Origin: Rubrivirga sp. SAORIC476
GTDB lineage: Bacteria > Bacteroidota > Rhodothermia > Rhodothermales > Rubricoccaceae
Reading direction: 5' to 3'
Length of the DNA: 64,000 bases
NCBI RefSeq assembly: GCF_002283555.1
Contig: NZ_MVOI01000006.1
Span: forward strand, 452,040-516,039
The notes under the pieces are model-generated. The model had not been told where the DNA came from, searched no databases, and was given only the letters and a program-made list of their open reading frames with translations. Positions 1-64,000 of this stretch are shown here, in pieces. Each line of letters begins with the position of its first letter. Within the stretch, counting starts at the first letter, position 1. The translations under genes were made by a program, and so were the position numbers.

Positions 1-1
1 C

Positions 2-781
2 CTTCTCCTCGCCACCCTCCTCGTCTCTGCGGCCTCGGCCCAGCCGTCCAACTGGGACCTGCCTACCGACGGCACGACGGTCTCGATCAAAGCCGACCGG
101 CCCTTCTTCACCGAGGGCAACCCCTACGAAGGCCTGACATCCGCGTGGACGCTCTCGACGACGCAGCCGGTCGGGCCGCTCCTCCGGATCGTGGGCGACC
201 TGCCGATCGCGGTGGGCGCGACGAGCGGCGAGACCTCGGTGGCGCTCGGCAACCTCCAGGTCGGCGTCGAGGCGGACCTGCCGACCTCGCCGGTCACGCT
301 GGGCGGGTACCTCCGCGTCCCGACCTCGACGGAGTCCGGAGACCGTACCCGCGCCCAGCTGGTCGGTGTGTTCACCGACTACGAGCAGATCGGCGCCTAC
401 GTCAGCGACTTCGTTACGCTCTCGGGGCTCGCTGAGGGCCGCGTCGACCTGGGCGCGCCGGGCCTCTCGGTCCGCCTCCGGGCCATCCCCCAGCTGCTGG
501 TGGCGACCGACGACACGGCCGGCGACGAGACGGAGGCCTTCCTCGGGTACGCCGCGCAACTCCTCTTCGACAACGGCGCGGCGCGCCTCGGCGGCGGCCT
601 GACGGGCCTCACCCCGCTCACGGAGGAGGGCGACGAGACGCAGCTCTTCGTCGGCGTGATGGCGGACGTGGCCGCGGGGCCGGTCCGGCCGGGCCTCGTC
701 GTGCGGGCGCCCATCTCCGGCGACCTCGGCGAGTTCCTGGATGCGGTCGTGGGGGTCCGGGTTACGGTCCCGTTCAACTAG
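2..781 (+). CDS. Secreted hypothetical protein, 5' end outside window
   Basis: The frame is open from the first bases and ends at a TAG at 779-781, giving 259 visible residues. The first residues (LLLATLLVSAASA then Q) look like the end of a signal peptide with an Ala-x-Ala cleavage site, so only the start codon and a few residues are missing. The mature part is rich in Gly, Thr and Val with alternating hydrophobic stretches, which would fit a beta-rich envelope protein, but I recognise no family and it does not end in the terminal Phe usual for outer-membrane barrels. Its stop overlaps the stop of the convergent gene at 778-1116. Confidence 0.7.
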   Translation, partial: LLLATLLVSAASAQPSNWDLPTDGTTVSIKADRPFFTEGNPYEGLTSAWTLSTTQPVGPLLRIVGDLPIAVGATSGETSVALGNLQVGVEADLPTSPVTLGGYLRVPTSTESGDRTRAQLVGVFTDYEQIGAYVSDFVTLSGLAEGRVDLGAPGLSVRLRAIPQLLVATDDTAGDETEAFLGYAAQLLFDNGAARLGGGLTGLTPLTEEGDETQLFVGVMADVAAGPVRPGLVVRAPISGDLGEFLDAVVGVRVTVPFN

Positions 782-1116
782 CCCACCGCGTCCGCCTTCG
801 CCTCGTCGATGGTCTTGCGGATGGAGCGGACGGTGCTCCAGGCGCCGAAGGCGACGAGCAGCGCGACGAAGCCGTAGACCCACGCGGGCACGTTCTCGCC
901 CGCGAGGATGAGGTAGACGTACGCCGAGACGAAGCAGGCCCCGGCTGCCAGGATGGGCAGCACGGGGCTCTTCTTTGCGCGCACGTTCCGCCCGAGCCAC
1001 GCCAGCGAGAGGAAGAACAGCGGGATCGCGCCGACGTAGATGGCCCCGAAGACGAGCGGGTCGACGCCGTACTGGGCGCCGAGGCCGAGGAACCAGTCGC
1101 GGAGGGCGTCGAACAT
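778..1116 (-). CDS. Small integral membrane protein, unknown function
   Basis: A 112-residue protein starting MFDALRDWFLGLGAQ. I chose the ATG at 1116 because the open frame upstream runs into the opposite thioesterase gene and loses protein-like character. Three hydrophobic segments are visible: about residues 19-42 (VFGAIYVGAIPLFFLSLAW), 52-73 and 76-98, followed by a charged tail (RSIRKTIDEAKAD). No enzyme motif is visible and I do not recognise the family. It is divergent from the thioesterase, with 57 bases between the starts, and convergent with the first gene, sharing the stop region. Confidence 0.72.
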   Translation of the reverse strand: MFDALRDWFLGLGAQYGVDPLVFGAIYVGAIPLFFLSLAWLGRNVRAKKSPVLPILAAGACFVSAYVYLILAGENVPAWVYGFVALLVAFGAWSTVRSIRKTIDEAKADAVG

Positions 1117-1173
1117 GGGGAAGGAGGGGGGAGGCGGCGCGTAGACTACGGCCCCTCTCGCCCCCTTACGCCG

Positions 1174-1587
1174 ATGCCCAAGAGCCTGTCCGACTTCCCC
1201 GTCCGCGAGACGCTGGGCGACACCCTGGGTATGGAGATCGTAGAAGGGTCGGCGGAGCGCGTCGTGGCGACGATGCCGGTGGAGCCGCGGCACCACCAGC
1301 CGCTCGGCTACCTCCACGGCGGAGCGACCGTGGCGCTGGCCGAGACGGTCGCGAGCGTGGGCGCCTACCTCGCCGCGCCGGACGGGTACACAGCGTTCGG
1401 CCAGGAGATCAACGCCAACCACCTCCGCCCGATGCGGGAGGGCCTGCTGACGGCGACGGGCACGCCGATCCACGTCGGGCGGACGAGCCAGGTGTGGGGC
1501 GTGGAGGTACGCGACCAGGCCGGGCACATGATCTGCGTCAGCCGCTGCACGCTGGCCGTGGTCGCGATCCGCCGCGAGTCCTCGTAG
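1174..1587 (+). CDS. Hotdog-fold acyl-CoA thioesterase (PaaI/YdiI-like)
   Basis: A 137-residue single hotdog domain, the usual length of the PaaI/YdiI/MenI group, which hydrolyses acyl-CoA or aryl-CoA thioesters in the cytoplasm. The family signature is clear: HHQPLGYLHGGATVALAETV around residues 39-58, with the HGG turn and the Glu on the central helix expected of the catalytic region, followed by the late strands INANHLRPMREG and GRTSQVWGVEVRD. YdiI-type enzymes act in menaquinone synthesis on DHNA-CoA, but no men genes are near, so the substrate is open. The start is the ATG of MPKSLSDFPV; the gene is monocistronic by spacing. Confidence 0.85.
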   Translation: MPKSLSDFPVRETLGDTLGMEIVEGSAERVVATMPVEPRHHQPLGYLHGGATVALAETVASVGAYLAAPDGYTAFGQEINANHLRPMREGLLTATGTPIHVGRTSQVWGVEVRDQAGHMICVSRCTLAVVAIRRESS

Positions 1588-1750
1588 AGGGATTGTGGCT
1601 CGACCGGTGGTCTCCGCTGTGCATCTGTCGTGGCATCGCACGATGTGACGTAAACCGTTGGATTACACGAACTCACCGGTCGAGGCTTCTCGCTAGGATG
1701 GTGGGGCAGGACAGCTCGTGCATCTGGATGGCCATCCGGTCCTGCGCTCC

Positions 1751-1775
1751 GTCGAGATGCACACTGCGTCTCGAC
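1751..1775. other. Stem-loop in the 1588-1801 intergenic gap
   Basis: GTCGAGA (1751-1757) and TCTCGAC (1769-1775) form a perfect 7-bp stem with an 11-base loop, about 25 bases ahead of the ATG at 1802. No T-run follows, so it is a leader structure or a weak operator-like dyad rather than a clear terminator. The rest of this 214-base gap shows no gene. Confidence 0.35.
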
Positions 1776-1801
1776 CCTTCCTTCCTCAACCGCTCGAAGC
1801 C

Positions 1802-2293
1802 ATGCTGAAAACTGACATCACTATCAACATCACGAATGCCAACTACCTCGTCAACAAGGCGGGAGGCAAGCCGCTCGACCCGACGAGCCCGACCTCGATC
1901 GACAAGCAGATGGAGAAGGCGCTCAAGGACGCGCTGACGGAGAACTTCGGCACGTACCACCCCGGCCAGACGCTGCCTCTGCAGAACAGCGGGTTCGGCT
2001 ACTTCGGGCCGTTCAGCAACGCGCGCCAGGGGGAGGTCCCGCAGGCGGTCAAGAACCAGATCCTGCAGGACTTTACCAACTGGCAGATCGACACGGACAC
2101 CGACGTGGCCGAGCAGATCGGCAAGACGATCACGACCAACCTCGTGGCGCAGGGCGGCCAGGCCGGTGCGTTCTCGGGCGTCACGGCTGACGGACCGAAC
2201 GCCTCGATCTCGTGGCTTTGCTATGCAGGTCTGGGCAACACCGAGGACATCGTCTACGTGTTCGGCGCCGTCGAGTCCGTCGACATCGGGTAA
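1802..2293 (+). CDS. Hypothetical protein, paralogue of the next gene
   Basis: A 163-residue soluble protein of no family I recognise. I start it at MLKTDITINITN (ATG 1802); the open frame reaches back to 1718, but the extra residues are absent from the paralogue and the hairpin at 1751-1775 lies there. Motifs shared with the next protein are YHPGQTLPLQNSGFGYFGPF near residues 53-72 (versus FHPGHVLPPGN.DFGYYAPY) and WLCYAGLGNTEDIVYVFGA near the C-terminus. The spacing between the motifs is conserved, so they are tandem duplicates. No signal peptide or membrane segment is seen. Position just upstream of the microcompartment vertex genes makes a link possible but unproven. Confidence 0.7.
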   Translation: MLKTDITINITNANYLVNKAGGKPLDPTSPTSIDKQMEKALKDALTENFGTYHPGQTLPLQNSGFGYFGPFSNARQGEVPQAVKNQILQDFTNWQIDTDTDVAEQIGKTITTNLVAQGGQAGAFSGVTADGPNASISWLCYAGLGNTEDIVYVFGAVESVDIG

Positions 2294-2412
2294 CCGGGTA
2301 CGGTCCAGTCGGCTCCAGACGGTGAGGCGGTCTCACGGCTTCGGCGATCTGCCGGACCGTGAGGCCGTCTTCCGTATCCGGACTACCTTGATCGCCCCGC
2401 ATCTCAGGGACC

Positions 2413-2859
2413 ATGGCTCTCGCGTCGGCAGACCTCCATCTTCTCCTCCAGGCTGCAGGCACCGACTCCGTCGACCCGACGGCGACGGACCAGGAACTCG
2501 CGGCGGCCCTGGCGTCGGCGCTGGTGAAGGACTTCCCCGTCTTCCACCCCGGGCACGTGCTGCCGCCGGGCAACACGGACTTCGGGTACTACGCACCGTA
2601 CGTATCGACATTGCCGGCGGCGTTGCCGAAGTCGATGGTGGTCCAGATCCGAGCGGACTTTCAGAACTGGGGGCTGACCGAGGCGGCGGTGGGGGCGCCG
2701 AAGCAGATCGCGCGGACGGTGGTCCTGGGTCTGGTCGCGCGGGGAGGGCAGGTCGGCCACTCGGTCGGACTGGCCGACGGCGGGGTGCGGTGGCTGTGCT
2801 ATGCCGGTCTGGGCAACTCCCACGACGTGGTGTACGCGTTTGCCGCGAGCGGCGCGTGA
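2413..2859 (+). CDS. Hypothetical protein, second tandem paralogue
   Basis: A 148-residue protein (MALASADLHLLLQAAG) matching the previous gene in two blocks: FHPGHVLPPGNTDFGYYAPY around residues 44-63 and RWLCYAGLGNSHDVVYAFA near the C-terminus. Between them is an alpha-helical stretch (MVVQIRADFQNWGLTE) that aligns with ILQDFTNWQIDTD in the first copy. The block pattern Trp-Leu-Cys-Tyr-Ala-Gly-Leu-Gly-Asn is the best family signature. Its TGA overlaps the GTG start of the DUF6314 gene (GTGA), so the two should be translated together. Confidence 0.72.
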   Translation: MALASADLHLLLQAAGTDSVDPTATDQELAAALASALVKDFPVFHPGHVLPPGNTDFGYYAPYVSTLPAALPKSMVVQIRADFQNWGLTEAAVGAPKQIARTVVLGLVARGGQVGHSVGLADGGVRWLCYAGLGNSHDVVYAFAASGA

Positions 2860-3290
2860 CGACGGAGCGCGCGCGGAGGGTTCTGGCACGACTGTCAGCC
2901 GCGACGCACGTGGCGCGGACGCTGCGCTCGGGCGCGGGCTGGGCGGGCGAGGGCACGGGCACCGTCGACGCGACCTGGGACGGGGATGTGCTCGTGATGA
3001 CCGAGGCGGGCACGTGGGCGGCGGACGGCGGGCGCCCAATGCGCTGGCGGGCGTCGTCGCGGTGGTGGGTGGAGGGCGCCGCGCTGGCGGTCGAGATCCT
3101 GCGCCAGGACGTCCCGGCGTCGGCGGTGCTGGATCTGGGGGTGTGCGGCGCCTGGGTGGGCCGCGCGCCGTTCGTGTGCGCGCCGGACCGCTACGCCGTC
3201 TCCCTCCGCCTCGGGCCCGAGGCGGTGGAGGTCACGTGGACGGTGGAAGGGCCATCGAAGGCGGACAGGGTGGTGTCGCGCTACAGGTAG
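2856..3290 (+). CDS. DUF6314 family protein
   Basis: A 144-residue protein starting at a GTG that overlaps the previous stop (GTGA). This start is chosen because the frame upstream only covers the antisense of the paralogue gene. The C-terminal pattern, Cys-x-x-Asp-x-Tyr (CAPDRYAVSL) followed by WTVEGPSKADRVVSRYR, matches what I recall of DUF6314, a small barrel-like protein family of unknown role that ends in a W.V.GP.KD....RY pattern. Residues about 117-122 (RLGPEA) are encoded by an exact copy of the palindromic repeat found between other genes. The function is unknown; coupling to the paralogue pair suggests a shared job. Confidence 0.68.
   Translation: MTTERARRVLARLSAATHVARTLRSGAGWAGEGTGTVDATWDGDVLVMTEAGTWAADGGRPMRWRASSRWWVEGAALAVEILRQDVPASAVLDLGVCGAWVGRAPFVCAPDRYAVSLRLGPEAVEVTWTVEGPSKADRVVSRYR
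3206..3225. repeat. Palindromic repeat inside the DUF6314 gene
   Basis: CCGCCTCGG (3206-3214), GC, CCGAGGCGG (3217-3225): a perfect 20-base palindrome lying in frame and encoding Arg-Leu-Gly-Pro-Glu-Ala. The same 20 bases occur in the ogt gene at 34137-34156 in the same codon phase. Confidence 0.75.
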
Positions 3291-3304
3291 GGTCGGCGGT
3301 CCCG

Positions 3305-3312
3305 TACCTTCG
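3305..3312 (+). promoter_or_regulatory. Putative -7 promoter element for the vertex-protein pair
   Basis: TACCTTCG differs from the Bacteroidota TAnnTTTG element at one base and lies 20 bases before the ATG at 3333. No clear -33 TTG was found, so this is tentative. Confidence 0.35.
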
Positions 3313-3332
3313 GAGACGCTTTCTCTTCCCCC

Positions 3333-3629
3333 ATGCTTCTCGGCGACGTCATCGGCACCGTCTGGGCCACGCGCAAGGATCCCGGCCTGGTCGGGATGAC
3401 CTTCCTGATCGTCCGCGAGGTGGACCTCGACGGGGCGCCGCTGGACACGGTCGTGATCGCGGCGGACGCGGTGGGCGCGGGCGTCGGCGAGCGGGTGCTG
3501 GTGGCGCAGGGCTCGTCGGGCCGTCAGACGGCGATCACGACGGGCAAGGCGGTCGACGCAGTGATCATGGCCATCGTGGACCGGCTGGACGTGGACGAGG
3601 ACGCCCGCGTCGCAGCGGAGGCGGCGTGA
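3333..3629 (+). CDS. EutN/CcmL-family microcompartment vertex protein
   Basis: A 98-residue protein with the full EutN/CcmL (PF03319) pattern: MLLGDVIGTVWATRKDPGL at the N-terminus, then the strand FLIVREVDLDG, AADAVGAGVGERVLVAQGSSGR in the middle and KAVDAVIMAIVDRLDV at the end. Members form pentamers that cap the vertices of bacterial microcompartment shells. The length equals the family norm (85-100). It is followed by a second EutN gene through a GTGA overlap. No microcompartment enzyme is adjacent; BMC-domain hexamer genes lie at 57.8-58.6 kb of this window. Confidence 0.9.
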   Translation: MLLGDVIGTVWATRKDPGLVGMTFLIVREVDLDGAPLDTVVIAADAVGAGVGERVLVAQGSSGRQTAITTGKAVDAVIMAIVDRLDVDEDARVAAEAA

Positions 3630-3898
3630 GGCTGGGCCGCGTCATCGGGTCGATCTGGGCGACGGTCAAGGACCCGTCGCTGGAGGCACGGCGGATGCTG
3701 CTCGTGCAGCCGCTCCGGGCGGACGGCTCGAACGCGGGGCGCCCGACGACGGCGCTGGACACGTGCGACGCGGGGCCGGGCGACACGGTGCTCTACGTGA
3801 CCTCGGCGGAGGCGGCGCTGCCGTTTGTGGACGTGCAGGCGCTGACAGCAGCGGACGCGACCATCGTGGGGGTGGTGGACGCGGTGACGCTGGGCTGA
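3626..3898 (+). CDS. Second EutN/CcmL-family vertex protein
   Basis: A 90-residue protein starting at the GTG that overlaps the stop of the first vertex gene, the start that gives the aligned N-terminus VRLGRVIGSIWATVKDPSLE (compare LLGDVIGTVWATRKDPGLV). It keeps the later blocks DAGPGDTVLYVTSAEAA and TIVGVVDAVTLG but has diverged in the middle, where the Gly-Ser-Ser-Gly loop is replaced by TSAEAAL. Two distinct pentamer proteins in one shell are known in other microcompartment types. GTG plus the 4-base overlap indicates translational coupling and probably a controlled ratio of the two. Confidence 0.85.
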   Translation: MRLGRVIGSIWATVKDPSLEARRMLLVQPLRADGSNAGRPTTALDTCDAGPGDTVLYVTSAEAALPFVDVQALTAADATIVGVVDAVTLG

Positions 3899-3904
3899 GG
3901 GCGC

Positions 3905-3924
3905 CCGCCTCGGGGCCGAGGCGG
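3905..3924. terminator. Palindrome CCGCCTCGG-GG-CCGAGGCGG after vertex genes
   Basis: A perfect 9-bp stem with a 2-base spacer, 6 bases after the stop of the second vertex gene and facing a convergent gene. It has no T-run. Its recurrence at convergent gene ends throughout the window suggests a bidirectional terminator or a REP-like element. Confidence 0.5.
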
Positions 3925-3930
3925 CATGGG

Positions 3931-3958
3931 CGGGCACGCCAGGGGCGGCTCGCTACGG
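3931..3958 (+). repeat. Left copy of a 28-base flanking repeat
   Basis: This begins CGGGCACGCCAG and ends CTACGG, and matches 5292-5319 in direct orientation. The right arm of its hairpin has decayed here, while the other copy is a perfect stem. The two copies bracket the truncated head-to-head gene pair. Confidence 0.55.
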
Positions 3959-3961
3959 AGC

Positions 3962-4384
3962 TTACTCGGGCATGGGATCGTCGGAGGCAGGGCGACGGCC
4001 CCGGTCGACGACGACGCGGGCGGCGCGGTACTCGCGGGCGAAGTCGGGGTGGGCGTCGGCGAGGCGGGCGACGGCGGGGTCGAGGTGGTCGCGGAGGAGG
4101 CGGTGGATGGCGGAGAGGTGCTCGGCGATCTCGGCGGTGGCGCGGCTCCTGGCGACGATGGCGGTGCGGGGAGTGGTGAGGTCGGCAGCGAACCGGTCGT
4201 CGAGAGCATCGAGGGCATCGACCTCGTCGGAGGGGACGTTCTGGCGGGCGGTGAGGCCGTCCTCGCCGTCGAGGTGGTCGCGGGCGTCGGCGACGACGAT
4301 CTCGGACTGCTTGGCGAGGTCGAAGTCGCGGAGGGCGTAGACCTCGGTGCGGGTGAGGTCGTTGCGGGCGGCGAGTTCGGTCAT
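3962..4384 (-). CDS. Hypothetical protein, probably 5'-truncated
   Basis: The only ATG gives a 140-residue Ala/Arg/Asp-rich helical protein (MTELAARNDLTRTEVYALRDF). The protein-like frame clearly continues upstream without a start codon: residues such as DDRDTLAALLADVSAAALAQ and ITEVKAELRDDVRTRV are read back to about 4555. There the frame meets the truncated start of the divergent gene. The true protein was therefore longer, about 200 residues, and has lost its start. No catalytic motif, signal peptide or membrane segment is visible and I do not recognise the family. The alternative is a real short protein starting at 4384. Confidence 0.5.
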   Translation of the reverse strand: MTELAARNDLTRTEVYALRDFDLAKQSEIVVADARDHLDGEDGLTARQNVPSDEVDALDALDDRFAADLTTPRTAIVARSRATAEIAEHLSAIHRLLRDHLDPAVARLADAHPDFAREYRAARVVVDRGRRPASDDPMPE

Positions 4385-4600
4385 GCCGCGGCGGGAGGCC
4401 CAGGAGTGGACGGCGGCGGCGAGGTGGAGGACGCGGGTGCGGACGTCGTCGCGGAGTTCGGCTTTGACCTCGGTGATGGGCTGGGTAGGATCGGCCTGAG
4501 CGAGGGCAGCGGCGGAGACGTCGGCGAGGAGGGCGGCGAGGGTGTCGCGGTCGTCTGGCTGTGGCTGACGTGGCGGTCGCTGCGGGCCAGCCGGGACGCG

Positions 4601-5290
4601 GTGGCGACGGCGGACGACTCGAACCGGGTGAGCCGGGAGGCGCTGGCGGAGGCGCGGGCGGCTAACGAGGTCAGCCGGGCGGCGCTGGTGCAGCAGGCGA
4701 GGCTGGAGGCGTATCCCGGGCTGTACGTCGAGGCGGAGGAAGCAGACGGAGGGGAACAGATGACGCTGACGCTGTACACCGTGACAGGCCGGGTGGCGAC
4801 CGAGGTCTCCGGGATTCTGCTGAGCTACAACTACGGGACAGTCTGGGACGAGGAGGAGCAGGAGCCTGTCGAGTGGGAGAACTATGAGGCGGTGATCTGC
4901 TTCGACATCCCGTCGGTGGTGCCCGGTCGAGGGTATTCGGTGCGAGCGAACAAGGGGGGACGGTCTGTGTGGACGGTGCTAGTACTCCAGTTCACAGACG
5001 TGTTGGGGACCCACTTTACCGAGCGCTACACCTTCATGGACTCGGATGAGGGTGGTGGGCGGATGGAGCTACTGAGCAAACAGCCGAGCGAGGTGTATCC
5101 GTCGCCACGCTGGGTTGTCGGTCCTAGACAAGAGGGTGGCCTCCTGTCAGTGGCGGAGGTGGTGGAGGCTGATCCCCGCATGGCTCAGGTCCTCGATGCG
5201 TCGCTCGCTACTGCTCTGGCCGAGGTCAGCGGCTTTGGCCTCGCTCTGCGCTCTGCGTCGGTCAACGTCACAGATGTGCCTCGGCGGTGA
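4601..5290 (+). CDS. Membrane-anchored hypothetical protein, probably 5'-truncated
   Basis: The formal start is GTG 4601, giving 229 residues, but coding character begins near 4544. It reads VAVVWLWLTWRSLRAS, the second half of an N-terminal membrane helix followed by the usual basic stop-transfer, but no ATG, GTG or TTG precedes it in frame. Next comes a helical Ser-Arg-x-Ala-Leu repeat (SREALAEARAANEVSRAAL), as in many uncharacterised proteins with one membrane anchor and a long helix, then a beta-rich domain (LTLYTVTGRVATEVSGILLSY). The gene looks cut at its 5' end at the same spot as the divergent gene. Codon use is more relaxed than in neighbours. Confidence 0.5.
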   Translation: MATADDSNRVSREALAEARAANEVSRAALVQQARLEAYPGLYVEAEEADGGEQMTLTLYTVTGRVATEVSGILLSYNYGTVWDEEEQEPVEWENYEAVICFDIPSVVPGRGYSVRANKGGRSVWTVLVLQFTDVLGTHFTERYTFMDSDEGGGRMELLSKQPSEVYPSPRWVVGPRQEGGLLSVAEVVEADPRMAQVLDASLATALAEVSGFGLALRSASVNVTDVPRR

Positions 5291-5291
5291 G

Positions 5292-5319
5292 CGGGCACGC
5301 CAGCGGCGTGCCCCTACGG
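5292..5319. repeat. Right copy of the flanking repeat, hairpin form
   Basis: GGGCACGCC (5293-5301) and GGCGTGCCC (5305-5313) form a perfect 9-bp stem with a 3-base loop, followed by CTACGG. It begins within two bases of the stop of the preceding gene and pairs with the degenerate copy at 3931-3958. Confidence 0.55.
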
Positions 5320-5334
5320 GAGGCGCCTGGGTCG

Positions 5335-5350
5335 GCCTCGGGGCCGAGGC
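5335..5350. terminator. Palindrome GCCTCGG-GG-CCGAGGC between convergent genes
   Basis: A 7-bp perfect stem of the recurrent dyad family, between the stop at 5290 and the convergent DUF368 stop at 5359. Confidence 0.45.
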
Positions 5351-5358
5351 GGCATGGG

Positions 5359-6318
5359 CTACTCGGCGTGGATCTGGTCGTGCTCGGCGGCGAGGATCTC
5401 GTCGCCGTGCCCGAGGCGCTTGCGGCCGACCCAGGCGAGGCCGGTCACGAAGGCGAAGCCGAGGAGCGCCAGGCCCAGCGCGACGGGCCACTCGGAGCCG
5501 GGCGCGAGGAGCACCGACGGGTCGGGGACGACCTCGACGGTGCCGTCGGAGGAGACGTGGTCGATGGTGGCGACCCACGGCCAGAGGGCGCGCAGCGAGC
5601 CCGCGAGCAGGCCCACGAGGACCGCCATCGTCCAGTCGTGGTAGCGGTCGAGGAGCCAGCTCAGTCCCTTGGCGGCCAGACCCAGGCCGACGCCCGCGCC
5701 GCCCATGAACGCCAGCACGTAGGGGATGTCGAGGCCGCGGAGCGCCTCCAGCGTCGGGCGGTAGAGGCCGAGCACCTCCAGCAGGAACGCACCGCTGACG
5801 CCGGGCAGGATCATGGCGTTGATGGCGACCGCGGCCGTCCCGGCGACGCGCCACAGCGACGGGTCGGCGGCGTCGCCGCTGCGCGGCAGGCCGACGAGCA
5901 CGAACGCGACGAGGGCAGCCACCACGGCCACCACGACGTGCATCGGCCGGTGTGCGTGCCGCTCGCGCCACGGGATCACGAGCGACGCGGCGACGAGCCC
6001 GAAGAACAGCGCTCGGCACTGGACCGGGTACGCCTCCAGCAACTCGGGGATGAACAGCGACCCGATCACGACGGCGACGCCGATCCCGCCCGCGACGGGC
6101 AGCAGCAGCCCCCAGTTCAGCGCGCGGACCTGCCGGATGGCCTCTCCGACGCGCCCGCGCCCCAACGTCAGCACGGCCGAGAACGCGTCGCCGATGGCGC
6201 CAATCAGGTCCTTGTAGATGCCGACGATGAGGGCCATCGTGCCGCCACTGACACCGGGGATGATGTCGGCGCCGCCCATGAGGAGGCCCTGCAGGAAGCG
6301 GCGGAGGAGGTCGGGCAT
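5359..6318 (-). CDS. DUF368 membrane protein (PopT-like polyprenyl-phosphate flippase)
   Basis: A 319-residue polytopic membrane protein. The DUF368 signature is at the N-terminus, MPDLLRRFLQGLLMGGADIIPGVSGGTMALI, and is mirrored by PGVSGAFLLEVLGLY near residue 173, the internal repeat typical of the family. Characterised DUF368 proteins (PopT) return undecaprenyl phosphate across the cytoplasmic membrane so it can be reused for peptidoglycan and teichoic-acid precursors; applying that here is by family. About eight or nine hydrophobic segments are visible, and the C-terminus is charged (KRLGHGDEILAAEHDQ). It follows pheT after 72 bases containing a dyad, so it may be a separate transcript. 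Confidence 0.85.
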   Translation of the reverse strand: MPDLLRRFLQGLLMGGADIIPGVSGGTMALIVGIYKDLIGAIGDAFSAVLTLGRGRVGEAIRQVRALNWGLLLPVAGGIGVAVVIGSLFIPELLEAYPVQCRALFFGLVAASLVIPWRERHAHRPMHVVVAVVAALVAFVLVGLPRSGDAADPSLWRVAGTAAVAINAMILPGVSGAFLLEVLGLYRPTLEALRGLDIPYVLAFMGGAGVGLGLAAKGLSWLLDRYHDWTMAVLVGLLAGSLRALWPWVATIDHVSSDGTVEVVPDPSVLLAPGSEWPVALGLALLGFAFVTGLAWVGRKRLGHGDEILAAEHDQIHAE

Positions 6319-6351
6319 GTCGGGAAGAAGGGGGAGGGGAGGCGAGCAGAC

Positions 6352-6371
6352 CCACCTCGGTGCCGAGGCGG
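6352..6371. terminator. Palindrome CCACCTCGG-TG-CCGAGGCGG after pheT
   Basis: A member of the recurrent dyad family with one mismatch, placed between the pheT stop (6391) and the DUF368 start (6318). It probably ends the pheST transcript. Confidence 0.45.
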
Positions 6372-6390
6372 GCGGGGGCGGCGAGCGACG

Positions 6391-8928
6391 CTACGACCGC
6401 AGGGTCGCCCCGTGCTGCGCCTCCAGCATCTTCACGATCCTACGGACGCGTCCGTCCACCTCCTGGTCGCGGAGCGTCTTGTCGGCGCCGAACCGGAGCG
6501 CGACGGCGAGGCTCTTCTGACCCGTCGGCACGCCGTCGCCACGGTACACGTCGAACACGCGCACGTCCTGGAGCAGCGGGCGCCCGGCCTCGCGGATCGT
6601 GCGCAGCAGCGGCGCGGCAGGCTGGTTCTCCGGGACCACCAGGGCGAGGTCGCGCTCCGCGGTCGGGAAGCGGGAGATGGCGCGGTACGCGGGGGGCTCG
6701 GCGCGGGTGGCGAGTCGAGCGAGCGCGTCCCAGTCCAGCTCGGCCACGAACAGCTCGGCCGTGAGGTCGGCCCGGTCGGCCACGTCGTCGGCCAGCCGGC
6801 CCACGCTGCCGAGGCGGACACCGTCGGCGTGGAGGTCGAGCGCGTAGGCCGTCACCCCGTCGGGCGCCGGGCGCGGCGTCTCCGTGACGTCGTCGATGCC
6901 GAGGTCGGCCAGGAGGTCCATCACGACGCCCTTCAGGTCGTAGACGTCCGTCGTGCGGGCCGGGCCGTTCCAGGTCGCGGGCGTCGTGCCGCTCATGCCG
7001 AGGACGAGCGCACTGTGCTCGTGGTAGCCCTCGACGGTGCCGCTGGCATCTGCCGTGCGCCGCATCACGTGGCCGCACTCGAACAGGCGGAGGGCGCCTG
7101 CGCCGCGCGCCTGGTTGTAGCTGGCCACGGTCAGCAGGCCGGGCAGAAGCGACGGCCGCAGGGCGGCCATCTCCTGCGAGATCGGGTTGAGGGTCACCAC
7201 CGGCTCGCCGTCGAGTCCGGTCCACGCGGCGTCGGCGAAGGCTTCGGCAGTGGCTGCGGGGAGGAGCGAGTTGGTGGCGATCTCGCGGAAGCCGAGCGCG
7301 GCGAGGCGCTGGCGCGTCCGGTCCAGCAGGCGGGCGTCCGGCGTGTCGCCCGCGGGCGTGAGCGGGACCGGCGTGGTGGCGGGCGCCGGGAGCCGGTCGT
7401 AACCCCACAGCCGCGCGACCTCCTCGATCACGTCGATCTCGCGCTCCACGTCGGGGCGGAACGGCGGGACGGTGACCGTCAGCCCGGCCTCCGACGCCTC
7501 GGCGAGCGCCGCGTCGACGCCCTCCTCGCGCATGGCCGCCTCGGCGAACGCGTCGAGGCCGTCGGTCTCGGACACCTCGAAGCCGATGGCCGTCAGCAGG
7601 CGCCGGATGTCGGCCTCGGGGACGGCCATGCCCAGCACCGCCGCCACGCGCGCGGGACGGACGGTGACCGTGCGGGGGGTGTAGGGGAGGGGGTGGGCGT
7701 CGATGCGTCCGTCCACGATCGTGCCGCCGCCGGTCTCGGCGACGAGCGCCGCAGCCCGCGCGACCGCCTCCGGCTGGAGGGTCGGGTCGGCGCCGCGCTC
7801 GAAGCGGTAGCTGGCGTCAGTCTGCATCCCGAGCGCCTTCGCCGCGCGCCGGATGACGGACGGGTTCCAGTAGGCGCCCTCCAGGAAGACGGTCGTCGTG
7901 GCGTCGGTCACTTCGGTGCTCTGCCCGCCCATGATGCCCGCGATGCCGACGGCCTCGGCGGGCGTCGCGACGACCACGGTCCCTTCGGGGAGTGTGCGCT
8001 CTTCGCCGTCGAGCGTCCTGATCGTCTCGCCCGCGGTCGCGGCGCGGACGACCACCTCGCCGCCCAGCCGGTCGAGGTCGTAGGCGTGGAGCGGCTGCCC
8101 CATCTCCAGCATCACGAAGTTGGTGATGTCCACCACGTTCGAGATCGGCCGCAGGCCGACCGCCCGGAGCCGGTCCTGCATCCACTCCGGGGACGGCTGG
8201 ACCGTCACGTCGCGCACCACCATCCCGACGAAGCGTGGGCAGTCCTCGGGCACCTGGATGTCGACCGAGACGAGGTCATCCACGTCTCCGCCCAGCGTCG
8301 GGATGTCCACCTCGGGGCGTGTGAGGGCCGTCTCGGTGAGCGCCGCCACGTCGCGCGCCACCCCGATGTGGGACGTCGCGTCCGGGCGGTTGGGGGTGAT
8401 GGCGATGTCGATCACCGTGTCGCCGGGCAGGTCGCCCTGGTTGGCGAGGTACGCCTCGAACGGCTGGCCGGGCGCCGCGTCGGCGTCGAGGACCAGAATG
8501 CCGTCGTGGTCGTCGCCGAGACCCAACTCGTCCTCGGCGCAGATCATCCCGAAGGAGACCTCGCCGCGGATCTTGCCCTTCTTGATGGTCACCGGCGCCA
8601 GCCCCGATCCGTCCCGCGCGGGCAGCATCAGCTCGGTGCCGACGGTCGCGACGGCCACCTTCTGGCCAGTCGCCACGTTGGGCGCACCGCAGACGATCTG
8701 CACCGGCTCCCCGGCGTCGCCGAGGTCGACCGAGCAGATGCGCAGGCGGTCGGCGTTGGGGTGCGGGCGCACGTCGAGCACGTGCCCGACCACGACGCCG
8801 TCGAGCGACGGTCCGGTCGCGACCACGTCCTCGACTTCGAGGCCGGACATCGTGAGCAGCTCGGCGAGGGCCTCGGCGTCCAGCCCGTGGGCGACGTACT
8901 CGGAGAGCCAGTTGTTGGAGACGTTCAT
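6391..8928 (-). CDS. pheT: Phenylalanine-tRNA ligase beta subunit
   Basis: This protein of 845 residues is the structural and editing partner of PheS in the (alpha-beta)2 enzyme that charges tRNA-Phe. The start is the ATG of MNVSNNWLSEYV; the open frame upstream is unrelated. In order: the N-terminal helix, the EMAP-like tRNA-binding fold (VVVGHVLDVRPHPNADRLRICSVD, residues about 45-70), the B3/B4 editing region (NRPDATSHIGVARDVA, then GQPLHAYDLDRL), B5 domains and the C-terminal anticodon-binding domain (RFPTAERDLALVV and RDQEVDGRVRRI near the end). It is the last gene of the infC-rpmI-rplT-pheS-pheT run. Confidence 0.97.
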   Translation of the reverse strand: MNVSNNWLSEYVAHGLDAEALAELLTMSGLEVEDVVATGPSLDGVVVGHVLDVRPHPNADRLRICSVDLGDAGEPVQIVCGAPNVATGQKVAVATVGTELMLPARDGSGLAPVTIKKGKIRGEVSFGMICAEDELGLGDDHDGILVLDADAAPGQPFEAYLANQGDLPGDTVIDIAITPNRPDATSHIGVARDVAALTETALTRPEVDIPTLGGDVDDLVSVDIQVPEDCPRFVGMVVRDVTVQPSPEWMQDRLRAVGLRPISNVVDITNFVMLEMGQPLHAYDLDRLGGEVVVRAATAGETIRTLDGEERTLPEGTVVVATPAEAVGIAGIMGGQSTEVTDATTTVFLEGAYWNPSVIRRAAKALGMQTDASYRFERGADPTLQPEAVARAAALVAETGGGTIVDGRIDAHPLPYTPRTVTVRPARVAAVLGMAVPEADIRRLLTAIGFEVSETDGLDAFAEAAMREEGVDAALAEASEAGLTVTVPPFRPDVEREIDVIEEVARLWGYDRLPAPATTPVPLTPAGDTPDARLLDRTRQRLAALGFREIATNSLLPAATAEAFADAAWTGLDGEPVVTLNPISQEMAALRPSLLPGLLTVASYNQARGAGALRLFECGHVMRRTADASGTVEGYHEHSALVLGMSGTTPATWNGPARTTDVYDLKGVVMDLLADLGIDDVTETPRPAPDGVTAYALDLHADGVRLGSVGRLADDVADRADLTAELFVAELDWDALARLATRAEPPAYRAISRFPTAERDLALVVPENQPAAPLLRTIREAGRPLLQDVRVFDVYRGDGVPTGQKSLAVALRFGADKTLRDQEVDGRVRRIVKMLEAQHGATLRS

Positions 8929-8947
8929 GGGAAGAGAGGGATGGAGA

Positions 8948-9009
8948 GATGCGGGATGAGGGATGAGGAGGGCGCTCGGCCCGCATGCCTCCATCCCGTA
9001 TCCCGCATC
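8948..9009. other. Long stem-loop in the pheS-pheT spacer
   Basis: The 18 bases at 8948-8965 pair with 8992-9009 with one wobble and one mismatch. Both arms are built from GGGATG-type units, enclosing a 26-base loop. It fills the 84-base gap between pheS and pheT and could modulate the ratio of the two subunits or stabilise the mRNA. Confidence 0.5.
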
Positions 9010-9012
9010 CCT

Positions 9013-10059
9013 CTAGAACTGCCTGAGGAAGCGGACGTCGTTCTCGTACAGCAGCCGGATGTCGTCGATTCCGTGGCGGAGCATCGCCATCCGCTCGACG
9101 CCCATGCCGAACGCGTAGCCGGTGAAGCGCTCCGGGTCCACGCCGACGTTGGCGAGCACGTTGGGGTCCACCATGCCGGAGCCGAGGATCTCCATCCAGC
9201 GCCCGCCGCCGGGCATGGCCTCGTCGGCCCACCACACGTCGACCTCGGCGCTCGGCTCGGTGAAGGGGAAGAAGCTCGGCCGGAACCGCATCTTCGCCTC
9301 CCGCGCCGGCCCGTCGCTCGCGCCGAAGAAGGCCTTCGCGAACGCCGTCAGCATGGCTTTCAGGTCGGCGAAGCTCACGCCCTCGTCCACGACCAGCCCC
9401 TCGACCTGGTGGAACAGGCAGTAGCTCTTGTACGAGATGGCCTCGTTGCGGAAGACCCGGCCGGGCGCGATCACGCGGATCGGCGGCGGCGTCTTCTCCA
9501 TCACGCGCACCTGCACCGGGGACGTGTGTGTGCGGAGCAGCACGCCGCGTCCATCGGGCGGGGGCGGCTCCAGGAAGAACGTGTCCTGCATGTCCCGCGC
9601 CGGGTGGTCGGGCGGGAAGTTGAGCGCGCTGAAGTTGTGCCAGTCGTCCTCGATCTCCGGCCCGCGCGCGACGGCGAAGCCGAACGACTGGAAGATGGCC
9701 TGGATGTCGGCCAGCGTCTGCGTCAGCACGTGGAGGCTGCCGCGCTCGGCGGGGGCGGGGACGCGGCCGGGCAGCGTCAGGTCGAGGTCGGTGGCGCCCG
9801 CCTCGGTGTTGGTGGCGAGGGCGGCCGTGGCTGCGTCGAGGCGGTCCTGGGCGGCCTGCTTGAGGGCGTTGAGGCGCTGGCCCGCCGCCCGGCGGTCCTC
9901 CGGCGCGACCGTCCCGATCTGGGCGAACAGGTCGGTGATGGCGCCCGCCTTGCGGCCGAGGAAGCGCACGCGGAAGGCCTCGGCCTCGTCGGCGGTCGTG
10001 AGCGGCAGCGTGTCGATCTCAGCCTGGACGGCGGCGATCGAGTCGTCGAGCGAAGACAT
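9013..10059 (-). CDS. pheS: Phenylalanine-tRNA ligase alpha subunit
   Basis: This 348-residue class II catalytic subunit activates phenylalanine and transfers it to tRNA-Phe with PheT. The N-terminal coiled coil (about residues 1-90) is followed by motif 1 (HPLTQTL-like region, here [20 protein letters not shown]), the substrate pocket [17 protein letters not shown]-like block ([20 protein letters not shown]), motif 2 ([20 protein letters not shown]) and motif 3 ([18 protein letters not shown]) near the C-terminus. The length is normal. The start is ATG 10059; the spacer just upstream holds three ACCACG units. Confidence 0.97.
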
Positions 10060-10083
10060 GGTCCGTGGTGCGTGGTACGTGGT
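10060..10083 (-). repeat. Degenerate ACCACG repeat before pheS
   Basis: Read on the minus strand, three near-identical 8-base units beginning ACCACG lie directly ahead of the pheS ATG. The role is unknown; there is no Shine-Dalgarno sequence here. Confidence 0.35.
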
Positions 10084-10211
10084 CTCGATGTAGCGGCGTG
10101 CGAGCCTGCGCGTGAGGCGGTGCCGTCAACGCAACACGCCACAGGGCCGAACCAAAAACTCCCGCCGGGCCGGGGCCGAGCGGGAGTCGCGTGGTCGAAC
10201 GGGTCCGGGGC

Positions 10212-10559
10212 TTACGCCGCGGCCTGCTCGACCACGGCCGTAAAGGCGGCCTTGTCGTGGACCGCCAGGTCCGCGAGGACCTTCCGGTTCAGCGGGATCC
10301 CAGCCTTGCTGAGGCCGGAGATCAGGCGCGAGTACGTGGTCCCGTTCTGACGGGCGGCGGCGTTGATACGGGCGATCCAGAGGCGGCGGAACTGGCGCTT
10401 GCGCGCACGGCGGTCCCGGTAGGCGTACTGGAGGCCCTTCTCAACGCTCATCTTCGCAACGGTGTGGACGTTGCTACGGCGTCCCCAGTAGCCTTTCGCC
10501 AGCTTCAACAGCTTCCGGCGACGGCGACGGGAGGCCACTAGGTTTTTTGACCTGGGCAT
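10212..10559 (-). CDS. rplT: 50S ribosomal protein L20
   Basis: A 115-residue protein, the normal L20 length, starting [26 protein letters not shown]. The family hallmarks are visible: the basic N-terminal tail, [45 protein letters not shown]-type core and the C-terminal [17 protein letters not shown]20 binds 23S rRNA and is needed early in 50S assembly; in several bacteria it also represses its own operon. It is preceded by rpmI after 60 bases and followed by pheS after 152 bases. Confidence 0.97.
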
Positions 10560-10619
10560 CTTGGTTCCGTGGTGAGGGTGGAGGAGGAGGGAAGGCGCGG
10601 CGGGCAGCGAGCCCGGTCG

Positions 10620-10814
10620 CTACTTGGCGATCAGCTTCTTGATGCGCTTCTCGTCCGCGGGCGCGACCAGGGTCGACTCGCGGAGGTTGCGCTTCCGCTT
10701 CGGCGACTTCTTCGTCAGGATGTGGCTGGCGAACGCCTTGTTGCGCTTGACGCGACCCGTCCCGGTCAGCGAGAAGCGCTTCTTGGCGCCGCTGTTCGAC
10801 TTCATCTTCGGCAT
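10620..10814 (-). CDS. rpmI: 50S ribosomal protein L35
   Basis: A 64-residue protein with the standard L35 start [20 protein letters not shown] and the family core [20 protein letters not shown]. The open frame extends further upstream, but only the ATG at 10814 gives the conserved N-terminus and length. It is a large-subunit protein encoded, as usual, between infC and rplT. Confidence 0.96.
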
Positions 10815-10899
10815 CGATCTCTTGGCTTTGCGAGAGGGTCCAGACAACACCGCCCACCGCAGACACGCGGCGGGCGGGGAGGCAGGGAAGCTAGAGGCA

Positions 10900-10928
10900 C
10901 CCGGGCGGCACGCCAACCGGCGCCCGGG
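10900..10928. promoter_or_regulatory. Stem-loop in the infC-rpmI spacer
   Basis: CCCGGGCG (10900-10907) and CGCCCGGG (10921-10928) form a perfect 8-bp stem within the 182-base gap between infC and rpmI. In other phyla L20 or IF3 feedback acts on leader RNA here; whether this stem serves that purpose is inference. Confidence 0.35.
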
Positions 10929-10996
10929 GTCTTCGCAGAGTGTTCGGGGGCTGGAGGCCATCCGCCTCGGCATCTAGGCGGGCACCCGGACGTCGG

Positions 10997-11554
10997 CTAG
11001 CCCTTCTTATCCGGCGTCAGCATCGTCGTCATGCGGCGGCCTTCCATGGTCGGGGCCTGGTCCACCTTGGCGATGTCCGCGAGGTCTTCCGTGAAGCGCT
11101 CCAGCATGTCGAGGCCCTGGTCCTTGTAGATGATGTCGCGGCCACGGAACTGGACCCACGCCTTGACCTTGTTCCCCTTCTCGAGGAACTCGCGGGCGTG
11201 CTTCAGCTTGAAATCGTAGTCGTGGTCATCGGTGCGCGGGCGGAAGCGGACCTCCTTGAGCTCGCCCTGGTGGGCCTGCTTCTTGCGCTGCTCCTTGGCC
11301 TTCTTCTGCTGCTCGTACCGGAACTTCCCGAAGTCCATGATCTTGGTCACGGGCGGGTCGGACGAGGCAGAGATCTCGACGAGGTCGAGGCCCATGCTGC
11401 GGGCCAGGTCGATGGCCTCCTCGGTGCGCATGACGCCCTTCTGTCCCTCGCCGTCGATGACGACGCGGACCTGAGGCGCGCGGATGTTCTCGTTGATGTT
11501 GGCGTCGGGCTCGCGGCGCTTTGGCTCGGGCCGGCGGGATCTACGTCGGGCTAT
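10997..11554 (-). CDS. infC: Translation initiation factor IF-3, likely ATA start
   Basis: This 185-residue protein binds the 30S subunit and checks start-codon pairing. The first ATG in frame (11431) would delete the N-terminal domain. Reading further upstream gives the conserved IF3 opening (EPDANINENIRAPQVRVVI) back to ARRRSRRPEPKRR, preceded by an ATA codon at 11554 with GAGAGG six bases before it. infC genes of many bacteria use a rare AUU, AUC or AUA start for autoregulation, so ATA is the best call. Later motifs: GLDLVEISASSDPPVTKIMDFGKF and the C-domain REFLEKGNKVKAWVQFRGRD. It is the first gene of the infC-rpmI-rplT-pheST operon. Confidence 0.93.
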   Translation of the reverse strand: MARRRSRRPEPKRREPDANINENIRAPQVRVVIDGEGQKGVMRTEEAIDLARSMGLDLVEISASSDPPVTKIMDFGKFRYEQQKKAKEQRKKQAHQGELKEVRFRPRTDDHDYDFKLKHAREFLEKGNKVKAWVQFRGRDIIYKDQGLDMLERFTEDLADIAKVDQAPTMEGRRMTTMLTPDKKG

Positions 11555-11560
11555 GGTGGA

Positions 11561-11566
11561 CCTCTC
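11561..11566 (-). promoter_or_regulatory. Ribosome binding site deciding the infC ATA start
   Basis: GAGAGG on the minus strand, 6 bases from the ATA at 11554. Clear Shine-Dalgarno sequences are scarce in this window, so its presence here supports initiation at the non-standard codon. Confidence 0.6.
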
Positions 11567-11684
11567 GGGTTGTGGAATGGGGCGGCAAAACGGGGGGCCG
11601 CGGATGGGTTGGGTACGTCTGAGGCGGAATGGGGTTCGGGCAGAGGCTGCGAAAACCCGGCACGGACCCCGGCGAGGGGGCGGC

Positions 11685-11692
11685 TATCTTCG
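11685..11692 (+). promoter_or_regulatory. Putative -7 promoter element for the sulfotransferase gene
   Basis: TATCTTCG, one mismatch from TAnnTTTG, 20 bases before the ATG at 11713. Confidence 0.4.
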
Positions 11693-11712
11693 CAGCCCCC
11701 GCCCGTCTCTCC

Positions 11713-12696
11713 ATGGATCCACACGATACGGCAGCGGCCTCGGATGCCGGACGCGGAGAGATTCCGCACCTGATCCACATCGGGTATCCGAAGGCTGGCG
11801 CCACCTTCTTCAAGGCGTGGTGCGAGTCTCGGGAGGACATCGCCTTCACGCGGCGAGGGTTCGCAGGGCACGCGCACATCGAGGACATCCCGAACGACAT
11901 CGTCGGCCCGCAGCCCGGCCTGGTGGTGTCGAGCAGCGAGGCCCTCGTGAGCGTCTTCTCGCGTCACGGGCGGTCCCCCCGGTCCGGCTGGCCGACGGGC
12001 GACCCGCCCCGGATGAGCACGCTGGCCGCGGGGCGACAGCGGCAGGCCGAGACGTGCGCGCAACTGGCCCGTCTCTTCCCCACGGCCCACATTCTGATCC
12101 TGGTGCGCGGGTTCGAGGGGGCCATCCGCTCGCTCGTCGCTCAGCGCATCAAAGCTGGCCGCCCCGAACGCTGGGCGTGGGACCCCGACGCCAACGTGCA
12201 GGCGCTCAAGAGCTACCGCATGTTCATGGACTACGACCGCGTGATCGGGCTGTACGAGGCCGCGTTCGGGCGTGAGCGGGTGACGGTGCTGCCGTACGAG
12301 ATGCTGCGCGACGACCTGGAGGCGTACGTGCAGACGCTGTGCCGGGTCGGAAGCCTGCCGTACCGGCCATTCGACCCCGGGCGGGTCAACGCGTCCATGC
12401 CGGGGCACGCGCTGGCGGCGACCACGCGCCTGTCGGCCGTCGTGCGGCCGGTGCTGGATCGCGTGCCCGGGCCCGCGAATCGCGCCGCGAGCCGGGCATA
12501 CGCGCGGCTGCTGGCGGTCGGGCCGGTGCGCCGTGCACTGGACCTGACGGGCCGCGTCGCGCGGGCGACGCCCTTGCCCGACCCCCTCGTCCCTGCCGAC
12601 GCACTCCGCGAGGCCTTCGCCGGGTGCGCCGACTCCCTCGTCCTGCGACCCGAGGTGGCGCCCTACGCCGCGGAGTATCTCGCGACCGGCCGGTGA
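11713..12696 (+). CDS. Sulfotransferase-like protein
   Basis: A 327-residue protein. HIGYPKAGATFFKAWCE (about residues 19-35) is the PAPS 5'-phosphosulfate loop of sulfotransferases, with the expected Lys but Ala in place of the usual Thr after Gly. The 3'-phosphate motif fits ILILVRGFEGAIRSLVAQRI around residues 130-150. Such enzymes move sulfate from PAPS to carbohydrate, lipid or peptide acceptors. The ATG at 11713 is chosen because it directly precedes the domain and follows a promoter-like element; the frame upstream is junk. It lies about 12 kb from the lasso operon, so whether it acts on that peptide is unknown. Confidence 0.75.
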   Translation: MDPHDTAAASDAGRGEIPHLIHIGYPKAGATFFKAWCESREDIAFTRRGFAGHAHIEDIPNDIVGPQPGLVVSSSEALVSVFSRHGRSPRSGWPTGDPPRMSTLAAGRQRQAETCAQLARLFPTAHILILVRGFEGAIRSLVAQRIKAGRPERWAWDPDANVQALKSYRMFMDYDRVIGLYEAAFGRERVTVLPYEMLRDDLEAYVQTLCRVGSLPYRPFDPGRVNASMPGHALAATTRLSAVVRPVLDRVPGPANRAASRAYARLLAVGPVRRALDLTGRVARATPLPDPLVPADALREAFAGCADSLVLRPEVAPYAAEYLATGR

Positions 12697-12751
12697 GGCG
12701 TGTTCGCGCGGGCGGCGGGTCTAGCTTGCGCCCGTCACCGCCTGCACCGCC

Positions 12752-13027
12752 ATGGATTTCACCACTGTCGACCTTCGGGTCGGGACCGTCGTCGAGGCCG
12801 TCGCCGAGGGCGACGCGCTCCACCTCGTGATCGACGTGGGCGGGGGCCGCCGCGAAGCGGTCTCGCACATCACCGAGAACTACGGGCCGGAGGATCTGCT
12901 GGGGACGCAGGTCGTGGTAGTCCCCAGCGGCGCCGAGGTGGTGGTGCTGGCGGCCGTCAGCCCGAGCCAGGGCGCCATCGTGCTCCGCCCCGACCGACCC
13001 GTCGCCAACGGCACGCAGGTCGTCTAG
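12752..13027 (+). CDS. CsaA-like tRNA-binding OB-fold protein
   Basis: A 91-residue single EMAP/CsaA-type tRNA-binding domain. The opening DFTTVDLRVGTVVEAV and the block SHITENYGPEDLLGTQVVVV match the CsaA pattern (DLRVG..., QIT.NY.PEDLIG.QV). CsaA has been described as an export-related chaperone in Bacillus but the fold binds tRNA. It is shorter than CsaA (about 110 residues), with a compact middle (IDVGGGRREAVS), so the cysteine/serine details differ. The stop overlaps the end of the convergent esterase gene by 4 bases. Confidence 0.75.
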   Translation: MDFTTVDLRVGTVVEAVAEGDALHLVIDVGGGRREAVSHITENYGPEDLLGTQVVVVPSGAEVVVLAAVSPSQGAIVLRPDRPVANGTQVV

Positions 13028-13971
13028 CAGTCCCGCTGGCGGACGAAGCGGAGCGTCTCCGGCCCAACCACCCGGTCGGGGTGGCTCAGGTTCAGAACGC
13101 CCACCTCGTGGTTGAAGGCAGGCATCACGGCCGTCGAGTGGAAGACGGACGCGGCGCGGAGCGCGCGGGCCAGCGCGGCGGCCTGGGTCCCGAAGAGCGC
13201 CGCCTCGCCGTCGGCATAGAGGATCAGCGTCGCCGGGTCGTCCGACGTGACGTAGCTCACCGGGGAGGCCTCGACCTGCCAGGGGTACGGCGTCTCGGGC
13301 GGCCCGTCCAGGTCCTCGTTGGACGGAGAGAAGAGGGCCGAGTAGTAGCCGAACCGAGTGCCAGTCTCCCACGTCGCCGGGTCCACGAGGTCGAGCGCGG
13401 CCCCGCTCACACTGACGAGCCCGCACACGGGCATGGCGCCCGCGGCCTCGCGCACCGCCGGGTCGTAGGCGACGCGTGCCGACAGTTGGGCGCCCGCCGA
13501 GTGGCCCATCAGCACGACCGAGGCGGGGTCACCGCCGAATGTGGCGATGGTGTCCTGCACGAACGCCAGCGCCGCCGCCACGTCCGCGACCTGGGACCGC
13601 CAGTCGGTGGTCGGCAGAAGGCGGTAGCTGATCACCGCCGTTCCGATGCCGTGCCCGGCGAGGTAGCGCCCGACGTTGTTGTAGAAGTCCTCGCCGCCGA
13701 ACGAGAAGTCGCGGTCGCCCTCGGTCCACCCGCCGCCGTGGACGAACATCACCACCGGCCAGGGCGTCGCGCGCACGGAGTCGGCGAGGGGGAGGAACAG
13801 GTTGAGGCGGTGCTTCGGGTCGCCGTCCGGCAGGTAGGCGACGTCGCGGCGGACGTTTTCTTCCTGGAGCGAGGCCTCGGAGTACCCCAGCACGTCGACG
13901 GCGAGGGACTTGGCCGGGCCGCAGCCGCTGAGGCCGACCAGGAGGGCGGAGAGAAACAGGAGTCGAATCAT
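13024..13971 (-). CDS. Alpha/beta hydrolase lipoprotein (BD-FAE/esterase-like)
   Basis: A 315-residue protein with a lipoprotein signal (MIRLLFLSALLVGLSGC, lipobox LSGC, Cys17). The fold is clear from the oxyanion block MFVHGGGWTEGDRDF near residue 75 and the nucleophile elbow GHSAGAQLSARVA near residue 157; the catalytic Asp is probably in ILYADGEAALFG and the His in NHEVGVLNLSHPD near the C-terminus. The family (esterase/lipase, BD-FAE) hydrolyses ester bonds such as acetyl or feruloyl groups on polysaccharides, here outside the inner membrane. The substrate is not predictable. A dyad after the thrS stop separates it from thrS. Confidence 0.82.
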   Translation of the reverse strand: MIRLLFLSALLVGLSGCGPAKSLAVDVLGYSEASLQEENVRRDVAYLPDGDPKHRLNLFLPLADSVRATPWPVVMFVHGGGWTEGDRDFSFGGEDFYNNVGRYLAGHGIGTAVISYRLLPTTDWRSQVADVAAALAFVQDTIATFGGDPASVVLMGHSAGAQLSARVAYDPAVREAAGAMPVCGLVSVSGAALDLVDPATWETGTRFGYYSALFSPSNEDLDGPPETPYPWQVEASPVSYVTSDDPATLILYADGEAALFGTQAAALARALRAASVFHSTAVMPAFNHEVGVLNLSHPDRVVGPETLRFVRQRDC

Positions 13972-14046
13972 GCCGCTCGAACGGTGGCAGGGGCAGCCCG
14001 GTGCCCAAGCGGGATGGGATCAGGCTCCGTCCGACCTCGACCCTGT

Positions 14047-14080
14047 CCGCCTCGGTGCCCCCGTAGAGGTCCCGAGGCGG
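14047..14080. terminator. Dyad CCGCCTCGG...CCGAGGCGG after thrS
   Basis: The 9-bp arms 14047-14055 and 14072-14080 are perfect and enclose a 16-base loop, just after the thrS stop at 14087. It belongs to the recurrent dyad family. Confidence 0.5.
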
Positions 14081-14086
14081 GCGGAC

Positions 14087-16099
14087 TTACGCGCGGCCCA
14101 TCCCCTTTGCGATCTCGTCGAGCAGCGCCGTCCGGAGCGCGTCGAGCGACTGGACGCCCTGGTCGGAGTCGTCGCCGAGGCCGTGGCGACGGACGCTCAC
14201 GGTGCCGGCCTCGGCCTCGTTCTTGCCCAGAATCAGCATCACCGGCACCTTCTCGACCTCGGCGTCGCGGATCTTGCGCCCGACCTTCTCGCTCCGGGTG
14301 TCCACCTCGACGCGGAGTCCGGCGGCCCGGAGGTCGTCGGCGACGGACGTGGCGGTGTCGTTCTGGGCGTCCGTGATGGGCAGCACCTTCACCTGGACCG
14401 GCGCCAGCCACAGCGGCAGGTTGCCACCCGTGTGCTCCAGCATCACGCCGATGAAGCGCTCCAGCGAGCCGAACGGCGCGCGGTGGATCATCACCGGCCG
14501 CACGCGGTCGTCGTTCTCGTCGATGTAGGTCAGGTCGAAGCGCTCCGGGAGGTTGTAGTCCAGCTGGACCGTCCCGAGCTGCCAGCTCCGGCCGAGCGCG
14601 TCCTTGATCATGAAGTCGAGCTTCGGCCCGTAGAAGGCGGCCTCGCCCTCCTCCTCGACCGTCTCCAGGCCCATCTCGGCGGCGGCCTCCCGGATGGCCT
14701 GCTCGGCCGCGTCCCACTGGGCCGCCTCGCCGATGTACTTCTCGGTGTTGGCCGGGTCGCGGAGCGAAACCTGCGCCGTGAACTCCTGAAAGTCGAGCGC
14801 GCGCAGGACCGTCAGCGTGAGGTCGATGACGGCCTTGAACTCGTCCTTGACCTGGGCGGGCGTGCAGAAGACGTGGGCGTCGTCCTGGGTGAACCCGCGG
14901 ACGCGCGTCAGGCCGCCCAACTCCCCGGACTGCTCGTAGCGGTACACCGTCCCGAACTCGGCCAGGCGGACGGGCAGATCGCGGTAGCTCCGCGGCTTGT
15001 GGTCGTAGATCTGGGTGTGGTGCGGGCAGTTCATCGGCTTGAGCAGGTAGCCCTGCTCGTCCTCGTGTCCCTCGTGGCTGCGCGCGTTCGGGTCCTCGCC
15101 GTGCGGGATCGGCGCGCCGCCCCTCTCCAGCATCGGCGGGAACTGGCTGTCCGAGTAGTACGGGTAGTGGCCGCTCGTGCGGTAGAGGTCCAGCCGCCCG
15201 ATATGAGGCGTCACGACGGGCTCGTAGCCGCGGCGCACCTGCTCCTCCTTCAGGAAGTCGACCAGCGTCTCGCGCAGGCGGGCGCCCTTCGGGAGCCACA
15301 TCGGCAGGCCGGGACCCACCTTGTCGGAGAACATGAACAGCTCCAACTCCTTGCCCAGCTTGCGGTGGTCGCGCTGCTTGGCGAGCTCCAGCCGCTCCAG
15401 GTACTCCGTCAGCATCGACTGCTTCGGGAAGCTGACGCCGTAGATGCGGGTCAGCTGCGGACGGCTCTCGTCGCCGCGCCAGTAGGCACCCGCCAGGCTC
15501 ATCACCTTGACCGCCTTGATCGGCTTCGTAGACGCGATGTGCGGCCCGCGGCAGAGGTCGGTGAACCCCCCCTGCTCATAGAACGTGATCTGGCCGTCCT
15601 CCAGGCCTTCCAGCAGCTCCAGCTTGTAGGGGTCGCCCTTCTCCTCGAAGAAGGCGACAGCGTCGGCCTTGGAGACCTCCCGGCGCGCGAACGTGCTGCC
15701 GGTGCGCGCCAGCTCGATCATCTTCTTCTCGATGGCCGGGAAGTCGTCCGACGAGAGCGTCGGGTGGTCTGTCCCCGAGAGGTCGACGTCGTAGTAGAAG
15801 CCGGTTTCGATGGCCGGGCCGATGCCCAGCCGGACGCCCGGGTAGAGCGCCTCCAGCGCCTCGGCGAGGAGGTGGGCCGACGAGTGCCAGAAGGCCTGCT
15901 TGCCGCCATCGGCGTCCCACGTCAGGATGGCGGCGGTGGCGCCATCGGGCAGGGGGCGTTCGAGGTCGCGGACCTCCCCGTCCACCTCGACGGCCAGCGC
16001 GGCACGGGCGAGGCCGGACGAGATGGACTCGGCGAGGTCGCGGCCGGTGGCGCCATCGGCGAGGTCGCGGGAAGAGCCGTCGGGGAGGGTGATCTGCAT
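14087..16099 (-). CDS. thrS: Threonine-tRNA ligase
   Basis: A 670-residue class II synthetase. Domains in order: N-terminal TGS (MQITLPDGSSRDLADGATG, residues 1-60), the editing domain with the zinc-type SAD motif HSSAHLLAEALEALYPG (about 75-90) and its partner YWRGDESRPQLTRIYG, the catalytic core with motif 1, motif 2 (RYEQSGELGGLTRVRGFTQDDAH) and motif 3 (MIHRAPFGSLERFIGVMLEH), and the anticodon-binding domain (PVQVKVLPITD onward). The zinc ligand Cys is in MNCPHHTQIY. The length is slightly above the norm. In many bacteria thrS precedes infC; here it is separate. Confidence 0.97.
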   Translation of the reverse strand: MQITLPDGSSRDLADGATGRDLAESISSGLARAALAVEVDGEVRDLERPLPDGATAAILTWDADGGKQAFWHSSAHLLAEALEALYPGVRLGIGPAIETGFYYDVDLSGTDHPTLSSDDFPAIEKKMIELARTGSTFARREVSKADAVAFFEEKGDPYKLELLEGLEDGQITFYEQGGFTDLCRGPHIASTKPIKAVKVMSLAGAYWRGDESRPQLTRIYGVSFPKQSMLTEYLERLELAKQRDHRKLGKELELFMFSDKVGPGLPMWLPKGARLRETLVDFLKEEQVRRGYEPVVTPHIGRLDLYRTSGHYPYYSDSQFPPMLERGGAPIPHGEDPNARSHEGHEDEQGYLLKPMNCPHHTQIYDHKPRSYRDLPVRLAEFGTVYRYEQSGELGGLTRVRGFTQDDAHVFCTPAQVKDEFKAVIDLTLTVLRALDFQEFTAQVSLRDPANTEKYIGEAAQWDAAEQAIREAAAEMGLETVEEEGEAAFYGPKLDFMIKDALGRSWQLGTVQLDYNLPERFDLTYIDENDDRVRPVMIHRAPFGSLERFIGVMLEHTGGNLPLWLAPVQVKVLPITDAQNDTATSVADDLRAAGLRVEVDTRSEKVGRKIRDAEVEKVPVMLILGKNEAEAGTVSVRRHGLGDDSDQGVQSLDALRTALLDEIAKGMGRA

Positions 16100-16210
16100 G
16101 GGTCTCGGGGGGCCGGGGCGGAACCGAAGGTCGGCGCAGCCAAGCTACCCGCGCCGGTCCTACGCGCTCCCCGAGGCGGGCGAAGAGAACGCGAGAATGG
16201 CCCGGCAGCC

Positions 16211-16729
16211 CTACCGCACCCGGTCGAAAGCGACGCCGTTGAAGGGGCCGCGGTGCCGCGTGTCATGGTCGTCGAAGACGAGGCGGCCCCGCTCGATGCG
16301 GGCGGTCGATGGCGCCTCGTCGCCCATGTCGAGCGTGACGACCCGGCAGGCCGCGTCGGCCTGCCAGCGTCCGGTGTGCTCGGTGCGCTCGGCCCCCTCG
16401 GCATCCGCGGTGCGGTGCACGGCCCGGCCATCCTCCGAGAGCGCGAGCGTCATGTGGGGCACGATGCCGCCGTCTCGCGCCTCGGCGCGGACGTCTTCGT
16501 AGGCGTCTTTTTCCGCCGTCCACCGGGTGGCGGCGAGCGTGCCGCTGGGAGGGCGTGGACCGAGGTCGGCCAGGGAGGCGTCCATCGAGGCGACCACGCT
16601 GGCGACGATTGGAGCGCGGTCGAGGGCGTACGTCCCGGCCACATCACAGGGATCGGGGGCAGCGCTGGGACGGGGTCCGAGGGCGAGCACGAGCAGGCCG
16701 AGGGCGAGCGGGGAGAGGAGAAGGCGCAT
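16211..16729 (-). CDS. Secreted hypothetical protein
   Basis: A 172-residue protein with a signal peptide (MRLLLSPLALGLLVLALGPRPSAA). The mature part reads CDVAGTYALDR, then a helical segment (SVVASMDASLADLG), then beta-strand-like repeats (LALSEDGRAVHRTAD, HTGRWQADAACRVVTLD, GRLVFDDHDTRHR). This resembles small lipocalin-like proteins that test weight-gain-like beta-barrel folds in the periplasm, but no diagnostic motif is present. Two Cys (CDVAGTY and ACRVV) could form a disulfide. It lies upstream of thrS on the same strand with 111 bases between. Confidence 0.65.
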   Translation of the reverse strand: MRLLLSPLALGLLVLALGPRPSAAPDPCDVAGTYALDRAPIVASVVASMDASLADLGPRPPSGTLAATRWTAEKDAYEDVRAEARDGGIVPHMTLALSEDGRAVHRTADAEGAERTEHTGRWQADAACRVVTLDMGDEAPSTARIERGRLVFDDHDTRHRGPFNGVAFDRVR

Positions 16730-16936
16730 GACGGAGGAAGGGGTGTTGGTTTTTTAGCATACTGTGTCACTGCCGGATGGTTGCGTCGGTCGGCCGAGCG
16801 ACTGGACCGCCCTGCGGAGGTCGAGCGCAGGGCATTCTGAAAACCTAACGGTCTTATCTGCAACAATCCCTGCGCACTCCGCGTTAACCCCTTGCCACAC
16901 AATCACAACGACCCTCGCTGGAGAGCGCACTTCCCC

Positions 16937-17131
16937 ATGGCCACCCCCAAGATGAACAACGACTGGCGCCGACTCCGAGACCGCATCAAGGCGATGTGGT
17001 CCGATGTCGAGTTCGACGACAAGCGGCTCAAGAAGACCCGTGGCAGCCTCCGGCAGATGGTCTCCCTGATTCAGGAGCGGACCGACGAGACGCGCGCCCA
17101 GATCCGCCAGAAGATCGTGGCCGTGATGTGA
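16937..17131 (+). CDS. CsbD-like small stress protein
   Basis: A 64-residue helical protein, MATPKMNNDWRRLRDRIKAM. The pattern N-D-W-x2-L-x2-R-I-K-x-M-W-S-D-V-x-F-D-D-K-R resembles the CsbD fold (W..lKGk.ke.WGkLTddDl), followed by a helix with RGSLRQMVSLIQERTDETR. CsbD proteins are small, abundant and stress-induced in many bacteria, with no known biochemical role. The start at 16937 gives the family length. A strong hairpin follows 22 bases after the stop, so the gene is probably monocistronic. Confidence 0.6.
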   Translation: MATPKMNNDWRRLRDRIKAMWSDVEFDDKRLKKTRGSLRQMVSLIQERTDETRAQIRQKIVAVM

Positions 17132-17152
17132 CCCCGGTCCGATTCTGTCCCA

Positions 17153-17191
17153 CACGACGCCCCGTGCAGAGATCCTGCAGGGGGCGTCGTG
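17153..17191 (+). terminator. Two-tier hairpin after the CsbD-like gene
   Basis: CACGACGCCCC (17153-17163) pairs with GGGGCGTCGTG (17181-17191), with an inner stem TGCAG/CTGCA. The right flank GGCGTCGTGCGTT is the same as in the hairpin after bioY (49655-49682), so this is a second recurrent terminator type. Confidence 0.6.
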
Positions 17192-17256
17192 CGTTGGGGC
17201 ACCCGAGTGCCGACCCCCCGGTCGGTATCCTGCCCGCTGCCGTCTCGTCCGCCTCG

Positions 17257-18501
17257 ATGCCCCGCCCGCCGTCCTCCGTCTCTTCTGGTCCCGATGAGCG
17301 CAGCGCTCTGTTCGGACCGCCGACGACGTTGGAGCGGGATCTCTGGGCGAGGCCGGAGTCGCGCCTCCTCCTGCTCAGCGCCCGGACGTGCCCGCCACCG
17401 CTGACCGAGGCCACCGAGGGCGTCGACTGGCCGACGTTTCGGAAGCTGGTGTTCGCGCACCGGCTCGTTCCGCATGTCGCGCGCTCGCTCAGCGAGGTGC
17501 CGACGGTCCCCTCTGCGTTCTGCCACGCGCTCCAGCAGGCCGAGGCGGACAACGCGTGGCGGCAGTTGGAGATGGCGCGGGTGCTCACCGTCGTGCTGGG
17601 GGCGCTGGGGGAGGCGGGCGTACCGGCGCTCCCGATCAAGGGGCCGGCGCTCGCCTCCTGGCTCTTCGGGGACCCCGCCCGGCGGACGAGCATCGACCTC
17701 GATGTGCTGGTCGCCCCGGATGCGCTGGCGGAGGCGTTCGCCGTCGTCGGACGGATCGGCTTCGAGAGCGGCGGCAAAGTCCGCGGCCTGACGGCCGCCG
17801 AGGCGGAGGTGGTCGCGACTGAGTTCCAGCTCAAGGACGCCGCCTTCATTCACCCCGAGTGGCGGGTGTCGCTCGAAATCCACTGGCGGCCGTTCCGCGA
17901 CCGCGGCCTGTCGACGCTCGCCGAGGGGCTCGCTGCCGACCTGCGCGTGGACACGACGGGGCTGGCGTGGCGCAACACGCGGGTGTCCGCTGCGGGCGCG
18001 GCCTTCGTGCTCGCTCACGGCGCCATGCACGGCTACCGCCGCCTGACGTGGCTCGCCGACGCCGCGGCTCTCTCCGAGCGCCTCGACGAGGCCGCCTGGG
18101 AGGAGGTCGTCGCGCTGGCCGCCGCGGACGGCTTCGAAGGGGCCGTCCTGCTGGGGCCGTACCTCGCCCACCGCCTCCTGGGCGCGCCGGTGCCCGAGGC
18201 AGTCCGCCCCCGCATCGAGGCGCACCTGCCGCGGCTGCGGCGGCTGGCGGGCTGGTGCCTCACCGAGACGCCCGACCACGAGCGCCAGATGCACCCGGCC
18301 ACGGCAGCCCTCGGGGCGGGACTCTACGACCGCTCCGGCGATCGTCTCCGCCACCTCTGGCACCTGCTCGTGAGCCCGGCCAGCGGCGAACTCGCCGAGG
18401 CCGACCTCCGCCCGGGCGCTGCCGCCCGGGCGCGGCGCATCGCCGCACGACCGGCGCGGCTCGTTCGCAACGGGGCGCGCTGGGTGACGGGGCAGCGCTA
18501 G
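17257..18501 (+). CDS. Nucleotidyltransferase family protein (PF14907-type)
   Basis: A 414-residue protein. PIKGPALASWLFGDPARRTS followed by IDLDVLV (about residues 127-153) is the nucleotidyltransferase motif of the uncharacterised PF14907 group: Lys-Gly, then Gly-Asp, Arg and an Asp-x-Asp pair that would bind metal. Further conserved features are LEIHWRPF near 207 and HGAMHGYRRLTWLADAAAL near 250. As far as I recall, such proteins are found beside lasso-peptide kinases and sulfotransferases, and a lasso operon with both lies 6 kb downstream. The start is the ATG at 17257 after a GC-rich spacer. The substrate is unknown. Confidence 0.75.
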   Translation: MPRPPSSVSSGPDERSALFGPPTTLERDLWARPESRLLLLSARTCPPPLTEATEGVDWPTFRKLVFAHRLVPHVARSLSEVPTVPSAFCHALQQAEADNAWRQLEMARVLTVVLGALGEAGVPALPIKGPALASWLFGDPARRTSIDLDVLVAPDALAEAFAVVGRIGFESGGKVRGLTAAEAEVVATEFQLKDAAFIHPEWRVSLEIHWRPFRDRGLSTLAEGLAADLRVDTTGLAWRNTRVSAAGAAFVLAHGAMHGYRRLTWLADAAALSERLDEAAWEEVVALAAADGFEGAVLLGPYLAHRLLGAPVPEAVRPRIEAHLPRLRRLAGWCLTETPDHERQMHPATAALGAGLYDRSGDRLRHLWHLLVSPASGELAEADLRPGAAARARRIAARPARLVRNGARWVTGQR

Positions 18502-18513
18502 ATCGCGCGGCGG

Positions 18514-20730
18514 TCAGGCGCCGTGGCCTTCGTGTCCGCCCATCGTGGGACGTGCAGGGGTCGCGTCGAGGGTGAGGGGGATCGGCTGCGCCGCCGTCGT
18601 GCCCTCGACCAGCCGGTAGCGCCCTCCGCGCTCGACGTCGCCGAACGTGCTCTCGGTGCCGCTCCCCGGCCACGTGACCTCCACCGCTTCGACGGTGCCG
18701 CCGCCCAGCCCGACCTCCAACTGGAGGCTGTTCGAGCCGAAGCTCCCCCCCATCCCGACCGTCCGCCAGAGCGTGCGCCGGGAGCCGTCCGAATCGAGGA
18801 CGCGGACGGCGACGCGGGCGCCGATGGCGGAGCGGTTGGCCTGTTGCCCCTCCAGCCGCAACACCACCCAGCCCCGGTCCTGCCACGGGTTGTCGAAGAG
18901 CAGGTTGGCTGCCGTGTCCGACTCGAACGCACCGCCCGCGACCACGTAGAGCTCCGGGTCGAGGTCGCCGTCTACGTCACCGAACGAGACGCCGTGCCCC
19001 TTCTGCAGGTGGCCCGTGCCCGACACGTACGTCCGGTCCACGAAGCGGCCGTCGGGGCCGCCCATCAGCAGGCGGTTGGGAACGAGCGCGGCGAAGTTGG
19101 GCGCGCCGGTCGCCGCGTACAGATCCACCCAGCCGTCACCGTCGAAGTCCTCCACGTTGACACCCATGACGGGCGCGGTGAAGCGGCCCAGCCCGGCCAC
19201 CTCGGTGACGTCGCCGAAGGAGCCGCCGAGGTTGCGGAACAGGTGGGTGGGTTCGTGGCGGGGAGGCATCCCGAGCGCCTCGCGCGCCGCGCCGCCCGCG
19301 AGCCCGTCGCCCTCCGAGAACCCTCGGCTGGGGTAGGCGAGCGCCATCAGGTCGTCGCGGCCATCCTGGTCCCAGTCGAAGGCCGCCGCCGAAAAGCTCG
19401 CCTCCGGGCCTGCGGCGACCGGCGCCGCCTCGAAGCGGACGCGGCCGTCGGTGCTGCGGTTGAGGTAGAGGCGGTTGGCCGCACTCATGACGCTGACGTA
19501 GAGGTCCGGCCGGCCGTCGGCGTCGGCGTCGGTCCAGACGGCGCCCTTGACGAAGGCATCGACGGTGAGGCCCGCCTCGCGCGCCGCGTCGCGGAAGGTG
19601 CCGTCGCGGTTGTTGAGGTACAACTCGGAGGCGTAGTGCGTGCGTCGCTCCCCGACCTCGTTGCCCACGAACAGGTCCAGCCAGCCGTCCCCGTCCACGT
19701 CGGCGAAGGCAGCCGCGCCGGTCGGGCGCTCGCTTCCGAGTCCGGCGGCGAACGTGTCGTCGGTGAAGCGGCCCTGGCCGTCGTTGCGGAGGAGCGAGTT
19801 GGGGATCTCGCCCCACTGCCGCGTCCAGGCGCCACGGAGGACGAACACGTCGAGGTCGCCGTCGTTGTCCACGTCGCCGTGGATGAGGTTGAGCCCGCCC
19901 GTGAGCCCGTCGAGGCCCGCCTCCTGCGTGCGCTCGGTGAAGTGGCCTCGGCCGTCGTTCTCGTAGTAGCGGATGGGATCGGCGAGGCCCCAGCTGGACG
20001 CGATCAGGTCCAGGTCGCCGTCGCCGTCGAAGTCGTCCAGCGCGGCGCCGCCGGAGAGCGCCATCGTGGCGACACCGCGCTCCGGGGCGACGTTCTCCAG
20101 GCGCGGGAAGCCGTCGGCGGCCCCCTCGGGCGGGACGCCGAGGCCGGGGATGCGGTACCGCGCCGGAACGCCGTCGGGGTAGTCGCCCAGGGCCTGGTGC
20201 GCGATGTTGAGCAGCCAGCGGGCGTCGAGGTCGGTCGAGTCGCGGTCGAGCAGCGTCTCGAACAGGGCGGCGGCGCGGCGCGCAGGTTCGGGGTCGGCGT
20301 GGACGGCCGCCGCGCGGAACGGCAGGATGCAGACCTCAGCGGCGTGGCCCGCGGCCAGGCAGTTGGCCTGCTCGCCGAGCCGCAGGTAGGCGACGCCGAG
20401 GCGTGAGATCTGTGCGGGCTCCCAGGCCGTGCTGTCGCCCAGGCTCAGCATGTCGATGGCCTCTTGCGTGAGTCCGCCCTGGAGCAGGCGGCTGGACCCA
20501 CGCACGATGTCGCGGAGCGTCGTTGGGGGCGGCCTGTCCATCTCCCGGAGCGCGCGTGCGCGACCGTTGGTGAAGGCGGGGGCGCCGCGGGCCTCAGCCA
20601 GCCACTCGTGCTTCTCGGCCAGCACCTCGGGCATCGACGGGGGCTCGGGCGTGCAGGCACTCCCCATCCCCAGGCCGACCAGCAGGATCGCGAGGACGCG
20701 TCGCCGCGCCCCGCCTGTCAACAACAGCAT
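18514..20730 (-). CDS. FG-GAP/VCBS repeat lipoprotein with UnbV domain
   Basis: A 738-residue secreted protein with a lipobox-like start (RRRVLAILLVGLGMGSAC). After a helical region with tetratricopeptide-like character (residues about 30-200) come many FG-GAP/VCBS calcium-binding blades: DDFDGDGDLDLIASSWG, GDVDNDGDLDVFVLRG, ADVDGDGWLDLFVGNE, DADADGRPDLYVS, EDFDGDGWVDLYAATG and GDVDGDLDPELYVVAG. The ASPIC/UnbV domain is at the C-terminus (GARVAVRVLDSDGSRRTLWRTVGMGGSFGSNS). These proteins form a surface beta-propeller. The start ATG shares one base with the stop of the permease-fusion gene (TGATG). Confidence 0.85.
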   Translation of the reverse strand: MLLLTGGARRRVLAILLVGLGMGSACTPEPPSMPEVLAEKHEWLAEARGAPAFTNGRARALREMDRPPPTTLRDIVRGSSRLLQGGLTQEAIDMLSLGDSTAWEPAQISRLGVAYLRLGEQANCLAAGHAAEVCILPFRAAAVHADPEPARRAAALFETLLDRDSTDLDARWLLNIAHQALGDYPDGVPARYRIPGLGVPPEGAADGFPRLENVAPERGVATMALSGGAALDDFDGDGDLDLIASSWGLADPIRYYENDGRGHFTERTQEAGLDGLTGGLNLIHGDVDNDGDLDVFVLRGAWTRQWGEIPNSLLRNDGQGRFTDDTFAAGLGSERPTGAAAFADVDGDGWLDLFVGNEVGERRTHYASELYLNNRDGTFRDAAREAGLTVDAFVKGAVWTDADADGRPDLYVSVMSAANRLYLNRSTDGRVRFEAAPVAAGPEASFSAAAFDWDQDGRDDLMALAYPSRGFSEGDGLAGGAAREALGMPPRHEPTHLFRNLGGSFGDVTEVAGLGRFTAPVMGVNVEDFDGDGWVDLYAATGAPNFAALVPNRLLMGGPDGRFVDRTYVSGTGHLQKGHGVSFGDVDGDLDPELYVVAGGAFESDTAANLLFDNPWQDRGWVVLRLEGQQANRSAIGARVAVRVLDSDGSRRTLWRTVGMGGSFGSNSLQLEVGLGGGTVEAVEVTWPGSGTESTFGDVERGGRYRLVEGTTAAQPIPLTLDATPARPTMGGHEGHGA

Positions 20731-23700
20731 CAGCGCGTCTCCCGGCGGACCGTGTAGCGCGCGCCGGTCGCGAACGGACCCGAGAGGACGGTCGTCTCGC
20801 CGGTCGACCAGCGGACCTCGATCGTGTCCACGGCGCTCGCGTCGCCGAGGCCGAAGTGGGCGACGGGCTCGTCGAACGACAGGAAGCCGCCCGAGGCCTG
20901 GATCTCGCGCATCTGGTGCTTGCCGTCACCGTAGCGGACGATGACGGTGGCGCCGATGCCGGTGGTCGTGCCGCCCGCATCGTCGCGGAGCACCACCTGG
21001 AGGGCGGCCCCACCCGCCTCGTTCCGGAAAACATCCACCGGGCCCATGGCGCGGGGCGTCACGAGGTCCAGGTCGCCGTCGAGGTCGAGGTCGACGGCGG
21101 TCGTGGCGTAGGTCGCCATCCACGAGCCCAGGCCGGGGACCGTCTCGGTGACGTTCTCGAAGCGGCGCCCGTCGACGTTGCGGAACAGCAGGTCACGGTC
21201 GTTGCGGCGGTTCATCATCACGCTGTTGACGACGAACAGGTCCTGCCAGCCGTCCTGGTCGAAGTCCGCGAAGCGGGTGTCCCAGGTCCAGCCCGTCCGC
21301 GTGAGGCCGGACATCTCCACCTCGTCGGTGTAGCGGAGGGCGTCGCCGTCGGCGCGGCGCAAGAGGACGTTGAGGTTGTTGCCCTTCGACGGGATCAGGG
21401 CCGCCTTGTCGGCCTCCGAGAGGGGCGCTACGCGCTGCTCGAACAGGGCGCAGTAGCGGCTCTGGAGCCGCCAGCGTCCCGCCTCGGTCAGCACGTCACA
21501 GTTGGCGCCGTTGCGACCCTTGGTCTGGGCGAGGAAGTTGGCCGCGCAGTCGGCCTGCTCGGCGGGGTCGTCGAGCTCCATGCACACGCTCGCCGACTGC
21601 TGGTCGCGGGCGCGTGTCTGGGTCAGCTGGAAGCGGTAGGCGCGCTCGCACGCCTCGCGGTCCTGCTCGGCCCGCTCGGCGCACATCACGTCCGCCGGGA
21701 GGCGTCCCGCGACCCGCGCGTTCTCCAGGTGCCCGATCTGGGCGATGAAGAGCTCGGGGCGGAGGTCGTTGTCGAGGTCCGCCGAGACGACGCTCATGGT
21801 CGTGTTGGTGCCCGTCGGGACGATGCCGTCCTGGCGCGTGACGAGCCGGAAGCCGCCCGCGCCGTCGCCGAGGTAGAACACGTCGGGGGTGCTGAAGTCG
21901 TTGCCCGCGACGAGGTCGAGGTCGCCGTCGCCGTCGAGGTCGGAGAGCAGCAACGAGAGCGTCTCGCCAGGGACGCCGGGCAGCGCCTCCATCGCGAACG
22001 CGCCGCGGCCGCCCTCGTTGAGGAGGAGCGCGTTGCGGGCTTCCTCCAGCGACGTGTCCGCCGGGTTGCCCGGTGTGCGGACGTTGGCGCCGACCACGTT
22101 GCCGACCACGATGTCGAGCGCGCCGTCGCCGTTGACGTCGCCGAAGGCGGTCGAGGTGGAGCGGAAGGCGCCCGGCAGGTTCGGCAGCACGACGTGGCCC
22201 GCCTCGGTGAACGCGCCGCCGTCGTTGTAGACGACGTGGTTGCCGCCGCCCGCCGAGGCCACGTAGAGGTCGAGCGCGCCGTCGCCGTCGAGGTCCACGA
22301 GCCCGGCGTCGGCGATGTAGAGGTCGTCGAAGGCCGGGACGGCGATCTCCTGACGCACGAACCGCTCGCCGCCGATGTTGGCCCACAGCGAGACGCCGGC
22401 CTGCGAGGTGAACACGAGGTCCGGCCAGCCGTCGCCGTGCACGTCGCCCGACGCCGCGGCGCGGTTGGTGCCGATGCCCACGAGGGCGCGGTCCACGGTC
22501 GCGTTGCTCGGCTCCGCGATGCCCAGGTCGGCGCCGTGGATGGAGGTGAAGGCCATCGTGCCGGGCTCACCGCCGCCGGTACCGGCGGTGCGGAACGCGG
22601 TCCGCTCCACGGTCACGCCGTCGGCCGACGACACGGCCGCCGAGGCGGGCGCGGCGATCAGCAGCGCGCGGACGGCGTCGGCGGAGAGGGCCTCGGTGGG
22701 GAAGGTCGCGCGCGGGGCCGGGTCGGCCGCGAGCAGCGCCGTCGCGGCGACCGTCTGCTGACGGGTCTCGTACCACGGGTTCAGCACGAGCGCCGCCACG
22801 CCCGCCATCACGCCCAGCAGCGCCACGCCCACGAACAGGCCCACGGCCGTCGGCCGGGACATCGAGTGCTGGATCTGGAGGAACGGGTACGCGCTGAACG
22901 TGCCCAGCGTCACGAACAGGACGGCCACGTAGGCCAGCGGGACGCCCGCCGCGCTCAGGATCGCGCACACGATCACGTCGAACGCGATGGGCACCGGCAG
23001 GAACGTGCCCAGCAGGGCCACGGCGGCGAGCGTCGCGATCGTCTGGATCGGGTGGGCCTTCAGCTGCAGGGCCGGCAGCCAGTTCGTCAGCGCCTCCCAC
23101 GGGAGCAGCGTCACTACGATGGCGCCGAGCAGGCCCGCGAGCAGCATCAGCGGGACCGTCGTCTTGCCGATGTACCAGAGGTTCTTGACCAGCGAGCGGA
23201 CCGTCCAGGCGATCGCCGCGCCCCACGTCGCCGGGCGCGTGTCGAAGCCCATCGCCTCGTCGAGCGCCGGGGCCGCGGGGAGATCCGGGCCGATGGTCGC
23301 GCCGTCCGGGGCGAGCACCTCGGCGGCAGGGGCGGGGCCGCGCTCCTTCCACAGCATCCGCACCAGCAGCGGGATCACGAGCAGGATGAAGCCCAGCGTG
23401 AGGCCGAGCTTCAGCGACGCCATCCAGAAGGGGAACAGCGCGAACGTCATCGACAGCACGACCACGTTGAGCGTCGGCGACGACATCAGCGTGGCCAGCG
23501 TCGTCTCGCCTCTCGCGCCGGACTGGTGGATGCCCTCGGCGATGGGCACGGCGCAGTTGACGCACACGCCCAGCGGGGCCCCCATCGCGACGCCCATCAG
23601 CGTGTTCGCCATCCCCCCCTCGAACTTGCGCTTCGACGCGAGCGGCAGCACCGTCAGCACGAGGGCGGCGAACAGCACGCCGAACGTCATCCCCTGCTTG

Positions 23701-23951
23701 TTGGTGTAGGCCCAGTTGACCGAGTTGGCGCCGATGCGCGTCAGCACCGGCGCGTCCGGGGCGACCTCCACGACGCGGTCGAAGGCGAGGCCGGTGATCT
23801 CGGCGTCGCCCGCCATCATCGCCTTGTTGTCGAGCGACGGGTACCGGGAGCCGGTCCAGAAGGCGAATGCGACGGCAGCCAGCAGGACACCGGCCAGGAC
23901 GAGACGCTTGTCGATGCCGCGCGGGGCGGCCAGCGGGGGAGCGAGCGACAT
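20730..23951 (-). CDS. Permease (ArsP/DUF318-like) fused to FG-GAP/UnbV propeller
   Basis: A 1073-residue protein in two halves. Residues about 1-470 are a polytopic permease with about ten membrane segments. The block GVAMGAPLGVCVNCAVPIAEGIHQSGA (near 150) has the Cys-x-x-Cys-Ala-x-Pro motif of ArsP/YraQ-type permeases and recurs in spirit as LLGTFLPVPIAFDVIVCAIL. Residues about 480-1073 are an extracytoplasmic FG-GAP/VCBS propeller (GDVHGDGWPDLVFTSQAG, LVDLDGDGALDLYVAS, GDVNGDGALDIVVGN, SDLDGDGDLDLVAGND, ADFDQDGWQDLFVVN, VDLDLDGDLDLVTPRA) ending in an UnbV domain. I know of no characterised protein with this fusion. The start is ATG 23951, the first before the membrane part. It is coupled to the UnbV lipoprotein by TGATG and lies 79 bases after the lasso precursor. 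Confidence 0.85.
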   Translation of the reverse strand: MSLAPPLAAPRGIDKRLVLAGVLLAAVAFAFWTGSRYPSLDNKAMMAGDAEITGLAFDRVVEVAPDAPVLTRIGANSVNWAYTNKQGMTFGVLFAALVLTVLPLASKRKFEGGMANTLMGVAMGAPLGVCVNCAVPIAEGIHQSGARGETTLATLMSSPTLNVVVLSMTFALFPFWMASLKLGLTLGFILLVIPLLVRMLWKERGPAPAAEVLAPDGATIGPDLPAAPALDEAMGFDTRPATWGAAIAWTVRSLVKNLWYIGKTTVPLMLLAGLLGAIVVTLLPWEALTNWLPALQLKAHPIQTIATLAAVALLGTFLPVPIAFDVIVCAILSAAGVPLAYVAVLFVTLGTFSAYPFLQIQHSMSRPTAVGLFVGVALLGVMAGVAALVLNPWYETRQQTVAATALLAADPAPRATFPTEALSADAVRALLIAAPASAAVSSADGVTVERTAFRTAGTGGGEPGTMAFTSIHGADLGIAEPSNATVDRALVGIGTNRAAASGDVHGDGWPDLVFTSQAGVSLWANIGGERFVRQEIAVPAFDDLYIADAGLVDLDGDGALDLYVASAGGGNHVVYNDGGAFTEAGHVVLPNLPGAFRSTSTAFGDVNGDGALDIVVGNVVGANVRTPGNPADTSLEEARNALLLNEGGRGAFAMEALPGVPGETLSLLLSDLDGDGDLDLVAGNDFSTPDVFYLGDGAGGFRLVTRQDGIVPTGTNTTMSVVSADLDNDLRPELFIAQIGHLENARVAGRLPADVMCAERAEQDREACERAYRFQLTQTRARDQQSASVCMELDDPAEQADCAANFLAQTKGRNGANCDVLTEAGRWRLQSRYCALFEQRVAPLSEADKAALIPSKGNNLNVLLRRADGDALRYTDEVEMSGLTRTGWTWDTRFADFDQDGWQDLFVVNSVMMNRRNDRDLLFRNVDGRRFENVTETVPGLGSWMATYATTAVDLDLDGDLDLVTPRAMGPVDVFRNEAGGAALQVVLRDDAGGTTTGIGATVIVRYGDGKHQMREIQASGGFLSFDEPVAHFGLGDASAVDTIEVRWSTGETTVLSGPFATGARYTVRRETR

Positions 23952-23976
23952 AGAACGCGAGAGCCAGGAAGGGAAC

Positions 23977-24006
23977 GGGCGCCGCCCCAATCTAGGAGCG
24001 GCGCCC
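23977..24006 (-). terminator. Hairpin between lasso precursor and permease fusion
   Basis: GGGCGCCGC (23977-23985) and GCGGCGCCC (23998-24006) form a perfect 9-bp stem with a 12-base loop, 24 bases after the precursor stop. It could end most transcripts after the precursor gene and so give an excess of precursor over the permease message. Confidence 0.55.
23987..23994 (-). promoter_or_regulatory. Putative -7 element for the permease fusion gene
   Basis: On the minus strand TAGATTGG, one mismatch from TAnnTTTG, lying in the loop of the hairpin and 35 bases before the ATG at 23951. Confidence 0.3.
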
Positions 24007-24030
24007 GAAATCGGACGACAGCAGACTCGC

Positions 24031-24183
24031 CTAGGAGGCGTAGCGCTGGTCGTTCGGGAAGGAGCTCTCCGAGCTGAAGTCTTGGGTGCCCGTCTCGGTC
24101 TCACCCGTCAGGTCGAGGGTGGTGAGGGCGGGAGCGGTCCAGGGCTGACGGTCGTCCTGCGGGGTGGAGTCGAGCGTGTTCAT
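24031..24183 (-). CDS. Lasso peptide precursor
   Basis: A 50-residue peptide starting MNTLDSTPQDD. The leader carries W15-T-A-P18-A-L20, matching the Tyr-x-x-Pro-x-Leu leader motif read by B1 proteins, with Trp for Tyr. Three core registers are possible: T31 (T29 then sits at -2, the usual Thr position; ring T31-E39, nine residues), G32 (ring G32-E39, eight residues) or G27 (ring to D35). E39 is the acceptor in the two better ones. The tail ends R47-Y48-A49-S50; paeninodin ends Tyr-Asp-Ser and is phosphorylated on that Ser. The start ATG overlaps the cyclase stop (ATGA), so it is translated from the same message. It is too small for many gene finders. Confidence 0.85.
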   Translation of the reverse strand: MNTLDSTPQDDRQPWTAPALTTLDLTGETETGTQDFSSESSFPNDQRYAS

Positions 24184-25973
24184 CGCGGCGGTCGGGAAAG
24201 GGGAGCGGGGGGTGATGAAAGGAAGGATACGGCTTGAAGGCCTAATGCGGTCCACCGGCCCTGGTTTTCTGCTTCAATTTTCTGCGTCCATACTGAAAGC
24301 GCTTCCTGGAGGGCCCCTATGTCGATGAGATGTGCGCGCGCGTGGGCTCCTGGCCGGGCCGCGAGGCTCGCGAACTGGGCTGCGGCCACCTCGGTGGACT
24401 GGCGGGAGGCCTCCGTCCAGGTCGGCTCCGCCTTCGAGTCGTGCAGACGGACGCGGTCGGGCACGAGCCCGGCCGTCGCTTCGCGGAGGGGCCAGCGCCG
24501 GAGCCGTCGCCGCGTGAGCCAGGCCTCTGGAGGCAGGGACAGCGCGAACGTCAGCACGCGGCGGTCGAGCAGTGGGTAGCGGTAGCGGAGGCCGAGTGGC
24601 GTCCCGACCTGCGCCCACGCGGCCGTCCTCTGCCCGAGGTGGCCGCGGTGGAGCAGCCACGCGAGGTACGCACGCGGGTCCCCGACGGGCTTAGGAAGGC
24701 TCTCGGGAAGGTCCGCGCGCCGGAGCAGGTCCGGCCGGGCGAACGTGGCGTGCTCGCCCCGAAGCGCGGCCTCGCGCATCACATCCAGCGGCGGGTGGGC
24801 CGTCAGCCGGGCGCGGCGGATCGGCGACGCCCGGTAGCGCTGGAGCGCGGCGCGGGGGTCGGCGAGCGCGAACGCGATCAGCGGCCCCCACCGGCCGGTC
24901 CGCAGCAGGTGCGGCCCCACCAGCCCGCGCCCGCTGAAGCTGATGGCCTCGTCCCCGCCCCAGCCGGAGAGCATCAGGCGGATGCCTCGCTCGGCAGCCG
25001 CGCGGCGGACGGGGGCTTCGGGCGTCCACATGGTGGTGGGCTCGCGCGTCGCATCCATCGAGAGGCCGGCCAGGGCGTCGTCGGGCGTCGGCGGGCACCA
25101 CACGACGTCCATGCCCCAGCGGTCGGCCACGGCGAGCACGCGGGCCTGGTCGGGCGCGGGCGGCGTGCCGGGCGCGGGGGCCGGGAGCCAGGAGAAGGCG
25201 GTCGGCGGCGGGAGGCTGCGGGCCGCCAGCGCCTCGGCCGCGAACGCCGCCACCGCCGTCGAGTCGATGCCCGCCGAGAGGTGGACGCCCACGGTGCCGG
25301 GCTCGGCGTCGCCGATGGCCTCGGCGGTGACCTCCCGCAGGAGCGTCCGCAGGGCCGCGCCGCACGCCTCGATGCCGCGGAAGTGGCGCACGGGCGTCGT
25401 CTCGGGTCGCCAGTAGCGCGTGGTCAGGACGCCAGTGCCGTCGGCGACGAGCCGGTGCGCGGGGGGCAGCGCCCGGATGGCGCGTAGGAAGGTCCGCCCG
25501 ACCGCGGCGGGCTTGAAGGCGGCGTCCAGCAGGGCGGCGGCGAGCGCGCCCTCGTCGAGGTCGTCCGGCACGCCGTCGGCCGCGAGCACCGCCCGCACGT
25601 CGCCGCCGATCACGAGCCCGCCGGGCGTCTCGGCGACCCCGAGCGGCTGCAGCCCGAGGCCGTCGACGGCGCCCACGACGGCCTGGCGGGCGCCGTCCCA
25701 GGCGGCGTAGGCGAACGTGCCGCCGAGGCGGTCGGGGGCGTCGTCGCCCCACGTCTGGATCGCCGCGACCACGAGCGCGTCGTCGTCGGTCCCCTCGGCC
25801 TCGGCCCCGAGGTCGGCGTGGAGGCGCGCGCGGTCGGCCAGGTCGAGGTCGGCGTAGAGCAGGTGGACGCCCGGCGTCCCGGCCCAGTCGTCGAAGCAGA
25901 CGACGGCGGCGCCCAGCGGGCCGCGCGCGGGCGCGTCGCCGGGGCGGACGGCAAGGGCATGCGGGGCGCTCAT
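24180..25973 (-). CDS. Asparagine-synthase-like lasso cyclase (C protein)
   Basis: A 597-residue protein of the McjC/LasC type, which adenylates the side chain of the ring Asp or Glu and closes the macrolactam on the core N-terminus. The N-terminal half is a glutamine-amidotransferase-like domain lacking the Cys2 nucleophile (ends around RVLADGTG); the second half is the ATP-pyrophosphatase domain with the loop GVHLSAGIDSTAVAAFAAEAL (about 225-245), GIRLMLSGWGGDEAIS (about 330-345) and RYRYPLLDRRVLTFALSLP. The Ser-Ala-Gly-Ile-Asp-Ser loop varies from the common SGGLDS. It follows the sulfotransferase gene (stop and start overlap near 25970) and ends on the precursor start. Confidence 0.88.
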   Translation of the reverse strand: MSAPHALAVRPGDAPARGPLGAAVVCFDDWAGTPGVHLLYADLDLADRARLHADLGAEAEGTDDDALVVAAIQTWGDDAPDRLGGTFAYAAWDGARQAVVGAVDGLGLQPLGVAETPGGLVIGGDVRAVLAADGVPDDLDEGALAAALLDAAFKPAAVGRTFLRAIRALPPAHRLVADGTGVLTTRYWRPETTPVRHFRGIEACGAALRTLLREVTAEAIGDAEPGTVGVHLSAGIDSTAVAAFAAEALAARSLPPPTAFSWLPAPAPGTPPAPDQARVLAVADRWGMDVVWCPPTPDDALAGLSMDATREPTTMWTPEAPVRRAAAERGIRLMLSGWGGDEAISFSGRGLVGPHLLRTGRWGPLIAFALADPRAALQRYRASPIRRARLTAHPPLDVMREAALRGEHATFARPDLLRRADLPESLPKPVGDPRAYLAWLLHRGHLGQRTAAWAQVGTPLGLRYRYPLLDRRVLTFALSLPPEAWLTRRRLRRWPLREATAGLVPDRVRLHDSKAEPTWTEASRQSTEVAAAQFASLAARPGAHARAHLIDIGALQEALSVWTQKIEAENQGRWTALGLQAVSFLSSPPAPLSRPPR

Positions 25974-26848
25974 TCCGTCGGGAGCGCGGCGACCTCGTCG
26001 ATCACGTCGCCGTAGCCGAGGCGTCGCATGACGGCCTCATGGTCAGCCACGACGCGCCGCGCCTGCTCGGGCGTCAGCTCCTCGCGCCAGGACCCCGTCT
26101 TCCCCTTGCGGAAGAACGGCGCCGTCGCACGGCCCATGTTGTGCTCCCAGAAGCCCTCGGCGGACTCCTTCTCGCGGAGTCGCTCGAAGCGCGCGGCCTC
26201 CACGGCCGCCTGGATGCGCGCCGGATCTGTGTCGACGCCGACGAAGTCGAGCACGGCGGCGAACGTGCCAGCGGTATCCGCGTGCAGGTCCTCGTAGCGG
26301 ACGACGTGGAGGTCCAGGCCCGGGGCGTCGAGCCAGGACAGGACGTGGTCGCTCCACGACCCCATCGGCTCCGGGGCGATGTAGGTGTGGCTGCGCCGCC
26401 AGGGGTTGAGGATGAAGTCCGAGTTGGCCATCCGCGCGATGGCCTTGTCGATGTCGAGGCCGAAGAAGGGCGCCGTCGAGGTGGCCACGTCGAGCGGGTT
26501 GCGGACGATGTAGACCGCCCGCCCCGCGTCGGCGGGGAAGAAGCGGTCGCCGGACGCCGTTGCGACGTTCGCGCTGTGGATCTTGCAGTAGACGACGCCG
26601 GCCCAGTCGGCCGTGTCGCGCGCGAATGCGCGGGCCGCGTCGGGCTTGTACCGGTCGATCTCGTCCATGCGGAGCATCGTCGGGTTGACGCCGATCAGGT
26701 CGTCGAGGCCGCGGATGCCGCCCGGGTGGCCGGCGTGGCCGATCCGGTTGAGGTCGAGCGCCCCGGCCTCGTCGTGCCCGGCCAGCAGTGCCCGCGTCCA
26801 GGTGTTGCCGGACTTCGGGTACGACGCGAGCCAGATGACGGCGCCCAT
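25970..26848 (-). CDS. Sulfotransferase of the lasso operon
   Basis: A 292-residue cytosolic-type sulfotransferase. MGAVIWLASYPKSGNTWTRALL places the PAPS 5'-phosphosulfate loop (YPKSGNTW) at residues 9-16 with the catalytic Lys; the 3'-phosphate block is YIVRNPLDVATSTAPFFGL near 112-130; the C-terminal FRKGKTGSWREELTPEQ is the third PAPS-binding motif (RKG..G.W...F). The set is complete, so the enzyme should be active. The start ATG overlaps the kinase stop (TGATG) and its stop overlaps the cyclase start, embedding it in the lasso operon. Tyr48 or a Ser/Thr of the core are plausible acceptors; this is inference. Confidence 0.9.
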   Translation of the reverse strand: MGAVIWLASYPKSGNTWTRALLAGHDEAGALDLNRIGHAGHPGGIRGLDDLIGVNPTMLRMDEIDRYKPDAARAFARDTADWAGVVYCKIHSANVATASGDRFFPADAGRAVYIVRNPLDVATSTAPFFGLDIDKAIARMANSDFILNPWRRSHTYIAPEPMGSWSDHVLSWLDAPGLDLHVVRYEDLHADTAGTFAAVLDFVGVDTDPARIQAAVEAARFERLREKESAEGFWEHNMGRATAPFFRKGKTGSWREELTPEQARRVVADHEAVMRRLGYGDVIDEVAALPTE

Positions 26849-27843
26849 CAGCCCGCCTCGGCGACCGCACGCGCCAGCTGGGCCTCGACGGCGTCGGCGA
26901 CTTCGCCGAGGGTCTGGGCCAGACGCGGCCGGATGACCTGGACGACGGGCACCGCGCCGGCGATCCGCATGGCCCACGCGAAGTGGGGCACCTGCAGCCC
27001 GGCGCTCTCGACGATGCGGCGGCGGTAGGTCATCTTGAGCAGCACCTTGGCGGCCGCCGGTCCCTGGAGGCGCTCTGCGACCAGCACGCCGGGGGCGTCG
27101 AGGCGGGCGTCGCCGGGGTCGTGGGCGTCGAGCGAGATCTCGTTCCAGGGCTGCAGCACCACGATCGCGCGCAGCGGCGCGGGCTCGGTCTGGAAGGCGG
27201 GCACCTCGTAGAGGTACTTCCGCGCGTCCTCCCGGAGCGGCGCCAGGTCGGACGGGGCGGTGCCCATGCGCTCGACGGCGTCCTCCCAGAGGCGCGTCGT
27301 CGGGTAGCCGGAGAGCACCATCGGCGTGCCGTCGGCGTCGAACTGGACGACCGTCTTGTCGTCGCTCAGGATGGGGTGGCCGCGGCGGGCCAGCTCCACG
27401 GCGGTCGTGCTCTTGCCCGCACCGGAGCGCCCCGCCACCACGACCGCGCCGCCCGGCCCCACGACCGCCGACGCGTGGAGCACGAACATCTGGCGCTGGT
27501 GCAGGATCGCGCCCAGCGTGGTGCCGAACAGGAAGGCCCGCACGTCGGCATCGGTGCCGCCGGTGCGCTCGATGACGACCTCCGACCCTTCCTTCTGGAC
27601 GAGGTAGCGGGCCACGCCGTGGATCTCGTGGCGCCACGCGCCCGCGCGCCCGGCCCACGTCACGCGCTCGGCCAGCGGCTCGCCGATGTCGTCCGGCACT
27701 GTCCCGAACCCGATCCGCAGGTCGGGTTCGGTGGTCGCGACCTCCTGCGGGGCGGGGCGCAACTCGGGGAGCGCCAGCGACGAGGCGACGTGGAGCCCGT
27801 ACGCGACGTAGTGGTACGCGTCGTCCTCGGCTGGAATGCTCAT
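26848..27843 (-). CDS. HPr-kinase-like lasso peptide kinase
   Basis: A 331-residue protein of the HprK/P-like group. The Walker A loop VVVAGRSGAGKSTTAVEL (about 135-152) follows LHASAVVGPGGA, and PILSDDKTVVQFDADG (about 158-175) supplies the Asp pair that binds Mg and attacks phosphate; the downstream LLKMTYRRRIVESAG is also typical. Kinases of this type in paeninodin-like clusters (PadeK, ThcoK) phosphorylate the C-terminal Ser of the precursor; the precursor here ends in Ser50. It lies one base after the B1 gene stop and overlaps the sulfotransferase start. Confidence 0.87.
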   Translation of the reverse strand: MSIPAEDDAYHYVAYGLHVASSLALPELRPAPQEVATTEPDLRIGFGTVPDDIGEPLAERVTWAGRAGAWRHEIHGVARYLVQKEGSEVVIERTGGTDADVRAFLFGTTLGAILHQRQMFVLHASAVVGPGGAVVVAGRSGAGKSTTAVELARRGHPILSDDKTVVQFDADGTPMVLSGYPTTRLWEDAVERMGTAPSDLAPLREDARKYLYEVPAFQTEPAPLRAIVVLQPWNEISLDAHDPGDARLDAPGVLVAERLQGPAAAKVLLKMTYRRRIVESAGLQVPHFAWAMRIAGAVPVVQVIRPRLAQTLGEVADAVEAQLARAVAEAG

Positions 27844-27844
27844 G

Positions 27845-28138
27845 CTAGGCGCCTGCGGGTTCGATCAGGCCGCGGGTCAGGAGGTCCGCGAGGAACGTCT
27901 GCGTGGCTCGCTCGGCCTCCTCTGGCTCGACTTCGAAGTGGACCGGCAGGTCGGCCGCGATCTGGGCGGGCGTCGTCGGCTCGGCGAGGAGGCCCCAGAT
28001 GTGCGTGCCGACGGCGTTGAGCCCGTAGTAGTGGCCCGCTTCGATGTCCATCATCACGGCGGTTCCGTTGACGTCGGCGTGCATCGCGCGCTGGGCGCGA
28101 CGCAGCGGGGCGTCGGAGGGGAGGGGAGCGTCGGACAT
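27845..28138 (-). CDS. PqqD-family lasso B1 protein (RiPP recognition element)
   Basis: A 97-residue winged-helix RRE. RAMHADVNGTAVMMDIEAGHYYGLNAVGTHIWGLL is the PqqD pattern (strands binding the leader, then helix), followed by TPAQIAADLPVHFEVEPEEAE and RDLLTRGLIE-like FLADLLTRGLIEPAG. B1 captures the leader of the precursor and presents it to the B2 protease. I use ATG 28138 (MSDAPLPSD), which sits 22 bases from a promoter-like element; a GTG at 28204 would add 22 residues of no conserved type and swallow that element. It is the first gene of the minus-strand lasso operon. Confidence 0.88.
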   Translation of the reverse strand: MSDAPLPSDAPLRRAQRAMHADVNGTAVMMDIEAGHYYGLNAVGTHIWGLLAEPTTPAQIAADLPVHFEVEPEEAERATQTFLADLLTRGLIEPAGA

Positions 28139-28159
28139 GGAGGCGAGGCGAAAGAGTGA

Positions 28160-28167
28160 GAAACTTA
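28160..28167 (-). promoter_or_regulatory. Putative promoter of the lasso operon
   Basis: On the minus strand TAAGTTTC, one mismatch from TAnnTTTG, 22 bases before the B1 ATG and inside the divergent gap between B1 and B2. Confidence 0.4.
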
Positions 28168-28255
28168 CGGCTGGAGGGGAAGCCGGGGTCTCGTGGAGGG
28201 ACACGGCACGGTCTCTTCATCCGCGCCTTCAGGGGGAGGGTCCTGGGCAGGAGGC

Positions 28256-28263
28256 TAGTTTTC
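28256..28263 (+). promoter_or_regulatory. Putative promoter of the B2 gene
   Basis: TAGTTTTC, one mismatch from TAnnTTTG, 22 bases before the GTG at 28285; the mirror image of the B1 arrangement. Confidence 0.3.
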
Positions 28264-28284
28264 CGGATCGCCTCGTCCCCACTC

Positions 28285-28737
28285 GTGCCCCGGCTCCGTC
28301 TCCTGCGCGTCCTCCGTCTGCCGCTGCCCGAACTGGGCCGCGCGGTCGAGGCCGCAGTGCTGTTCCATGCGTTCCGCGTGGTGCTGCGGGTCGTGCCGAT
28401 CCGTCGTCTGACGCCCCTGCTCGGCGAAGCGGGCGCGCCCGATGCCCCACTGGACGGCACCCACACGGCGACGGACGGGGTCCTGGCCGTTCGGCGGGCG
28501 CTCCGTCGGGCGGGGCGCAAGCACCCGGACACGTGCCTGCCGCAAGCCTTCGCCGGGCGTGTGATGCTCCACCGCCGCGGCCTGCCGTCCACGCTGTCGC
28601 TGGGGGTCCGGGACGAGGGCGACGGCGTCCTCGACTTCCATGCGTGGCTCCGCGCGGGCGGCCTGCTCATCAACTGGGGGGGCGGGCCGAGGCAGTACGC
28701 GGTGCTGGGCACCTACCACGACACGCCGGGCCGCTGA
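28285..28737 (+). CDS. Lasso peptide biosynthesis B2 protein (leader protease)
   Basis: A transglutaminase-like Cys protease of 150 residues from GTG 28285. The helical N-terminus (LRLLRVLRLPLPELGRAVEA) is followed by the catalytic Cys84 in HPDTCLPQAFAGRVMLHRRG and His119 in VLDFHAWLRAGG; the third residue, usually Asp, may be replaced by the Asn of LLINWGGG. B2 cleaves the leader once B1 has bound it. The frame is open from 28156, but that start would leave only 17 bases to the divergent B1 gene and no promoter, so the later GTG is preferred. It is transcribed away from the rest of the cluster. Confidence 0.82.
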   Translation: MPRLRLLRVLRLPLPELGRAVEAAVLFHAFRVVLRVVPIRRLTPLLGEAGAPDAPLDGTHTATDGVLAVRRALRRAGRKHPDTCLPQAFAGRVMLHRRGLPSTLSLGVRDEGDGVLDFHAWLRAGGLLINWGGGPRQYAVLGTYHDTPGR

Positions 28738-28743
28738 CCGCGC

Positions 28744-28763
28744 CCGCCTCGGCACCGAGGTGG
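28744..28763. terminator. Palindrome CCGCCTCGG-CA-CCGAGGTGG between convergent genes
   Basis: A 9-bp stem with one wobble pair, 6 bases after the B2 stop and facing the MFS gene end. Confidence 0.5.
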
Positions 28764-28779
28764 GCCGGCTGGGAGGTCG

Positions 28780-30135
28780 TCAGAGGCGAAGGGGCGTCGA
28801 GGGGGCGTCCTCTCCGTCCGCCGGCGGCTCCAGGTCCTCCAGCGCGCCCAGCCGTCGCAGCGGGGGCCAGATCAGCGCCGCCGCGCCGACGGTCACCAGC
28901 GTCAGCACGCCGCCGAGTGCGACGGTCGCCACGCTGCCGATCAGGCTCGCGACCACCCCCGACTCCAGCTCGCCGATCTCGTTGCTCGTCCCGATGAACA
29001 CTGCGTTGACGGCCGCCACGCGCCCCCGCATCGAGTCCGGCGTGAGCAGTTGGAGCACAGTCGAGCGGACCACCACCGACACGTTGTCCGCCGCGCCGAT
29101 GCAGAACAGTGCCATCAGCGACAGGGGGTAACTCGTGGACAGCCCGAACACGATGGTCGCCAGCCCGAAGGCCGCCACGGCGACGAGCATCGCCCGGCCC
29201 GCCTTCCGCATCGGCGGCAGCAGCGCCAGCGCGAGCCCCATCGTGATGGCGCCCAGCGACGGCATCGCCCGCATCCACCCGAAGCCCGTCGCGCCGACGC
29301 CCAGCACGTCGGTCGCGTAGACCGGCAGCAGCGCCACGGCCCCGCCGAACAGCACCGCCACCATGTCGAGCGTGATCGTGCTCAGGATCACCGGCTGGCG
29401 GCGGACGAACCGGGCGCCCTCGATCACGCTCGCCCAGGACCGCTTCTCCACCGACCGCGCCTGCGGCGTCGGGGTGATGAACAGCAGGCAGACGAACAGG
29501 ACCACGCTGGAGGCCGCGTCGGCGAGGTAGACGACGCCCGCCCCGGAGGTCGCCAGCAACACGCCGCCGGCGAGGGGGCCGAGCGTCGCCGAGAGCTGGA
29601 AGGCCACGCTCCGCCACATGGTCGCGTTGGCGAACACGCGCGTCGGCACCAGCCCGGTCACGATGGCCTGCGACGCGGGCCAGCCGATGGCGCGGAAGAT
29701 GCCGGTGCCGAGTAGGAAGGCGTACGTCAGCGGGATCGGACCGTCGGTGAACGACACCCAGGCCAGCCCCAGGCCCGACAGCGCCAGCCCGACCTGGCTG
29801 ATCAGGATGAGCGTCTTGCGCGGGTACCGGTCGGCGGCGGCGCCCGCGGGCAGCGCCAGCAGCAGCACCGGCAGCGCCAGCACGAGCCCGATCATTCCCA
29901 GGCTCAACGGCGTCTGGGTCCGCTGGTAGACCTCCCAGCCGACCGCGACGGTCCGCATCTGGTTGCCTGCCCCGGAGAACAGGCTGCCCAGCAGGTAGAG
30001 CCGGAAGCCGGGCAGGCGCAGCGACGCCAGCGGGTCGTTGCCGCCCGAGCCGCCGCTCTGGTGGACCACCTCGGCGGGGGGCTCGGGTGCCGAGGGGCGT
30101 CGCTGTTCGTCGGGTGTCTCCACGTGGCGCGCCAA
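28780..30135 (-). CDS. MFS transporter (EntS/MFS_3-like)
   Basis: A 451-residue major facilitator protein with about 12 membrane segments. Signatures: GSLFSGAGNQMRTVAVGWEVYQ in the first segment, the loop AGAAADRYPRKTLILISQV (GxxxDRxxRK, the MFS motif between segments 2 and 3) and RFVRRQPVILSTITLDMVAVLFGGAVALLPVYA, typical of MFS_3 exporters such as EntS. The N-terminal 35 residues are a Pro/Glu-rich cytoplasmic tail. It is convergent with B2; because the lasso cluster has no ABC exporter of its own, this could export the product, but no direct link is visible. Confidence 0.85.
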   Translation of the reverse strand: MARHVETPDEQRRPSAPEPPAEVVHQSGGSGGNDPLASLRLPGFRLYLLGSLFSGAGNQMRTVAVGWEVYQRTQTPLSLGMIGLVLALPVLLLALPAGAAADRYPRKTLILISQVGLALSGLGLAWVSFTDGPIPLTYAFLLGTGIFRAIGWPASQAIVTGLVPTRVFANATMWRSVAFQLSATLGPLAGGVLLATSGAGVVYLADAASSVVLFVCLLFITPTPQARSVEKRSWASVIEGARFVRRQPVILSTITLDMVAVLFGGAVALLPVYATDVLGVGATGFGWMRAMPSLGAITMGLALALLPPMRKAGRAMLVAVAAFGLATIVFGLSTSYPLSLMALFCIGAADNVSVVVRSTVLQLLTPDSMRGRVAAVNAVFIGTSNEIGELESGVVASLIGSVATVALGGVLTLVTVGAAALIWPPLRRLGALEDLEPPADGEDAPSTPLRL

Positions 30136-30188
30136 CGCCGGGCGGTCCGGTGCGTTCGCCGCGGGCCGTGCGCGCTCGGTGAATGCGC

Positions 30189-30208
30189 CCGCCTCGGCGC
30201 CGAGGCGG
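30189..30208. repeat. Palindrome CCGCCTCGG-CG-CCGAGGCGG in a divergent gap
   Basis: A perfect 20-base copy of the recurrent dyad lying between the starts of the MFS gene and sufS, where a terminator is not expected. This argues that the element is more than a terminator. Confidence 0.6.
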
Positions 30209-30241
30209 GCACACGGACACCGGGCGGCCGTTGTTTACGCC

Positions 30242-31492
30242 ATGCCCGACCCCACGCCGATGCCCGCCACCGCCCCGCTCGACGTCGCCGCCCTCCGCGC
30301 CGACTTCCCGATCCTCCAGCGGACCGTCTACGACGGCATGCCGCTCGTCTACCTTGACAATGCGGCCACCACCCAGAAGCCGCAGGTCGTGCTGGACCGG
30401 CTCGCGGCGTACTACGCCAACGAGAACGCCAACGTGCACCGGGGCGTCCACTTCCTGAGCGCGACCGGCACCGAGGCGTACGAGGAGGCGCGGCGCTCGG
30501 TGCAGCGCTTCCTCGGCGCCGCGGACGCCCACGAGGTCGTCTTCACCCGCGGCACGACGGAGGCCATCAACCTGGTCGCCCACGGCTTCGCGACGCTCCT
30601 CTCGGACGGCGACGAGATCGTGGTCTCGGCGCTGGAGCACCACGCCAACATCGTCCCGTGGCAGATGGCCTGCGAGCGGACCGGCGCGCGGCTGCGCGTG
30701 ATCCCGGCGCTCGACACCGGCGACCTCGACCTCTCCGGCCTCGACGAGATCGTCACCGAGGCGACGAAGGTGGTCGCGGTGACCCACACGTCCAACGCCC
30801 TCGGCACCGTCGTGGACCTGGCGCCCCTCATCGAGGCCGCCCACGCCGTCGGCGCGGCGGTGCTGATCGACGGCGCCCAGGCGGCCCCCCACACGACGGT
30901 CGACGTGCAGGCCCTCGGCGCCGACTTCCTCGTCTTCTCCGGCCACAAGACGTTCGGCCCGACCGGCATCGGGGCGCTCTGGGGCCGCGAGGCGTGGCTC
31001 GAGAAACTGCCCCCCTACCAGGGTGGCGGCGACATGATCGACCGGGTCACGTTCGAGAACACGACCTTCGCGGGCCTGCCGGCCAAGTTCGAGGCGGGCA
31101 CGCCGCACGTCGCGGGCGGCATCGGCCTCGGGACCGCGCTGGACTACCTGATGGACCTCGGCATGGACGCCATCGAGGCGAGCGAGCACGAGCTGATCCG
31201 GTACGCCGAGGATCGACTCGGCGCCGTGGAGGGGCTCCGCTTCATCGGCACGCCCGAGAAGCGCGCCGGGGCCATCTCGTTCGTGCTCGACGGCATTCAC
31301 CCGTACGACGCCGGCACGGTCCTCGACCGGCTGGGGGTCGCCGTCCGCACCGGCCAGCACTGCGCGCAGCCCGTCATGGACCGCTTCGGCGTCGAGGGCA
31401 CCATCCGCGCCTCGTTCGCCTTCTACAACACGCCCGCCGACGTGGACGCGCTGGTCGACGGCCTGGCCCGCGTCCGCGCGATGTTCGGGTGA
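30242..31492 (+). CDS. sufS: Cysteine desulfurase SufS
   Basis: A 416-residue PLP enzyme that removes sulfur from cysteine and passes it as a persulfide to SufE for Fe-S cluster building. The Schiff-base Lys236 is in FSGHKTFGPTGIGALWG; the persulfide Cys374 is in RTGQHCAQPVMDRFG, the RxGHHCA-type motif of group II desulfurases. Also visible are YLDNAATTQKP near residue 37 and NVHRGVHFLSATGTEAYEEAR near 62. The start is ATG 30242. sufE follows after 80 bases; no sufBCD is in the window. Confidence 0.95.
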   Translation: MPDPTPMPATAPLDVAALRADFPILQRTVYDGMPLVYLDNAATTQKPQVVLDRLAAYYANENANVHRGVHFLSATGTEAYEEARRSVQRFLGAADAHEVVFTRGTTEAINLVAHGFATLLSDGDEIVVSALEHHANIVPWQMACERTGARLRVIPALDTGDLDLSGLDEIVTEATKVVAVTHTSNALGTVVDLAPLIEAAHAVGAAVLIDGAQAAPHTTVDVQALGADFLVFSGHKTFGPTGIGALWGREAWLEKLPPYQGGGDMIDRVTFENTTFAGLPAKFEAGTPHVAGGIGLGTALDYLMDLGMDAIEASEHELIRYAEDRLGAVEGLRFIGTPEKRAGAISFVLDGIHPYDAGTVLDRLGVAVRTGQHCAQPVMDRFGVEGTIRASFAFYNTPADVDALVDGLARVRAMFG

Positions 31493-31505
31493 GAGGTGCC
31501 GCGTC

Positions 31506-31527
31506 GACCGTTCGGCGTCGAACGGTC
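31506..31527 (+). terminator. Stem-loop between sufS and sufE
   Basis: GACCGTTC (31506-31513) and GAACGGTC (31520-31527) form a perfect 8-bp stem with a 6-base loop, followed by TCTCGCC. It could partly terminate transcription between sufS and sufE. Confidence 0.4.
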
Positions 31528-31572
31528 TCTCGCCTGTACACCTCGCACGTTCCACCCCGCACCTTCCACATC

Positions 31573-31983
31573 GTGACCGAATCCCACCGCCGCCAGCAGG
31601 CCATCGTCGACGAGTTCGCGTTCCTCGACGACTGGATGCTGCGCTTCCAGCAGGTCATCGAGCACGGCGACGCGATGCCGCCGATGGACGAGGCCGACAA
31701 GACCGACGACCGCCTCGTGCGCGGCTGCCAGTCGCGCGTCTGGCTCGACGCGGGCGCCGACCGCGACACGTTCCACGTCCGTGCCGACTCGGAGAGCCAG
31801 ATCGTGCGCGGGCTCGCGTCGCTGCTCGTCCGCGTCTACGACGGCCTCCCGGCCGAGGAGGCCGCGGCCGTCGACCTCTGGTTTCCGTCCGAGATCGGCC
31901 TCGCCGAGCACCTCTCGCCCAACCGCGCCAACGGGCTCGACGCCATGCAGCGCGCGATCGCCACCGCCGCGCAGGCGGGCTGA
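31573..31983 (+). CDS. sufE: SufE sulfur acceptor protein
   Basis: A 136-residue protein starting at GTG 31573 (VTESHRRQQAIVDEF); no ATG is available and this start gives the family length. The acceptor Cys is in DDRLVRGCQSRVWLDAG near residue 54, the RVxGCQSxVW motif. SufE accepts persulfide sulfur from SufS and increases its activity. Further family features are MPPMDEADKTDDRLVRG and GLAEHLSPNRANGL. It forms a pair with sufS, separated by a stem-loop. Confidence 0.93.
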   Translation: MTESHRRQQAIVDEFAFLDDWMLRFQQVIEHGDAMPPMDEADKTDDRLVRGCQSRVWLDAGADRDTFHVRADSESQIVRGLASLLVRVYDGLPAEEAAAVDLWFPSEIGLAEHLSPNRANGLDAMQRAIATAAQAG

Positions 31984-32024
31984 CGCCGTCGTCGTCGCCT
32001 CGCTCCTCTCCCGTCGCTCGTGCC

Positions 32025-33659
32025 ATGCGGACGCTCGCCACTCTCTGCCTTTTCGTCGCTCTCGTCGCTCCGTCGTTCGCCCAGGACCGGGCGCAGGTCT
32101 CCGTCGTCCCGCGGCCCGCGTTCATGACGCCGCTGGAGGGCGCATTCGTGATCGACTCCACGACCACGGTCCGTGTCCGCTCCGACGACCCCGAAGCAGG
32201 GCGCATCGCAGAGGCGTGGGCGTCCCGTCTGCGGCTCGCCTCCGGTCTCCCGCTTCCCCTCGTCGACGCCGACGCCCCGTCCCAGCTGGTCTTCGCCCTC
32301 GACGCCGAGGCGGCCATCGAGAGCGAGGGCTACGAGTTGACGGTCACCTCCAGGTCCGTGGTCGTGCGCGCGGCCGATGCGGCGGGCCTGTTCTACGGCG
32401 CCCAGACGCTCCGCCAGCTCGCGCCGCCCGCCATCGAGCGTGTCGGGGTGGCGCCCAACTCGGCCGAGGTCGAGTGGTCTGTGCCCGCCGTCGCCATCGA
32501 GGACGCGCCGCGGTTCGCGTACCGCGGCCTGCACCTCGACGTGGCCCGCCACTTCTTCGACGTCGAGACCGTCAAGCGGCTCATCGACCGGATGGCGCTC
32601 TACAAGCTCAACCGCTTCCACTGGCACCTGACCGACGACCAGGGCTGGCGGATCGAGATCGAGCGCTACCCGCGGCTGACCGAGGTGGGCGCATTCCGCG
32701 ACCAGACGCTCGTCGGCCACGCGGGCGCGCGGCCCGAGGTCTACGACGGGGTCCGCACGGGCGGGTACTACACCCAGGACGAGATCCGCGAGGTCGTCGC
32801 GTATGCCGCCGAGCGGCACGTCACCATCGTCCCGGAGATCGAGATGCCGGGCCACGCGTCGGCCGCCATCGCCGCGTACCCGGAGCTGGGCTGCTCCGGC
32901 GAGCCCGTCGAGGTCGCCCAGACGTGGGGCGTCTTCGAGGACATCTTCTGCCCGACGGAGGAGACGTTCGCGTTCCTGGACGACGTCCTCACGGAGGTCG
33001 TCGCGCTCTTCCCCGGCCAGGTGATCCACATCGGCGGCGACGAGGCCCCGAAGGCGGCGTGGGAGCGGAGCGACGTGGCGCAGGCGGTCATGGCGCGCGA
33101 GCGTCTGGCCGACGAGCACGAGCTTCAGAGCTACTTCGTCGGCCGCATCGAGGCGATCCTGGCGGAGAAGGGCCGCACGCTGATGGGCTGGGACGAGATC
33201 GTGGAGGGCGGCCTCAGCCCGACGGCCATCCTCATGTTCTGGCGCCACTGGGCGCCCCAGGCGCTCGACTACGCCGCCGCGCAGGGCAACGCCATCGTGA
33301 TGACGCCCAACCACACGATGTACTTCGACCACTACCAGGGCGACCCAGCGCTCGAGCCGCTCGCCTTCGGCGGGATGAGCCCGCTGGAGAAGGTCTACGG
33401 CTACGACCCCGTCCCGGAGTCGTTCACCCCCGCGCAGGCCGCGCGCGTCCTCGGCACCCAGGCCAACGTGTGGACGGAGTACATCCCGACTCCGAGCCAC
33501 TTGGAGTACATGGTCTTCCCGCGCCTCCTCGCGCTCTCGGAGGTGACGTGGAGCACGCGCGACCGCCGCGACTGGGCCGACTTCCAGTCTCGCCTGCCGC
33601 TCCAACTCCGCCGCCTGGACGTGCTCGGCGTCCACTACCGCCCGCCGCGGACGCCCTGA
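32025..33659 (+). CDS. Secreted beta-N-acetylhexosaminidase (GH20)
   Basis: A 544-residue enzyme with a signal peptide (MRTLATLCLFVALVAPSFA). The N-terminal GH20b-like domain (about 25-150) is followed by the TIM barrel: FAYRGLHLDVARHFFDVETVKRLIDRMALYKLN, FHWHLTDDQGWRIEI, VTIVPEIEMPGHASAA, and the catalytic Asp-Glu pair in HIGGDEAPKAAWE (D337-E338). The enzyme releases terminal GlcNAc or GalNAc from chitin oligomers or glycans. The lack of an appended C-terminal domain is common in bacteria. A dyad follows 5 bases after the stop. Confidence 0.93.
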   Translation: MRTLATLCLFVALVAPSFAQDRAQVSVVPRPAFMTPLEGAFVIDSTTTVRVRSDDPEAGRIAEAWASRLRLASGLPLPLVDADAPSQLVFALDAEAAIESEGYELTVTSRSVVVRAADAAGLFYGAQTLRQLAPPAIERVGVAPNSAEVEWSVPAVAIEDAPRFAYRGLHLDVARHFFDVETVKRLIDRMALYKLNRFHWHLTDDQGWRIEIERYPRLTEVGAFRDQTLVGHAGARPEVYDGVRTGGYYTQDEIREVVAYAAERHVTIVPEIEMPGHASAAIAAYPELGCSGEPVEVAQTWGVFEDIFCPTEETFAFLDDVLTEVVALFPGQVIHIGGDEAPKAAWERSDVAQAVMARERLADEHELQSYFVGRIEAILAEKGRTLMGWDEIVEGGLSPTAILMFWRHWAPQALDYAAAQGNAIVMTPNHTMYFDHYQGDPALEPLAFGGMSPLEKVYGYDPVPESFTPAQAARVLGTQANVWTEYIPTPSHLEYMVFPRLLALSEVTWSTRDRRDWADFQSRLPLQLRRLDVLGVHYRPPRTP

Positions 33660-33663
33660 CCCT

Positions 33664-33683
33664 CCGCCTCGGCACCGAGGCGG
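33664..33683. terminator. Palindrome CCGCCTCGG-CA-CCGAGGCGG after GH20
   Basis: A perfect 9-bp stem immediately after the GH20 stop, in the convergent gap before ogt. A partial right arm recurs 20 bases further. Confidence 0.55.
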
Positions 33684-33774
33684 ACGAGGGGGGACACCCG
33701 AGGCGGGTTGAGTCGGACCGAACCGTCCGCGCCACCCACGGGCCGGCGGACGAAGGCCACGCGCTCGCGTCGGG

Positions 33775-34245
33775 CTAAAGCAGACGTCGCTGGCGGCTCT
33801 CCAGGTCCAGCAGCGCCCGCTTGCGCTCCAACCCGCCCGCGTAGCCCACCAGCGCCCCGTCCGCCCCCACCACGCGGTGGCACGGCACGATCACCGCGAC
33901 CGGGTTCTGTCCGTTCGCCGCGCCCACCGCCTGCGCACCCTTCGGCATCCCGACCCGCGCCGCCAGCGTGCCGTAGCTGACCCTGTCGCCGTGAGGAATG
34001 GCACAGAGCGCCGCCCACACGCGCTCCTGAAACGGCGTCCCGCCCAGCCGCAGCGGCACGTCGAACACGACCGGCTCGCCGTCGAAGTACGCCGCCAGCT
34101 GACTGCGCGCCGCGTCGAGCACGGCGTCTGACCCCTCCGCCTCGGGCCCGAGGCGGACCGGAGCGAAGGTGGCGGCCGTCAGCGCCGCTCCGTCGGAGAC
34201 GAGGCGGAGCGGGCCGAGGGGCGTGGCGAGCGTCACGTGCGGCAT
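33775..34245 (-). CDS. ogt: Methylated-DNA-protein cysteine methyltransferase
   Basis: A 156-residue suicidal DNA repair protein that takes the methyl from O6-methylguanine onto Cys122 in IVPCHRVVGADG. Other family marks: PFQERVWAALCAIPHGDRVSYGTLA (about 71-95), GAANGQNPVA and GYAGGLERKRALLDLE. The N-terminal domain is short, as in Ogt. Residues 31-36 (RLGPEA) are encoded by an exact palindromic repeat at 34137-34156, as in the DUF6314 gene. The gene is convergent with GH20. Confidence 0.93.
   Translation of the reverse strand: MPHVTLATPLGPLRLVSDGAALTAATFAPVRLGPEAEGSDAVLDAARSQLAAYFDGEPVVFDVPLRLGGTPFQERVWAALCAIPHGDRVSYGTLAARVGMPKGAQAVGAANGQNPVAVIVPCHRVVGADGALVGYAGGLERKRALLDLESRQRRLL
34137..34156. 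repeat. Palindromic repeat inside ogt
   Basis: CCGCCTCGG (34137-34145), GC, CCGAGGCGG (34148-34156), identical to the copy at 3206-3225 and again read as Arg-Leu-Gly-Pro-Glu-Ala. Confidence 0.75.
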
Positions 34246-34435
34246 GCGTCGAAGCTACCGGCCGGGGTCGGGAGGGGCGAGAGGCCCGAAGAGAAACGCC
34301 CGGAGCGGGAGGTCGGGACGCGCAGGCAACGCTCGGGGACCTGCCCGGCGCGATGTTCCAGCATCCTCCTGCCGACGCCTCGCGCCACCGAGTCCGACGG
34401 ACGGGTCTGCCCGCCTTCCTCCGACACGGTCTCCC

Positions 34436-37400
34436 ATGCTTCGCTCGTCTCCCCGGCCCCGTCCCGCGCATCGCCGACTGCTCGCCGCCCTGCTCCTTGC
34501 CGTGTGCCTCGCCCCGGTCGGGCAGGGGGCGCCGCCGCCGTCGGGCGGCTGGGACCTGATCTGGGAGGAATCCTTCGACGCCGCGGACGCGGCGTTCGAC
34601 GCGCGCTGGGACATGGGCACGCACACCTTCGACGGCAACGAGGCGCAGTTCTCCCCCGACAACATCGAGGTCTCGGGCGGGCTGATGACGCTCCGCCTCA
34701 CCGCCGAGCCGACCGGCACCAAGCCGTACCGCGGCGCCGAACTGCGCACCGACAACACGACCGGCTTCTTTACCTACGGCCGCTTCGAGACCCGCATGAA
34801 GGCGGCGACGGGCTCGGGCATCATCTCGTCGTTCTTCACCTTCCGCTACGACCCGTGGCAGGAGATCGACATCGAGTTCCGGGGGCGGGACGCCAACGCG
34901 ATGCAGGCCAACATCTTCTACAACGGCGGCGCCGAGGGCGACCCCAACAACGCGCCCTTCGAGGTGCCGCCCTTCCCCGAGGACGCGCTGCTGCCCTACG
35001 ACGCGGCCGAGGAGTTCCACGTCTACGCCTTCGAGTGGGACCCTGGCGTGATCCGCTGGTACATCGACGACGTGCTCGTGCTGGAGAGCACGGACCCGGC
35101 GCAGGTCCCGGACCTGCCCCAGCAGCTGATGATGAACCTCTGGCTGACCGACAACGCCTGGGCGGGCCCGATCGACCCGGCCGCCGTCCCGGCGCAGGCG
35201 CAGTACGACTGGGTGCGCGTCTACCAGCGGGCGAGCTCCGGGCTCGTCTTCGACTCGTTCGACGACGGCGACGTGAGCGACGTGTTCACCTTCAGCGAGA
35301 CCAGCGGTGGCGTCGGCGTGGGGCCGACGGACGGGGCGAGCGGCGACCCGAACACGGCCCTCTCGGTCGGCATCGACCCGGCGCTGGCGGGCGCCTTCGC
35401 GGGGGTGGTCATCACCGGCGGCGCGGGCACCGTGGACGCGTCCGGTGCGGCCGCGCTCGCCTTCGAACTCCGCCCGACCACCGTGTCCGCCGGCAACCTG
35501 CCCATGACGCTGGAGATCAACCTCCACGAAGACCTCGACGGCAACAACGTCTACGACGGCGCCACCGAGGACGAGTACCAGGCGACCATCGAGATGCCGC
35601 TCGGCGGGGGCTACCAGACGGTCGTCATCCCGCTCTCGGCCTTCACCGACGACAACTCGGTCTTCCCCGGTGCCGACGACGGGTTCGACTACACGAAGGT
35701 GATGGAGGTGGTGGTCGCCATCGGCGGCCTGACGGGGCCGGCGTTCCAGTTCGCGATGGACGAGGTCCGCTTCACGCCGGTGCTCCTCGTGGACACCGCC
35801 CTCGACACGGCCTCGGACGCGTCCAGCGTGGCCGACTGCACCGACGGCGTCTCGGACGGCGACTGCTCCCTCCGCGAGGCCATCGAGGTGGCCAATGCCG
35901 ACCCGACGCTCGATGACATCCGGTTCGACGTCCCGGGCGGTCTTGCGGTGCTCACCCTGAACGACGTGCTGCCGGGGATCGCCGACCCCGGCGTCTCGAT
36001 CGACGGCTCGACCCAGCCCGGCGCGTCGTGCGACGCGGGCGGCGGGGTGCCGGGCCTCCAGGTCGTCCTCGATGGCGCTCTCCTCCCGCCTGGCTTCAAC
36101 GACGTGCTGTCCACCGCTGTCGGTGCCGACGGCGTCTGGATTCGCGGCCTCTCGGTCGTCTCGGGGCCGGCCGCCGGCGTCTCCCTCCGAGGCGCCGACA
36201 ACCGCGTCGACTGCTCGCTGATCGGCCTCTTCCCGGACGGCACTCCGGCGGGCAACGGTCGCGAGGGCCTTTACGTGGGCGTCGAGGCGACGAACGCCCA
36301 GATCGGTCAGCCCGGCTTCCGGACCGTGGTCTCGGACAACGGCTTCCAGGGGATCGTCATCAACGCGACGGGCACGAAGGTCCACGACACCTGGGTCGGC
36401 CTCGGCCTCGACGGCGTCACCGGTCATGGCAACACCCTCGACGGCATCCTCGTCGGGGCGAACGCCAACTTCGTCTTCGTCGGCGGCCCGGACGGGCAGC
36501 GGAGCGTGGTCTCGGGCAACGGCGAGAACGGCGTCAACGTCGCCGGGGGCGGCAACGGCGTGACCGTCAACAACGCCTACATCGGCGTCGGCGCGGACGG
36601 CATGACGCCCGTCGGCAACGCCTTCCACGGCGTCCGCTTTGCCGACGCGCCGGCCTTCGCGCGGGTCGGCAACGTCGACCTCGGCAACGTGATCGCGGGC
36701 AACGGCTTCTCCGGCCTGATCATCGAGGGGACAGGGACCGACAACGGGCAGGTGTTCGGCAACCTCATCGGCCTCGGTGCCGACGGCGCGACGGCCGTTC
36801 CGAACGGGATCGACGGCATCACGGTCACCGGTGGGCCGACGAACGTGCGCATCGGCGCGAACCAGGATCAGAGCATCGTGGCCCCCAACGTGGTGTCCGG
36901 CAACCTCCGCGACGGCATCCGCATCGACACGGACGCGTCGGCGTACGTCGCCCACAACCTCGTCGGCCTGGGGGCGGATGGCAGCGCGCCCCTGGGCAAC
37001 GGCGCGGAGGGCATCCACGTGATCGGCGGCAGCGGGACCGTGATCGGCGGCGTCGAGGCGGGCAACGTCAGCTCGTCGAACGCGTCCAACGGCATCCGGG
37101 TGACGGGCGGAGCCGCCGGCATCGAGATTCTCGGCAACACGCTCGGGCTGGACGCGGCGGGCCTGCTCGACCGAGGCAACGGGGTCCACGGCATACGGGT
37201 CGAAGGGGGCGCCGAGGCGACCCTGATCGGCCGCGCCGACCTCCCGGGCTCGGGCAACCTGATCGCGGGCAACGCGAACAACGGAATCGACGCACGGGGC
37301 GCGGGGGTGGGGACCGTGGTCGTCCGCAACACCGTCGGGCTCAACGCCGCCGGGGACGGAGAGCGGAACGGCAACTCCGGGGTGACCATCATCAGCACCC

Positions 37401-39532
37401 CGGAGGTGACGGTCGGCGGCATCGGCGTCGGCAACACCATCGGCTCGAACGGCCAGACGGGCGTCTACGTCCGGTCCGCCAGCACCGTGGGGATCTTCGG
37501 CAACACGATCGGGCTTGCTCCGGACGGGGTCACCCCGCGGGGCAACGGGTTCTCTGGCATCATCCTCGACAACGTCGCGGGAGCGGTCGTCGGCCAGCCG
37601 GGCGCGGGCAACGTGATCGCGTCGAGTACCGACAGGGGCGTGTACGTGCTGGACGGCACGGCGGGCGTGCGCATCCAGGCCAACCTCATCGGTCTCGCCG
37701 CCGACGGGACCACGCCGCGTGGCAACGGTGCCGCGGGCATCGAGATTTCCGACGGGGTCGACGTCCTCGTCGGCTCCGACCTCGACGGCGTCGACGACGG
37801 CCTCGAAGGCAATCAGATCGCGTACAACGCGGACGGGGTCCTCGTCCTCGCCCCGACGGGGGCCGGGCACCGCCTGGTCGGCAACGCCATCCACGACAAC
37901 GTCGGCCTCGGCATCGACCTCGGCGGCGACGGCGTGACGGCCAACGACCCCGACGACCCCGACACGGGCGCCAACGGCCTCCAGAACCATCCCGTGGTGA
38001 CCGACGCCTCCGTCGACGACGGCGTCGACTTCGCCCTCGACTCGACGCCCTCGACCGCCTTCCGCGTCGAACTCTTCGCCAGCGCCGCCGCCGACCCGTC
38101 GGGCTACGGCGAGGGCGAGCGCTTCGTCGGCGCGACGACGGTCACCACCGACGCCTCGGGCGATGCGGTCGGCTCGTTCCCCGGCGCGGGCCTGCTCGAC
38201 GGCGAGGTCGTCGCCCTGACCGCCACGCCCATCACCGGCCCCGAGGACCTGGGCGGCACGTCCGAGTTCTCCGCCGCCGCGTTCCTCGGCCCGCCGTACG
38301 CCGTGAGCGGCCCGGCCGCGCTCGGGGCGTACGCCCACGGCAGCACCCTCAACGTCGTCTGGTCGACGCTCGACCCGGCGCTGGAGGCCGGCCCCGTTCG
38401 CGTCTCCGTGCTCTGCCCCGGCAACGCGCCCTTCGTCCGCTACGCCTCCACGCCCAACGACGGACAGGCCGGCTTCACGGTCCCGGCCAGCCTCGGCACG
38501 CACGGCGGCGTGGACGATCAGGCGTCCGGCTGCGCCGTCGAGGTCGCCTCGGTCGCCGACCCGTCGCGCGCCGCCGAGTCCGCGCCCTTCACCGTCCGCC
38601 CGGCCGGCGTCGCGGGCGTCACCACCCGGCGGCTCGACCTCGCGACCGGTTTCCGCCCGGCCCGCTACGGCCTCCAGGACGTCATCAAGTGGTTCTGGGA
38701 CGAGACCTCCATCCCCACCGGGACCGTCCGCCTGTCGCTCGTCTGCGACGGCCGCGACCGGTTCGTCCGCTACCCCGACACGCCCAACGACGGGCAGGCG
38801 AGCGCCACGCTCCCGGCCCTCTTCGGGGCCTACGAGGTCTGCCGCACCGAGGCCGTCTCGCTCGACGACCCGACGCGGTTCGGCCGCAGCGCCCCCTTCC
38901 CGATCCTCGACACGCCGCTGCCGTCGGTCGATGTGCTCTCGCCCGCCCCCGGCGGCGCGATCGCGATGGGGGCCGACCTCGACATCACGTGGGAGACCGT
39001 CGCCATCGACCCGAGCGCTCCGGTTCGGATCCTGCTGGTGGACCTGACGAACGGCCCGCCGAACCGGCTCATCGCTCAGACGACGAACACGGGCTCGTAC
39101 ACATGGCCGGTGCCGACGGACCTGGACCCGCATGCCGAATACCGTCTCTCGGTGAAGGCCATCCCGGATGGCGAGCCCGCCGTGACGACGCTCGTCGACC
39201 CGCTGACGTTCTCGTCGCCGATGAGCCTGGCGGCCGCCGCCTCGTCGTCGGCCGAGGAGGCACCGCCGGAGGTGCTGAGCGTCGGCGCGTCGCGTCCGAA
39301 CCCGACGCGGAGCCGCGCGACGGTGCGCGTCGGCCTGCCCGAGGCCGGTCCCGTCGAGGTGGCGGTGTACGACGCCGTCGGCCGTCGCGTGGCGGTGCTG
39401 GCGTCCGGCGAGCGGTCGGCCGGGTGGCACGACCTCGCCGTCGAGGCGGGCGACCTGGCGCCGGGCGTCTACGTGGTCCGCGCCGTCACGAGCGGCACCG
39501 TCGCCACGCGGACGCTCTCGGTGGTCCGGTAG
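34436..39532 (+). CDS. Secreted GH16-like glycosidase with beta-helix and T9SS sorting domain
   Basis: A 1698-residue protein from ATG 34436 with a signal peptide (LLAALLLAVCLAPVGQGA). Residues about 35-265 are a GH16 domain: the catalytic Glu-x-Asp-x-Glu is E143-I-D145-I-E147, with YGRFETRMKAATGSG before it and FHVYAFEWDPGVIRWYIDD after. About 270-450 is a second beta-sandwich. GDCSLREAIEVANA near 474-487 is the CSLREA motif that introduces a right-handed beta-helix of repeated GN.I.GNG.NGI units to about residue 1180. Three immunoglobulin-like repeats (VRVSVLCPGNAPFVRY, VRLSLVCDGRDRFVRY, VRILLVDLTNG) follow, then a type A sorting domain (NPTRSRATVRVGL...AVYDAVGRRVAVL). It probably cleaves marine beta-glucan or galactan at the surface. 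Confidence 0.88.
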   Translation: MLRSSPRPRPAHRRLLAALLLAVCLAPVGQGAPPPSGGWDLIWEESFDAADAAFDARWDMGTHTFDGNEAQFSPDNIEVSGGLMTLRLTAEPTGTKPYRGAELRTDNTTGFFTYGRFETRMKAATGSGIISSFFTFRYDPWQEIDIEFRGRDANAMQANIFYNGGAEGDPNNAPFEVPPFPEDALLPYDAAEEFHVYAFEWDPGVIRWYIDDVLVLESTDPAQVPDLPQQLMMNLWLTDNAWAGPIDPAAVPAQAQYDWVRVYQRASSGLVFDSFDDGDVSDVFTFSETSGGVGVGPTDGASGDPNTALSVGIDPALAGAFAGVVITGGAGTVDASGAAALAFELRPTTVSAGNLPMTLEINLHEDLDGNNVYDGATEDEYQATIEMPLGGGYQTVVIPLSAFTDDNSVFPGADDGFDYTKVMEVVVAIGGLTGPAFQFAMDEVRFTPVLLVDTALDTASDASSVADCTDGVSDGDCSLREAIEVANADPTLDDIRFDVPGGLAVLTLNDVLPGIADPGVSIDGSTQPGASCDAGGGVPGLQVVLDGALLPPGFNDVLSTAVGADGVWIRGLSVVSGPAAGVSLRGADNRVDCSLIGLFPDGTPAGNGREGLYVGVEATNAQIGQPGFRTVVSDNGFQGIVINATGTKVHDTWVGLGLDGVTGHGNTLDGILVGANANFVFVGGPDGQRSVVSGNGENGVNVAGGGNGVTVNNAYIGVGADGMTPVGNAFHGVRFADAPAFARVGNVDLGNVIAGNGFSGLIIEGTGTDNGQVFGNLIGLGADGATAVPNGIDGITVTGGPTNVRIGANQDQSIVAPNVVSGNLRDGIRIDTDASAYVAHNLVGLGADGSAPLGNGAEGIHVIGGSGTVIGGVEAGNVSSSNASNGIRVTGGAAGIEILGNTLGLDAAGLLDRGNGVHGIRVEGGAEATLIGRADLPGSGNLIAGNANNGIDARGAGVGTVVVRNTVGLNAAGDGERNGNSGVTIISTPEVTVGGIGVGNTIGSNGQTGVYVRSASTVGIFGNTIGLAPDGVTPRGNGFSGIILDNVAGAVVGQPGAGNVIASSTDRGVYVLDGTAGVRIQANLIGLAADGTTPRGNGAAGIEISDGVDVLVGSDLDGVDDGLEGNQIAYNADGVLVLAPTGAGHRLVGNAIHDNVGLGIDLGGDGVTANDPDDPDTGANGLQNHPVVTDASVDDGVDFALDSTPSTAFRVELFASAAADPSGYGEGERFVGATTVTTDASGDAVGSFPGAGLLDGEVVALTATPITGPEDLGGTSEFSAAAFLGPPYAVSGPAALGAYAHGSTLNVVWSTLDPALEAGPVRVSVLCPGNAPFVRYASTPNDGQAGFTVPASLGTHGGVDDQASGCAVEVASVADPSRAAESAPFTVRPAGVAGVTTRRLDLATGFRPARYGLQDVIKWFWDETSIPTGTVRLSLVCDGRDRFVRYPDTPNDGQASATLPALFGAYEVCRTEAVSLDDPTRFGRSAPFPILDTPLPSVDVLSPAPGGAIAMGADLDITWETVAIDPSAPVRILLVDLTNGPPNRLIAQTTNTGSYTWPVPTDLDPHAEYRLSVKAIPDGEPAVTTLVDPLTFSSPMSLAAAASSSAEEAPPEVLSVGASRPNPTRSRATVRVGLPEAGPVEVAVYDAVGRRVAVLASGERSAGWHDLAVEAGDLAPGVYVVRAVTSGTVATRTLSVVR

Positions 39533-39559
39533 AGACTCCTCGCCCCCACAACGACACCG

Positions 39560-39586
39560 CCCGCCTCGGCACGGTCACCGAGGCGG
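39560..39586. terminator. Dyad CCGCCTCGG...CCGAGGCGG after the GH16 gene
   Basis: Perfect 9-bp arms (39560-39568, 39578-39586) with a 9-base loop in the convergent gap before glnA. Confidence 0.5.
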
Positions 39587-39620
39587 GCGGAGGCACAGCG
39601 GGCGCGGATGCGATCCGTCC

Positions 39621-39663
39621 CTACTTGCCCGTGCCCTACTTGCCCGTGCCCTACTTGCCCGTG
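39621..39663. repeat. Three 15-base repeats at the 3' end of the glutamine synthetase gene
   Basis: CTACTTGCCCGTG occurs at 39621, 39636 and 39651 with 15-base period. The innermost copy holds the last codons (Thr-Gly-Lys) and stop of the gene; the other two are downstream duplicates that each repeat the stop. Confidence 0.7.
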
Positions 39664-41795
39664 AACAGCATGTCCCGGTACGTCGGCAGCGGCCAGAGGT
39701 CCGCCGGGACCTCCTTCTCCAGCGCGTCGCACGCCGCCCGCACCTTCGTCAGCGCCGGGATCACCTTGTCCTTCATCGCCATCGACTCGTCGGCCGCCTT
39801 GTGGGCCGCCGCGCGCGCCTTCGCGAGCGTGCCGAGCGCCTTCTGGAGCGCGTTGACCTGCGTCACCACACCCTCCGCGAGGGCCTTCGCGCCCGACGTG
39901 TCGAGCCCCAGGTCCTCCGCCGACTCCGCGCCCTCGCCGATCTCCGCCAGGTAGCGGAGCGCCGCCGGGAGCACCATCGTCTTCGCCATCGACTCCGTCG
40001 TCGCGGCCTCCACGTTCAGCGTCAGCGCGTACTGCTCCGAGAGGATGTCCTTGCGGCTCTCCAGCTCCGCCTCCGTCAGCACGTCGTAGGCCTCGAAGAC
40101 CGCCACGTTCTTGGCGTCCGTCAGCGTCGCCAGCGCGTCCGGCGTCGTCTTCAGGTTCAGCAGCCCGCGCTCCTCGACCGCCTCCTTGTGCCACGCGTCC
40201 GAGTAGCCGTCGCCGTTGAACACCACCTTCGTGTGCTCGCGGATCGAGTCCGTGATCACCTCGCGGACCGCCGCCTCCAGCGCCTTCTTGGACGGCCGCT
40301 TGCCCAGCTTCGCGTCCAGCTTCGTCGCCAGGTCGTCGATGGCCTCCGCCACGATCGTGTTGAGCACCGTCAGCGGGAACGACACCGACTGGCTCGATCC
40401 GACCGCGCGGAACTCGAACTTGTTGCCCGTAAAGGCGAACGGGCTCGTCCGGTTGCGGTCGCCCGCGTGGCGCGGCAGCGTCGGCAGCACCGGGCTACCG
40501 AGCCCCAGGAAGCCCGACTGCTTCGACTCGGTCGCCGTGCCCGTCGCCGTGATCTGCTCGAACACGTCCGAGAGCTGGTCGCCGAGGAAGATCGACAAGA
40601 TGGCCGGCGGCGCCTCGTTGGCCCCGAGCCGGTGGTCGTTGGCCGCCGTCGCGATCGACGCCCGCAGCAGATCCTGGTGCGTGTGCACCGCCTGCACCAC
40701 CGCCGTGCAGAAGAACAGGAAGCGCAGGTTCGAGTGCGGCGTGTCGCCCGGGTCCAGGAGGTTCTCGCCCGTGCTCGTCGACATCGACCAGTTCACGTGC
40801 TTGCCCGACCCGTTGATGCCCGCGAACGGCTTCTCGTGGAGCAGGCACGCCAGCCCGAACCGCTTCGCGACCCGCTGCAGCACCATCATCATCACCTGCT
40901 GATGGTCCGCGGCGACGTTGGCGTTCTCGAAGATGGGCGCGAACTCGTACTGGCCCGGCGCCACCTCGTTGTGGCGCGTCGCGACCGGCACGCCGAGGGA
41001 GTACAGCTCGGCCTCGACCGCGTTCATGTACGCCATGATCCGCTCCGGGATGGACCCGAAGTAGTGGTCGTCGAACTCCTGCCCGCGCGGCGGCGCCGCG
41101 CCGACGAGCGTCCGCCCGGCCACCAGCAGGTCGGGGCGCTCCTCGAAGAAGGCCTCGTCGATCAGGAAGTACTCCTGCTCCGCGCCGCACGTCGCGTAGA
41201 CGCGCCCGACGGGCTCGCCCAGCAGGTCGAGCGCGCGGCTGGCCTGCGTGTCGAGCGCGTTCATGCTGCGCAGCAGCGGGATCTTGTGGTCCAGCGCCTC
41301 ACCCGTCCACGACGCGAAGGCCGTCGGGATGCAAAGCGTCGCCGAGCCGTTGTGCTCGACCAGGAAGGCCGGGCTGGTCGGGTCGTAGGCCGTGTAGCCG
41401 CGTGCCTCGAACGTCGCGCGCAGGCCGCCACCCGGGAACGAGGACGCGTCGGGCTCGCCCTGGACGAGGCTCTTGCCCGAGAACTCGGCGACCGCGCCGC
41501 CGCCCGCGTTGGGCGTGATGAACGAGTCGTGCTTCTCGGCCGTCCGTCCGGTGAGCGGCTGGAACCAGTGCGTGTAGTGGGTCGCGCCGCGCTCGACGGC
41601 CCACTCCTTCATCGCCAGCGCCACCGCGTCGGCGACGGTTTCGTCGAAGGGCTCGCCCTTGTCGATGGTGGCGGTGAGCTTCTTGAAGACGGCCTTCGGC
41701 AGGCGCGACTTCATCTCGGACAGGCCGAACGTGTTCTGGCCGAACGTCTTCTCGACGTCCTGGACCATCGCGTGACCGTTGGTGAGGGTGGGCAT
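39651..41795 (-). CDS. glnN: Glutamine synthetase type III
   Basis: A 714-residue enzyme of the GSIII class, which is long and common in Bacteroidota and cyanobacteria. It joins ammonia to glutamate using ATP. GSIII features are visible: the N-terminal [39 protein letters not shown], the ATP/Glu region [21 protein letters not shown] near 190, [24 protein letters not shown] near 285, [18 protein letters not shown] near 330 and [23 protein letters not shown] near 445. The C-terminal helical part is long. The regulator gene upstream on the same strand (Lrp/AsnC) is the obvious candidate to control it. Confidence 0.95.
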
Positions 41796-41826
41796 GGAGG
41801 CAGGGAGGGTGACGGGGGAATCGGGT

Positions 41827-41844
41827 GGCCTCGGTGCCGAGGCC
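41827..41844. terminator. Palindrome GGCCTCGG-TG-CCGAGGCC between lrp and glnN
   Basis: A perfect 8-bp stem 6 bases after the regulator stop and 32 bases before the glutamine synthetase start, where it would separate the two transcripts. Confidence 0.5.
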
Positions 41845-41849
41845 GGGGG

Positions 41850-42332
41850 CTAGTCGTCGAGCGAGGACAGAACCATCGGCTCGGCGGTGAGATAGGCAGT
41901 CTCCTTGTGGGTCGTCAGCACGAGGCTCGTCCGCGTGCCGCGGACGCCGGGCACGGCCTGGACCTTGGCCAGCAGGCGCTCCAGCGCCGTCGTCGTCCGC
42001 ACGCGCACCTTGAGCACGTGCGAGCCGTCGCCGGTGACGGAGTGCAGCTCCTGGACCTCGTCCAGCGCCGAGACCGTCTCGATGAACTCGGCGTAGTGGT
42101 CGCTGCCGGTCGACTGGACGAACACGAACGCCATCACGTCGTGCCCGAGCCGCTTCGCGTTGACCGTCCCGTGGAAGCCCGTGAGCACGCCGCGGGCGTC
42201 GAGCTTGCGCATGCGGTCGGAGACGGACGGGATCGAGAGGCCGACCGCCTCCGCGATGTCCTTGCGCTTGATGCGCCCGTCGCGCTGGAGGAGGTCCAGG
42301 ATCTGAGCGTCGATGGTGTCGATTTTGTCCAC
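41850..42332 (-). CDS. Lrp/AsnC family transcriptional regulator
   Basis: A 160-residue regulator. N-terminal winged HTH: DKIDTIDAQILDLLQRDGRIKRKDIAEAVGLSIPSVSDRMRKL (residues 2-44), then the RAM domain (GFHGTVNAKRLGHDVMAFVFVQS to the C-terminus) that binds amino acids and drives octamer formation. The start is the GTG at 42332, the only codon giving the conserved N-terminus. It sits directly upstream of, and on the same strand as, glutamine synthetase III, so control of nitrogen assimilation in response to an amino acid is likely but inferred. The gap to 42527 shows no further gene. Confidence 0.88.
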   Translation of the reverse strand: MDKIDTIDAQILDLLQRDGRIKRKDIAEAVGLSIPSVSDRMRKLDARGVLTGFHGTVNAKRLGHDVMAFVFVQSTGSDHYAEFIETVSALDEVQELHSVTGDGSHVLKVRVRTTTALERLLAKVQAVPGVRGTRTSLVLTTHKETAYLTAEPMVLSSLDD

Positions 42333-42527
42333 GTGGAGGGCGTTTGCCGTAGTTATTGAGGCGATCCAAAACCTACGCCTTCTCCGGGGCCGAGGTCGTG
42401 TGGCGACGCATTCTTTACAGAAGCGCTTCCGGAGATCCGCCTCGGTGCGCCCCGGGAGGTCCCAGAAGGGGGCGACGCAACCCGGTCCGGTCCAGGGCGC
42501 GTACACGAGCCCCCTTTCCCCGGACCC

Positions 42528-42734
42528 ATGAACGCCCCCGGTACTGCCGCCGTCCTCAGCCTCATCGTTCCCGGCGTCGGCCAGATCTACAACGGCACCT
42601 TCTTGCGCGGCCTCTTCTGGCTGATCGTCACGCCCGGCTTCTGGATCGGCACGGGCGGCTTCTTCGGCTGGGTCGCACACGTGATCGCGGCGTACACCGC
42701 CTACCGCTATGCCGAACGTCATCCGAAGACGTGA
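42528..42734 (+). CDS. Small membrane protein (TM2/DUF5683-like)
   Basis: A 68-residue protein with two membrane segments: APGTAAVLSLIVPGVGQIYNGTFL then LFWLIVTPGFWIGTGGFF and a third weaker one (VAHVIAAYTAYRYAERHP). The block LSLIVPGVGQIYNG.FLRGLFWLI is typical of tiny membrane proteins in the TM2-like group, whose function is unknown. It is short but the composition and conserved glycine-rich turn make it a convincing gene. The tRNA gene follows after 69 bases. Confidence 0.7.
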   Translation: MNAPGTAAVLSLIVPGVGQIYNGTFLRGLFWLIVTPGFWIGTGGFFGWVAHVIAAYTAYRYAERHPKT

Positions 42735-42789
42735 TCCCTCGGTCTCGTCACAGTGCCCGCCGTCCGCCCGAGGCGGGCGCGGCTGCCTG

Positions 42790-42796
42790 TAGTTTG
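42790..42796 (+). promoter_or_regulatory. Putative tRNA promoter
   Basis: TAGTTTG followed by CGGC, close to the TATCTTTGCGGC found before bioY, ending 7 bases before the first base of the tRNA, exactly where a -7 element should be. Confidence 0.5.
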
Positions 42797-42803
42797 CGGC
42801 TCC

Positions 42804-42879
42804 GGGCTCGTAGCACAACGGTTAGTGCAGCCGGCTCATAACCGGACGGTTGCAGGTTCAAATCCTGCCGGGCCCACCA
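42804..42879 (+). tRNA. tRNA-Met (CAT), elongator type
   Basis: The acceptor arms GGGCTCG (42804-42810) and CGGGCCC (42869-42875) pair fully, with A at the discriminator position and CCA encoded (42877-42879). The anticodon loop is CTCATAA, anticodon CAT, and the T arm contains GGTTCAAATCC. The G1-C72 pair rules out initiator tRNA, which has an unpaired position. Ile2 with lysidine is less likely because of the loop and the stem after it. Confidence 0.93.
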
Positions 42880-43028
42880 TGCGCATCTCCGCGTGACATG
42901 CCACGGCATGGGGCGGAGGGCCGACACGGCGGGGGCGCCTGCGCTGCGTGAGGGTCTCGGAGGTGAGGGCAGGGCGCTCGCAGCCTGCGGCCGGGCGGCC
43001 TGCCTCGGCGCTGCCATGGGCTCGACGT

Positions 43029-43105
43029 GGAGGGTTCCGGCGGGTCTCTCGGGTGAGAGACCGCTCGCCTCGGCGAATCCTCCGCCCCGGAGGACGCCTG
43101 TTTTT
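43029..43105 (+). promoter_or_regulatory. metH leader: alternative hairpins and a terminator
   Basis: This lies in the 308-base gap between the tRNA and metH, which otherwise shows no gene. TCCTCCG (43078-43084) and CGGAGGA (43088-43094) form a terminator followed by TTTTT at 43101-43105. GGAGGGTT (43029-43036) can instead pair with AATCCTCC (43076-43083), and between them GGTCTCTC (43043-43050) pairs perfectly with GAGAGACC (43055-43062). The two folds exclude each other, the layout of an attenuator. The terminator could simply serve the tRNA. No known riboswitch consensus was recognised. Confidence 0.5.
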
Positions 43106-43187
43106 CACCCCCGATATCCCCCGAGAGTCTGGACCTTCGGGCATCGGCCGTCCCGGCCGACCCTGATTCCGCACGCCCCCCGTTCCC

Positions 43188-46859
<3,672 letters not shown>

Positions 46860-46906
46860 CCCACCCTGCCCGCCCCGCTCCCGGGGGTGGGCACGCTCGC
46901 GCTGCG

Positions 46907-47269
46907 ATGACCCCGATCAACCTCGCCGACACGCTGACCCGGTTCGACGCGACCTGGACACCGCACGTGATCGCCGAACTGAACGGTCAGCAGGTCAAGC
47001 TGGCGAAGCTGGAGGGCGCCTTCGTGTGGCACGACCACGCCGACGAGGACGAGCTGTTCTGGGTCGTCTCCGGGCGCCTGCGGATCGAGTTCCGCGACGC
47101 GCCCGATGCCGTGCTCGGACCGGGCGAGATCCTGGTCGTGCCGCGCGGTGTCGAGCATCGACCGGTCGCCGAGCCGACGGCCGAGGTGGTCCTGTTCGAG
47201 CCTGCCTCGACGGCCCACACGGGTGCCGTCGACCACCCCCGGACGGTCCGCGACCTGCCCCGACTCTAA
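46907..47269 (+). CDS. Cupin domain protein
   Basis: A 120-residue single cupin. The two cupin motifs are WHDHADEDELFWVVSGRLRIEF (His, His, Glu metal ligands, residues 41-62) and GPGEILVVPRGVEHRPVAE (72-90, second His). Small cupins of this kind bind a metal and act as isomerases, dioxygenases or sensors; the function cannot be told from sequence. The start MTPINLADTL is the only ATG. Downstream of metH by 47 bases and probably co-transcribed with it. Confidence 0.82.
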   Translation: MTPINLADTLTRFDATWTPHVIAELNGQQVKLAKLEGAFVWHDHADEDELFWVVSGRLRIEFRDAPDAVLGPGEILVVPRGVEHRPVAEPTAEVVLFEPASTAHTGAVDHPRTVRDLPRL

Positions 47270-47351
47270 AACGCGACAGTACCGGGAGGTGGAACCCGGG
47301 CATTGAAGGCGGTGGACGATCGGCCGATACTCTGCCGGACTCCACCGTCCG

Positions 47352-48050
47352 ATGCGCCTCCTTTTCTTTGCCCTCGTCCTTTCCGCTCTCGGGGCGGGAT
47401 CGTTCTGGGCCCTCACGCAGGGGCCTCTGGCGCCCGTACTCGGCGCAGCCGCTTCGGACTCGACGCGCAGCGTGCTGGCCGTTCCGCCGCCGCCGGGGAG
47501 CGTCCCCCTCGCGGAGCCGTCCGCGGCCGACCCCAGCCAGTCGGCGGTGCAAGAGCAGGTGACGTACCAGACGTACGCGGTCACCGGGCAGTCGGCCGAG
47601 GCCATCCTCCGCTCGCTCGTCCAGAATGGACCTCGCGAAGGGGAGGACATCTTCTTCGGCCTGACGCAGACCGACCTGGACGTGCGCTACGAGCCCCGCG
47701 CCATCTCAGGGGGCTGCATCATCGAGGACACCCGGGTCTCGCTCGACGTGGTGGTGACGCTGCCCGAGTGGATGCCCGCCGCCGACGTGGACCCCGCGCT
47801 CCAGGCCGGCTGGGGGCGGTTCCGACGCGCGCTCGCCGCCCACGAGCATCAGCACCGCGTGATCGCGGTCGGCTGGGCCGAGACGGCCTACAAGGCGGTC
47901 GCCGGGCTGTACCGCTCCTCGTGCGACGCTGCGGTGTCGGAGGCGCGGGCGCGGCTGGAACGGCTCGGCGTGGAGGTCAACGCAGCCCACCGGCAGTTCG
48001 ACGATGAGACCGAGCACGGCAAGACGACCGGCGCGTACTGGCCCCAGTAG
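47352..48050 (+). CDS. DUF922 family secreted zinc-protease-like protein
   Basis: A 232-residue protein with an N-terminal signal or anchor (MRLLFFALVLSALGAGSFWAL). The DUF922 core has the HExxH-like motif FRRALAAHEHQHRVIAVGWA (about residues 158-177) and the C-terminal block FDDETEHGKTTGAYWPQ characteristic of the family. Predicted to be an extracytoplasmic zinc-dependent protease, activity unproven. Residues 30-75 are a Pro/Ser linker. No obvious partner is nearby. Confidence 0.8.
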   Translation: MRLLFFALVLSALGAGSFWALTQGPLAPVLGAAASDSTRSVLAVPPPPGSVPLAEPSAADPSQSAVQEQVTYQTYAVTGQSAEAILRSLVQNGPREGEDIFFGLTQTDLDVRYEPRAISGGCIIEDTRVSLDVVVTLPEWMPAADVDPALQAGWGRFRRALAAHEHQHRVIAVGWAETAYKAVAGLYRSSCDAAVSEARARLERLGVEVNAAHRQFDDETEHGKTTGAYWPQ

Positions 48051-48097
48051 GAGCGCTCGGAGACTCCGGTGTCCCACCCGACCTGCGAGACCGGGGC

Positions 48098-48874
48098 CTA
48101 CTCGAACGAGGAGAAGTCCGGCGCGCGTTTCTCGAAGAAGGCTGAGAACGCCTCCGCGGCTTCCGGCGAGCCGAGGCGCTCGACGAACAGCGCGCCCTCC
48201 CGCGCGATGGCGTCCCCGACCGCCTCGGCGGTGTCGTGGGCCAGCAGCGCCTTCGTCAGGCGGACCGCCGCGGGCGGCTTCGCGGCCAGCAACGCGGCCC
48301 GCGCCAGCGCATGCGCGACGGGGTCCTCGACGACGGCGTTGAGCAGTCCGACCTCGCGCGCGGTCTCCGCCGGGATCGCCTCTCCGAAGAGCAGCATCTC
48401 GGCCGCGCGGACGCGTCCGGCCAGCCGCGGCAGCAGCAGGCTCGACGCCGCCTCGGGCACCAGGCCCAGGTCCACGAACGGCATCTTCAGCATCGCGCTC
48501 GCCCCGGCATAGGCGAGGTCGCAGTGGAGCAGGATCGTCGTCCCGATGCCGATGGCTGGGCCCTCCACGGCGGCCACGAGCGGCTTCGGGAACGTGGCCG
48601 CGGCATGGAGGAACCGGAAGACCGGGCTGTCCGGCCCGGTCGGCGGGTCCATCATGAAGTCGGCGAGGTCGTTGCCGCCGGTGAACACGCCCCCGCGCCC
48701 ACTCAGCACGACGACGCGGACGGCGCCGTCGGTGACGGCCTCCTCCAGGCTGTCCGCCAGGCGGGCGTACATGGCCCGCGTGAGGGCGTTCTTCTTCTCG
48801 GGCCGGTCGAGGACGAGGTGCAGCACGCCGCCGTCGAGCGTGGCAGAGACGTGGTCGTGGGCAGAGTCGGTCAT
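48098..48874 (-). CDS. Enoyl-CoA hydratase/isomerase family protein
   Basis: A 258-residue crotonase-fold enzyme from ATG 48874 (MTDSAHDHVSATLDGGVLHL). The oxyanion-hole segments are VLSGRGGVFTGGNDLADFM (about 57-75) and VAAVEGPAIGIGTTILLHCDLAYA (about 100-123). The block FVDLGLVPEAASSLLLPRLAG has the Glu used by 2,3-isomerase-like (PaaG type) members rather than the hydratase pair, so an isomerase activity on enoyl-CoA is the better guess. It stands alone between convergent and divergent neighbours. Confidence 0.85.
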   Translation of the reverse strand: MTDSAHDHVSATLDGGVLHLVLDRPEKKNALTRAMYARLADSLEEAVTDGAVRVVVLSGRGGVFTGGNDLADFMMDPPTGPDSPVFRFLHAAATFPKPLVAAVEGPAIGIGTTILLHCDLAYAGASAMLKMPFVDLGLVPEAASSLLLPRLAGRVRAAEMLLFGEAIPAETAREVGLLNAVVEDPVAHALARAALLAAKPPAAVRLTKALLAHDTAEAVGDAIAREGALFVERLGSPEAAEAFSAFFEKRAPDFSSFE

Positions 48875-48930
48875 CGGTCGGGGAGGGGGGAGGCCGGAAG
48901 CTACGGGCGGCCCTCGTCCTCTCTCGGGGT

Positions 48931-48950
48931 CCACCTCGGTGCCGGGGCGG
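48931..48950. repeat. Recurrent dyad CCACCTCGG-TG-CCGGGGCGG
   Basis: An imperfect copy of the palindrome, upstream of the enoyl-CoA hydratase gene and of bioY in a divergent gap. Confidence 0.4.
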
Positions 48951-49017
48951 CGGAAGCGGACGATGGCCCATGCCGGGCGTCCGCACGGTGACGCATCGTG
49001 CCGTCCATCGTCCCCTG

Positions 49018-49025
49018 TATCTTTG
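49018..49025 (+). promoter_or_regulatory. bioY promoter, perfect TAnnTTTG element
   Basis: TATCTTTG matches the Bacteroidota -7 consensus exactly and lies 21 bases before the bioY ATG. No clear -33 TTG was identified. Confidence 0.6.
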
Positions 49026-49046
49026 CGGCCCCTCTCTCGCACGCCC

Positions 49047-49625
49047 ATGGCCCTCACCCTCGCCCCCCCGTCCGCCGCCTCCGTCGACCGCCTCCGCGCC
49101 GCCGACGCGCCGCTCGCCCTCCAGGCCGCCCTCGTCGTCGGCACCGCGCTGCTGACGGGCCTGCTGGCCCAGTTCGAACTGCGGATCTACCTCTGGGAGG
49201 TCCCGCTGACGCTCCAGACGCTGGCCGTCTACGGCGCTGGGCTGTTCCTCGGCTGGCGCACCGGCGCACTGGCGATGCTCCTCTACCTCGCGCTCGGCCT
49301 CGTACTGCCGATGTACGCGGGCGGCGGCACCGGCCTCGGGCACCTGCTGGGCGCGTCTGCGGGCTACCTGTTCGCGTTCCCGCTCGTCGCGTTTCTGGCC
49401 GGGCGCCTCACCGAGGCCAACCGGGGCGTGGGGCGGACGCTCCTCGCGCTCGCTGCCGGGTCCGTGGTGCTGTTCTCCTGCGGCATCGTCGGGCTCCACC
49501 TCGTGGCGGGGATGGCGTGGGCCGACGCGGCCGTGAACGGCTGGCTGCGGTTCGTGCCGTGGGACCTGACCAAGATCGCCCTCGTGGCGTCGCTCTATGC
49601 CGCCGCGCGCCGCGCCACCGCCTGA
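49047..49625 (+). CDS. bioY: Biotin transporter BioY (ECF S component)
   Basis: A 192-residue membrane protein with about six segments. It has the BioY pattern: VPLTLQTLAVYGAGLFLGWRTGALAMLLYLALGLVLPMYAGGGTGLGHLLGASAGYLFAFPLVAFLAG, with the conserved GLPVF-type turn represented by GLVLPMYAGG, and GLHLVAGMAWADAAVNG. BioY captures biotin and either works alone or with the EcfT/A module, which is not in this window. ATG 49047 follows a perfect promoter element and a terminator hairpin follows the stop, so the gene is a single transcript. Confidence 0.92.
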   Translation: MALTLAPPSAASVDRLRAADAPLALQAALVVGTALLTGLLAQFELRIYLWEVPLTLQTLAVYGAGLFLGWRTGALAMLLYLALGLVLPMYAGGGTGLGHLLGASAGYLFAFPLVAFLAGRLTEANRGVGRTLLALAAGSVVLFSCGIVGLHLVAGMAWADAAVNGWLRFVPWDLTKIALVASLYAAARRATA

Positions 49626-49654
49626 GCCTGGACCGCCTCCGCCTGGTTTTCGTC

Positions 49655-49682
49655 CGACGCCCGCCCCACCCGGCGGGCGTCG
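49655..49682 (+). terminator. Hairpin after bioY
   Basis: CGACGCCCGCC (49655-49665) pairs with GGCGGGCGTCG (49672-49682), an 11-bp stem with a 6-base loop, ending in TGCGTT. Shares its right flank with the hairpin after the CsbD-like gene. Confidence 0.6.
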
Positions 49683-49756
49683 TGCGTTCAGGCCTCTCCG
49701 TTACCTGTCGCCGACCGTCGGCGGCCTCTTCATCGCTCTCCCTTCCCCCCGCTCCC

Positions 49757-50407
49757 ATGCTTCGCCTTCGCTCCGCCCTCTCGCTCACCCTCGCCCTCGG
49801 GGCCGTCCTCGCGCTCGGCGCCTGCGACACCACCGAGGACACCGCCCTCGACGTCTTCGTGGTCGACTTCAACTTCGACTCCCAGGACTACATCGCGGGG
49901 AACGATCTCAAAACGGCCACCTTCGATGCCCGCGATGCCGCGGTCACGCGCGGTGACCTCGGCGACGCCCTGCAGACGGCCGGGGATGGCGCCTTGGTGA
50001 TGCTTTACATCGACGTGGAACTGGTGTCCCCGGTTGAGGGCGCCTCCGGGAACGTCACGTGGGCGGCGCTTCCGCTGTCGCGTTCGTTCGAGGAGATCGT
50101 CCTCGATGACCAGGGAGAGGGCTCGACGATTCCGGTGGTCGGGTACACAGCCTCCTACGAGTACTCGTTCGACAACCAGGACCTCTACTTCGACATCGTC
50201 TCCTCGGCCCCGTACACCGACTTCTCGTCCGACCCGCGCGATCTGTTCGACTTCATCGCGCCGCAGCGTCAACTGGGCGGATCCAGCGACATCGATCTTC
50301 GCCTCGTCGTGATTCCGGACGAGCTGTTCTACGTCAATGGCTCCGGCGCTCGGATCGACGTGCGCGACTACGAGGCCGTCAAGGCCGCCTTCGACCTGCC
50401 CGACTGA
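49757..50407 (+). CDS. Lipoprotein of unknown function
   Basis: A 216-residue protein from ATG 49757 with a lipobox (LALGAVLALGAC, Cys at about 23). The mature part is Asp/Thr/Ser-rich and beta-strand-like (VDFNFDSQDYIAGN, VMLYIDVELVSPVEG, YEYSFDNQDLYFDIVSSAPYTDF) and ends RIDVRDYEAVKAAFDLPD. I recognise no family. The acidic, aromatic-rich strands fit a surface or periplasmic beta-sandwich. It lies between bioY and the convergent response regulator. Confidence 0.7.
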   Translation: MLRLRSALSLTLALGAVLALGACDTTEDTALDVFVVDFNFDSQDYIAGNDLKTATFDARDAAVTRGDLGDALQTAGDGALVMLYIDVELVSPVEGASGNVTWAALPLSRSFEEIVLDDQGEGSTIPVVGYTASYEYSFDNQDLYFDIVSSAPYTDFSSDPRDLFDFIAPQRQLGGSSDIDLRLVVIPDELFYVNGSGARIDVRDYEAVKAAFDLPD

Positions 50408-50418
50408 GCCGGTCCGGC

Positions 50419-50452
50419 CCGCCTCGGTGTGCCCACGGCGCCACCGAGGCGG
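50419..50452. terminator. Dyad CCGCCTCGG...CCGAGGCGG in a convergent gap
   Basis: Perfect 9-bp arms (50419-50427 and 50444-50452) with a 16-base loop between the lipoprotein stop and the response regulator stop. Confidence 0.5.
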
Positions 50453-50457
50453 GCGGG

Positions 50458-51105
50458 CTAGACCTCGTTCTGCGCCGTCCAGAGGGTCGCGCGCTGCACG
50501 AACTCGTTGGTCGTCGAGAGGCCCAGCTTCTGCTTGATGTGGACGCGGTGCGTCTCGACGGTCTTCGGCGAGAGCATCATGGCCTCGGCCACCTGTGACG
50601 TGGTCAGGCCCTGGCCGAAGTAGCGGAAGACCTCCAGTTCGCGGTCCGTCAGGTCCGACACCGCCGAGTCTGAGGGCGAGCCGGCGGCGAGGTAGCTGCC
50701 CACGACGCGGTCGCGGACCTCGTCCGAGAGGTGGAGGCGGCCGTCGAGGACCGTCCGGATGGCGTCCAGCAGCACGCCCGAGGCCTCCTGCTTGGCGACG
50801 TACCCGAGGGCGCCCGCGCGGACGGCCCGCTCGGCGTAGACCCGCTCCGGGTAGGCCGAGACGATGAGCACCTTGAGGTCCGGCTCGATCGACTTGAGCT
50901 GCTTCGTCAGCTCGATGCCGTCGGAGCCGTCGATGGAGATGTCCGCCAAGACGAGGTCCGGCTTCGCCGAGCCGATCAGGTTGATCGCGTCCGGCCCGGA
51001 CGAGGCCTCGCCGACGACTTCGAGATCGGGGGCCGACCGGATGAGAGAACGGAGGCCCTCCCGCGTGATCGGGTGGTCCTCGACGAGGAAGATGCGGTGG
51101 GTCAT
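50458..51105 (-). CDS. NarL/FixJ-type response regulator
   Basis: A 215-residue two-domain regulator. Receiver domain with IFLVEDHPITREGLRSLI (acidic pair E9-D10) and phospho-acceptor D55 in LVLADISIDGSDG, the Thr/Ser in LIVSAYPERV and Lys in GYVAKQEASG; the LuxR-type HTH (SDLTDRELEVFRYFGQGLTTSQVAEAMMLSPKTVETHRVHI) starts near 150. It acts as a DNA-binding transcription regulator controlled by an unlinked histidine kinase. A dyad TAGGGA-N3-TCCCTA lies 87 bases upstream of its start, a possible autoregulatory site. Confidence 0.93.
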   Translation of the reverse strand: MTHRIFLVEDHPITREGLRSLIRSAPDLEVVGEASSGPDAINLIGSAKPDLVLADISIDGSDGIELTKQLKSIEPDLKVLIVSAYPERVYAERAVRAGALGYVAKQEASGVLLDAIRTVLDGRLHLSDEVRDRVVGSYLAAGSPSDSAVSDLTDRELEVFRYFGQGLTTSQVAEAMMLSPKTVETHRVHIKQKLGLSTTNEFVQRATLWTAQNEV

Positions 51106-51191
51106 GATGGAAACGACGTGGCGGTGACGCCTGGGGGAACGAAGAGGGAGGAAACTGCGGGTGTTCTGCCGCCCAGTCTAGAGGATACATG

Positions 51192-51206
51192 TAGGGAGGT
51201 TCCCTA
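51192..51206. promoter_or_regulatory. Dyad TAGGGA-GGT-TCCCTA upstream of the response regulator
   Basis: A perfect 6-bp inverted repeat with a 3-base centre in the divergent gap between the response regulator and the VWA gene. It is of the size and symmetry of a LuxR-type operator half-site pair. Binding is untested. Confidence 0.4.
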
Positions 51207-51230
51207 TGGAAGGACGGGGCGAGTCCTTTG

Positions 51231-51248
51231 TTTCAGTTTTGACTGAAA
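51231..51248. promoter_or_regulatory. Dyad TTTCAGT-TTTG-ACTGAAA
   Basis: A perfect 7-bp inverted repeat with a 4-base loop, AT-richer than the surroundings, about 100 bases upstream of the VWA gene. It could be an operator or part of its promoter. Confidence 0.4.
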
Positions 51249-51347
51249 GCTGCAGGGTGGGGACGACCGGAACGCCGCCACGCGTTCCTCGTGGGAGCCC
51301 CCCCAGGTGCCCCGCCGATGGCACCGGTCCCCCCAGCCCCCGTCGCC

Positions 51348-52448
51348 ATGCGATTCCGGTATGCCGCGTGGGACGCCGAGCGCCACGGCACCACGCGCTC
51401 GACGTTCGACACGCTCCTCGACCTCTTTCAGCAACTCCTCCTCCACACCGGCGGCGACGCCGGGGAGGCCCTCTCCTGGCTGACCGCCATCGACAAGGAG
51501 TACGACATCACCGACGAGGGCATGGGCCTGGGCGACTTCATCGAGGAGCTCAAGAACCAGGGCTACATCGCCCGCGACGACGAGACGGGCGTGGTCGCGA
51601 TCACCGCGAAGGCCGAGCGCGGCCTCCGGGAGCGGTCGCTGGAGGAGATCTTCAAGGACCTCCACAAGGCCGGCCGGGGCAACCACAAGACGCCCTTCTC
51701 CGGCGCGGGCTCCGAGCGTCAGCCCGAGACCCGCCCCTACAGCTTCGGCGACGACGTCCACGACCTCGACGTGACCGGCACGCTCTCGAACGCCTTCCGA
51801 CGCGGCGGCATCGGCGAGTTCAGCCTGGAGCAGGACGACTTCCAGGTGTTCGAGACCGATCACCACACGTCGGTCGCTACGGTCCTGATGATCGACCTGA
51901 GCCATTCGATGGTGCTCTACGGCGAGGACCGCATCACGCCTGCCCGCAAGACGGCGCTCGCGCTGGCCGAGCTCATCACGACGCGGTATCCCAAGGACAC
52001 GCTCGACATCGTGGCGTTCGGCAACGAGGCCTGGGAGGTGGAGATGAAAGACCTGCCGTACCTCCAGGTCGGGCCGTACCACACCAACACGCGGGCGGGG
52101 CTGCAGCGGGCGCGCGACATCCTGCGCCGCCGCAAGAACCGCAACAAGCAGATCTTCATGATCACCGACGGCAAGCCGTCGTGCCACATCGAGAACGGGC
52201 GGATGTACCGCAACGCCTACGGCCTCGACCGCAAGATCATCAACAAGGTGCTGGACGAGGGCGCCATCTGCCGTCGCGAGGGCATCACGATCTCAACGTT
52301 TATGATCGCGCGCGACCCCTACCTGCAGGACTTCGTCCGCCAGCTGACCGAGGTGAACCACGGTCGGGCGTACTACGCCGGGCTGGACGAGTTGGGCGGC
52401 TTCCTGTTCGAGGACTACGCCCGCAACCGGCGGAAGCGGATGCGGTGA
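51348..52448 (+). CDS. VWA-domain protein (cytosolic)
   Basis: A 366-residue protein from ATG 51348 (MRFRYAAWDAERHG); an in-frame ATG at 51291 adds only proline-rich residues. The N-terminal half is helical, with FDTLLDLFQQLLLHTGGDAGEALSWLTAIDKEYDITDEG, then the von Willebrand A domain with the MIDAS motif SHSMV after TVLMIDLS (DxSxS: D-L-S-H-S), TTRYPKDTLDIVAFGNEA and NKQIFMITDGKPSCHIE. Such proteins often assemble with MoxR/ChlI-type AAA ATPases, but no such gene is in this window. No signal peptide. Confidence 0.82.
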   Translation: MRFRYAAWDAERHGTTRSTFDTLLDLFQQLLLHTGGDAGEALSWLTAIDKEYDITDEGMGLGDFIEELKNQGYIARDDETGVVAITAKAERGLRERSLEEIFKDLHKAGRGNHKTPFSGAGSERQPETRPYSFGDDVHDLDVTGTLSNAFRRGGIGEFSLEQDDFQVFETDHHTSVATVLMIDLSHSMVLYGEDRITPARKTALALAELITTRYPKDTLDIVAFGNEAWEVEMKDLPYLQVGPYHTNTRAGLQRARDILRRRKNRNKQIFMITDGKPSCHIENGRMYRNAYGLDRKIINKVLDEGAICRREGITISTFMIARDPYLQDFVRQLTEVNHGRAYYAGLDELGGFLFEDYARNRRKRMR

Positions 52449-52538
52449 GGGGTGGGGCACCGGGGCGAAGTTCCCGGATGCCTCGTAGTCCTCGCGGCGT
52501 GAACGGGGCATCTTGTCGGTCCCCAGTCCCCCGGTCTT

Positions 52539-53858
52539 CTGGCCCTCCCCCGCGTCCTCGTCGTCACGTACTACTTCCCGCCGGCGGGCGGGCCGGGCGT
52601 GCAGCGGACGCTGAAGACGGTCAAGTACCTCCGCGACGCGGGCTTCGAGCCGGTCGTGCTGACGGTCGAGGACGGCGCCTTCCCCAGCCGCGACGCCAGC
52701 CTGGCCGCCGACGTGCCCGAGGGCGTCGAGGTGATCCGCACGAAGGCGCCGGACCCGTTTACGCTCTACGCGCGCCTGACCGGCGCCGACAGCGTCCCGA
52801 CCGGCGCGGTGTCGCAAGGGGGCCGACTGTCGCGGGCAGCCCTGTGGGTACGCGCCAACCTGTTCCTGCCCGACGCCCGTGTGGGCTGGGTGCCGTTCGC
52901 GAAGCTCGCCGGGCGCCGACGCGTGGGGAAGGCATTCCGGGCGCACATGCCCTTCGCCGCCGTCGTCACGTCGGGGCCGCCGCACTCGGTGCACCTCGTC
53001 GGGCGCCGCCTCCAGCGGATGGGCGTGCCCTGGGTGGCCGACTTCCGCGACCCCTGGACGGCGATCAACTTCTACGACGACCTCCCGATGTCGGCCCCGG
53101 CGCGGCGCCTCGACGCGTGGCTGGAGCGCCGCGTCCTGCGCGGCGCCGACGCCGTCACCACGGTCAGCCCGACCTGGGCGCGGCACCTCGAAAACCGGGG
53201 CGGCATCCGGCGCGGTTCCGTCGAGGTCGTCCACAACGGGGTCGACGAGGCCGACCTCGGGGACGCTGAGGGCGTGGCTGTGCGCGAGGACGCGTTCGTG
53301 CTGACGCACGTCGGCAGCCTCTACGCGACGCGCGACCCGGCGGCGCTCTGGGAGGCGGTGGCCGCTCTGCACGCCGAGGGGCGGGTGCCGTCGCTGGTGA
53401 TCCGGCTGGTCGGCAAGACCGACGCGGCGGTCCGCGAGGCGGCCGAGGCGACCGGCGTGCCGGTGGAGGTCGAGCCGTACGTCGACCACGCCGAGGCGGT
53501 CCGCGAGCAGGCACGGGCGGCGCTGCTCCTGCTCTCCATCGAGCGATTCTCGGCCGACGCGGGCATGATCACGGGCAAGCTCTACGAGTACCTCGCCTCG
53601 GGGCGGCCGACGCTCGCCCTCGGGCCGGTCGGCGGGGACGCGGCGGCGCTGCTGGAGGAGACCGGCGGCGGGACGCTGCTCGCGCGCGACGACGCCGACG
53701 GAGTCGCGGCGGCGCTCGTCCGCCACTACGACGCCTGGGCCGCCGGCACGCCGGTGGCCGGAGCGCCCTGGGAGGCGGTCGCGCCGTACACGCGCCGCGC
53801 CCAGACCCGGCGCCTCGCCGACGTGATCCGTGCTCTGCCCGACCGGCCCGTCCGATGA
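52539..53858 (+). CDS. Glycosyltransferase family 4 protein, possible CTG start
   Basis: A GT-B glycosyltransferase. The conserved opening PRVLVVTYYFPPAGGPGVQR requires a start upstream of the GTG at 52599, but no ATG, GTG or TTG exists in frame; CTG 52539 gives LALPRVLVVTYYFPP and 439 residues. Other family marks: TSGPPHSVHLVGRRLQ, WVADFRDPWTAI, VVHNGVDEADL, LTHVGSLYATRDP and ITGKLYEYLASGRPTLALGP, whose Glu binds the sugar nucleotide. It probably builds a surface polysaccharide. GT2 follows with a 4-base overlap. Confidence 0.85.
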   Translation: MALPRVLVVTYYFPPAGGPGVQRTLKTVKYLRDAGFEPVVLTVEDGAFPSRDASLAADVPEGVEVIRTKAPDPFTLYARLTGADSVPTGAVSQGGRLSRAALWVRANLFLPDARVGWVPFAKLAGRRRVGKAFRAHMPFAAVVTSGPPHSVHLVGRRLQRMGVPWVADFRDPWTAINFYDDLPMSAPARRLDAWLERRVLRGADAVTTVSPTWARHLENRGGIRRGSVEVVHNGVDEADLGDAEGVAVREDAFVLTHVGSLYATRDPAALWEAVAALHAEGRVPSLVIRLVGKTDAAVREAAEATGVPVEVEPYVDHAEAVREQARAALLLLSIERFSADAGMITGKLYEYLASGRPTLALGPVGGDAAALLEETGGGTLLARDDADGVAAALVRHYDAWAAGTPVAGAPWEAVAPYTRRAQTRRLADVIRALPDRPVR

Positions 53859-54787
53859 CGCCGGCCGTCACCATCGCCATCTGCACGCGCGACCGCGCGC
53901 GGATCCTGGCTGAGACGCTGACCCACCTCCGCGCCACGGTCGGTGAGGCGCCGGACGCCGTCGAGGTGCTGCTGGTCGACAACGGCTCCTCGGACGCGAC
54001 GCCGGAGGTGGCCTCCCGGTTCGCCGACTGGCCCGCCTTTCGCTCCGTCACGGAACCGAGGCCCGGCCTCAGCCACGCCCGCAACCGTGCCCTGGCGGCC
54101 TCCGCGGCGGAGTGGCTGCTCTACCTGGACGACGACGCGTTCGTGTGGCCCGGCTGGCTCGACGCGCTCCGCGGTGCCATCGCTCGGGAGGGCGTGGTGC
54201 TCATCGGCGGACCCATCGAGCCGCGTTTCGAGGCGCCGCCGCCCGCGTGGTTCGACCCCGCCTCGGTGCGGCGGACGTTCGGTCCGGAAGGGCCGCTCTC
54301 GGACGCGGCGGCGCGGGAGGGCTTCTCGGGGGGCAACCTCGGCGTCCGACGGTCGGCGCTGGAGGCGGTGGGGGGCTTCGACGGCCGCCTCGGCATGATC
54401 GCGGGGACGCTGGGGCTGGGGGAAGAGACCGAGCTGGCCGGGCGGCTGGTGGACTGGTTCGGCAACGCGACGTGGCACGCGCCCGCGATGGGCGTTGACC
54501 ACCTGGAGCCCGCGTGGAAGCAGACGCCGCGCTACGTGGCGCGGCGCGCGTTCGTCAACGGGCGGCAGGCGTGGCGCTACGTCGGCGGGGGGCGCGGGCG
54601 GAAGGCGGGGTTCAGCGCGCTCAAGGCCGCCAAGCAGGCCGGGACCGGACTCCTGCGGCTGCCGCTGGCCGTCGTGCGGCCGGGGGCGCTGCACGGGGCG
54701 CTGAAGGGGCTCGCGACCGGCGCGGGCGCGGCGGTGGGCGTGGTGCGCGCGGCCCGGTCGTCGGGCACAGCGAGCGGAGACGCGTAG
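53855..54787 (+). CDS. Glycosyltransferase family 2 protein
   Basis: A 310-residue GT-A enzyme. MTPAVTIAICTRDRARILAETL opens the nucleotide-binding fold; DNGSSDATPEVASRF and WLLYLDDDAFVWPGWLDAL (Asp-Asp-Asp, metal-binding, about residue 91) follow, then GGPIEPRFEAPPPAWFDP and GGNLGVRRSALEAVGGFD, features of the GT2 acceptor region. The long C-terminal helix (AKQAGTGLLRLPLAVVRPGALHGAL) is amphipathic and may bind the membrane. ATGA overlap with the GT4 gene shows coupling. Confidence 0.9.
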   Translation: MTPAVTIAICTRDRARILAETLTHLRATVGEAPDAVEVLLVDNGSSDATPEVASRFADWPAFRSVTEPRPGLSHARNRALAASAAEWLLYLDDDAFVWPGWLDALRGAIAREGVVLIGGPIEPRFEAPPPAWFDPASVRRTFGPEGPLSDAAAREGFSGGNLGVRRSALEAVGGFDGRLGMIAGTLGLGEETELAGRLVDWFGNATWHAPAMGVDHLEPAWKQTPRYVARRAFVNGRQAWRYVGGGRGRKAGFSALKAAKQAGTGLLRLPLAVVRPGALHGALKGLATGAGAAVGVVRAARSSGTASGDA

Positions 54788-54882
54788 GCGGGCACCCTTG
54801 CCGGGGCCCTCTGCCATTTCCCCGCTTCCATTTCCCATTTCCTGCGAGCATCGCACGTCCCGATGCCCGGTAGCTTCGCCGC

Positions 54883-56199
54883 ATGCCGACTCCCACTCCA
54901 GCCCCGCTCCGCGTCGCCGTCATCAACGTGACGCTCGGCAACGGGGGCGACGCTGCCATCTACCTCGGCCTGGAACGCGCGCTGCGCGCGGCGCTGCCGC
55001 CGTGCGAGATCACCATCTTCGAGACCCAGCCGGAGGTCGCACGCGAGGCCTATCCCGCGTTCGACATCCGGACGGGCCTGTCGAGCGTCGCGTGGCCGCA
55101 GATCGCGAAGGGCATCCCGGCGCGCGCGCGTCGCATCCTGCGCTGGCTGACGATGCGCCCCCGGCTCCTCGCTGCCGCCCGCGCCTGGCGGGCCGGAAAG
55201 CGGGACCGGGCGCTGGCGCTCGCCGGGTCCGAGGGGCCGGACTCGTTCCGAACCATCGCCGAGGCGGACCTGGTGGTGAGCACGGGGGGGACGTACTTCG
55301 TGCCCGCCTACTGGCTCGGGCTGCGGTACCTGGAGTTCGACATCCTGCAGGCGCTCGGCCAGCCGTACGTCCTGTTCACGCAGTCCGTCGGGCCGTTCGA
55401 CACGATGCCGAAGGAGACGCTCCAGCGCATCTTCGAGGGCTCCCGGCTGATGATGCTGCGAGGGGAGGAGAGCCAGGCGTCGGTCCGCGAGATCGCGCCC
55501 GCCACGAACACGGTCGTCCGCGCCGACGCCGCCTTCGCGCTCGCCGACGCCGAGCGGCTGGCCGCTGCGAAGGATCGAGTCTGGCCGGAGACCCCGACCG
55601 TCGCCATATCCGTCCGCGACTGGCCGCACTTCGTGACGACCGACGCCGAGGAGGGCATGGCGCGGTACCGCGCGTCGGTCGCCGAGGCCGCGACCCGGCT
55701 CGTCCGCGAGCACGGCGCCCGCGTCCGCTTCCTCTCGACCTGTCAGGGCCGCCCGAAGTACCGCTACGACGACTCGGCGGTGGCGCTCGACATCGTGGCG
55801 CTCCTGCCCGACGACGTGCGGGCGAAGGTTGATGTGGACCGCGCCGCGCACCACCCGGCCGAGGTGCTCGACGCCTACGCCGAGGCAGACCTGGTGATCG
55901 CGACGCGCATGCACGCCGCCATCCTGGCGCTCGCCGCCGGGACGCCCGTGCTCGGCATCGCCTACGAGTTCAAGACGGCCGAGCTGCTCGGCGGGCTCGG
56001 CCTGCCGCACTGGGTCGAGGACATCGAGACGATCACGCCCGAGACGCTGAGCGCCCGCCTCGGCACTGTGGTGTCCGAACTGCCCGCCGCGCGGGCGGCG
56101 CTGTTCGACGGCGTCGAGCGGATGCGGGCCGACGCCATGGAGGCGGGCGTGCTGGTGGCCGAGGCCCTCGCCGACCGGATCGCCGCCGCCGGGGCCTGA
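54883..56199 (+). CDS. Polysaccharide pyruvyl transferase family protein
   Basis: A 438-residue GT-B-like enzyme that adds pyruvate ketals from PEP to surface sugars in characterised members (CsaB, WcaK). N-terminus RVAVINVTLGNGGDAAIYLGLERAL with the glycine-rich NGGD motif; LVVSTGGTYFVPAYWLGLRYLEFDIL near 126-150; PYVLFTQSVGPFDTMPKE near 160; CQGRPKYRYDDSAVA and DLVIATRMHAAILALAAGTPVLGIAYEFKTAELL near 330-365. 95 bases separate it from GT2. Confidence 0.88.
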   Translation: MPTPTPAPLRVAVINVTLGNGGDAAIYLGLERALRAALPPCEITIFETQPEVAREAYPAFDIRTGLSSVAWPQIAKGIPARARRILRWLTMRPRLLAAARAWRAGKRDRALALAGSEGPDSFRTIAEADLVVSTGGTYFVPAYWLGLRYLEFDILQALGQPYVLFTQSVGPFDTMPKETLQRIFEGSRLMMLRGEESQASVREIAPATNTVVRADAAFALADAERLAAAKDRVWPETPTVAISVRDWPHFVTTDAEEGMARYRASVAEAATRLVREHGARVRFLSTCQGRPKYRYDDSAVALDIVALLPDDVRAKVDVDRAAHHPAEVLDAYAEADLVIATRMHAAILALAAGTPVLGIAYEFKTAELLGGLGLPHWVEDIETITPETLSARLGTVVSELPAARAALFDGVERMRADAMEAGVLVAEALADRIAAAGA

Positions 56200-56201
56200 G
56201 C

Positions 56202-57707
56202 GTGCTGCGCCGCCTCTTCAAGCAGAGCAGCATCTACGCCGTCGCCAGCGTCACCTCGAAGCTGACGGGCTTCATCCTGCTGGCCTACTACGGCGACCCG
56301 GACATCCTGCCGAAGGCCGACTTCGGCTACCTCGGTGCGCTCGACGCCGCCAAGATGTTCGTGCTGCTGGTGGCGGGCGTCGGGCTGCCGCTGGGCATCC
56401 TGCGGTTCGCGTCGTCGCCGCAGTTGACCGAGGCCGAGCGGGCGGCCGTCCCGGCGACGGCGCTGGGCGTGGCCCTCGTGGCGGGGGGGCTGACGATGGC
56501 CGCCGGGTGGGGGCTGGCGCCGCTCGCCTCGGAGGCGCTGTTCGGCACCGCCGCCCGTGCGGACGCCATCCGCTGGCTGGCCGTCTTCGTGGGCTTCAAG
56601 ACGGTCTCCGACGTGTCGTATACGGTGCTCCGGCAGCGCGAAAAGGCCGGCGCGTTCGTGCTGATCGGCGTCGTCGAGTCGCTCCTGCTGGTGGCCGCCG
56701 TAGTGTTCTTCCTGATCCGCGGGGAGGGGCTGACGGGCGTGATGAAGGGCTACGCGGTGTCCGCGGCGACCATCGCCTTCGTGGTGACGCCGATGCTGTG
56801 GCTGCGGGTCGAGCGGCGGGTGGACGCGAGCCTGGTCGGGCGGATGCTGGCGTTTGGGCTGCCGCTGATCGCGTCCGGCTTCGCGTCGCGCTTCCTCAAC
56901 ATCGGCGACCGGTTCGTGCTGCTGGCGATGAAGGGGCCCGAGGCGGCGGCGGTCTACGAGTGGGCAGCGCGCTTCGGCGGCGTCGTGAACACGTTCCTGG
57001 TGCAGAGCTTCGTGCTGGCGTTCACGGTGCTGGGCATGAAGGCGCTCGACGAGAGCGGCTCGCCGGACCTCCACCGCCAGTCGTTTCGCCACTTCGCGGC
57101 GCTCGCCGGGTGGGTCACCCTCGGCCTCGGCCTGTTCGTGGCCGACGTCAGCCGCGTGCTCACCGACGACCCGGACTTCATCGGCACCGAGGCGGTCGTG
57201 CTGCTGATCGCGGGCGGGTTCGCGTTCTACGGGCTGTACTACGTCGTCGTGAACGTGCTCTACGTCGCCGGGCGGACGCGCGCTGTGGCGGTTTCAGTGG
57301 GTGGCGCGGCCCTCCTGAACCTGCTCCTGAACCTGCTCCTCATCCCGTCGATGGGCATCGCCGGTGCGGCCGTGGCGACGCTGGCCGCCTACGCCACACT
57401 CGCCATCGTGACCGCGCGGATGGGGCAGGCCTCGACGCCGGTCGCCTACCCGTGGATGGCGCTGGTCTGGGTGAGCGCGCTCGTCGGCGGACTGTTCCTG
57501 TTTGCCCAGCCGTCGGCCGACTGGGCCTTCGAGCCTCGCTTCGGGCTCCGCGTGGTGCTCGCGGCCCTCTACGTGCCGGGGCTGTTCGTCGTCGGGGTGT
57601 ACCGGCGCGACGACCTGGCGCGAGCGGTCTCGCTGGTGCGCCGTCGGGAGCAGGCCGGGAGCACCCCCGAGGCGGACCCTCCGCCCGGCCCACCGGACGC
57701 GACGTGA
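56202..57707 (+). CDS. Oligosaccharide flippase (Wzx-like)
   Basis: A 501-residue membrane protein from GTG 56202 ([15 protein letters not shown]), 2 bases after the pyruvyl transferase. About 12 to 14 hydrophobic segments, with [19 protein letters not shown] at the start and [40 protein letters not shown] typical of MOP-superfamily flippases; cytoplasmic loops carry Arg/Lys pairs (RQREKAGAF). Moves lipid-linked repeat units across the inner membrane. It completes the polysaccharide cluster. Confidence 0.9.
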
Positions 57708-57724
57708 CGGCGGGGCGACCGTCG

Positions 57725-57732
57725 TAGATTGT
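57725..57732 (+). promoter_or_regulatory. Putative promoter of the BMC shell genes
   Basis: TAGATTGT, two mismatches from TAnnTTTG but the same TAGATTG core seen before the permease fusion gene, 49 bases before the ATG. Confidence 0.25.
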
Positions 57733-57781
57733 CGGCCCGGCGCCTCGGAGCGCCGCCCCCCACATTCAACACAGAGATCCC

Positions 57782-58069
57782 ATGCCCAACGGAGACATCG
57801 GCGCCGCGCTCGGAATGGTCGAGACGCGAGGCCTCGTCGGCGCCATCGAGGCGGCCGACGCCATGGTGAAGGCCGCCCGCGTCAACCTGATCGGAAAGGA
57901 GCAGATCGGCGGCGGCTTCGTCACCGTGATGGTCCGCGGCGACGTCGGCGCGGTCAAGGCCGCTACGGACGCCGGTGCTGCCGCCGCCGAGCGCGTCGGC
58001 GAGCTCGTGTCGGTGCACGTGATCCCGCGCCCGCACACGGAGGTCGAGGCGATCCTCCCGAGCGCGTAA
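57782..58069 (+). CDS. BMC-domain shell hexamer protein
   Basis: A 95-residue single-BMC protein (PF00936) of canonical length. [85 protein letters not shown] contains all the family strands, with the KAA segment and the pore loop GGGF, and the C-terminal RPH typical of CcmK/EutM/PduA. It forms hexagonal tiles of microcompartment facets. The second BMC gene follows after 4 bases. No enzyme of a known compartment type is nearby. Confidence 0.95.
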
Positions 58070-58073
58070 CCCG

Positions 58074-58565
58074 ATGGCCGTCCCGACGCCTGCACCGGGA
58101 GGCGCCGTCCCCGAAGGGGAGGCGCTCGGCCTGCTGGAAACGCACGGGCTGGTGGCCGCCATCGAGGCGGTCGACGCCATGCTGAAGGCCGCCGATGTCC
58201 GCCTCCTCCGCCAGCAGCGGACGGTGCCGGCCATGATCACGCACGTGGTCACCGGCGAGACGGCGGCCGTGCAGGCGGCCGTCGACGCGGGCGCGGCGGC
58301 GGCGGCACGCGTCGGCAAGGTGGCGGGCGTGCTCGTGATCCCCCGCCCGGCCGACGGCCTGTTGTCGCTCTTCGGGTCCGCCCCGGCGAGCGCCCCCGGC
58401 TCGGGCGGGCAGCCGACCGAGACGGACGACGACTACGACGACCAGACGGTCCGGGACCTGCGCCAGCTCGCCCGTGACCGCGACGACGAGAGCTTCCAGG
58501 GCCGCGTCATCTCGAAGGCCACCAAGGACGAACTCGTCGCCTTCCTCCGGGAGAGCGACCGATGA
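58074..58565 (+). CDS. BMC-domain shell protein with Rho_N/SAP-like tail
   Basis: A 163-residue protein. The BMC domain covers residues about 15-98 ([82 protein letters not shown]). An acidic linker (TETDDDYDD) leads to residues 125-160, [12 protein letters not shown]...[18 protein letters not shown], a helix-loop-helix pattern like the Rho_N or SAP fold that binds nucleic acid or protein. The pore loop region is QQRT instead of the glycine-rich loop of the first hexamer. It overlaps the YbbR start by ATGA. Tailed BMC proteins are known, but I recall none with this tail. Confidence 0.85.
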
Positions 58566-59617
58566 GTGTATCGCCGCCCCGCGGCACCCTGACGGCGGTC
58601 CGCGACCGGCTTCGTGCGCTCCTCCCCTCCAGCGAGGTCGGGGACAACCTCGACGAGGCCCCCGGGCAGCGCGGGCTGGCGATGCTGCTCTCGCTGGTGG
58701 TCGCGCTCGTGATGTGGTTCAGCTTCAGCATGCGCGAGGAGTACCCCGTGACGATGCGGATGCCGGTCGAGATCGTGCAGACGCCGTCCGGCACGTCGCT
58801 CCGCGAGCGCCCGCCCCCCTCCGCCACCGTGACCCTCCGCGGCGACGGCTGGACGCTCCTCTCGCTGACCCGCCGGACGCCGGTCCTCCGCGTCGTCGCC
58901 GAGTCGGGGCGGGTGGACCTCGCGGCGGCGCTTCAGGAGATCGGCCTCCCGGCGGGCGTGGAGGTGCAGGCGGTCCAGCCGCAGATCATCGAACTGGCCC
59001 TCGACACGCAGACCAACCGGCGGCTGCCCATCCGCCTGCGCCAGCGGATCGAGACGCGCGTCGGGTACGACCTGCTCCGCGCGCCGCGCCTCTCGCCCGA
59101 CTCGGTGACGGTCACCGGTGCCCAGTCGCTGCTCGGGACGCTCGACAGCTGGCCGACCGAGGTCCTGTTCGCCGAGGGCGTCGAGAGTGACATGATGCGC
59201 ATCGTGGCGCTGTCCGACACGTTCAGCGGCCTGCTCTCGACCTCGGTGCGCGCGACGCGCGTCCGCGTGGACGTGGGGCAGTTCACCGAGGGCGGGCGCG
59301 ACCTCGACGTGCAGATCGAGAACATGCCGCCGGGCATCCTGGGCGTCCGGTTCGACCCTCCCACCGTCCGTGCCGTGTTCTCGGCGCCGCTGGAGGGGGA
59401 CACCTACGACCGGGCGACCGAGTCGGACGACTTCCGTGCCGTGGTGGACTTCTTCGACATCGCCCGCGACACGACGGCCACCGACGGACAGGTGCCGGTC
59501 TCGGCACGCGTCCCGGAGGACCTCGACATCCGCGACGTGACGCTCCAGCCGAGCCGCGTGGGCTACTTCATCCAGCGCGCCGCGCCCACGACGAACGCCG
59601 AGGACGAGGAGCCGTAG
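58562..59617 (+). CDS. YbbR-like (CdaR) domain protein
   Basis: A 351-residue single-pass protein. A membrane helix at about 35-55 (RGLAMLLSLVVALVMWFSF) precedes repeated YbbR domains (about 65-330) with strands ending MPVEIVQTPSGTSLRERPPPSATVTLRGDG and LDTQTNRRLPIRLRQRIETRVGYD. In Firmicutes CdaR regulates the diadenylate cyclase DacA; no dacA lies in this window. The start ATG overlaps the BMC tail gene stop, so the two are coupled, an unusual pairing. Confidence 0.78.
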   Translation: MSVSPPRGTLTAVRDRLRALLPSSEVGDNLDEAPGQRGLAMLLSLVVALVMWFSFSMREEYPVTMRMPVEIVQTPSGTSLRERPPPSATVTLRGDGWTLLSLTRRTPVLRVVAESGRVDLAAALQEIGLPAGVEVQAVQPQIIELALDTQTNRRLPIRLRQRIETRVGYDLLRAPRLSPDSVTVTGAQSLLGTLDSWPTEVLFAEGVESDMMRIVALSDTFSGLLSTSVRATRVRVDVGQFTEGGRDLDVQIENMPPGILGVRFDPPTVRAVFSAPLEGDTYDRATESDDFRAVVDFFDIARDTTATDGQVPVSARVPEDLDIRDVTLQPSRVGYFIQRAAPTTNAEDEEP

Positions 59618-59756
59618 GCATCGAGAGGGGGGAGCGTCGGCGAGCGAGGATGAGGCTGTTCCTCCCGGAGGCTTCGGCGATCCTCCATCCGCGAGGGTCT
59701 ATTCTCTCGCCCCCTTTTGGTCGGCCGGGCTGGCCTGCCGACGCCGCCGCAGTCTC

Positions 59757-60680
59757 ATGCTCTTTCTCGCCCTCGCCGTCACCTGCAGCCTCGCGATCGC
59801 GGTCGTGTTCAAGATCGCGGAGCGCCGGGACCTCGACCGGACCGCGCTGCTGACGGTCAACTACCTCGCCGGGGCCGTGCTGGCGATCGCGCTGCAAGGC
59901 GTCGAGCCGACGGGCGCGTTGTCGCCGGGGCTCGTCGCGCTGGGTGTGGGCCAGGGCGTGCTGTTCATCGGTGGCTTCTGGCTGTTCTCCCGCGCGATCC
60001 GCGAGGCCGGCATGGGGCTCTCGGCAGGCGTGATGCGGCTCTCGGTCGTGGTGCCGTTCCTGGCCTCGTGGCTTGTCTGGGGGGAGGTCCCGACGGCGCT
60101 CCAGTTCGTCGGGCTGGCGCTGGCGGGCGCGGCGTTCTTCCTCGTCGCGCGCCCGGCCGCCGAGCCGCCCGGCAAGCTCGGCCCGCCCGCCTCGGACGCG
60201 CCGTCGGGCGACCCGCTCCACGCCGTCGCCGAGGCGCCCGCGCGGACGGTGGGCCTGCTGGGCCTGCTCTTCCTCGCAGGCGGGCTCGTGGACGTCAACA
60301 TGAAGGTGTTCCGGGAGTCGTTCTCGGTCGCCGCGGGCGGAACGACCTCCATCGCCACGTTCCTGATCTTCGTCTTCGGCGTGGCCTTCCTCGTCGGCGC
60401 CGTCGCGGTGGCCTGGACGGGGGTGCGGACGGGCCGCTGGCCGAGCCGGGCCGCCTGGGCGTGGGGCGTCGGGCTGGGGATCGTCAACTACTACTCGGCC
60501 GAGTTCCTGCTGCGGGCGCTGGAGTCGCTCGACGGGACGGTCGCCTTCCCGGCCAATAGCGTCTCCATCGTGTTCGGCGCGGCGCTGATCGGGCGCCTCG
60601 TCTGGGGCGAGCGGCTGTCGCAGGGCAACTTGGTCGGCCTCGGGCTGGCCGCGGTCGCGCTGGTGCTGCTGGCGGGATAG
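59757..60680 (+). CDS. EamA-like DMT transporter
   Basis: A 307-residue membrane protein with about ten segments, showing two EamA-type halves: residues 1-135 (LFLALAVTCSLAIAVVFKIAERRDL to LALAGAAFFLVARP) and 165-305 (GLLGLLFLAGGLVDVNMKVFRESF to GLGLAAVALVLLAG). The linker (AEPPGKLGPPASDAPSG) is cytoplasmic. Members move drugs or metabolites; the substrate is unknown. Start ATG 59757 is preceded by a GC-rich spacer with no promoter match. Confidence 0.8.
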   Translation: MLFLALAVTCSLAIAVVFKIAERRDLDRTALLTVNYLAGAVLAIALQGVEPTGALSPGLVALGVGQGVLFIGGFWLFSRAIREAGMGLSAGVMRLSVVVPFLASWLVWGEVPTALQFVGLALAGAAFFLVARPAAEPPGKLGPPASDAPSGDPLHAVAEAPARTVGLLGLLFLAGGLVDVNMKVFRESFSVAAGGTTSIATFLIFVFGVAFLVGAVAVAWTGVRTGRWPSRAAWAWGVGLGIVNYYSAEFLLRALESLDGTVAFPANSVSIVFGAALIGRLVWGERLSQGNLVGLGLAAVALVLLAG

Positions 60681-60755
60681 GGGACGCCGACGCTGGGCTG
60701 CCCGGCCGAGACGTACCGACCCTGAACCCTGAAGCCTGCGCGTCGTACGCCGCCC

Positions 60756-61469
60756 ATGTCTGACGCCCCCCGTCGCCGCCCGCTCGGCTTGCTCCTCGCC
60801 GTCGCCCTGATCGCGGCGTTCCTGGGCGCGGTCGCCGTGTGGACGCTGGGCCTCCCGGACGTGCTGACCGAGGACGAACTGCGCGGCATCGTGACGACCC
60901 AGATCCAGTCCGAGGCGGCCGAGGGCTTCGTGGTCACCGGTCGGCTCTCGTCGACGCTGTCCGGGTCGAGCGCGCGGCGCTGGCGGCTCCGCATCCTGAA
61001 CCTGGAGACGGGCCGCGCCGAGGTCACCGTCCGCGTCCCGGCGACGATGACCTACGGCTTCTCGCTCGACGCCTTCGACGCCGACGCGATCCGCTTCCGC
61101 GAGGATGGCGTCGTGGAGGTCGTGCTGCCGCCGCTGTCGGTCTTCTCCGTCGAGCCCGAACTGGAGGACGCCGAGGTCGACATCGACCTGTCCGGTCAGG
61201 CCCGGCTGACGCCCTCGATCACCGAGCGGACGGTCGAGCAGACGCTCCACCGCGTCCGCCCGGCGCTCCGCGAGCAGGCCGAGCAGCACCTCCGCGACTC
61301 CGACCAGCCCGCCGTCAACTCGGCGCGTGCGCTCCGCCGCGTCCTCGCCGCGCCGCTGGAGGCCGCGGGCGTCGACCTGGACGCCGTCCGCTTCCGCTTC
61401 GTCGTCGCCCCGGGCGACACGCTCGACATCGCCCCCGAGGGCACCCGCCGTACCGTCCCCGCCGAATGA
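60756..61469 (+). CDS. DUF4230-like membrane-anchored protein
   Basis: A 237-residue protein with an N-terminal anchor (LGLLLAVALIAAFLGAVAVWTLGLP, about 10-35). The rest resembles DUF4230: GRAEVTVRVPATMTYGFSLDAFDADAIRFREDGVVEVVLPPLSVFSVEPELEDAEVDIDLSG, followed by a helical section with VRPALREQAEQHLRDSDQPAV. The family has no known activity. It overlaps the next membrane protein by ATGA, and the two are probably one operon. Confidence 0.65.
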   Translation: MSDAPRRRPLGLLLAVALIAAFLGAVAVWTLGLPDVLTEDELRGIVTTQIQSEAAEGFVVTGRLSSTLSGSSARRWRLRILNLETGRAEVTVRVPATMTYGFSLDAFDADAIRFREDGVVEVVLPPLSVFSVEPELEDAEVDIDLSGQARLTPSITERTVEQTLHRVRPALREQAEQHLRDSDQPAVNSARALRRVLAAPLEAAGVDLDAVRFRFVVAPGDTLDIAPEGTRRTVPAE

Positions 61470-62110
61470 CCTGGCCCTGGTCCCGCCCCGCCCGACAGGC
61501 ACCCGCCTACGTCGACACCCCCGCCGGCCTCCTCTCCGCCGACGGCACCCACTACCGGACGACGGAGCCGCTGCTCCGCGAGTACGCCGGCCCGGTCGTC
61601 GAGGCGGTCGGGCTGGGGACGCTGCTCCAGCGCGCGGGCGTCTGGCTGCGCTCGCCGCAGACGATCACGACGCTGCTGCTGCCGATCCTGCTGTTCGCGC
61701 TCCCGTGGTGGGGCGCCGTGGCCGTCGCGCTGCTCGTCTACGCGCTGTGGAGCGCCGCCGCGCCCGGCCTCGTCGCCCCCGGCTTCATCGGGACGCTGAA
61801 GGTGCTGGAGCACCCGGTGGTGCAGGGCCTGCTGTACGTGGGCGTGCTGAGCGCGTTCGCGTCCTCAGGCAACCTCGCCGCCATGTGGACCGGCGTGGCG
61901 GGCTTCGTGGCCCTCCGCCTCGGGCTGGTCGCGGCCGTGCTCGGCCCCGTCATCCGCCCGATCCAGCAGACGCTCCACCCGCTCCCTCCGGCCGACCAGA
62001 CGCTTCGCGCGCTGATCGTCCGCGAGGCGCTCCTGCGCGGGGTGTCGCTGCCGGGCATCGACGCCATCGAGGCGAAGGTGCGCGACTTCTGGAAGCGGGG
62101 GAAGACGTAG
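61466..62110 (+). CDS. Membrane protein of unknown function
   Basis: A 214-residue protein starting at the ATG overlapping the preceding stop. Hydrophobic segments at about 68-95 (TITTLLLPILLFALPWWGAVAVALLVYALW), 115-140 and 145-170, then a basic amphipathic C-terminus (REALLRGVSLPGIDAIEAKVRDFWKRGK). I recognise no family. Coupling to the DUF4230-like gene suggests a joint role in the envelope. Confidence 0.65.
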   Translation: MTWPWSRPARQAPAYVDTPAGLLSADGTHYRTTEPLLREYAGPVVEAVGLGTLLQRAGVWLRSPQTITTLLLPILLFALPWWGAVAVALLVYALWSAAAPGLVAPGFIGTLKVLEHPVVQGLLYVGVLSAFASSGNLAAMWTGVAGFVALRLGLVAAVLGPVIRPIQQTLHPLPPADQTLRALIVREALLRGVSLPGIDAIEAKVRDFWKRGKT

Positions 62111-62117
62111 GCTGGGG

Positions 62118-62600
62118 TCACCCCCCGCGCAGCTTCGCGAGCATCTCCGGGTCCAGCAGGTCCGCCAGCGACGAGGACGCCGAGGCGGGCGCCTCGCCCT
62201 TGGAGCGGTTCCGGGTGTCGTCGCGCCGTCCGCCTCCCCGTGCGTCGTTCCGACCGCCCCCGCCTCGGGGCGCATCCCGACGGGGTCGGGGCTCTGGCGT
62301 GGCCGACGCTTCCGCCGAGGCGGGCGGCTCCGGCTTCGGAACCGTCTTGGTCGACAGGTCGACCTTCTCGCGCATCACGAGGCCGCCGCCGAAGTCCTGG
62401 ATCGGCTGCTTGCGGGAGGTCGTCCCGGCGGGCTTGACGGACAGGTCGAGCGTGCGCCCGGCCTTGACCTCCGGGTCGGGCGTCACGGGCGGGCGCGGCG
62501 TCGGCTCGGGCGTCGGCACACCGGGGCCGGTGGAGAAGTCCAGGGTGCCACCGGCGCGCACGTCGGTGCGGGGCGGGGTCGTCGGGGAGTCGTCGGCCAT
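62118..62600 (-). CDS. Disordered Pro/Arg-rich protein
   Basis: A 160-residue low-complexity protein, MADDSPTTPPRTDVRAGG. Three similar short units appear: AGGTLDFSTGPG, AGRTLDLSVKPAG and REKVDLSTKTVPK. An Arg/Gly-rich tract (RRDAPRGGGGRNDARGGGRRDD) resembles RNA-binding RGG sequences, followed by a helical end (LADLLDPEMLAKLRGG). No family recognised, and part may be GC bias, but the ordered repeats support a real gene. Confidence 0.55.
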   Translation of the reverse strand: MADDSPTTPPRTDVRAGGTLDFSTGPGVPTPEPTPRPPVTPDPEVKAGRTLDLSVKPAGTTSRKQPIQDFGGGLVMREKVDLSTKTVPKPEPPASAEASATPEPRPRRDAPRGGGGRNDARGGGRRDDTRNRSKGEAPASASSSLADLLDPEMLAKLRGG

Positions 62601-62624
62601 CGGAGTGGAGGAGCGGCCCGGAAA

Positions 62625-63695
62625 CTACGGGTGTGAGGCACGCCTGCTCGCGCTCCCCGACCGCCGGACGCGCACCTGCCACGCGGCGACGGCCTGCGCG
62701 ATCACCAGCCCACCGAGGAGCGTCAGCGGACTGCCGAAGAAGATGCCGCCCATCAGTGCGCCGTAGCCGTGGGCGGCCGAGTCGCCGAGATCGGCTCCGG
62801 TGGCGACGAGCGCGATGCGGGCGACGGTCGCCACCACCGCCGCGAGGAACGACCCGGGCAGCGCTGCCCAGTGGCTGCGCGTGGTCCGGGCCACCAGCCG
62901 CCCGCCGAGGAATCCGATGAACAGCAGGATAGCCATCGGCACGACGAGCGCGGCGATGCGAAAGGGGACGACGAGCGCCGGAGTCGGGGCGCGTACCGAG
63001 ACGGCCAGGATGTCGCCGGGGACGCCCCGGAAGCGGCCGGTCAGCGCGCCTGCTTCCTCACGGAGCGGCAGCGACGTGGCGACCTCCCAGTCCGGCGGCG
63101 CCAGGACGGCTACCTCCAGCACGTCGAACCCGGCCCAGAGGCGGGCGGGCGCTAGGCTGTAGGCGAGCTGCCAGATCCGGTTCGGGTGCTCGCCCGAGTC
63201 GTACGACCCGAGCAGGACCCGGTACGCCACGCGGATGCTGTGCTGGCCCGGCGGGATCGTCACCTCGAAGCGGAGGCCGGTGGGCGTGCCGAGGGTCTCG
63301 TCGGCCTCATAGGGCGCCGCGTCGCCGTCGAGCGCGGGCGTCTGGGTGGCGCTCCGCCAGGACGCGGGCACGGCCAGCGAGTCGACCATCCGGGCTGTCA
63401 CGGGCTGCTCGTCGAGCCACACCTCGGGCTGGCCGATGTCGTCGCCGAGGGCGAGGAAGTCGAGCGGCAGCGTCCGCGCCTCGCCCCGGTTGACGATCCG
63501 GTACTCGGCCTCGACGATGCCGTAGCGCCGCGCCAGCCCCAGCGGGCGCAGGTCGAGGGTGAGCGCCTCGCGGGCGATGCGGAGCCCGTCGAGCGCGGCG
63601 GACGGCTCGCCCGCGGGCGTCCCCGGCTGGACCGGGTTCGCCATGTTGGCGGACGCCGCCGGGGCGAGCAGGAGGAGGAGCAGAAGAAGTCGCAT
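62625..63695 (-). CDS. Secreted membrane protein, unknown function
   Basis: A 356-residue protein from ATG 63695 (MRLLLLLLLLAPAASA, signal peptide). Beta-rich extracytoplasmic part to about residue 240 (ALTLDLRPLGLARRYGIVEAEYRIVNRGEARTLPLDFLALGDDIGQPEVWLDEQPV and FEVTIPPGQHSIRVAYRVLLG), then two or three membrane segments (PFRIAALVVPMAILLFIGFLGGRL, FLAAVVATVARIALVATG, PLTLLGGLVIAQAVAAW). No family recognised. The start is chosen for the signal peptide; further upstream the frame is junk. Confidence 0.7.
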   Translation of the reverse strand: MRLLLLLLLLAPAASANMANPVQPGTPAGEPSAALDGLRIAREALTLDLRPLGLARRYGIVEAEYRIVNRGEARTLPLDFLALGDDIGQPEVWLDEQPVTARMVDSLAVPASWRSATQTPALDGDAAPYEADETLGTPTGLRFEVTIPPGQHSIRVAYRVLLGSYDSGEHPNRIWQLAYSLAPARLWAGFDVLEVAVLAPPDWEVATSLPLREEAGALTGRFRGVPGDILAVSVRAPTPALVVPFRIAALVVPMAILLFIGFLGGRLVARTTRSHWAALPGSFLAAVVATVARIALVATGADLGDSAAHGYGALMGGIFFGSPLTLLGGLVIAQAVAAWQVRVRRSGSASRRASHP

Positions 63696-63770
63696 GGCCC
63701 GAAGATCGCCCGAGTGCAGGACGTGCGGAAGGAGGGGCGTCCGGAGGTGAGGGCTCCGCGTGCTCCGCAC

Positions 63771-64000
63771 TCACCCCTTCCGCCGCTTCGCCCGGGCCGT
63801 CGGCGTGGCGTCGAGCGGGTTCTCGGGCCAGTGGTGCTTCGGGTAGCGCCCGCGCAGGTCCTTCCGCACGTCGAAGTAGGCGTCGCGCCAGAACGAGGCG
63901 AGGTCGGCGGTGACCTGGACGGGCCGCTGGGCCGGGCTGAGCAGGTGCATCAGGACGGGCAGCGTGCCGCCGAGCACGCGCGGGGTGGTCTCCATCCCGA
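63771..64000 (-). CDS. hrpB: ATP-dependent helicase HrpB, C-terminal end only
   Basis: This is 76 codons of the C-terminal end of a gene that runs off the window. PVLMHLLSPAQRPVQVTADLASFWRDAYFDVRKDLRGRYPKHHWPENPL matches the end of HrpB-type DEAH RNA helicases (PVLVHLLSPAQRP.QVT.DL..FW...Y..VRKDLRGRYP.H.WPEDP). The stop is at 63771. HrpB works on RNA structures; its exact substrate is unknown. Confidence 0.85.
   Translation of the reverse strand, partial: GMETTPRVLGGTLPVLMHLLSPAQRPVQVTADLASFWRDAYFDVRKDLRGRYPKHHWPENPLDATPTARAKRRKG

Follow-up and report, generated by a model that had tools for sequence, protein, structure and literature searches.

The window, a 64,000-nucleotide stretch of the Rubrivirga sp. 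SAORIC476 genome, carries a lasso-type cluster of six genes, all with intact reading frames. Five of them form a minus-strand operon, B1-K-ST-C-A, and the sixth, B2, is divergent from it. B1 (27845-28138), a PqqD-like precursor recognition element (RRE), is separated by a 1-nt gap from K (26848-27843), an HprK-like peptide kinase. K overlaps by 1 nt with ST (25970-26848), a PAPS-dependent sulfotransferase, which overlaps by 4 nt with C (24180-25973), an asparagine-synthase-like macrolactam cyclase; C in turn overlaps by 4 nt with A (24031-24183), the precursor of 50 residues. B2, a transglutaminase-like leader peptidase, occupies a plus-strand open reading frame at 28156-28737, its exact start being uncertain. 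Family matches and junctions read off the sequence bear out the operon and the divergent B2 as described in an earlier, sequence-only reading of this locus. A congeneric genome (locus L073) retains B2, B1-K-ST and C-A, with identities to the window of 67% for K, 59% for ST and 45% for A; because the congener keeps the same gene sets, the arrangement in the window is not due to chance.

B2 scores 67.4 bits with the NCBIfam model lasso_biosyn_B2 (NF033537), whose cut-off is 33, and 63.2 bits with PF13471; it has the Cys and the His that are kept in 93/95 and 94/95 aligned rows, respectively. B1 scores 68.9 bits with PF05402 (PqqD) and 63.4 bits with NF033536 (lasso_PqqD_Bac), the latter under a curated cut-off of 80. 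The PqqD-like RRE and the Cys/His peptidase required of a lasso cluster are thus both present. Curated thresholds are not reached by C and K. C gives 88.5 bits with PF00733 (Asn_synthase), and its top NCBIfam match is lass_lactam_cya (138 bits, cut-off 525); in a quick-method tree with a single long-branched AsnB row as outgroup, it clusters with cyclases adjoining lasso genes, apart from the genome’s AsnB. K matches Hpr_kinase_C with 29.8 bits (cut-off 33.3) and contains H123, K144, D161 and D162, which are conserved in 137, 142, 141 and 135 of 147 aligned K rows. Passages of PMC9266682 and PMC10368454 give H-K-D-D as the catalytic motif of lasso kinases, so that K has both the residues and the HprK likeness of a lasso precursor kinase. 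ST (Sulfotransfer_1, 94.4 bits) displays YPKSGNTW, K89/H91, RNPLDVATS and RKGKTGSW, that is, the PAPS-binding motifs already attributed to it and the catalytic His of a PAPS sulfotransferase. Such motifs go by the names 5'-PSB and 3'-PB. The genome encodes an APS kinase, which makes a supply of PAPS possible.

The predicted core of A is TGTQDFSSESSFPNDQRYAS, with a putative ring to E9, a tyrosine at position 18 and a C-terminal serine, S20, a feature reported for kinase substrates. Upstream of the predicted leader cut, A has a [YW]xxPxL leader (WTAPAL) and Thr at -2, and an acidic residue falls within core positions 7-9; together with B1 and B2, these features support the lasso-type assignment made previously. 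The other hydroxyls of the core belong to T1, T3, S7, S8, S10 and S11; Thr at core position 1 is unusual. The core aligns gaplessly with that of the congener, S/T10 and S/T11 being common to both. Against the paeninodin model NF033524, zero families matched for the window precursor, and the Priestia precursor scored 57.7 bits. Directly 3' of A lies a strong RNA hairpin (23952-24034, minus strand; MFE -41.8 kcal/mol, z -4.04, equalled by 0/200 shuffles), a possible attenuator or terminator; the 100 nt 3' of the congener’s A give a z of 0.27.

A second precursor-cyclase pair resides in the same genome, ~90 kb off and outside the window, with no further lasso genes within its 20 kb. The hydroxyls of its core, GGAAPKNNENPNFYVS, are those of a Tyr and the terminal Ser only. 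An alignment of 11 precursors, hand-chosen from the window’s ST group plus this second precursor, shows T(-2) in 10, Gly2 in 11, a ring-acid column with 10 Glu and one Asp, and a Tyr ahead of the final Ser in all 11. The B1/B2/K/ST set probably serves the second pair as well, in trans.

On the other side of A, a minus-strand gene at 20730-23951 encodes a fusion of an ArsP_1-like permease with FG-GAP repeats and UnbV/ASPIC, whose permease part matches ArsP_1 with 29.6 bits (cut-off 32.3). The stop of this gene is overlapped by 1 nt by the start of a second FG-GAP/UnbV gene (18514-20730, minus strand), recognized by domain matches and of uncertain cluster membership; among the loci searched, the other matches of this second protein are permease fusions only. 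An NTP_transf_5 nucleotidyltransferase (PF14907, 127 bits) follows in convergent orientation on the plus strand, at 17254-18501 with an assumed start, and may be a third enzyme of tailoring. This nucleotidyltransferase escaped the sequence-only reading, as did the permease-FG-GAP gene beside A and the distant second pair of precursor and cyclase; all three are new here. The six genes it delimited stand, but the cluster may extend beyond them, down to ~17250, with the fusion, the FG-GAP protein and the nucleotidyltransferase as candidate members.

In the congener, the fusion gene sits inside the operon, between ST and C. Full-length relatives adjoin the ST loci of the congener, four sphingomonads and one Saprospiraceae, with L148, L155, L159, L160 and L176 among these loci. 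FG-GAP reading frames, detected with a pattern that was loosened after a first regular expression missed the window’s own proteins, occur in 6/80 ST loci (the best 80 of 546) and 2/3 Rhodothermia ST loci, compared to 1/52 other B2 loci and 0/24 extra loci; by homology, five of the six ST loci have full fusion relatives, whereas L131 and L083 do not. The recurrent fusion is a probable partner of the cluster; exporting the products of K+ST clusters, taking them up or conferring immunity to them are candidate functions for it. That it is exclusive to lasso clusters was ruled out by Roseobacter relatives with no listed lasso gene. Nine plasmid records match its permease part, eight of them from Rhodobacterales and annotated as FG-GAP-like, and no lasso genes are listed in the six records examined, for which the PLSDB gene tables are incomplete. 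An MFS gene at 28780-30135 was also rejected as a dedicated exporter: its ortholog in G176 (79% identity) occurs in a genome devoid of any B2 match, and that in G180 (85% identity) lies ~0.4 Mb away from that genome’s B2 locus.

Across species-level genomes, K is present in 68 and lies immediately upstream of ST in 64 of 80 ST loci, which are the best of 546 confirmed relatives and no sample; within the same best 80, 63 of the 64 loci with B1, B2 or C hold K. Doubles were retained in this set (L138, with the same cyclase as L039 and an equally long contig; L107/L108, seemingly near-identical; L111/L127, on one contig). The nucleotidyltransferase, present also in L073, is found in 37/80 ST loci (best 80 of 546) and 30/55 Rhodothermia B2 loci, where PF13471 matches under the family cut-off were excluded and two close matches in G195 form one 20-kb stretch. 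Of the 22 Rhodothermia loci with C and K, three contain ST and 19 show none, some stretches stopping at contig ends past which absent genes may lie. ST is therefore an accessory gene in Rhodothermia, and homologous operons of this class often lack it, an outcome that the sequence-only reading had counted against itself; ST does not thereby become a bystander. The pairing of K and ST next to lasso genes is widespread, recurring in many phyla, and HPr kinase and sulfotransferase genes in some lasso clusters have been in print since 2014, when genome mining uncovered them (passages of PMC4289311); Zhu 2016 saw the same, as told in an excerpt of PMC8498205. The rarity implied earlier thus falls away, while a sulfated and phosphorylated product is still a straightforward prediction from the genes. 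The literature searched holds no characterised sulfated lasso peptide.

In a midpoint-rooted ST tree, the window falls in a nine-row group (SH-aLRT 97), and all nine precursors end in Ser with a Tyr within the last eight residues, an association also new here; one candidate precursor, that of L179, is ~7 kb away from ST. Over 46 scored K+ST loci, a near-terminal Tyr is present in 21 and absent in 25, so the ST family as a whole cannot depend on Tyr as its acceptor. Placing the Tyr state of these loci on the ST tree requires 10 changes, a value reached by 0/300 label shuffles, with labels assigned by hand with the sequences already in view and the two-candidate loci L130 and L167 scored as present if either precursor had the Tyr. 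This clustering may merely mirror joint inheritance of the cluster. A terminal Ser is found in 40/52 candidate K+ST precursors, false positives counted in; candidates at L105, L110, L113, L121, L123 and L154 do not end in Ser, and one candidate at L039 (opposite strand, 7469-7645) ends in Ser with no near-terminal Tyr. According to review passages, lasso kinases modify the C-terminal Ser while the precursor is still linear. Kinase sites vary, since BsfK phosphorylates Ser3 of a precursor that lacks a C-terminal Ser.

From gene content, motifs and conservation, we infer a pathway to a doubly anionic lasso peptide, phosphorylated by K at the C-terminal Ser and sulfated by ST at Tyr18, a reading to which we give an even chance. 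B1 would bind the leader WTAPAL...T, and K would phosphorylate Ser20 while the precursor is linear. ST would move sulfate from PAPS onto Tyr18 of the tail, B2 would cleave after the residue next to Thr(-2), and C would join residue 1 to Glu9, closing the ring around the tail. The masses predicted for the lassos, counted from core residue 1 with one H2O subtracted, are 2204.9247 for A and 1659.7641 for the second precursor, or 2364.8478 and 1819.6873 when phosphate (+79.9663) and sulfate (+79.9568), which are 9.5 mDa apart, are both present. The nucleotidyltransferase may extend the phosphate by a group, as proposed for PsmN. A broader proposal, tentative and in our view doubtful, is that the cluster represents an uncharacterised, widespread lasso class whose tails bear a stack of two or three acidic marks: a sulfotyrosine, a (poly)phosphoserine and a further group attached by the nucleotidyltransferase. 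In this class, a maturation island would act in trans for a distant precursor-cyclase pair, and the permease, with the integrin-like FG-GAP propeller fused to it, would transport or sense the charged product.

Tyr18 is not the only conceivable acceptor. Within the same pathway, ST could sulfate Ser/Thr of the ring or loop and spare the tyrosine: candidate precursors of the 25 loci with no near-terminal Tyr contain Ser/Thr, and S/T10 and S/T11 are common to the window and congener cores. However, the last residue is the only Ser/Thr of the second core, itself a putative ST substrate, and Tyr is kept throughout the window’s ST group, which makes Ser/Thr sulfation rather unlikely. Alternatively, ST may target the C-terminal Ser used by K, competing for its hydroxyl or turning phosphoserine into a mixed phosphate-sulfate group. 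This would account for ST being nearly never found in a lasso locus without K, as seen in the best 80 of 546; it also agrees with the many Rhodothermia loci that have K without ST, with the terminal Ser being the commonest shared precursor feature, and with the pseudomycoidin nucleotidyltransferase, thought, in the passages on it, to build on the phosphate. Shared ancestry could produce the same co-occurrence, though, and the six loci named above have precursor candidates lacking a terminal Ser. To our knowledge, no PAPS sulfotransferase forms a phosphate-sulfate anhydride on a peptide, and a common Ser acceptor appears improbable.

It is quite improbable that ST (or K) does no peptide tailoring and merely travels along, acting on a surface glycan, the FG-GAP protein or similar. 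In two of six Roseobacter stretches, a relative of the fusion does occur with sulfotransferase genes amid adhesin- or tail-fibre-like genes, with no lasso gene listed, but ST of the window overlaps both K and C, and it persists in the congener as well as beside candidate precursors in sphingomonad loci. Its embedding and retention uphold the earlier view of ST as a pathway gene. Decay or silencing of the cluster, with no product made, could be read into the low scores of C and K against curated models, yet intact frames, retained catalytic residues and a conserved congener ortholog make this highly improbable. The preferred pathway, phosphoserine plus sulfotyrosine, has a sharp test case in the second core, with its two hydroxyls; if both its Tyr and its terminal Ser were modified, a sulfated lasso class and a defined sulfotransferase tool would be at hand.

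The cluster can be compared with several known systems. Paeninodin-type clusters (A, C, K, B1, B2 and an ABC transporter; for example, L221 on a Priestia plasmid) share with the window the W..P.L leader, the C-terminal Ser, the HprK-like kinase, split B1/B2 and a cyclase. The window differs in its additional ST, in having no ABC transporter among the genes examined, in leaving NF033524 unmatched and in a cyclase from a different part of the tree. By sequence comparison, the nearest solved relatives of ST are Teg14, Teg12 and StaL, which sulfate phenols and whose substrates are non-ribosomal glycopeptides. The mined clusters resemble the window in that some have HPr kinase and sulfotransferase genes; in the passages concerned (PMC4289311; Zhu 2016 via PMC8498205), they come from anaerobes or Firmicutes and the role of these genes is called unclear, whereas the window belongs to Rhodothermia and has the permease-FG-GAP neighbour. 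Pseudomycoidin (PsmK/PsmN) and bsf (BsfK/BsfN) combine a kinase and a nucleotidyltransferase with a lasso precursor, according to excerpts on them, and bsf is bordered by an FG-GAP gene, like the window. In contrast, the BsfK target is Ser3, ‘sulfo’ has 0 matches in the text of the bsf paper, and the passages on pseudomycoidin mention no ST. Five sphingomonad K+ST loci (L155, L159, L160, L176 and L182) have an ST from the same group as the window’s and precursors ending in FYxxS. Their predicted cores are shorter, and the fusion gene is further away and on the opposite strand; however, the permease-FG-GAP fusion lies alongside four of the five, and the three cyclases included in the tree (L155, L160 and L176) are sister to C of the window.

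The window cluster is an intact lasso peptide cluster of a widespread kind, one that joins a kinase to a sulfotransferase and that is, as far as could be found, uncharacterised. Its minus-strand genes run from B1, the PqqD-like precursor recognition protein (27845–28138), through the HprK-like kinase K (26848–27843), the PAPS-type sulfotransferase ST (25970–26848) and the asparagine-synthase-like cyclase C (24180–25973) to the 50-residue precursor A (24031–24183), with the transglutaminase-like leader peptidase B2 divergent from them within 28156–28737. One nucleotide separates B1 from K, K and ST overlap by 1 nt, and the ST/C and C/A junctions overlap by 4 nt each. The sequence-only reading, which had called a lasso cluster with both modifying enzymes at 24031–28737, identified every gene correctly, as judged by coordinates, family matches and conserved residues. 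The matches to Hpr_kinase_C, lass_lactam_cya and lasso_PqqD_Bac fall short of the curated cut-offs, so gene identification also leans on context and on residues, namely the H-K-D-D set kept in K, the PAPS motifs and K89/H91 in ST, and Cys and His in B2. The core, placed from Thr(-2), is predicted to be TGTQDFSSESSFPNDQRYAS; Glu9 would be its ring acceptor, and it carries Tyr18 and a C-terminal Ser20.

In a cyclase tree of 58 rows (five named and 53 picked from 102 extracted cyclases), the window C clusters with that of a congener (genome G178) and a same-genome paralog (SH-aLRT 100), and three sphingomonad cyclases from loci holding both K and ST adjoin this group with support of 93. Elsewhere in the tree stands the annotated Priestia cyclase of paeninodin type, and many other Rhodothermales cyclases are contained in a separate 14-row group. 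Placement of the window C inside the lasso C group is supported, if not strictly, because the tree was built by a quick method with one long-branched AsnB row as outgroup.

The congener carries the order B2 / B1-K-ST-permease fusion-C-A; identity to the window is 67% for K, 59% for ST and 45% for A, and the two 20-residue cores align without gaps. Transglut_core3 matches occur in 57 of 244 Rhodothermia genomes. Among 55 loci (54 stretches around above-cut-off matches, plus the window), K is present in 37, C in 23, both in 22 and ST in three, each of which also holds C and K. The sulfotransferase is rare in the class, since 19 of the 22 loci with C and K show none. The sequence-only reading had held that homologous operons commonly lacking it would count against the proposal, and within Rhodothermia this is literally the case. 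K and an NTP_transf_5 nucleotidyltransferase (NT) occur without C in 12 of the 55 loci, and two such genomes have a K and C pair at a separate site (L211 in G168, L210 in G172), so split lasso clusters are likely in the class. B1-K-B2-NT loci lacking a cyclase in the stretch include L062, L064, L067, L077 and L079, among others.

Beyond Rhodothermia, a species-level genome collection scanned with three Rhodothermia ST sequences yielded at least 546 confirmed relatives, of which the best 80 loci, including some duplicates of one another, were kept. K is present in 68 of these 80, and in 64 it is encoded on the strand of ST no more than 600 nt upstream; C is found in 57, B1 in 55, B2 and NT in 37 each, and ST stands alone in 11. 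Of the 64 loci that have B1, B2 or C, 63 also have K, the exception being L172. By record title, the K-holding loci include Chloroflexota, Acidobacteriota, Pseudomonadota, Bacillota, Bacteroidota and Verrucomicrobiota. The window genome is thus not alone in having the combination, and the rarity implied by the sequence-only reading is not supported. Three loci of the scan (L134, L173, L184) are tandem arrays of related sulfotransferase genes in which profiles found no lasso gene.

Some 90 kb away from the window cluster, outside the window but still on its contig, the paralogous cyclase gene adjoins a tRNA-Gln; after it comes a second precursor, of 62 aa, ending ADETGGGAAPKNNENPNFYVS, with the C-terminal letters NENPNFYVS (L224:8412–10529, about 566.4–568.5 kb on contig C6 of the source genome). 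The 20-kb stretch around this pair yielded none of B1, B2, K and ST; B2 has only its window copy genome-wide, and none of five genome-wide sulfotransferase-family matches is at the pair. The pair is likely supplied in trans with the B1, B2, K and ST of the window. A precursor profile over nine family genomes matched twice in the window genome and once in the congener, all three matches being rows of the profile itself. The same genome holds a further kinase and asparagine-synthase-like cyclase pair (L200:9526–12547, contig C3), whose cyclase groups with those of other Rhodothermales lasso loci; its 20-kb stretch showed neither B1 nor B2.

Regarding the sulfated residue, a midpoint-rooted tree of 53 ST sequences places the window enzyme in a nine-row group (SH-aLRT 97) with the congener, five sphingomonads, one Gemmatimonadetes and one Pseudomonadales record. 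Each of the group's nine candidate precursors, including that of L179 about 7 kb from its ST, has a C-terminal Ser and a Tyr within the last eight residues, and in the second core these are the only hydroxyls. Tyr is not the acceptor throughout the family, as 25 of 46 scored K and ST loci have no near-terminal Tyr and 21 do. With labels set by hand from candidate lists containing false positives, the Tyr state changes 10 times on the tree, a value reached by none of 300 label shuffles (mean 15.5); this clustering may come from shared descent. The C-terminal Ser is the target of most described lasso kinases (passages of PMC9266682 and PMC8498205), an exception being BsfK, which acts on Ser3 (a passage of PMC10368454); Tyr is thus the likeliest predicted sulfate site within the window group. 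The nearest solved relatives of ST are Teg14, Teg12 and StaL, and an APS kinase in the genome makes PAPS supply available.

Directly 3' of A lies a very stable hairpin (23952–24034), with no comparable signal 3' of the congener's precursor. It is followed by a 1073-aa fusion of an ArsP_1-like permease, FG-GAP repeats and UnbV (20730–23951, minus strand), whose stop overlaps the start of a second FG-GAP gene, on which an NTP_transf_5 gene converges from the opposite side. The permease part is matched in 10 of 244 Rhodothermia genomes, at full length only in the window genome and the congener, the other eight matches being partial (24–32%). Full-length relatives, 33–37% identical, adjoin ST loci in one Saprospiraceae and four sphingomonad records. 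A search of 395 phylum genomes with the permease part of the Saprospiraceae relative matched three: the window genome alone along the whole query, and two others as frames of about 390 residues. Besides the window, loci with the fusion beside K and ST are L155, L159, L160, L176, L148 and the congener's L073, and in L073 and L148 it directly follows ST. Since it adjoins ST loci in several taxa, yet sits on Roseobacter plasmids (L227–L232) among Ig-like/adhesin-like, tail-fibre, polysaccharide or type II secretion genes, the gene listings of the six records opened showing no lasso gene around it, the fusion is a recurrent but not exclusive partner. Export, sensing or immunity are guesses at its role. 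The only paper found combining FG-GAP and lasso terms (PMC10368454) has a passage in which an FG-GAP gene borders the bsf lasso cluster and is presumed uninvolved. Three extras make the window cluster a good test case: a second core with just two hydroxyls, a likely supply of enzymes in trans, and the permease-FG-GAP fusion next door.

The sequence-only reading knew of no characterised example, and no characterised sulfated lasso peptide was found in the literature searched (open-licence papers, examined in part). Kinase and sulfotransferase genes in lasso clusters have been reported before: some lasso clusters were noted to hold an HPr kinase and a sulfotransferase of unclear role (a passage of PMC4289311), and a putative sulfotransferase gene starts some Firmicute clusters (Zhu et al. 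2016, as told in a passage of PMC8498205). In part of a table in PMC10040529, for Pontixanthobacter and Allopontixanthobacter, clusters named B2, nucleotidyltransferase, sulfotransferase (two), PqqD and asparagine synthase carry numbers close to one another.
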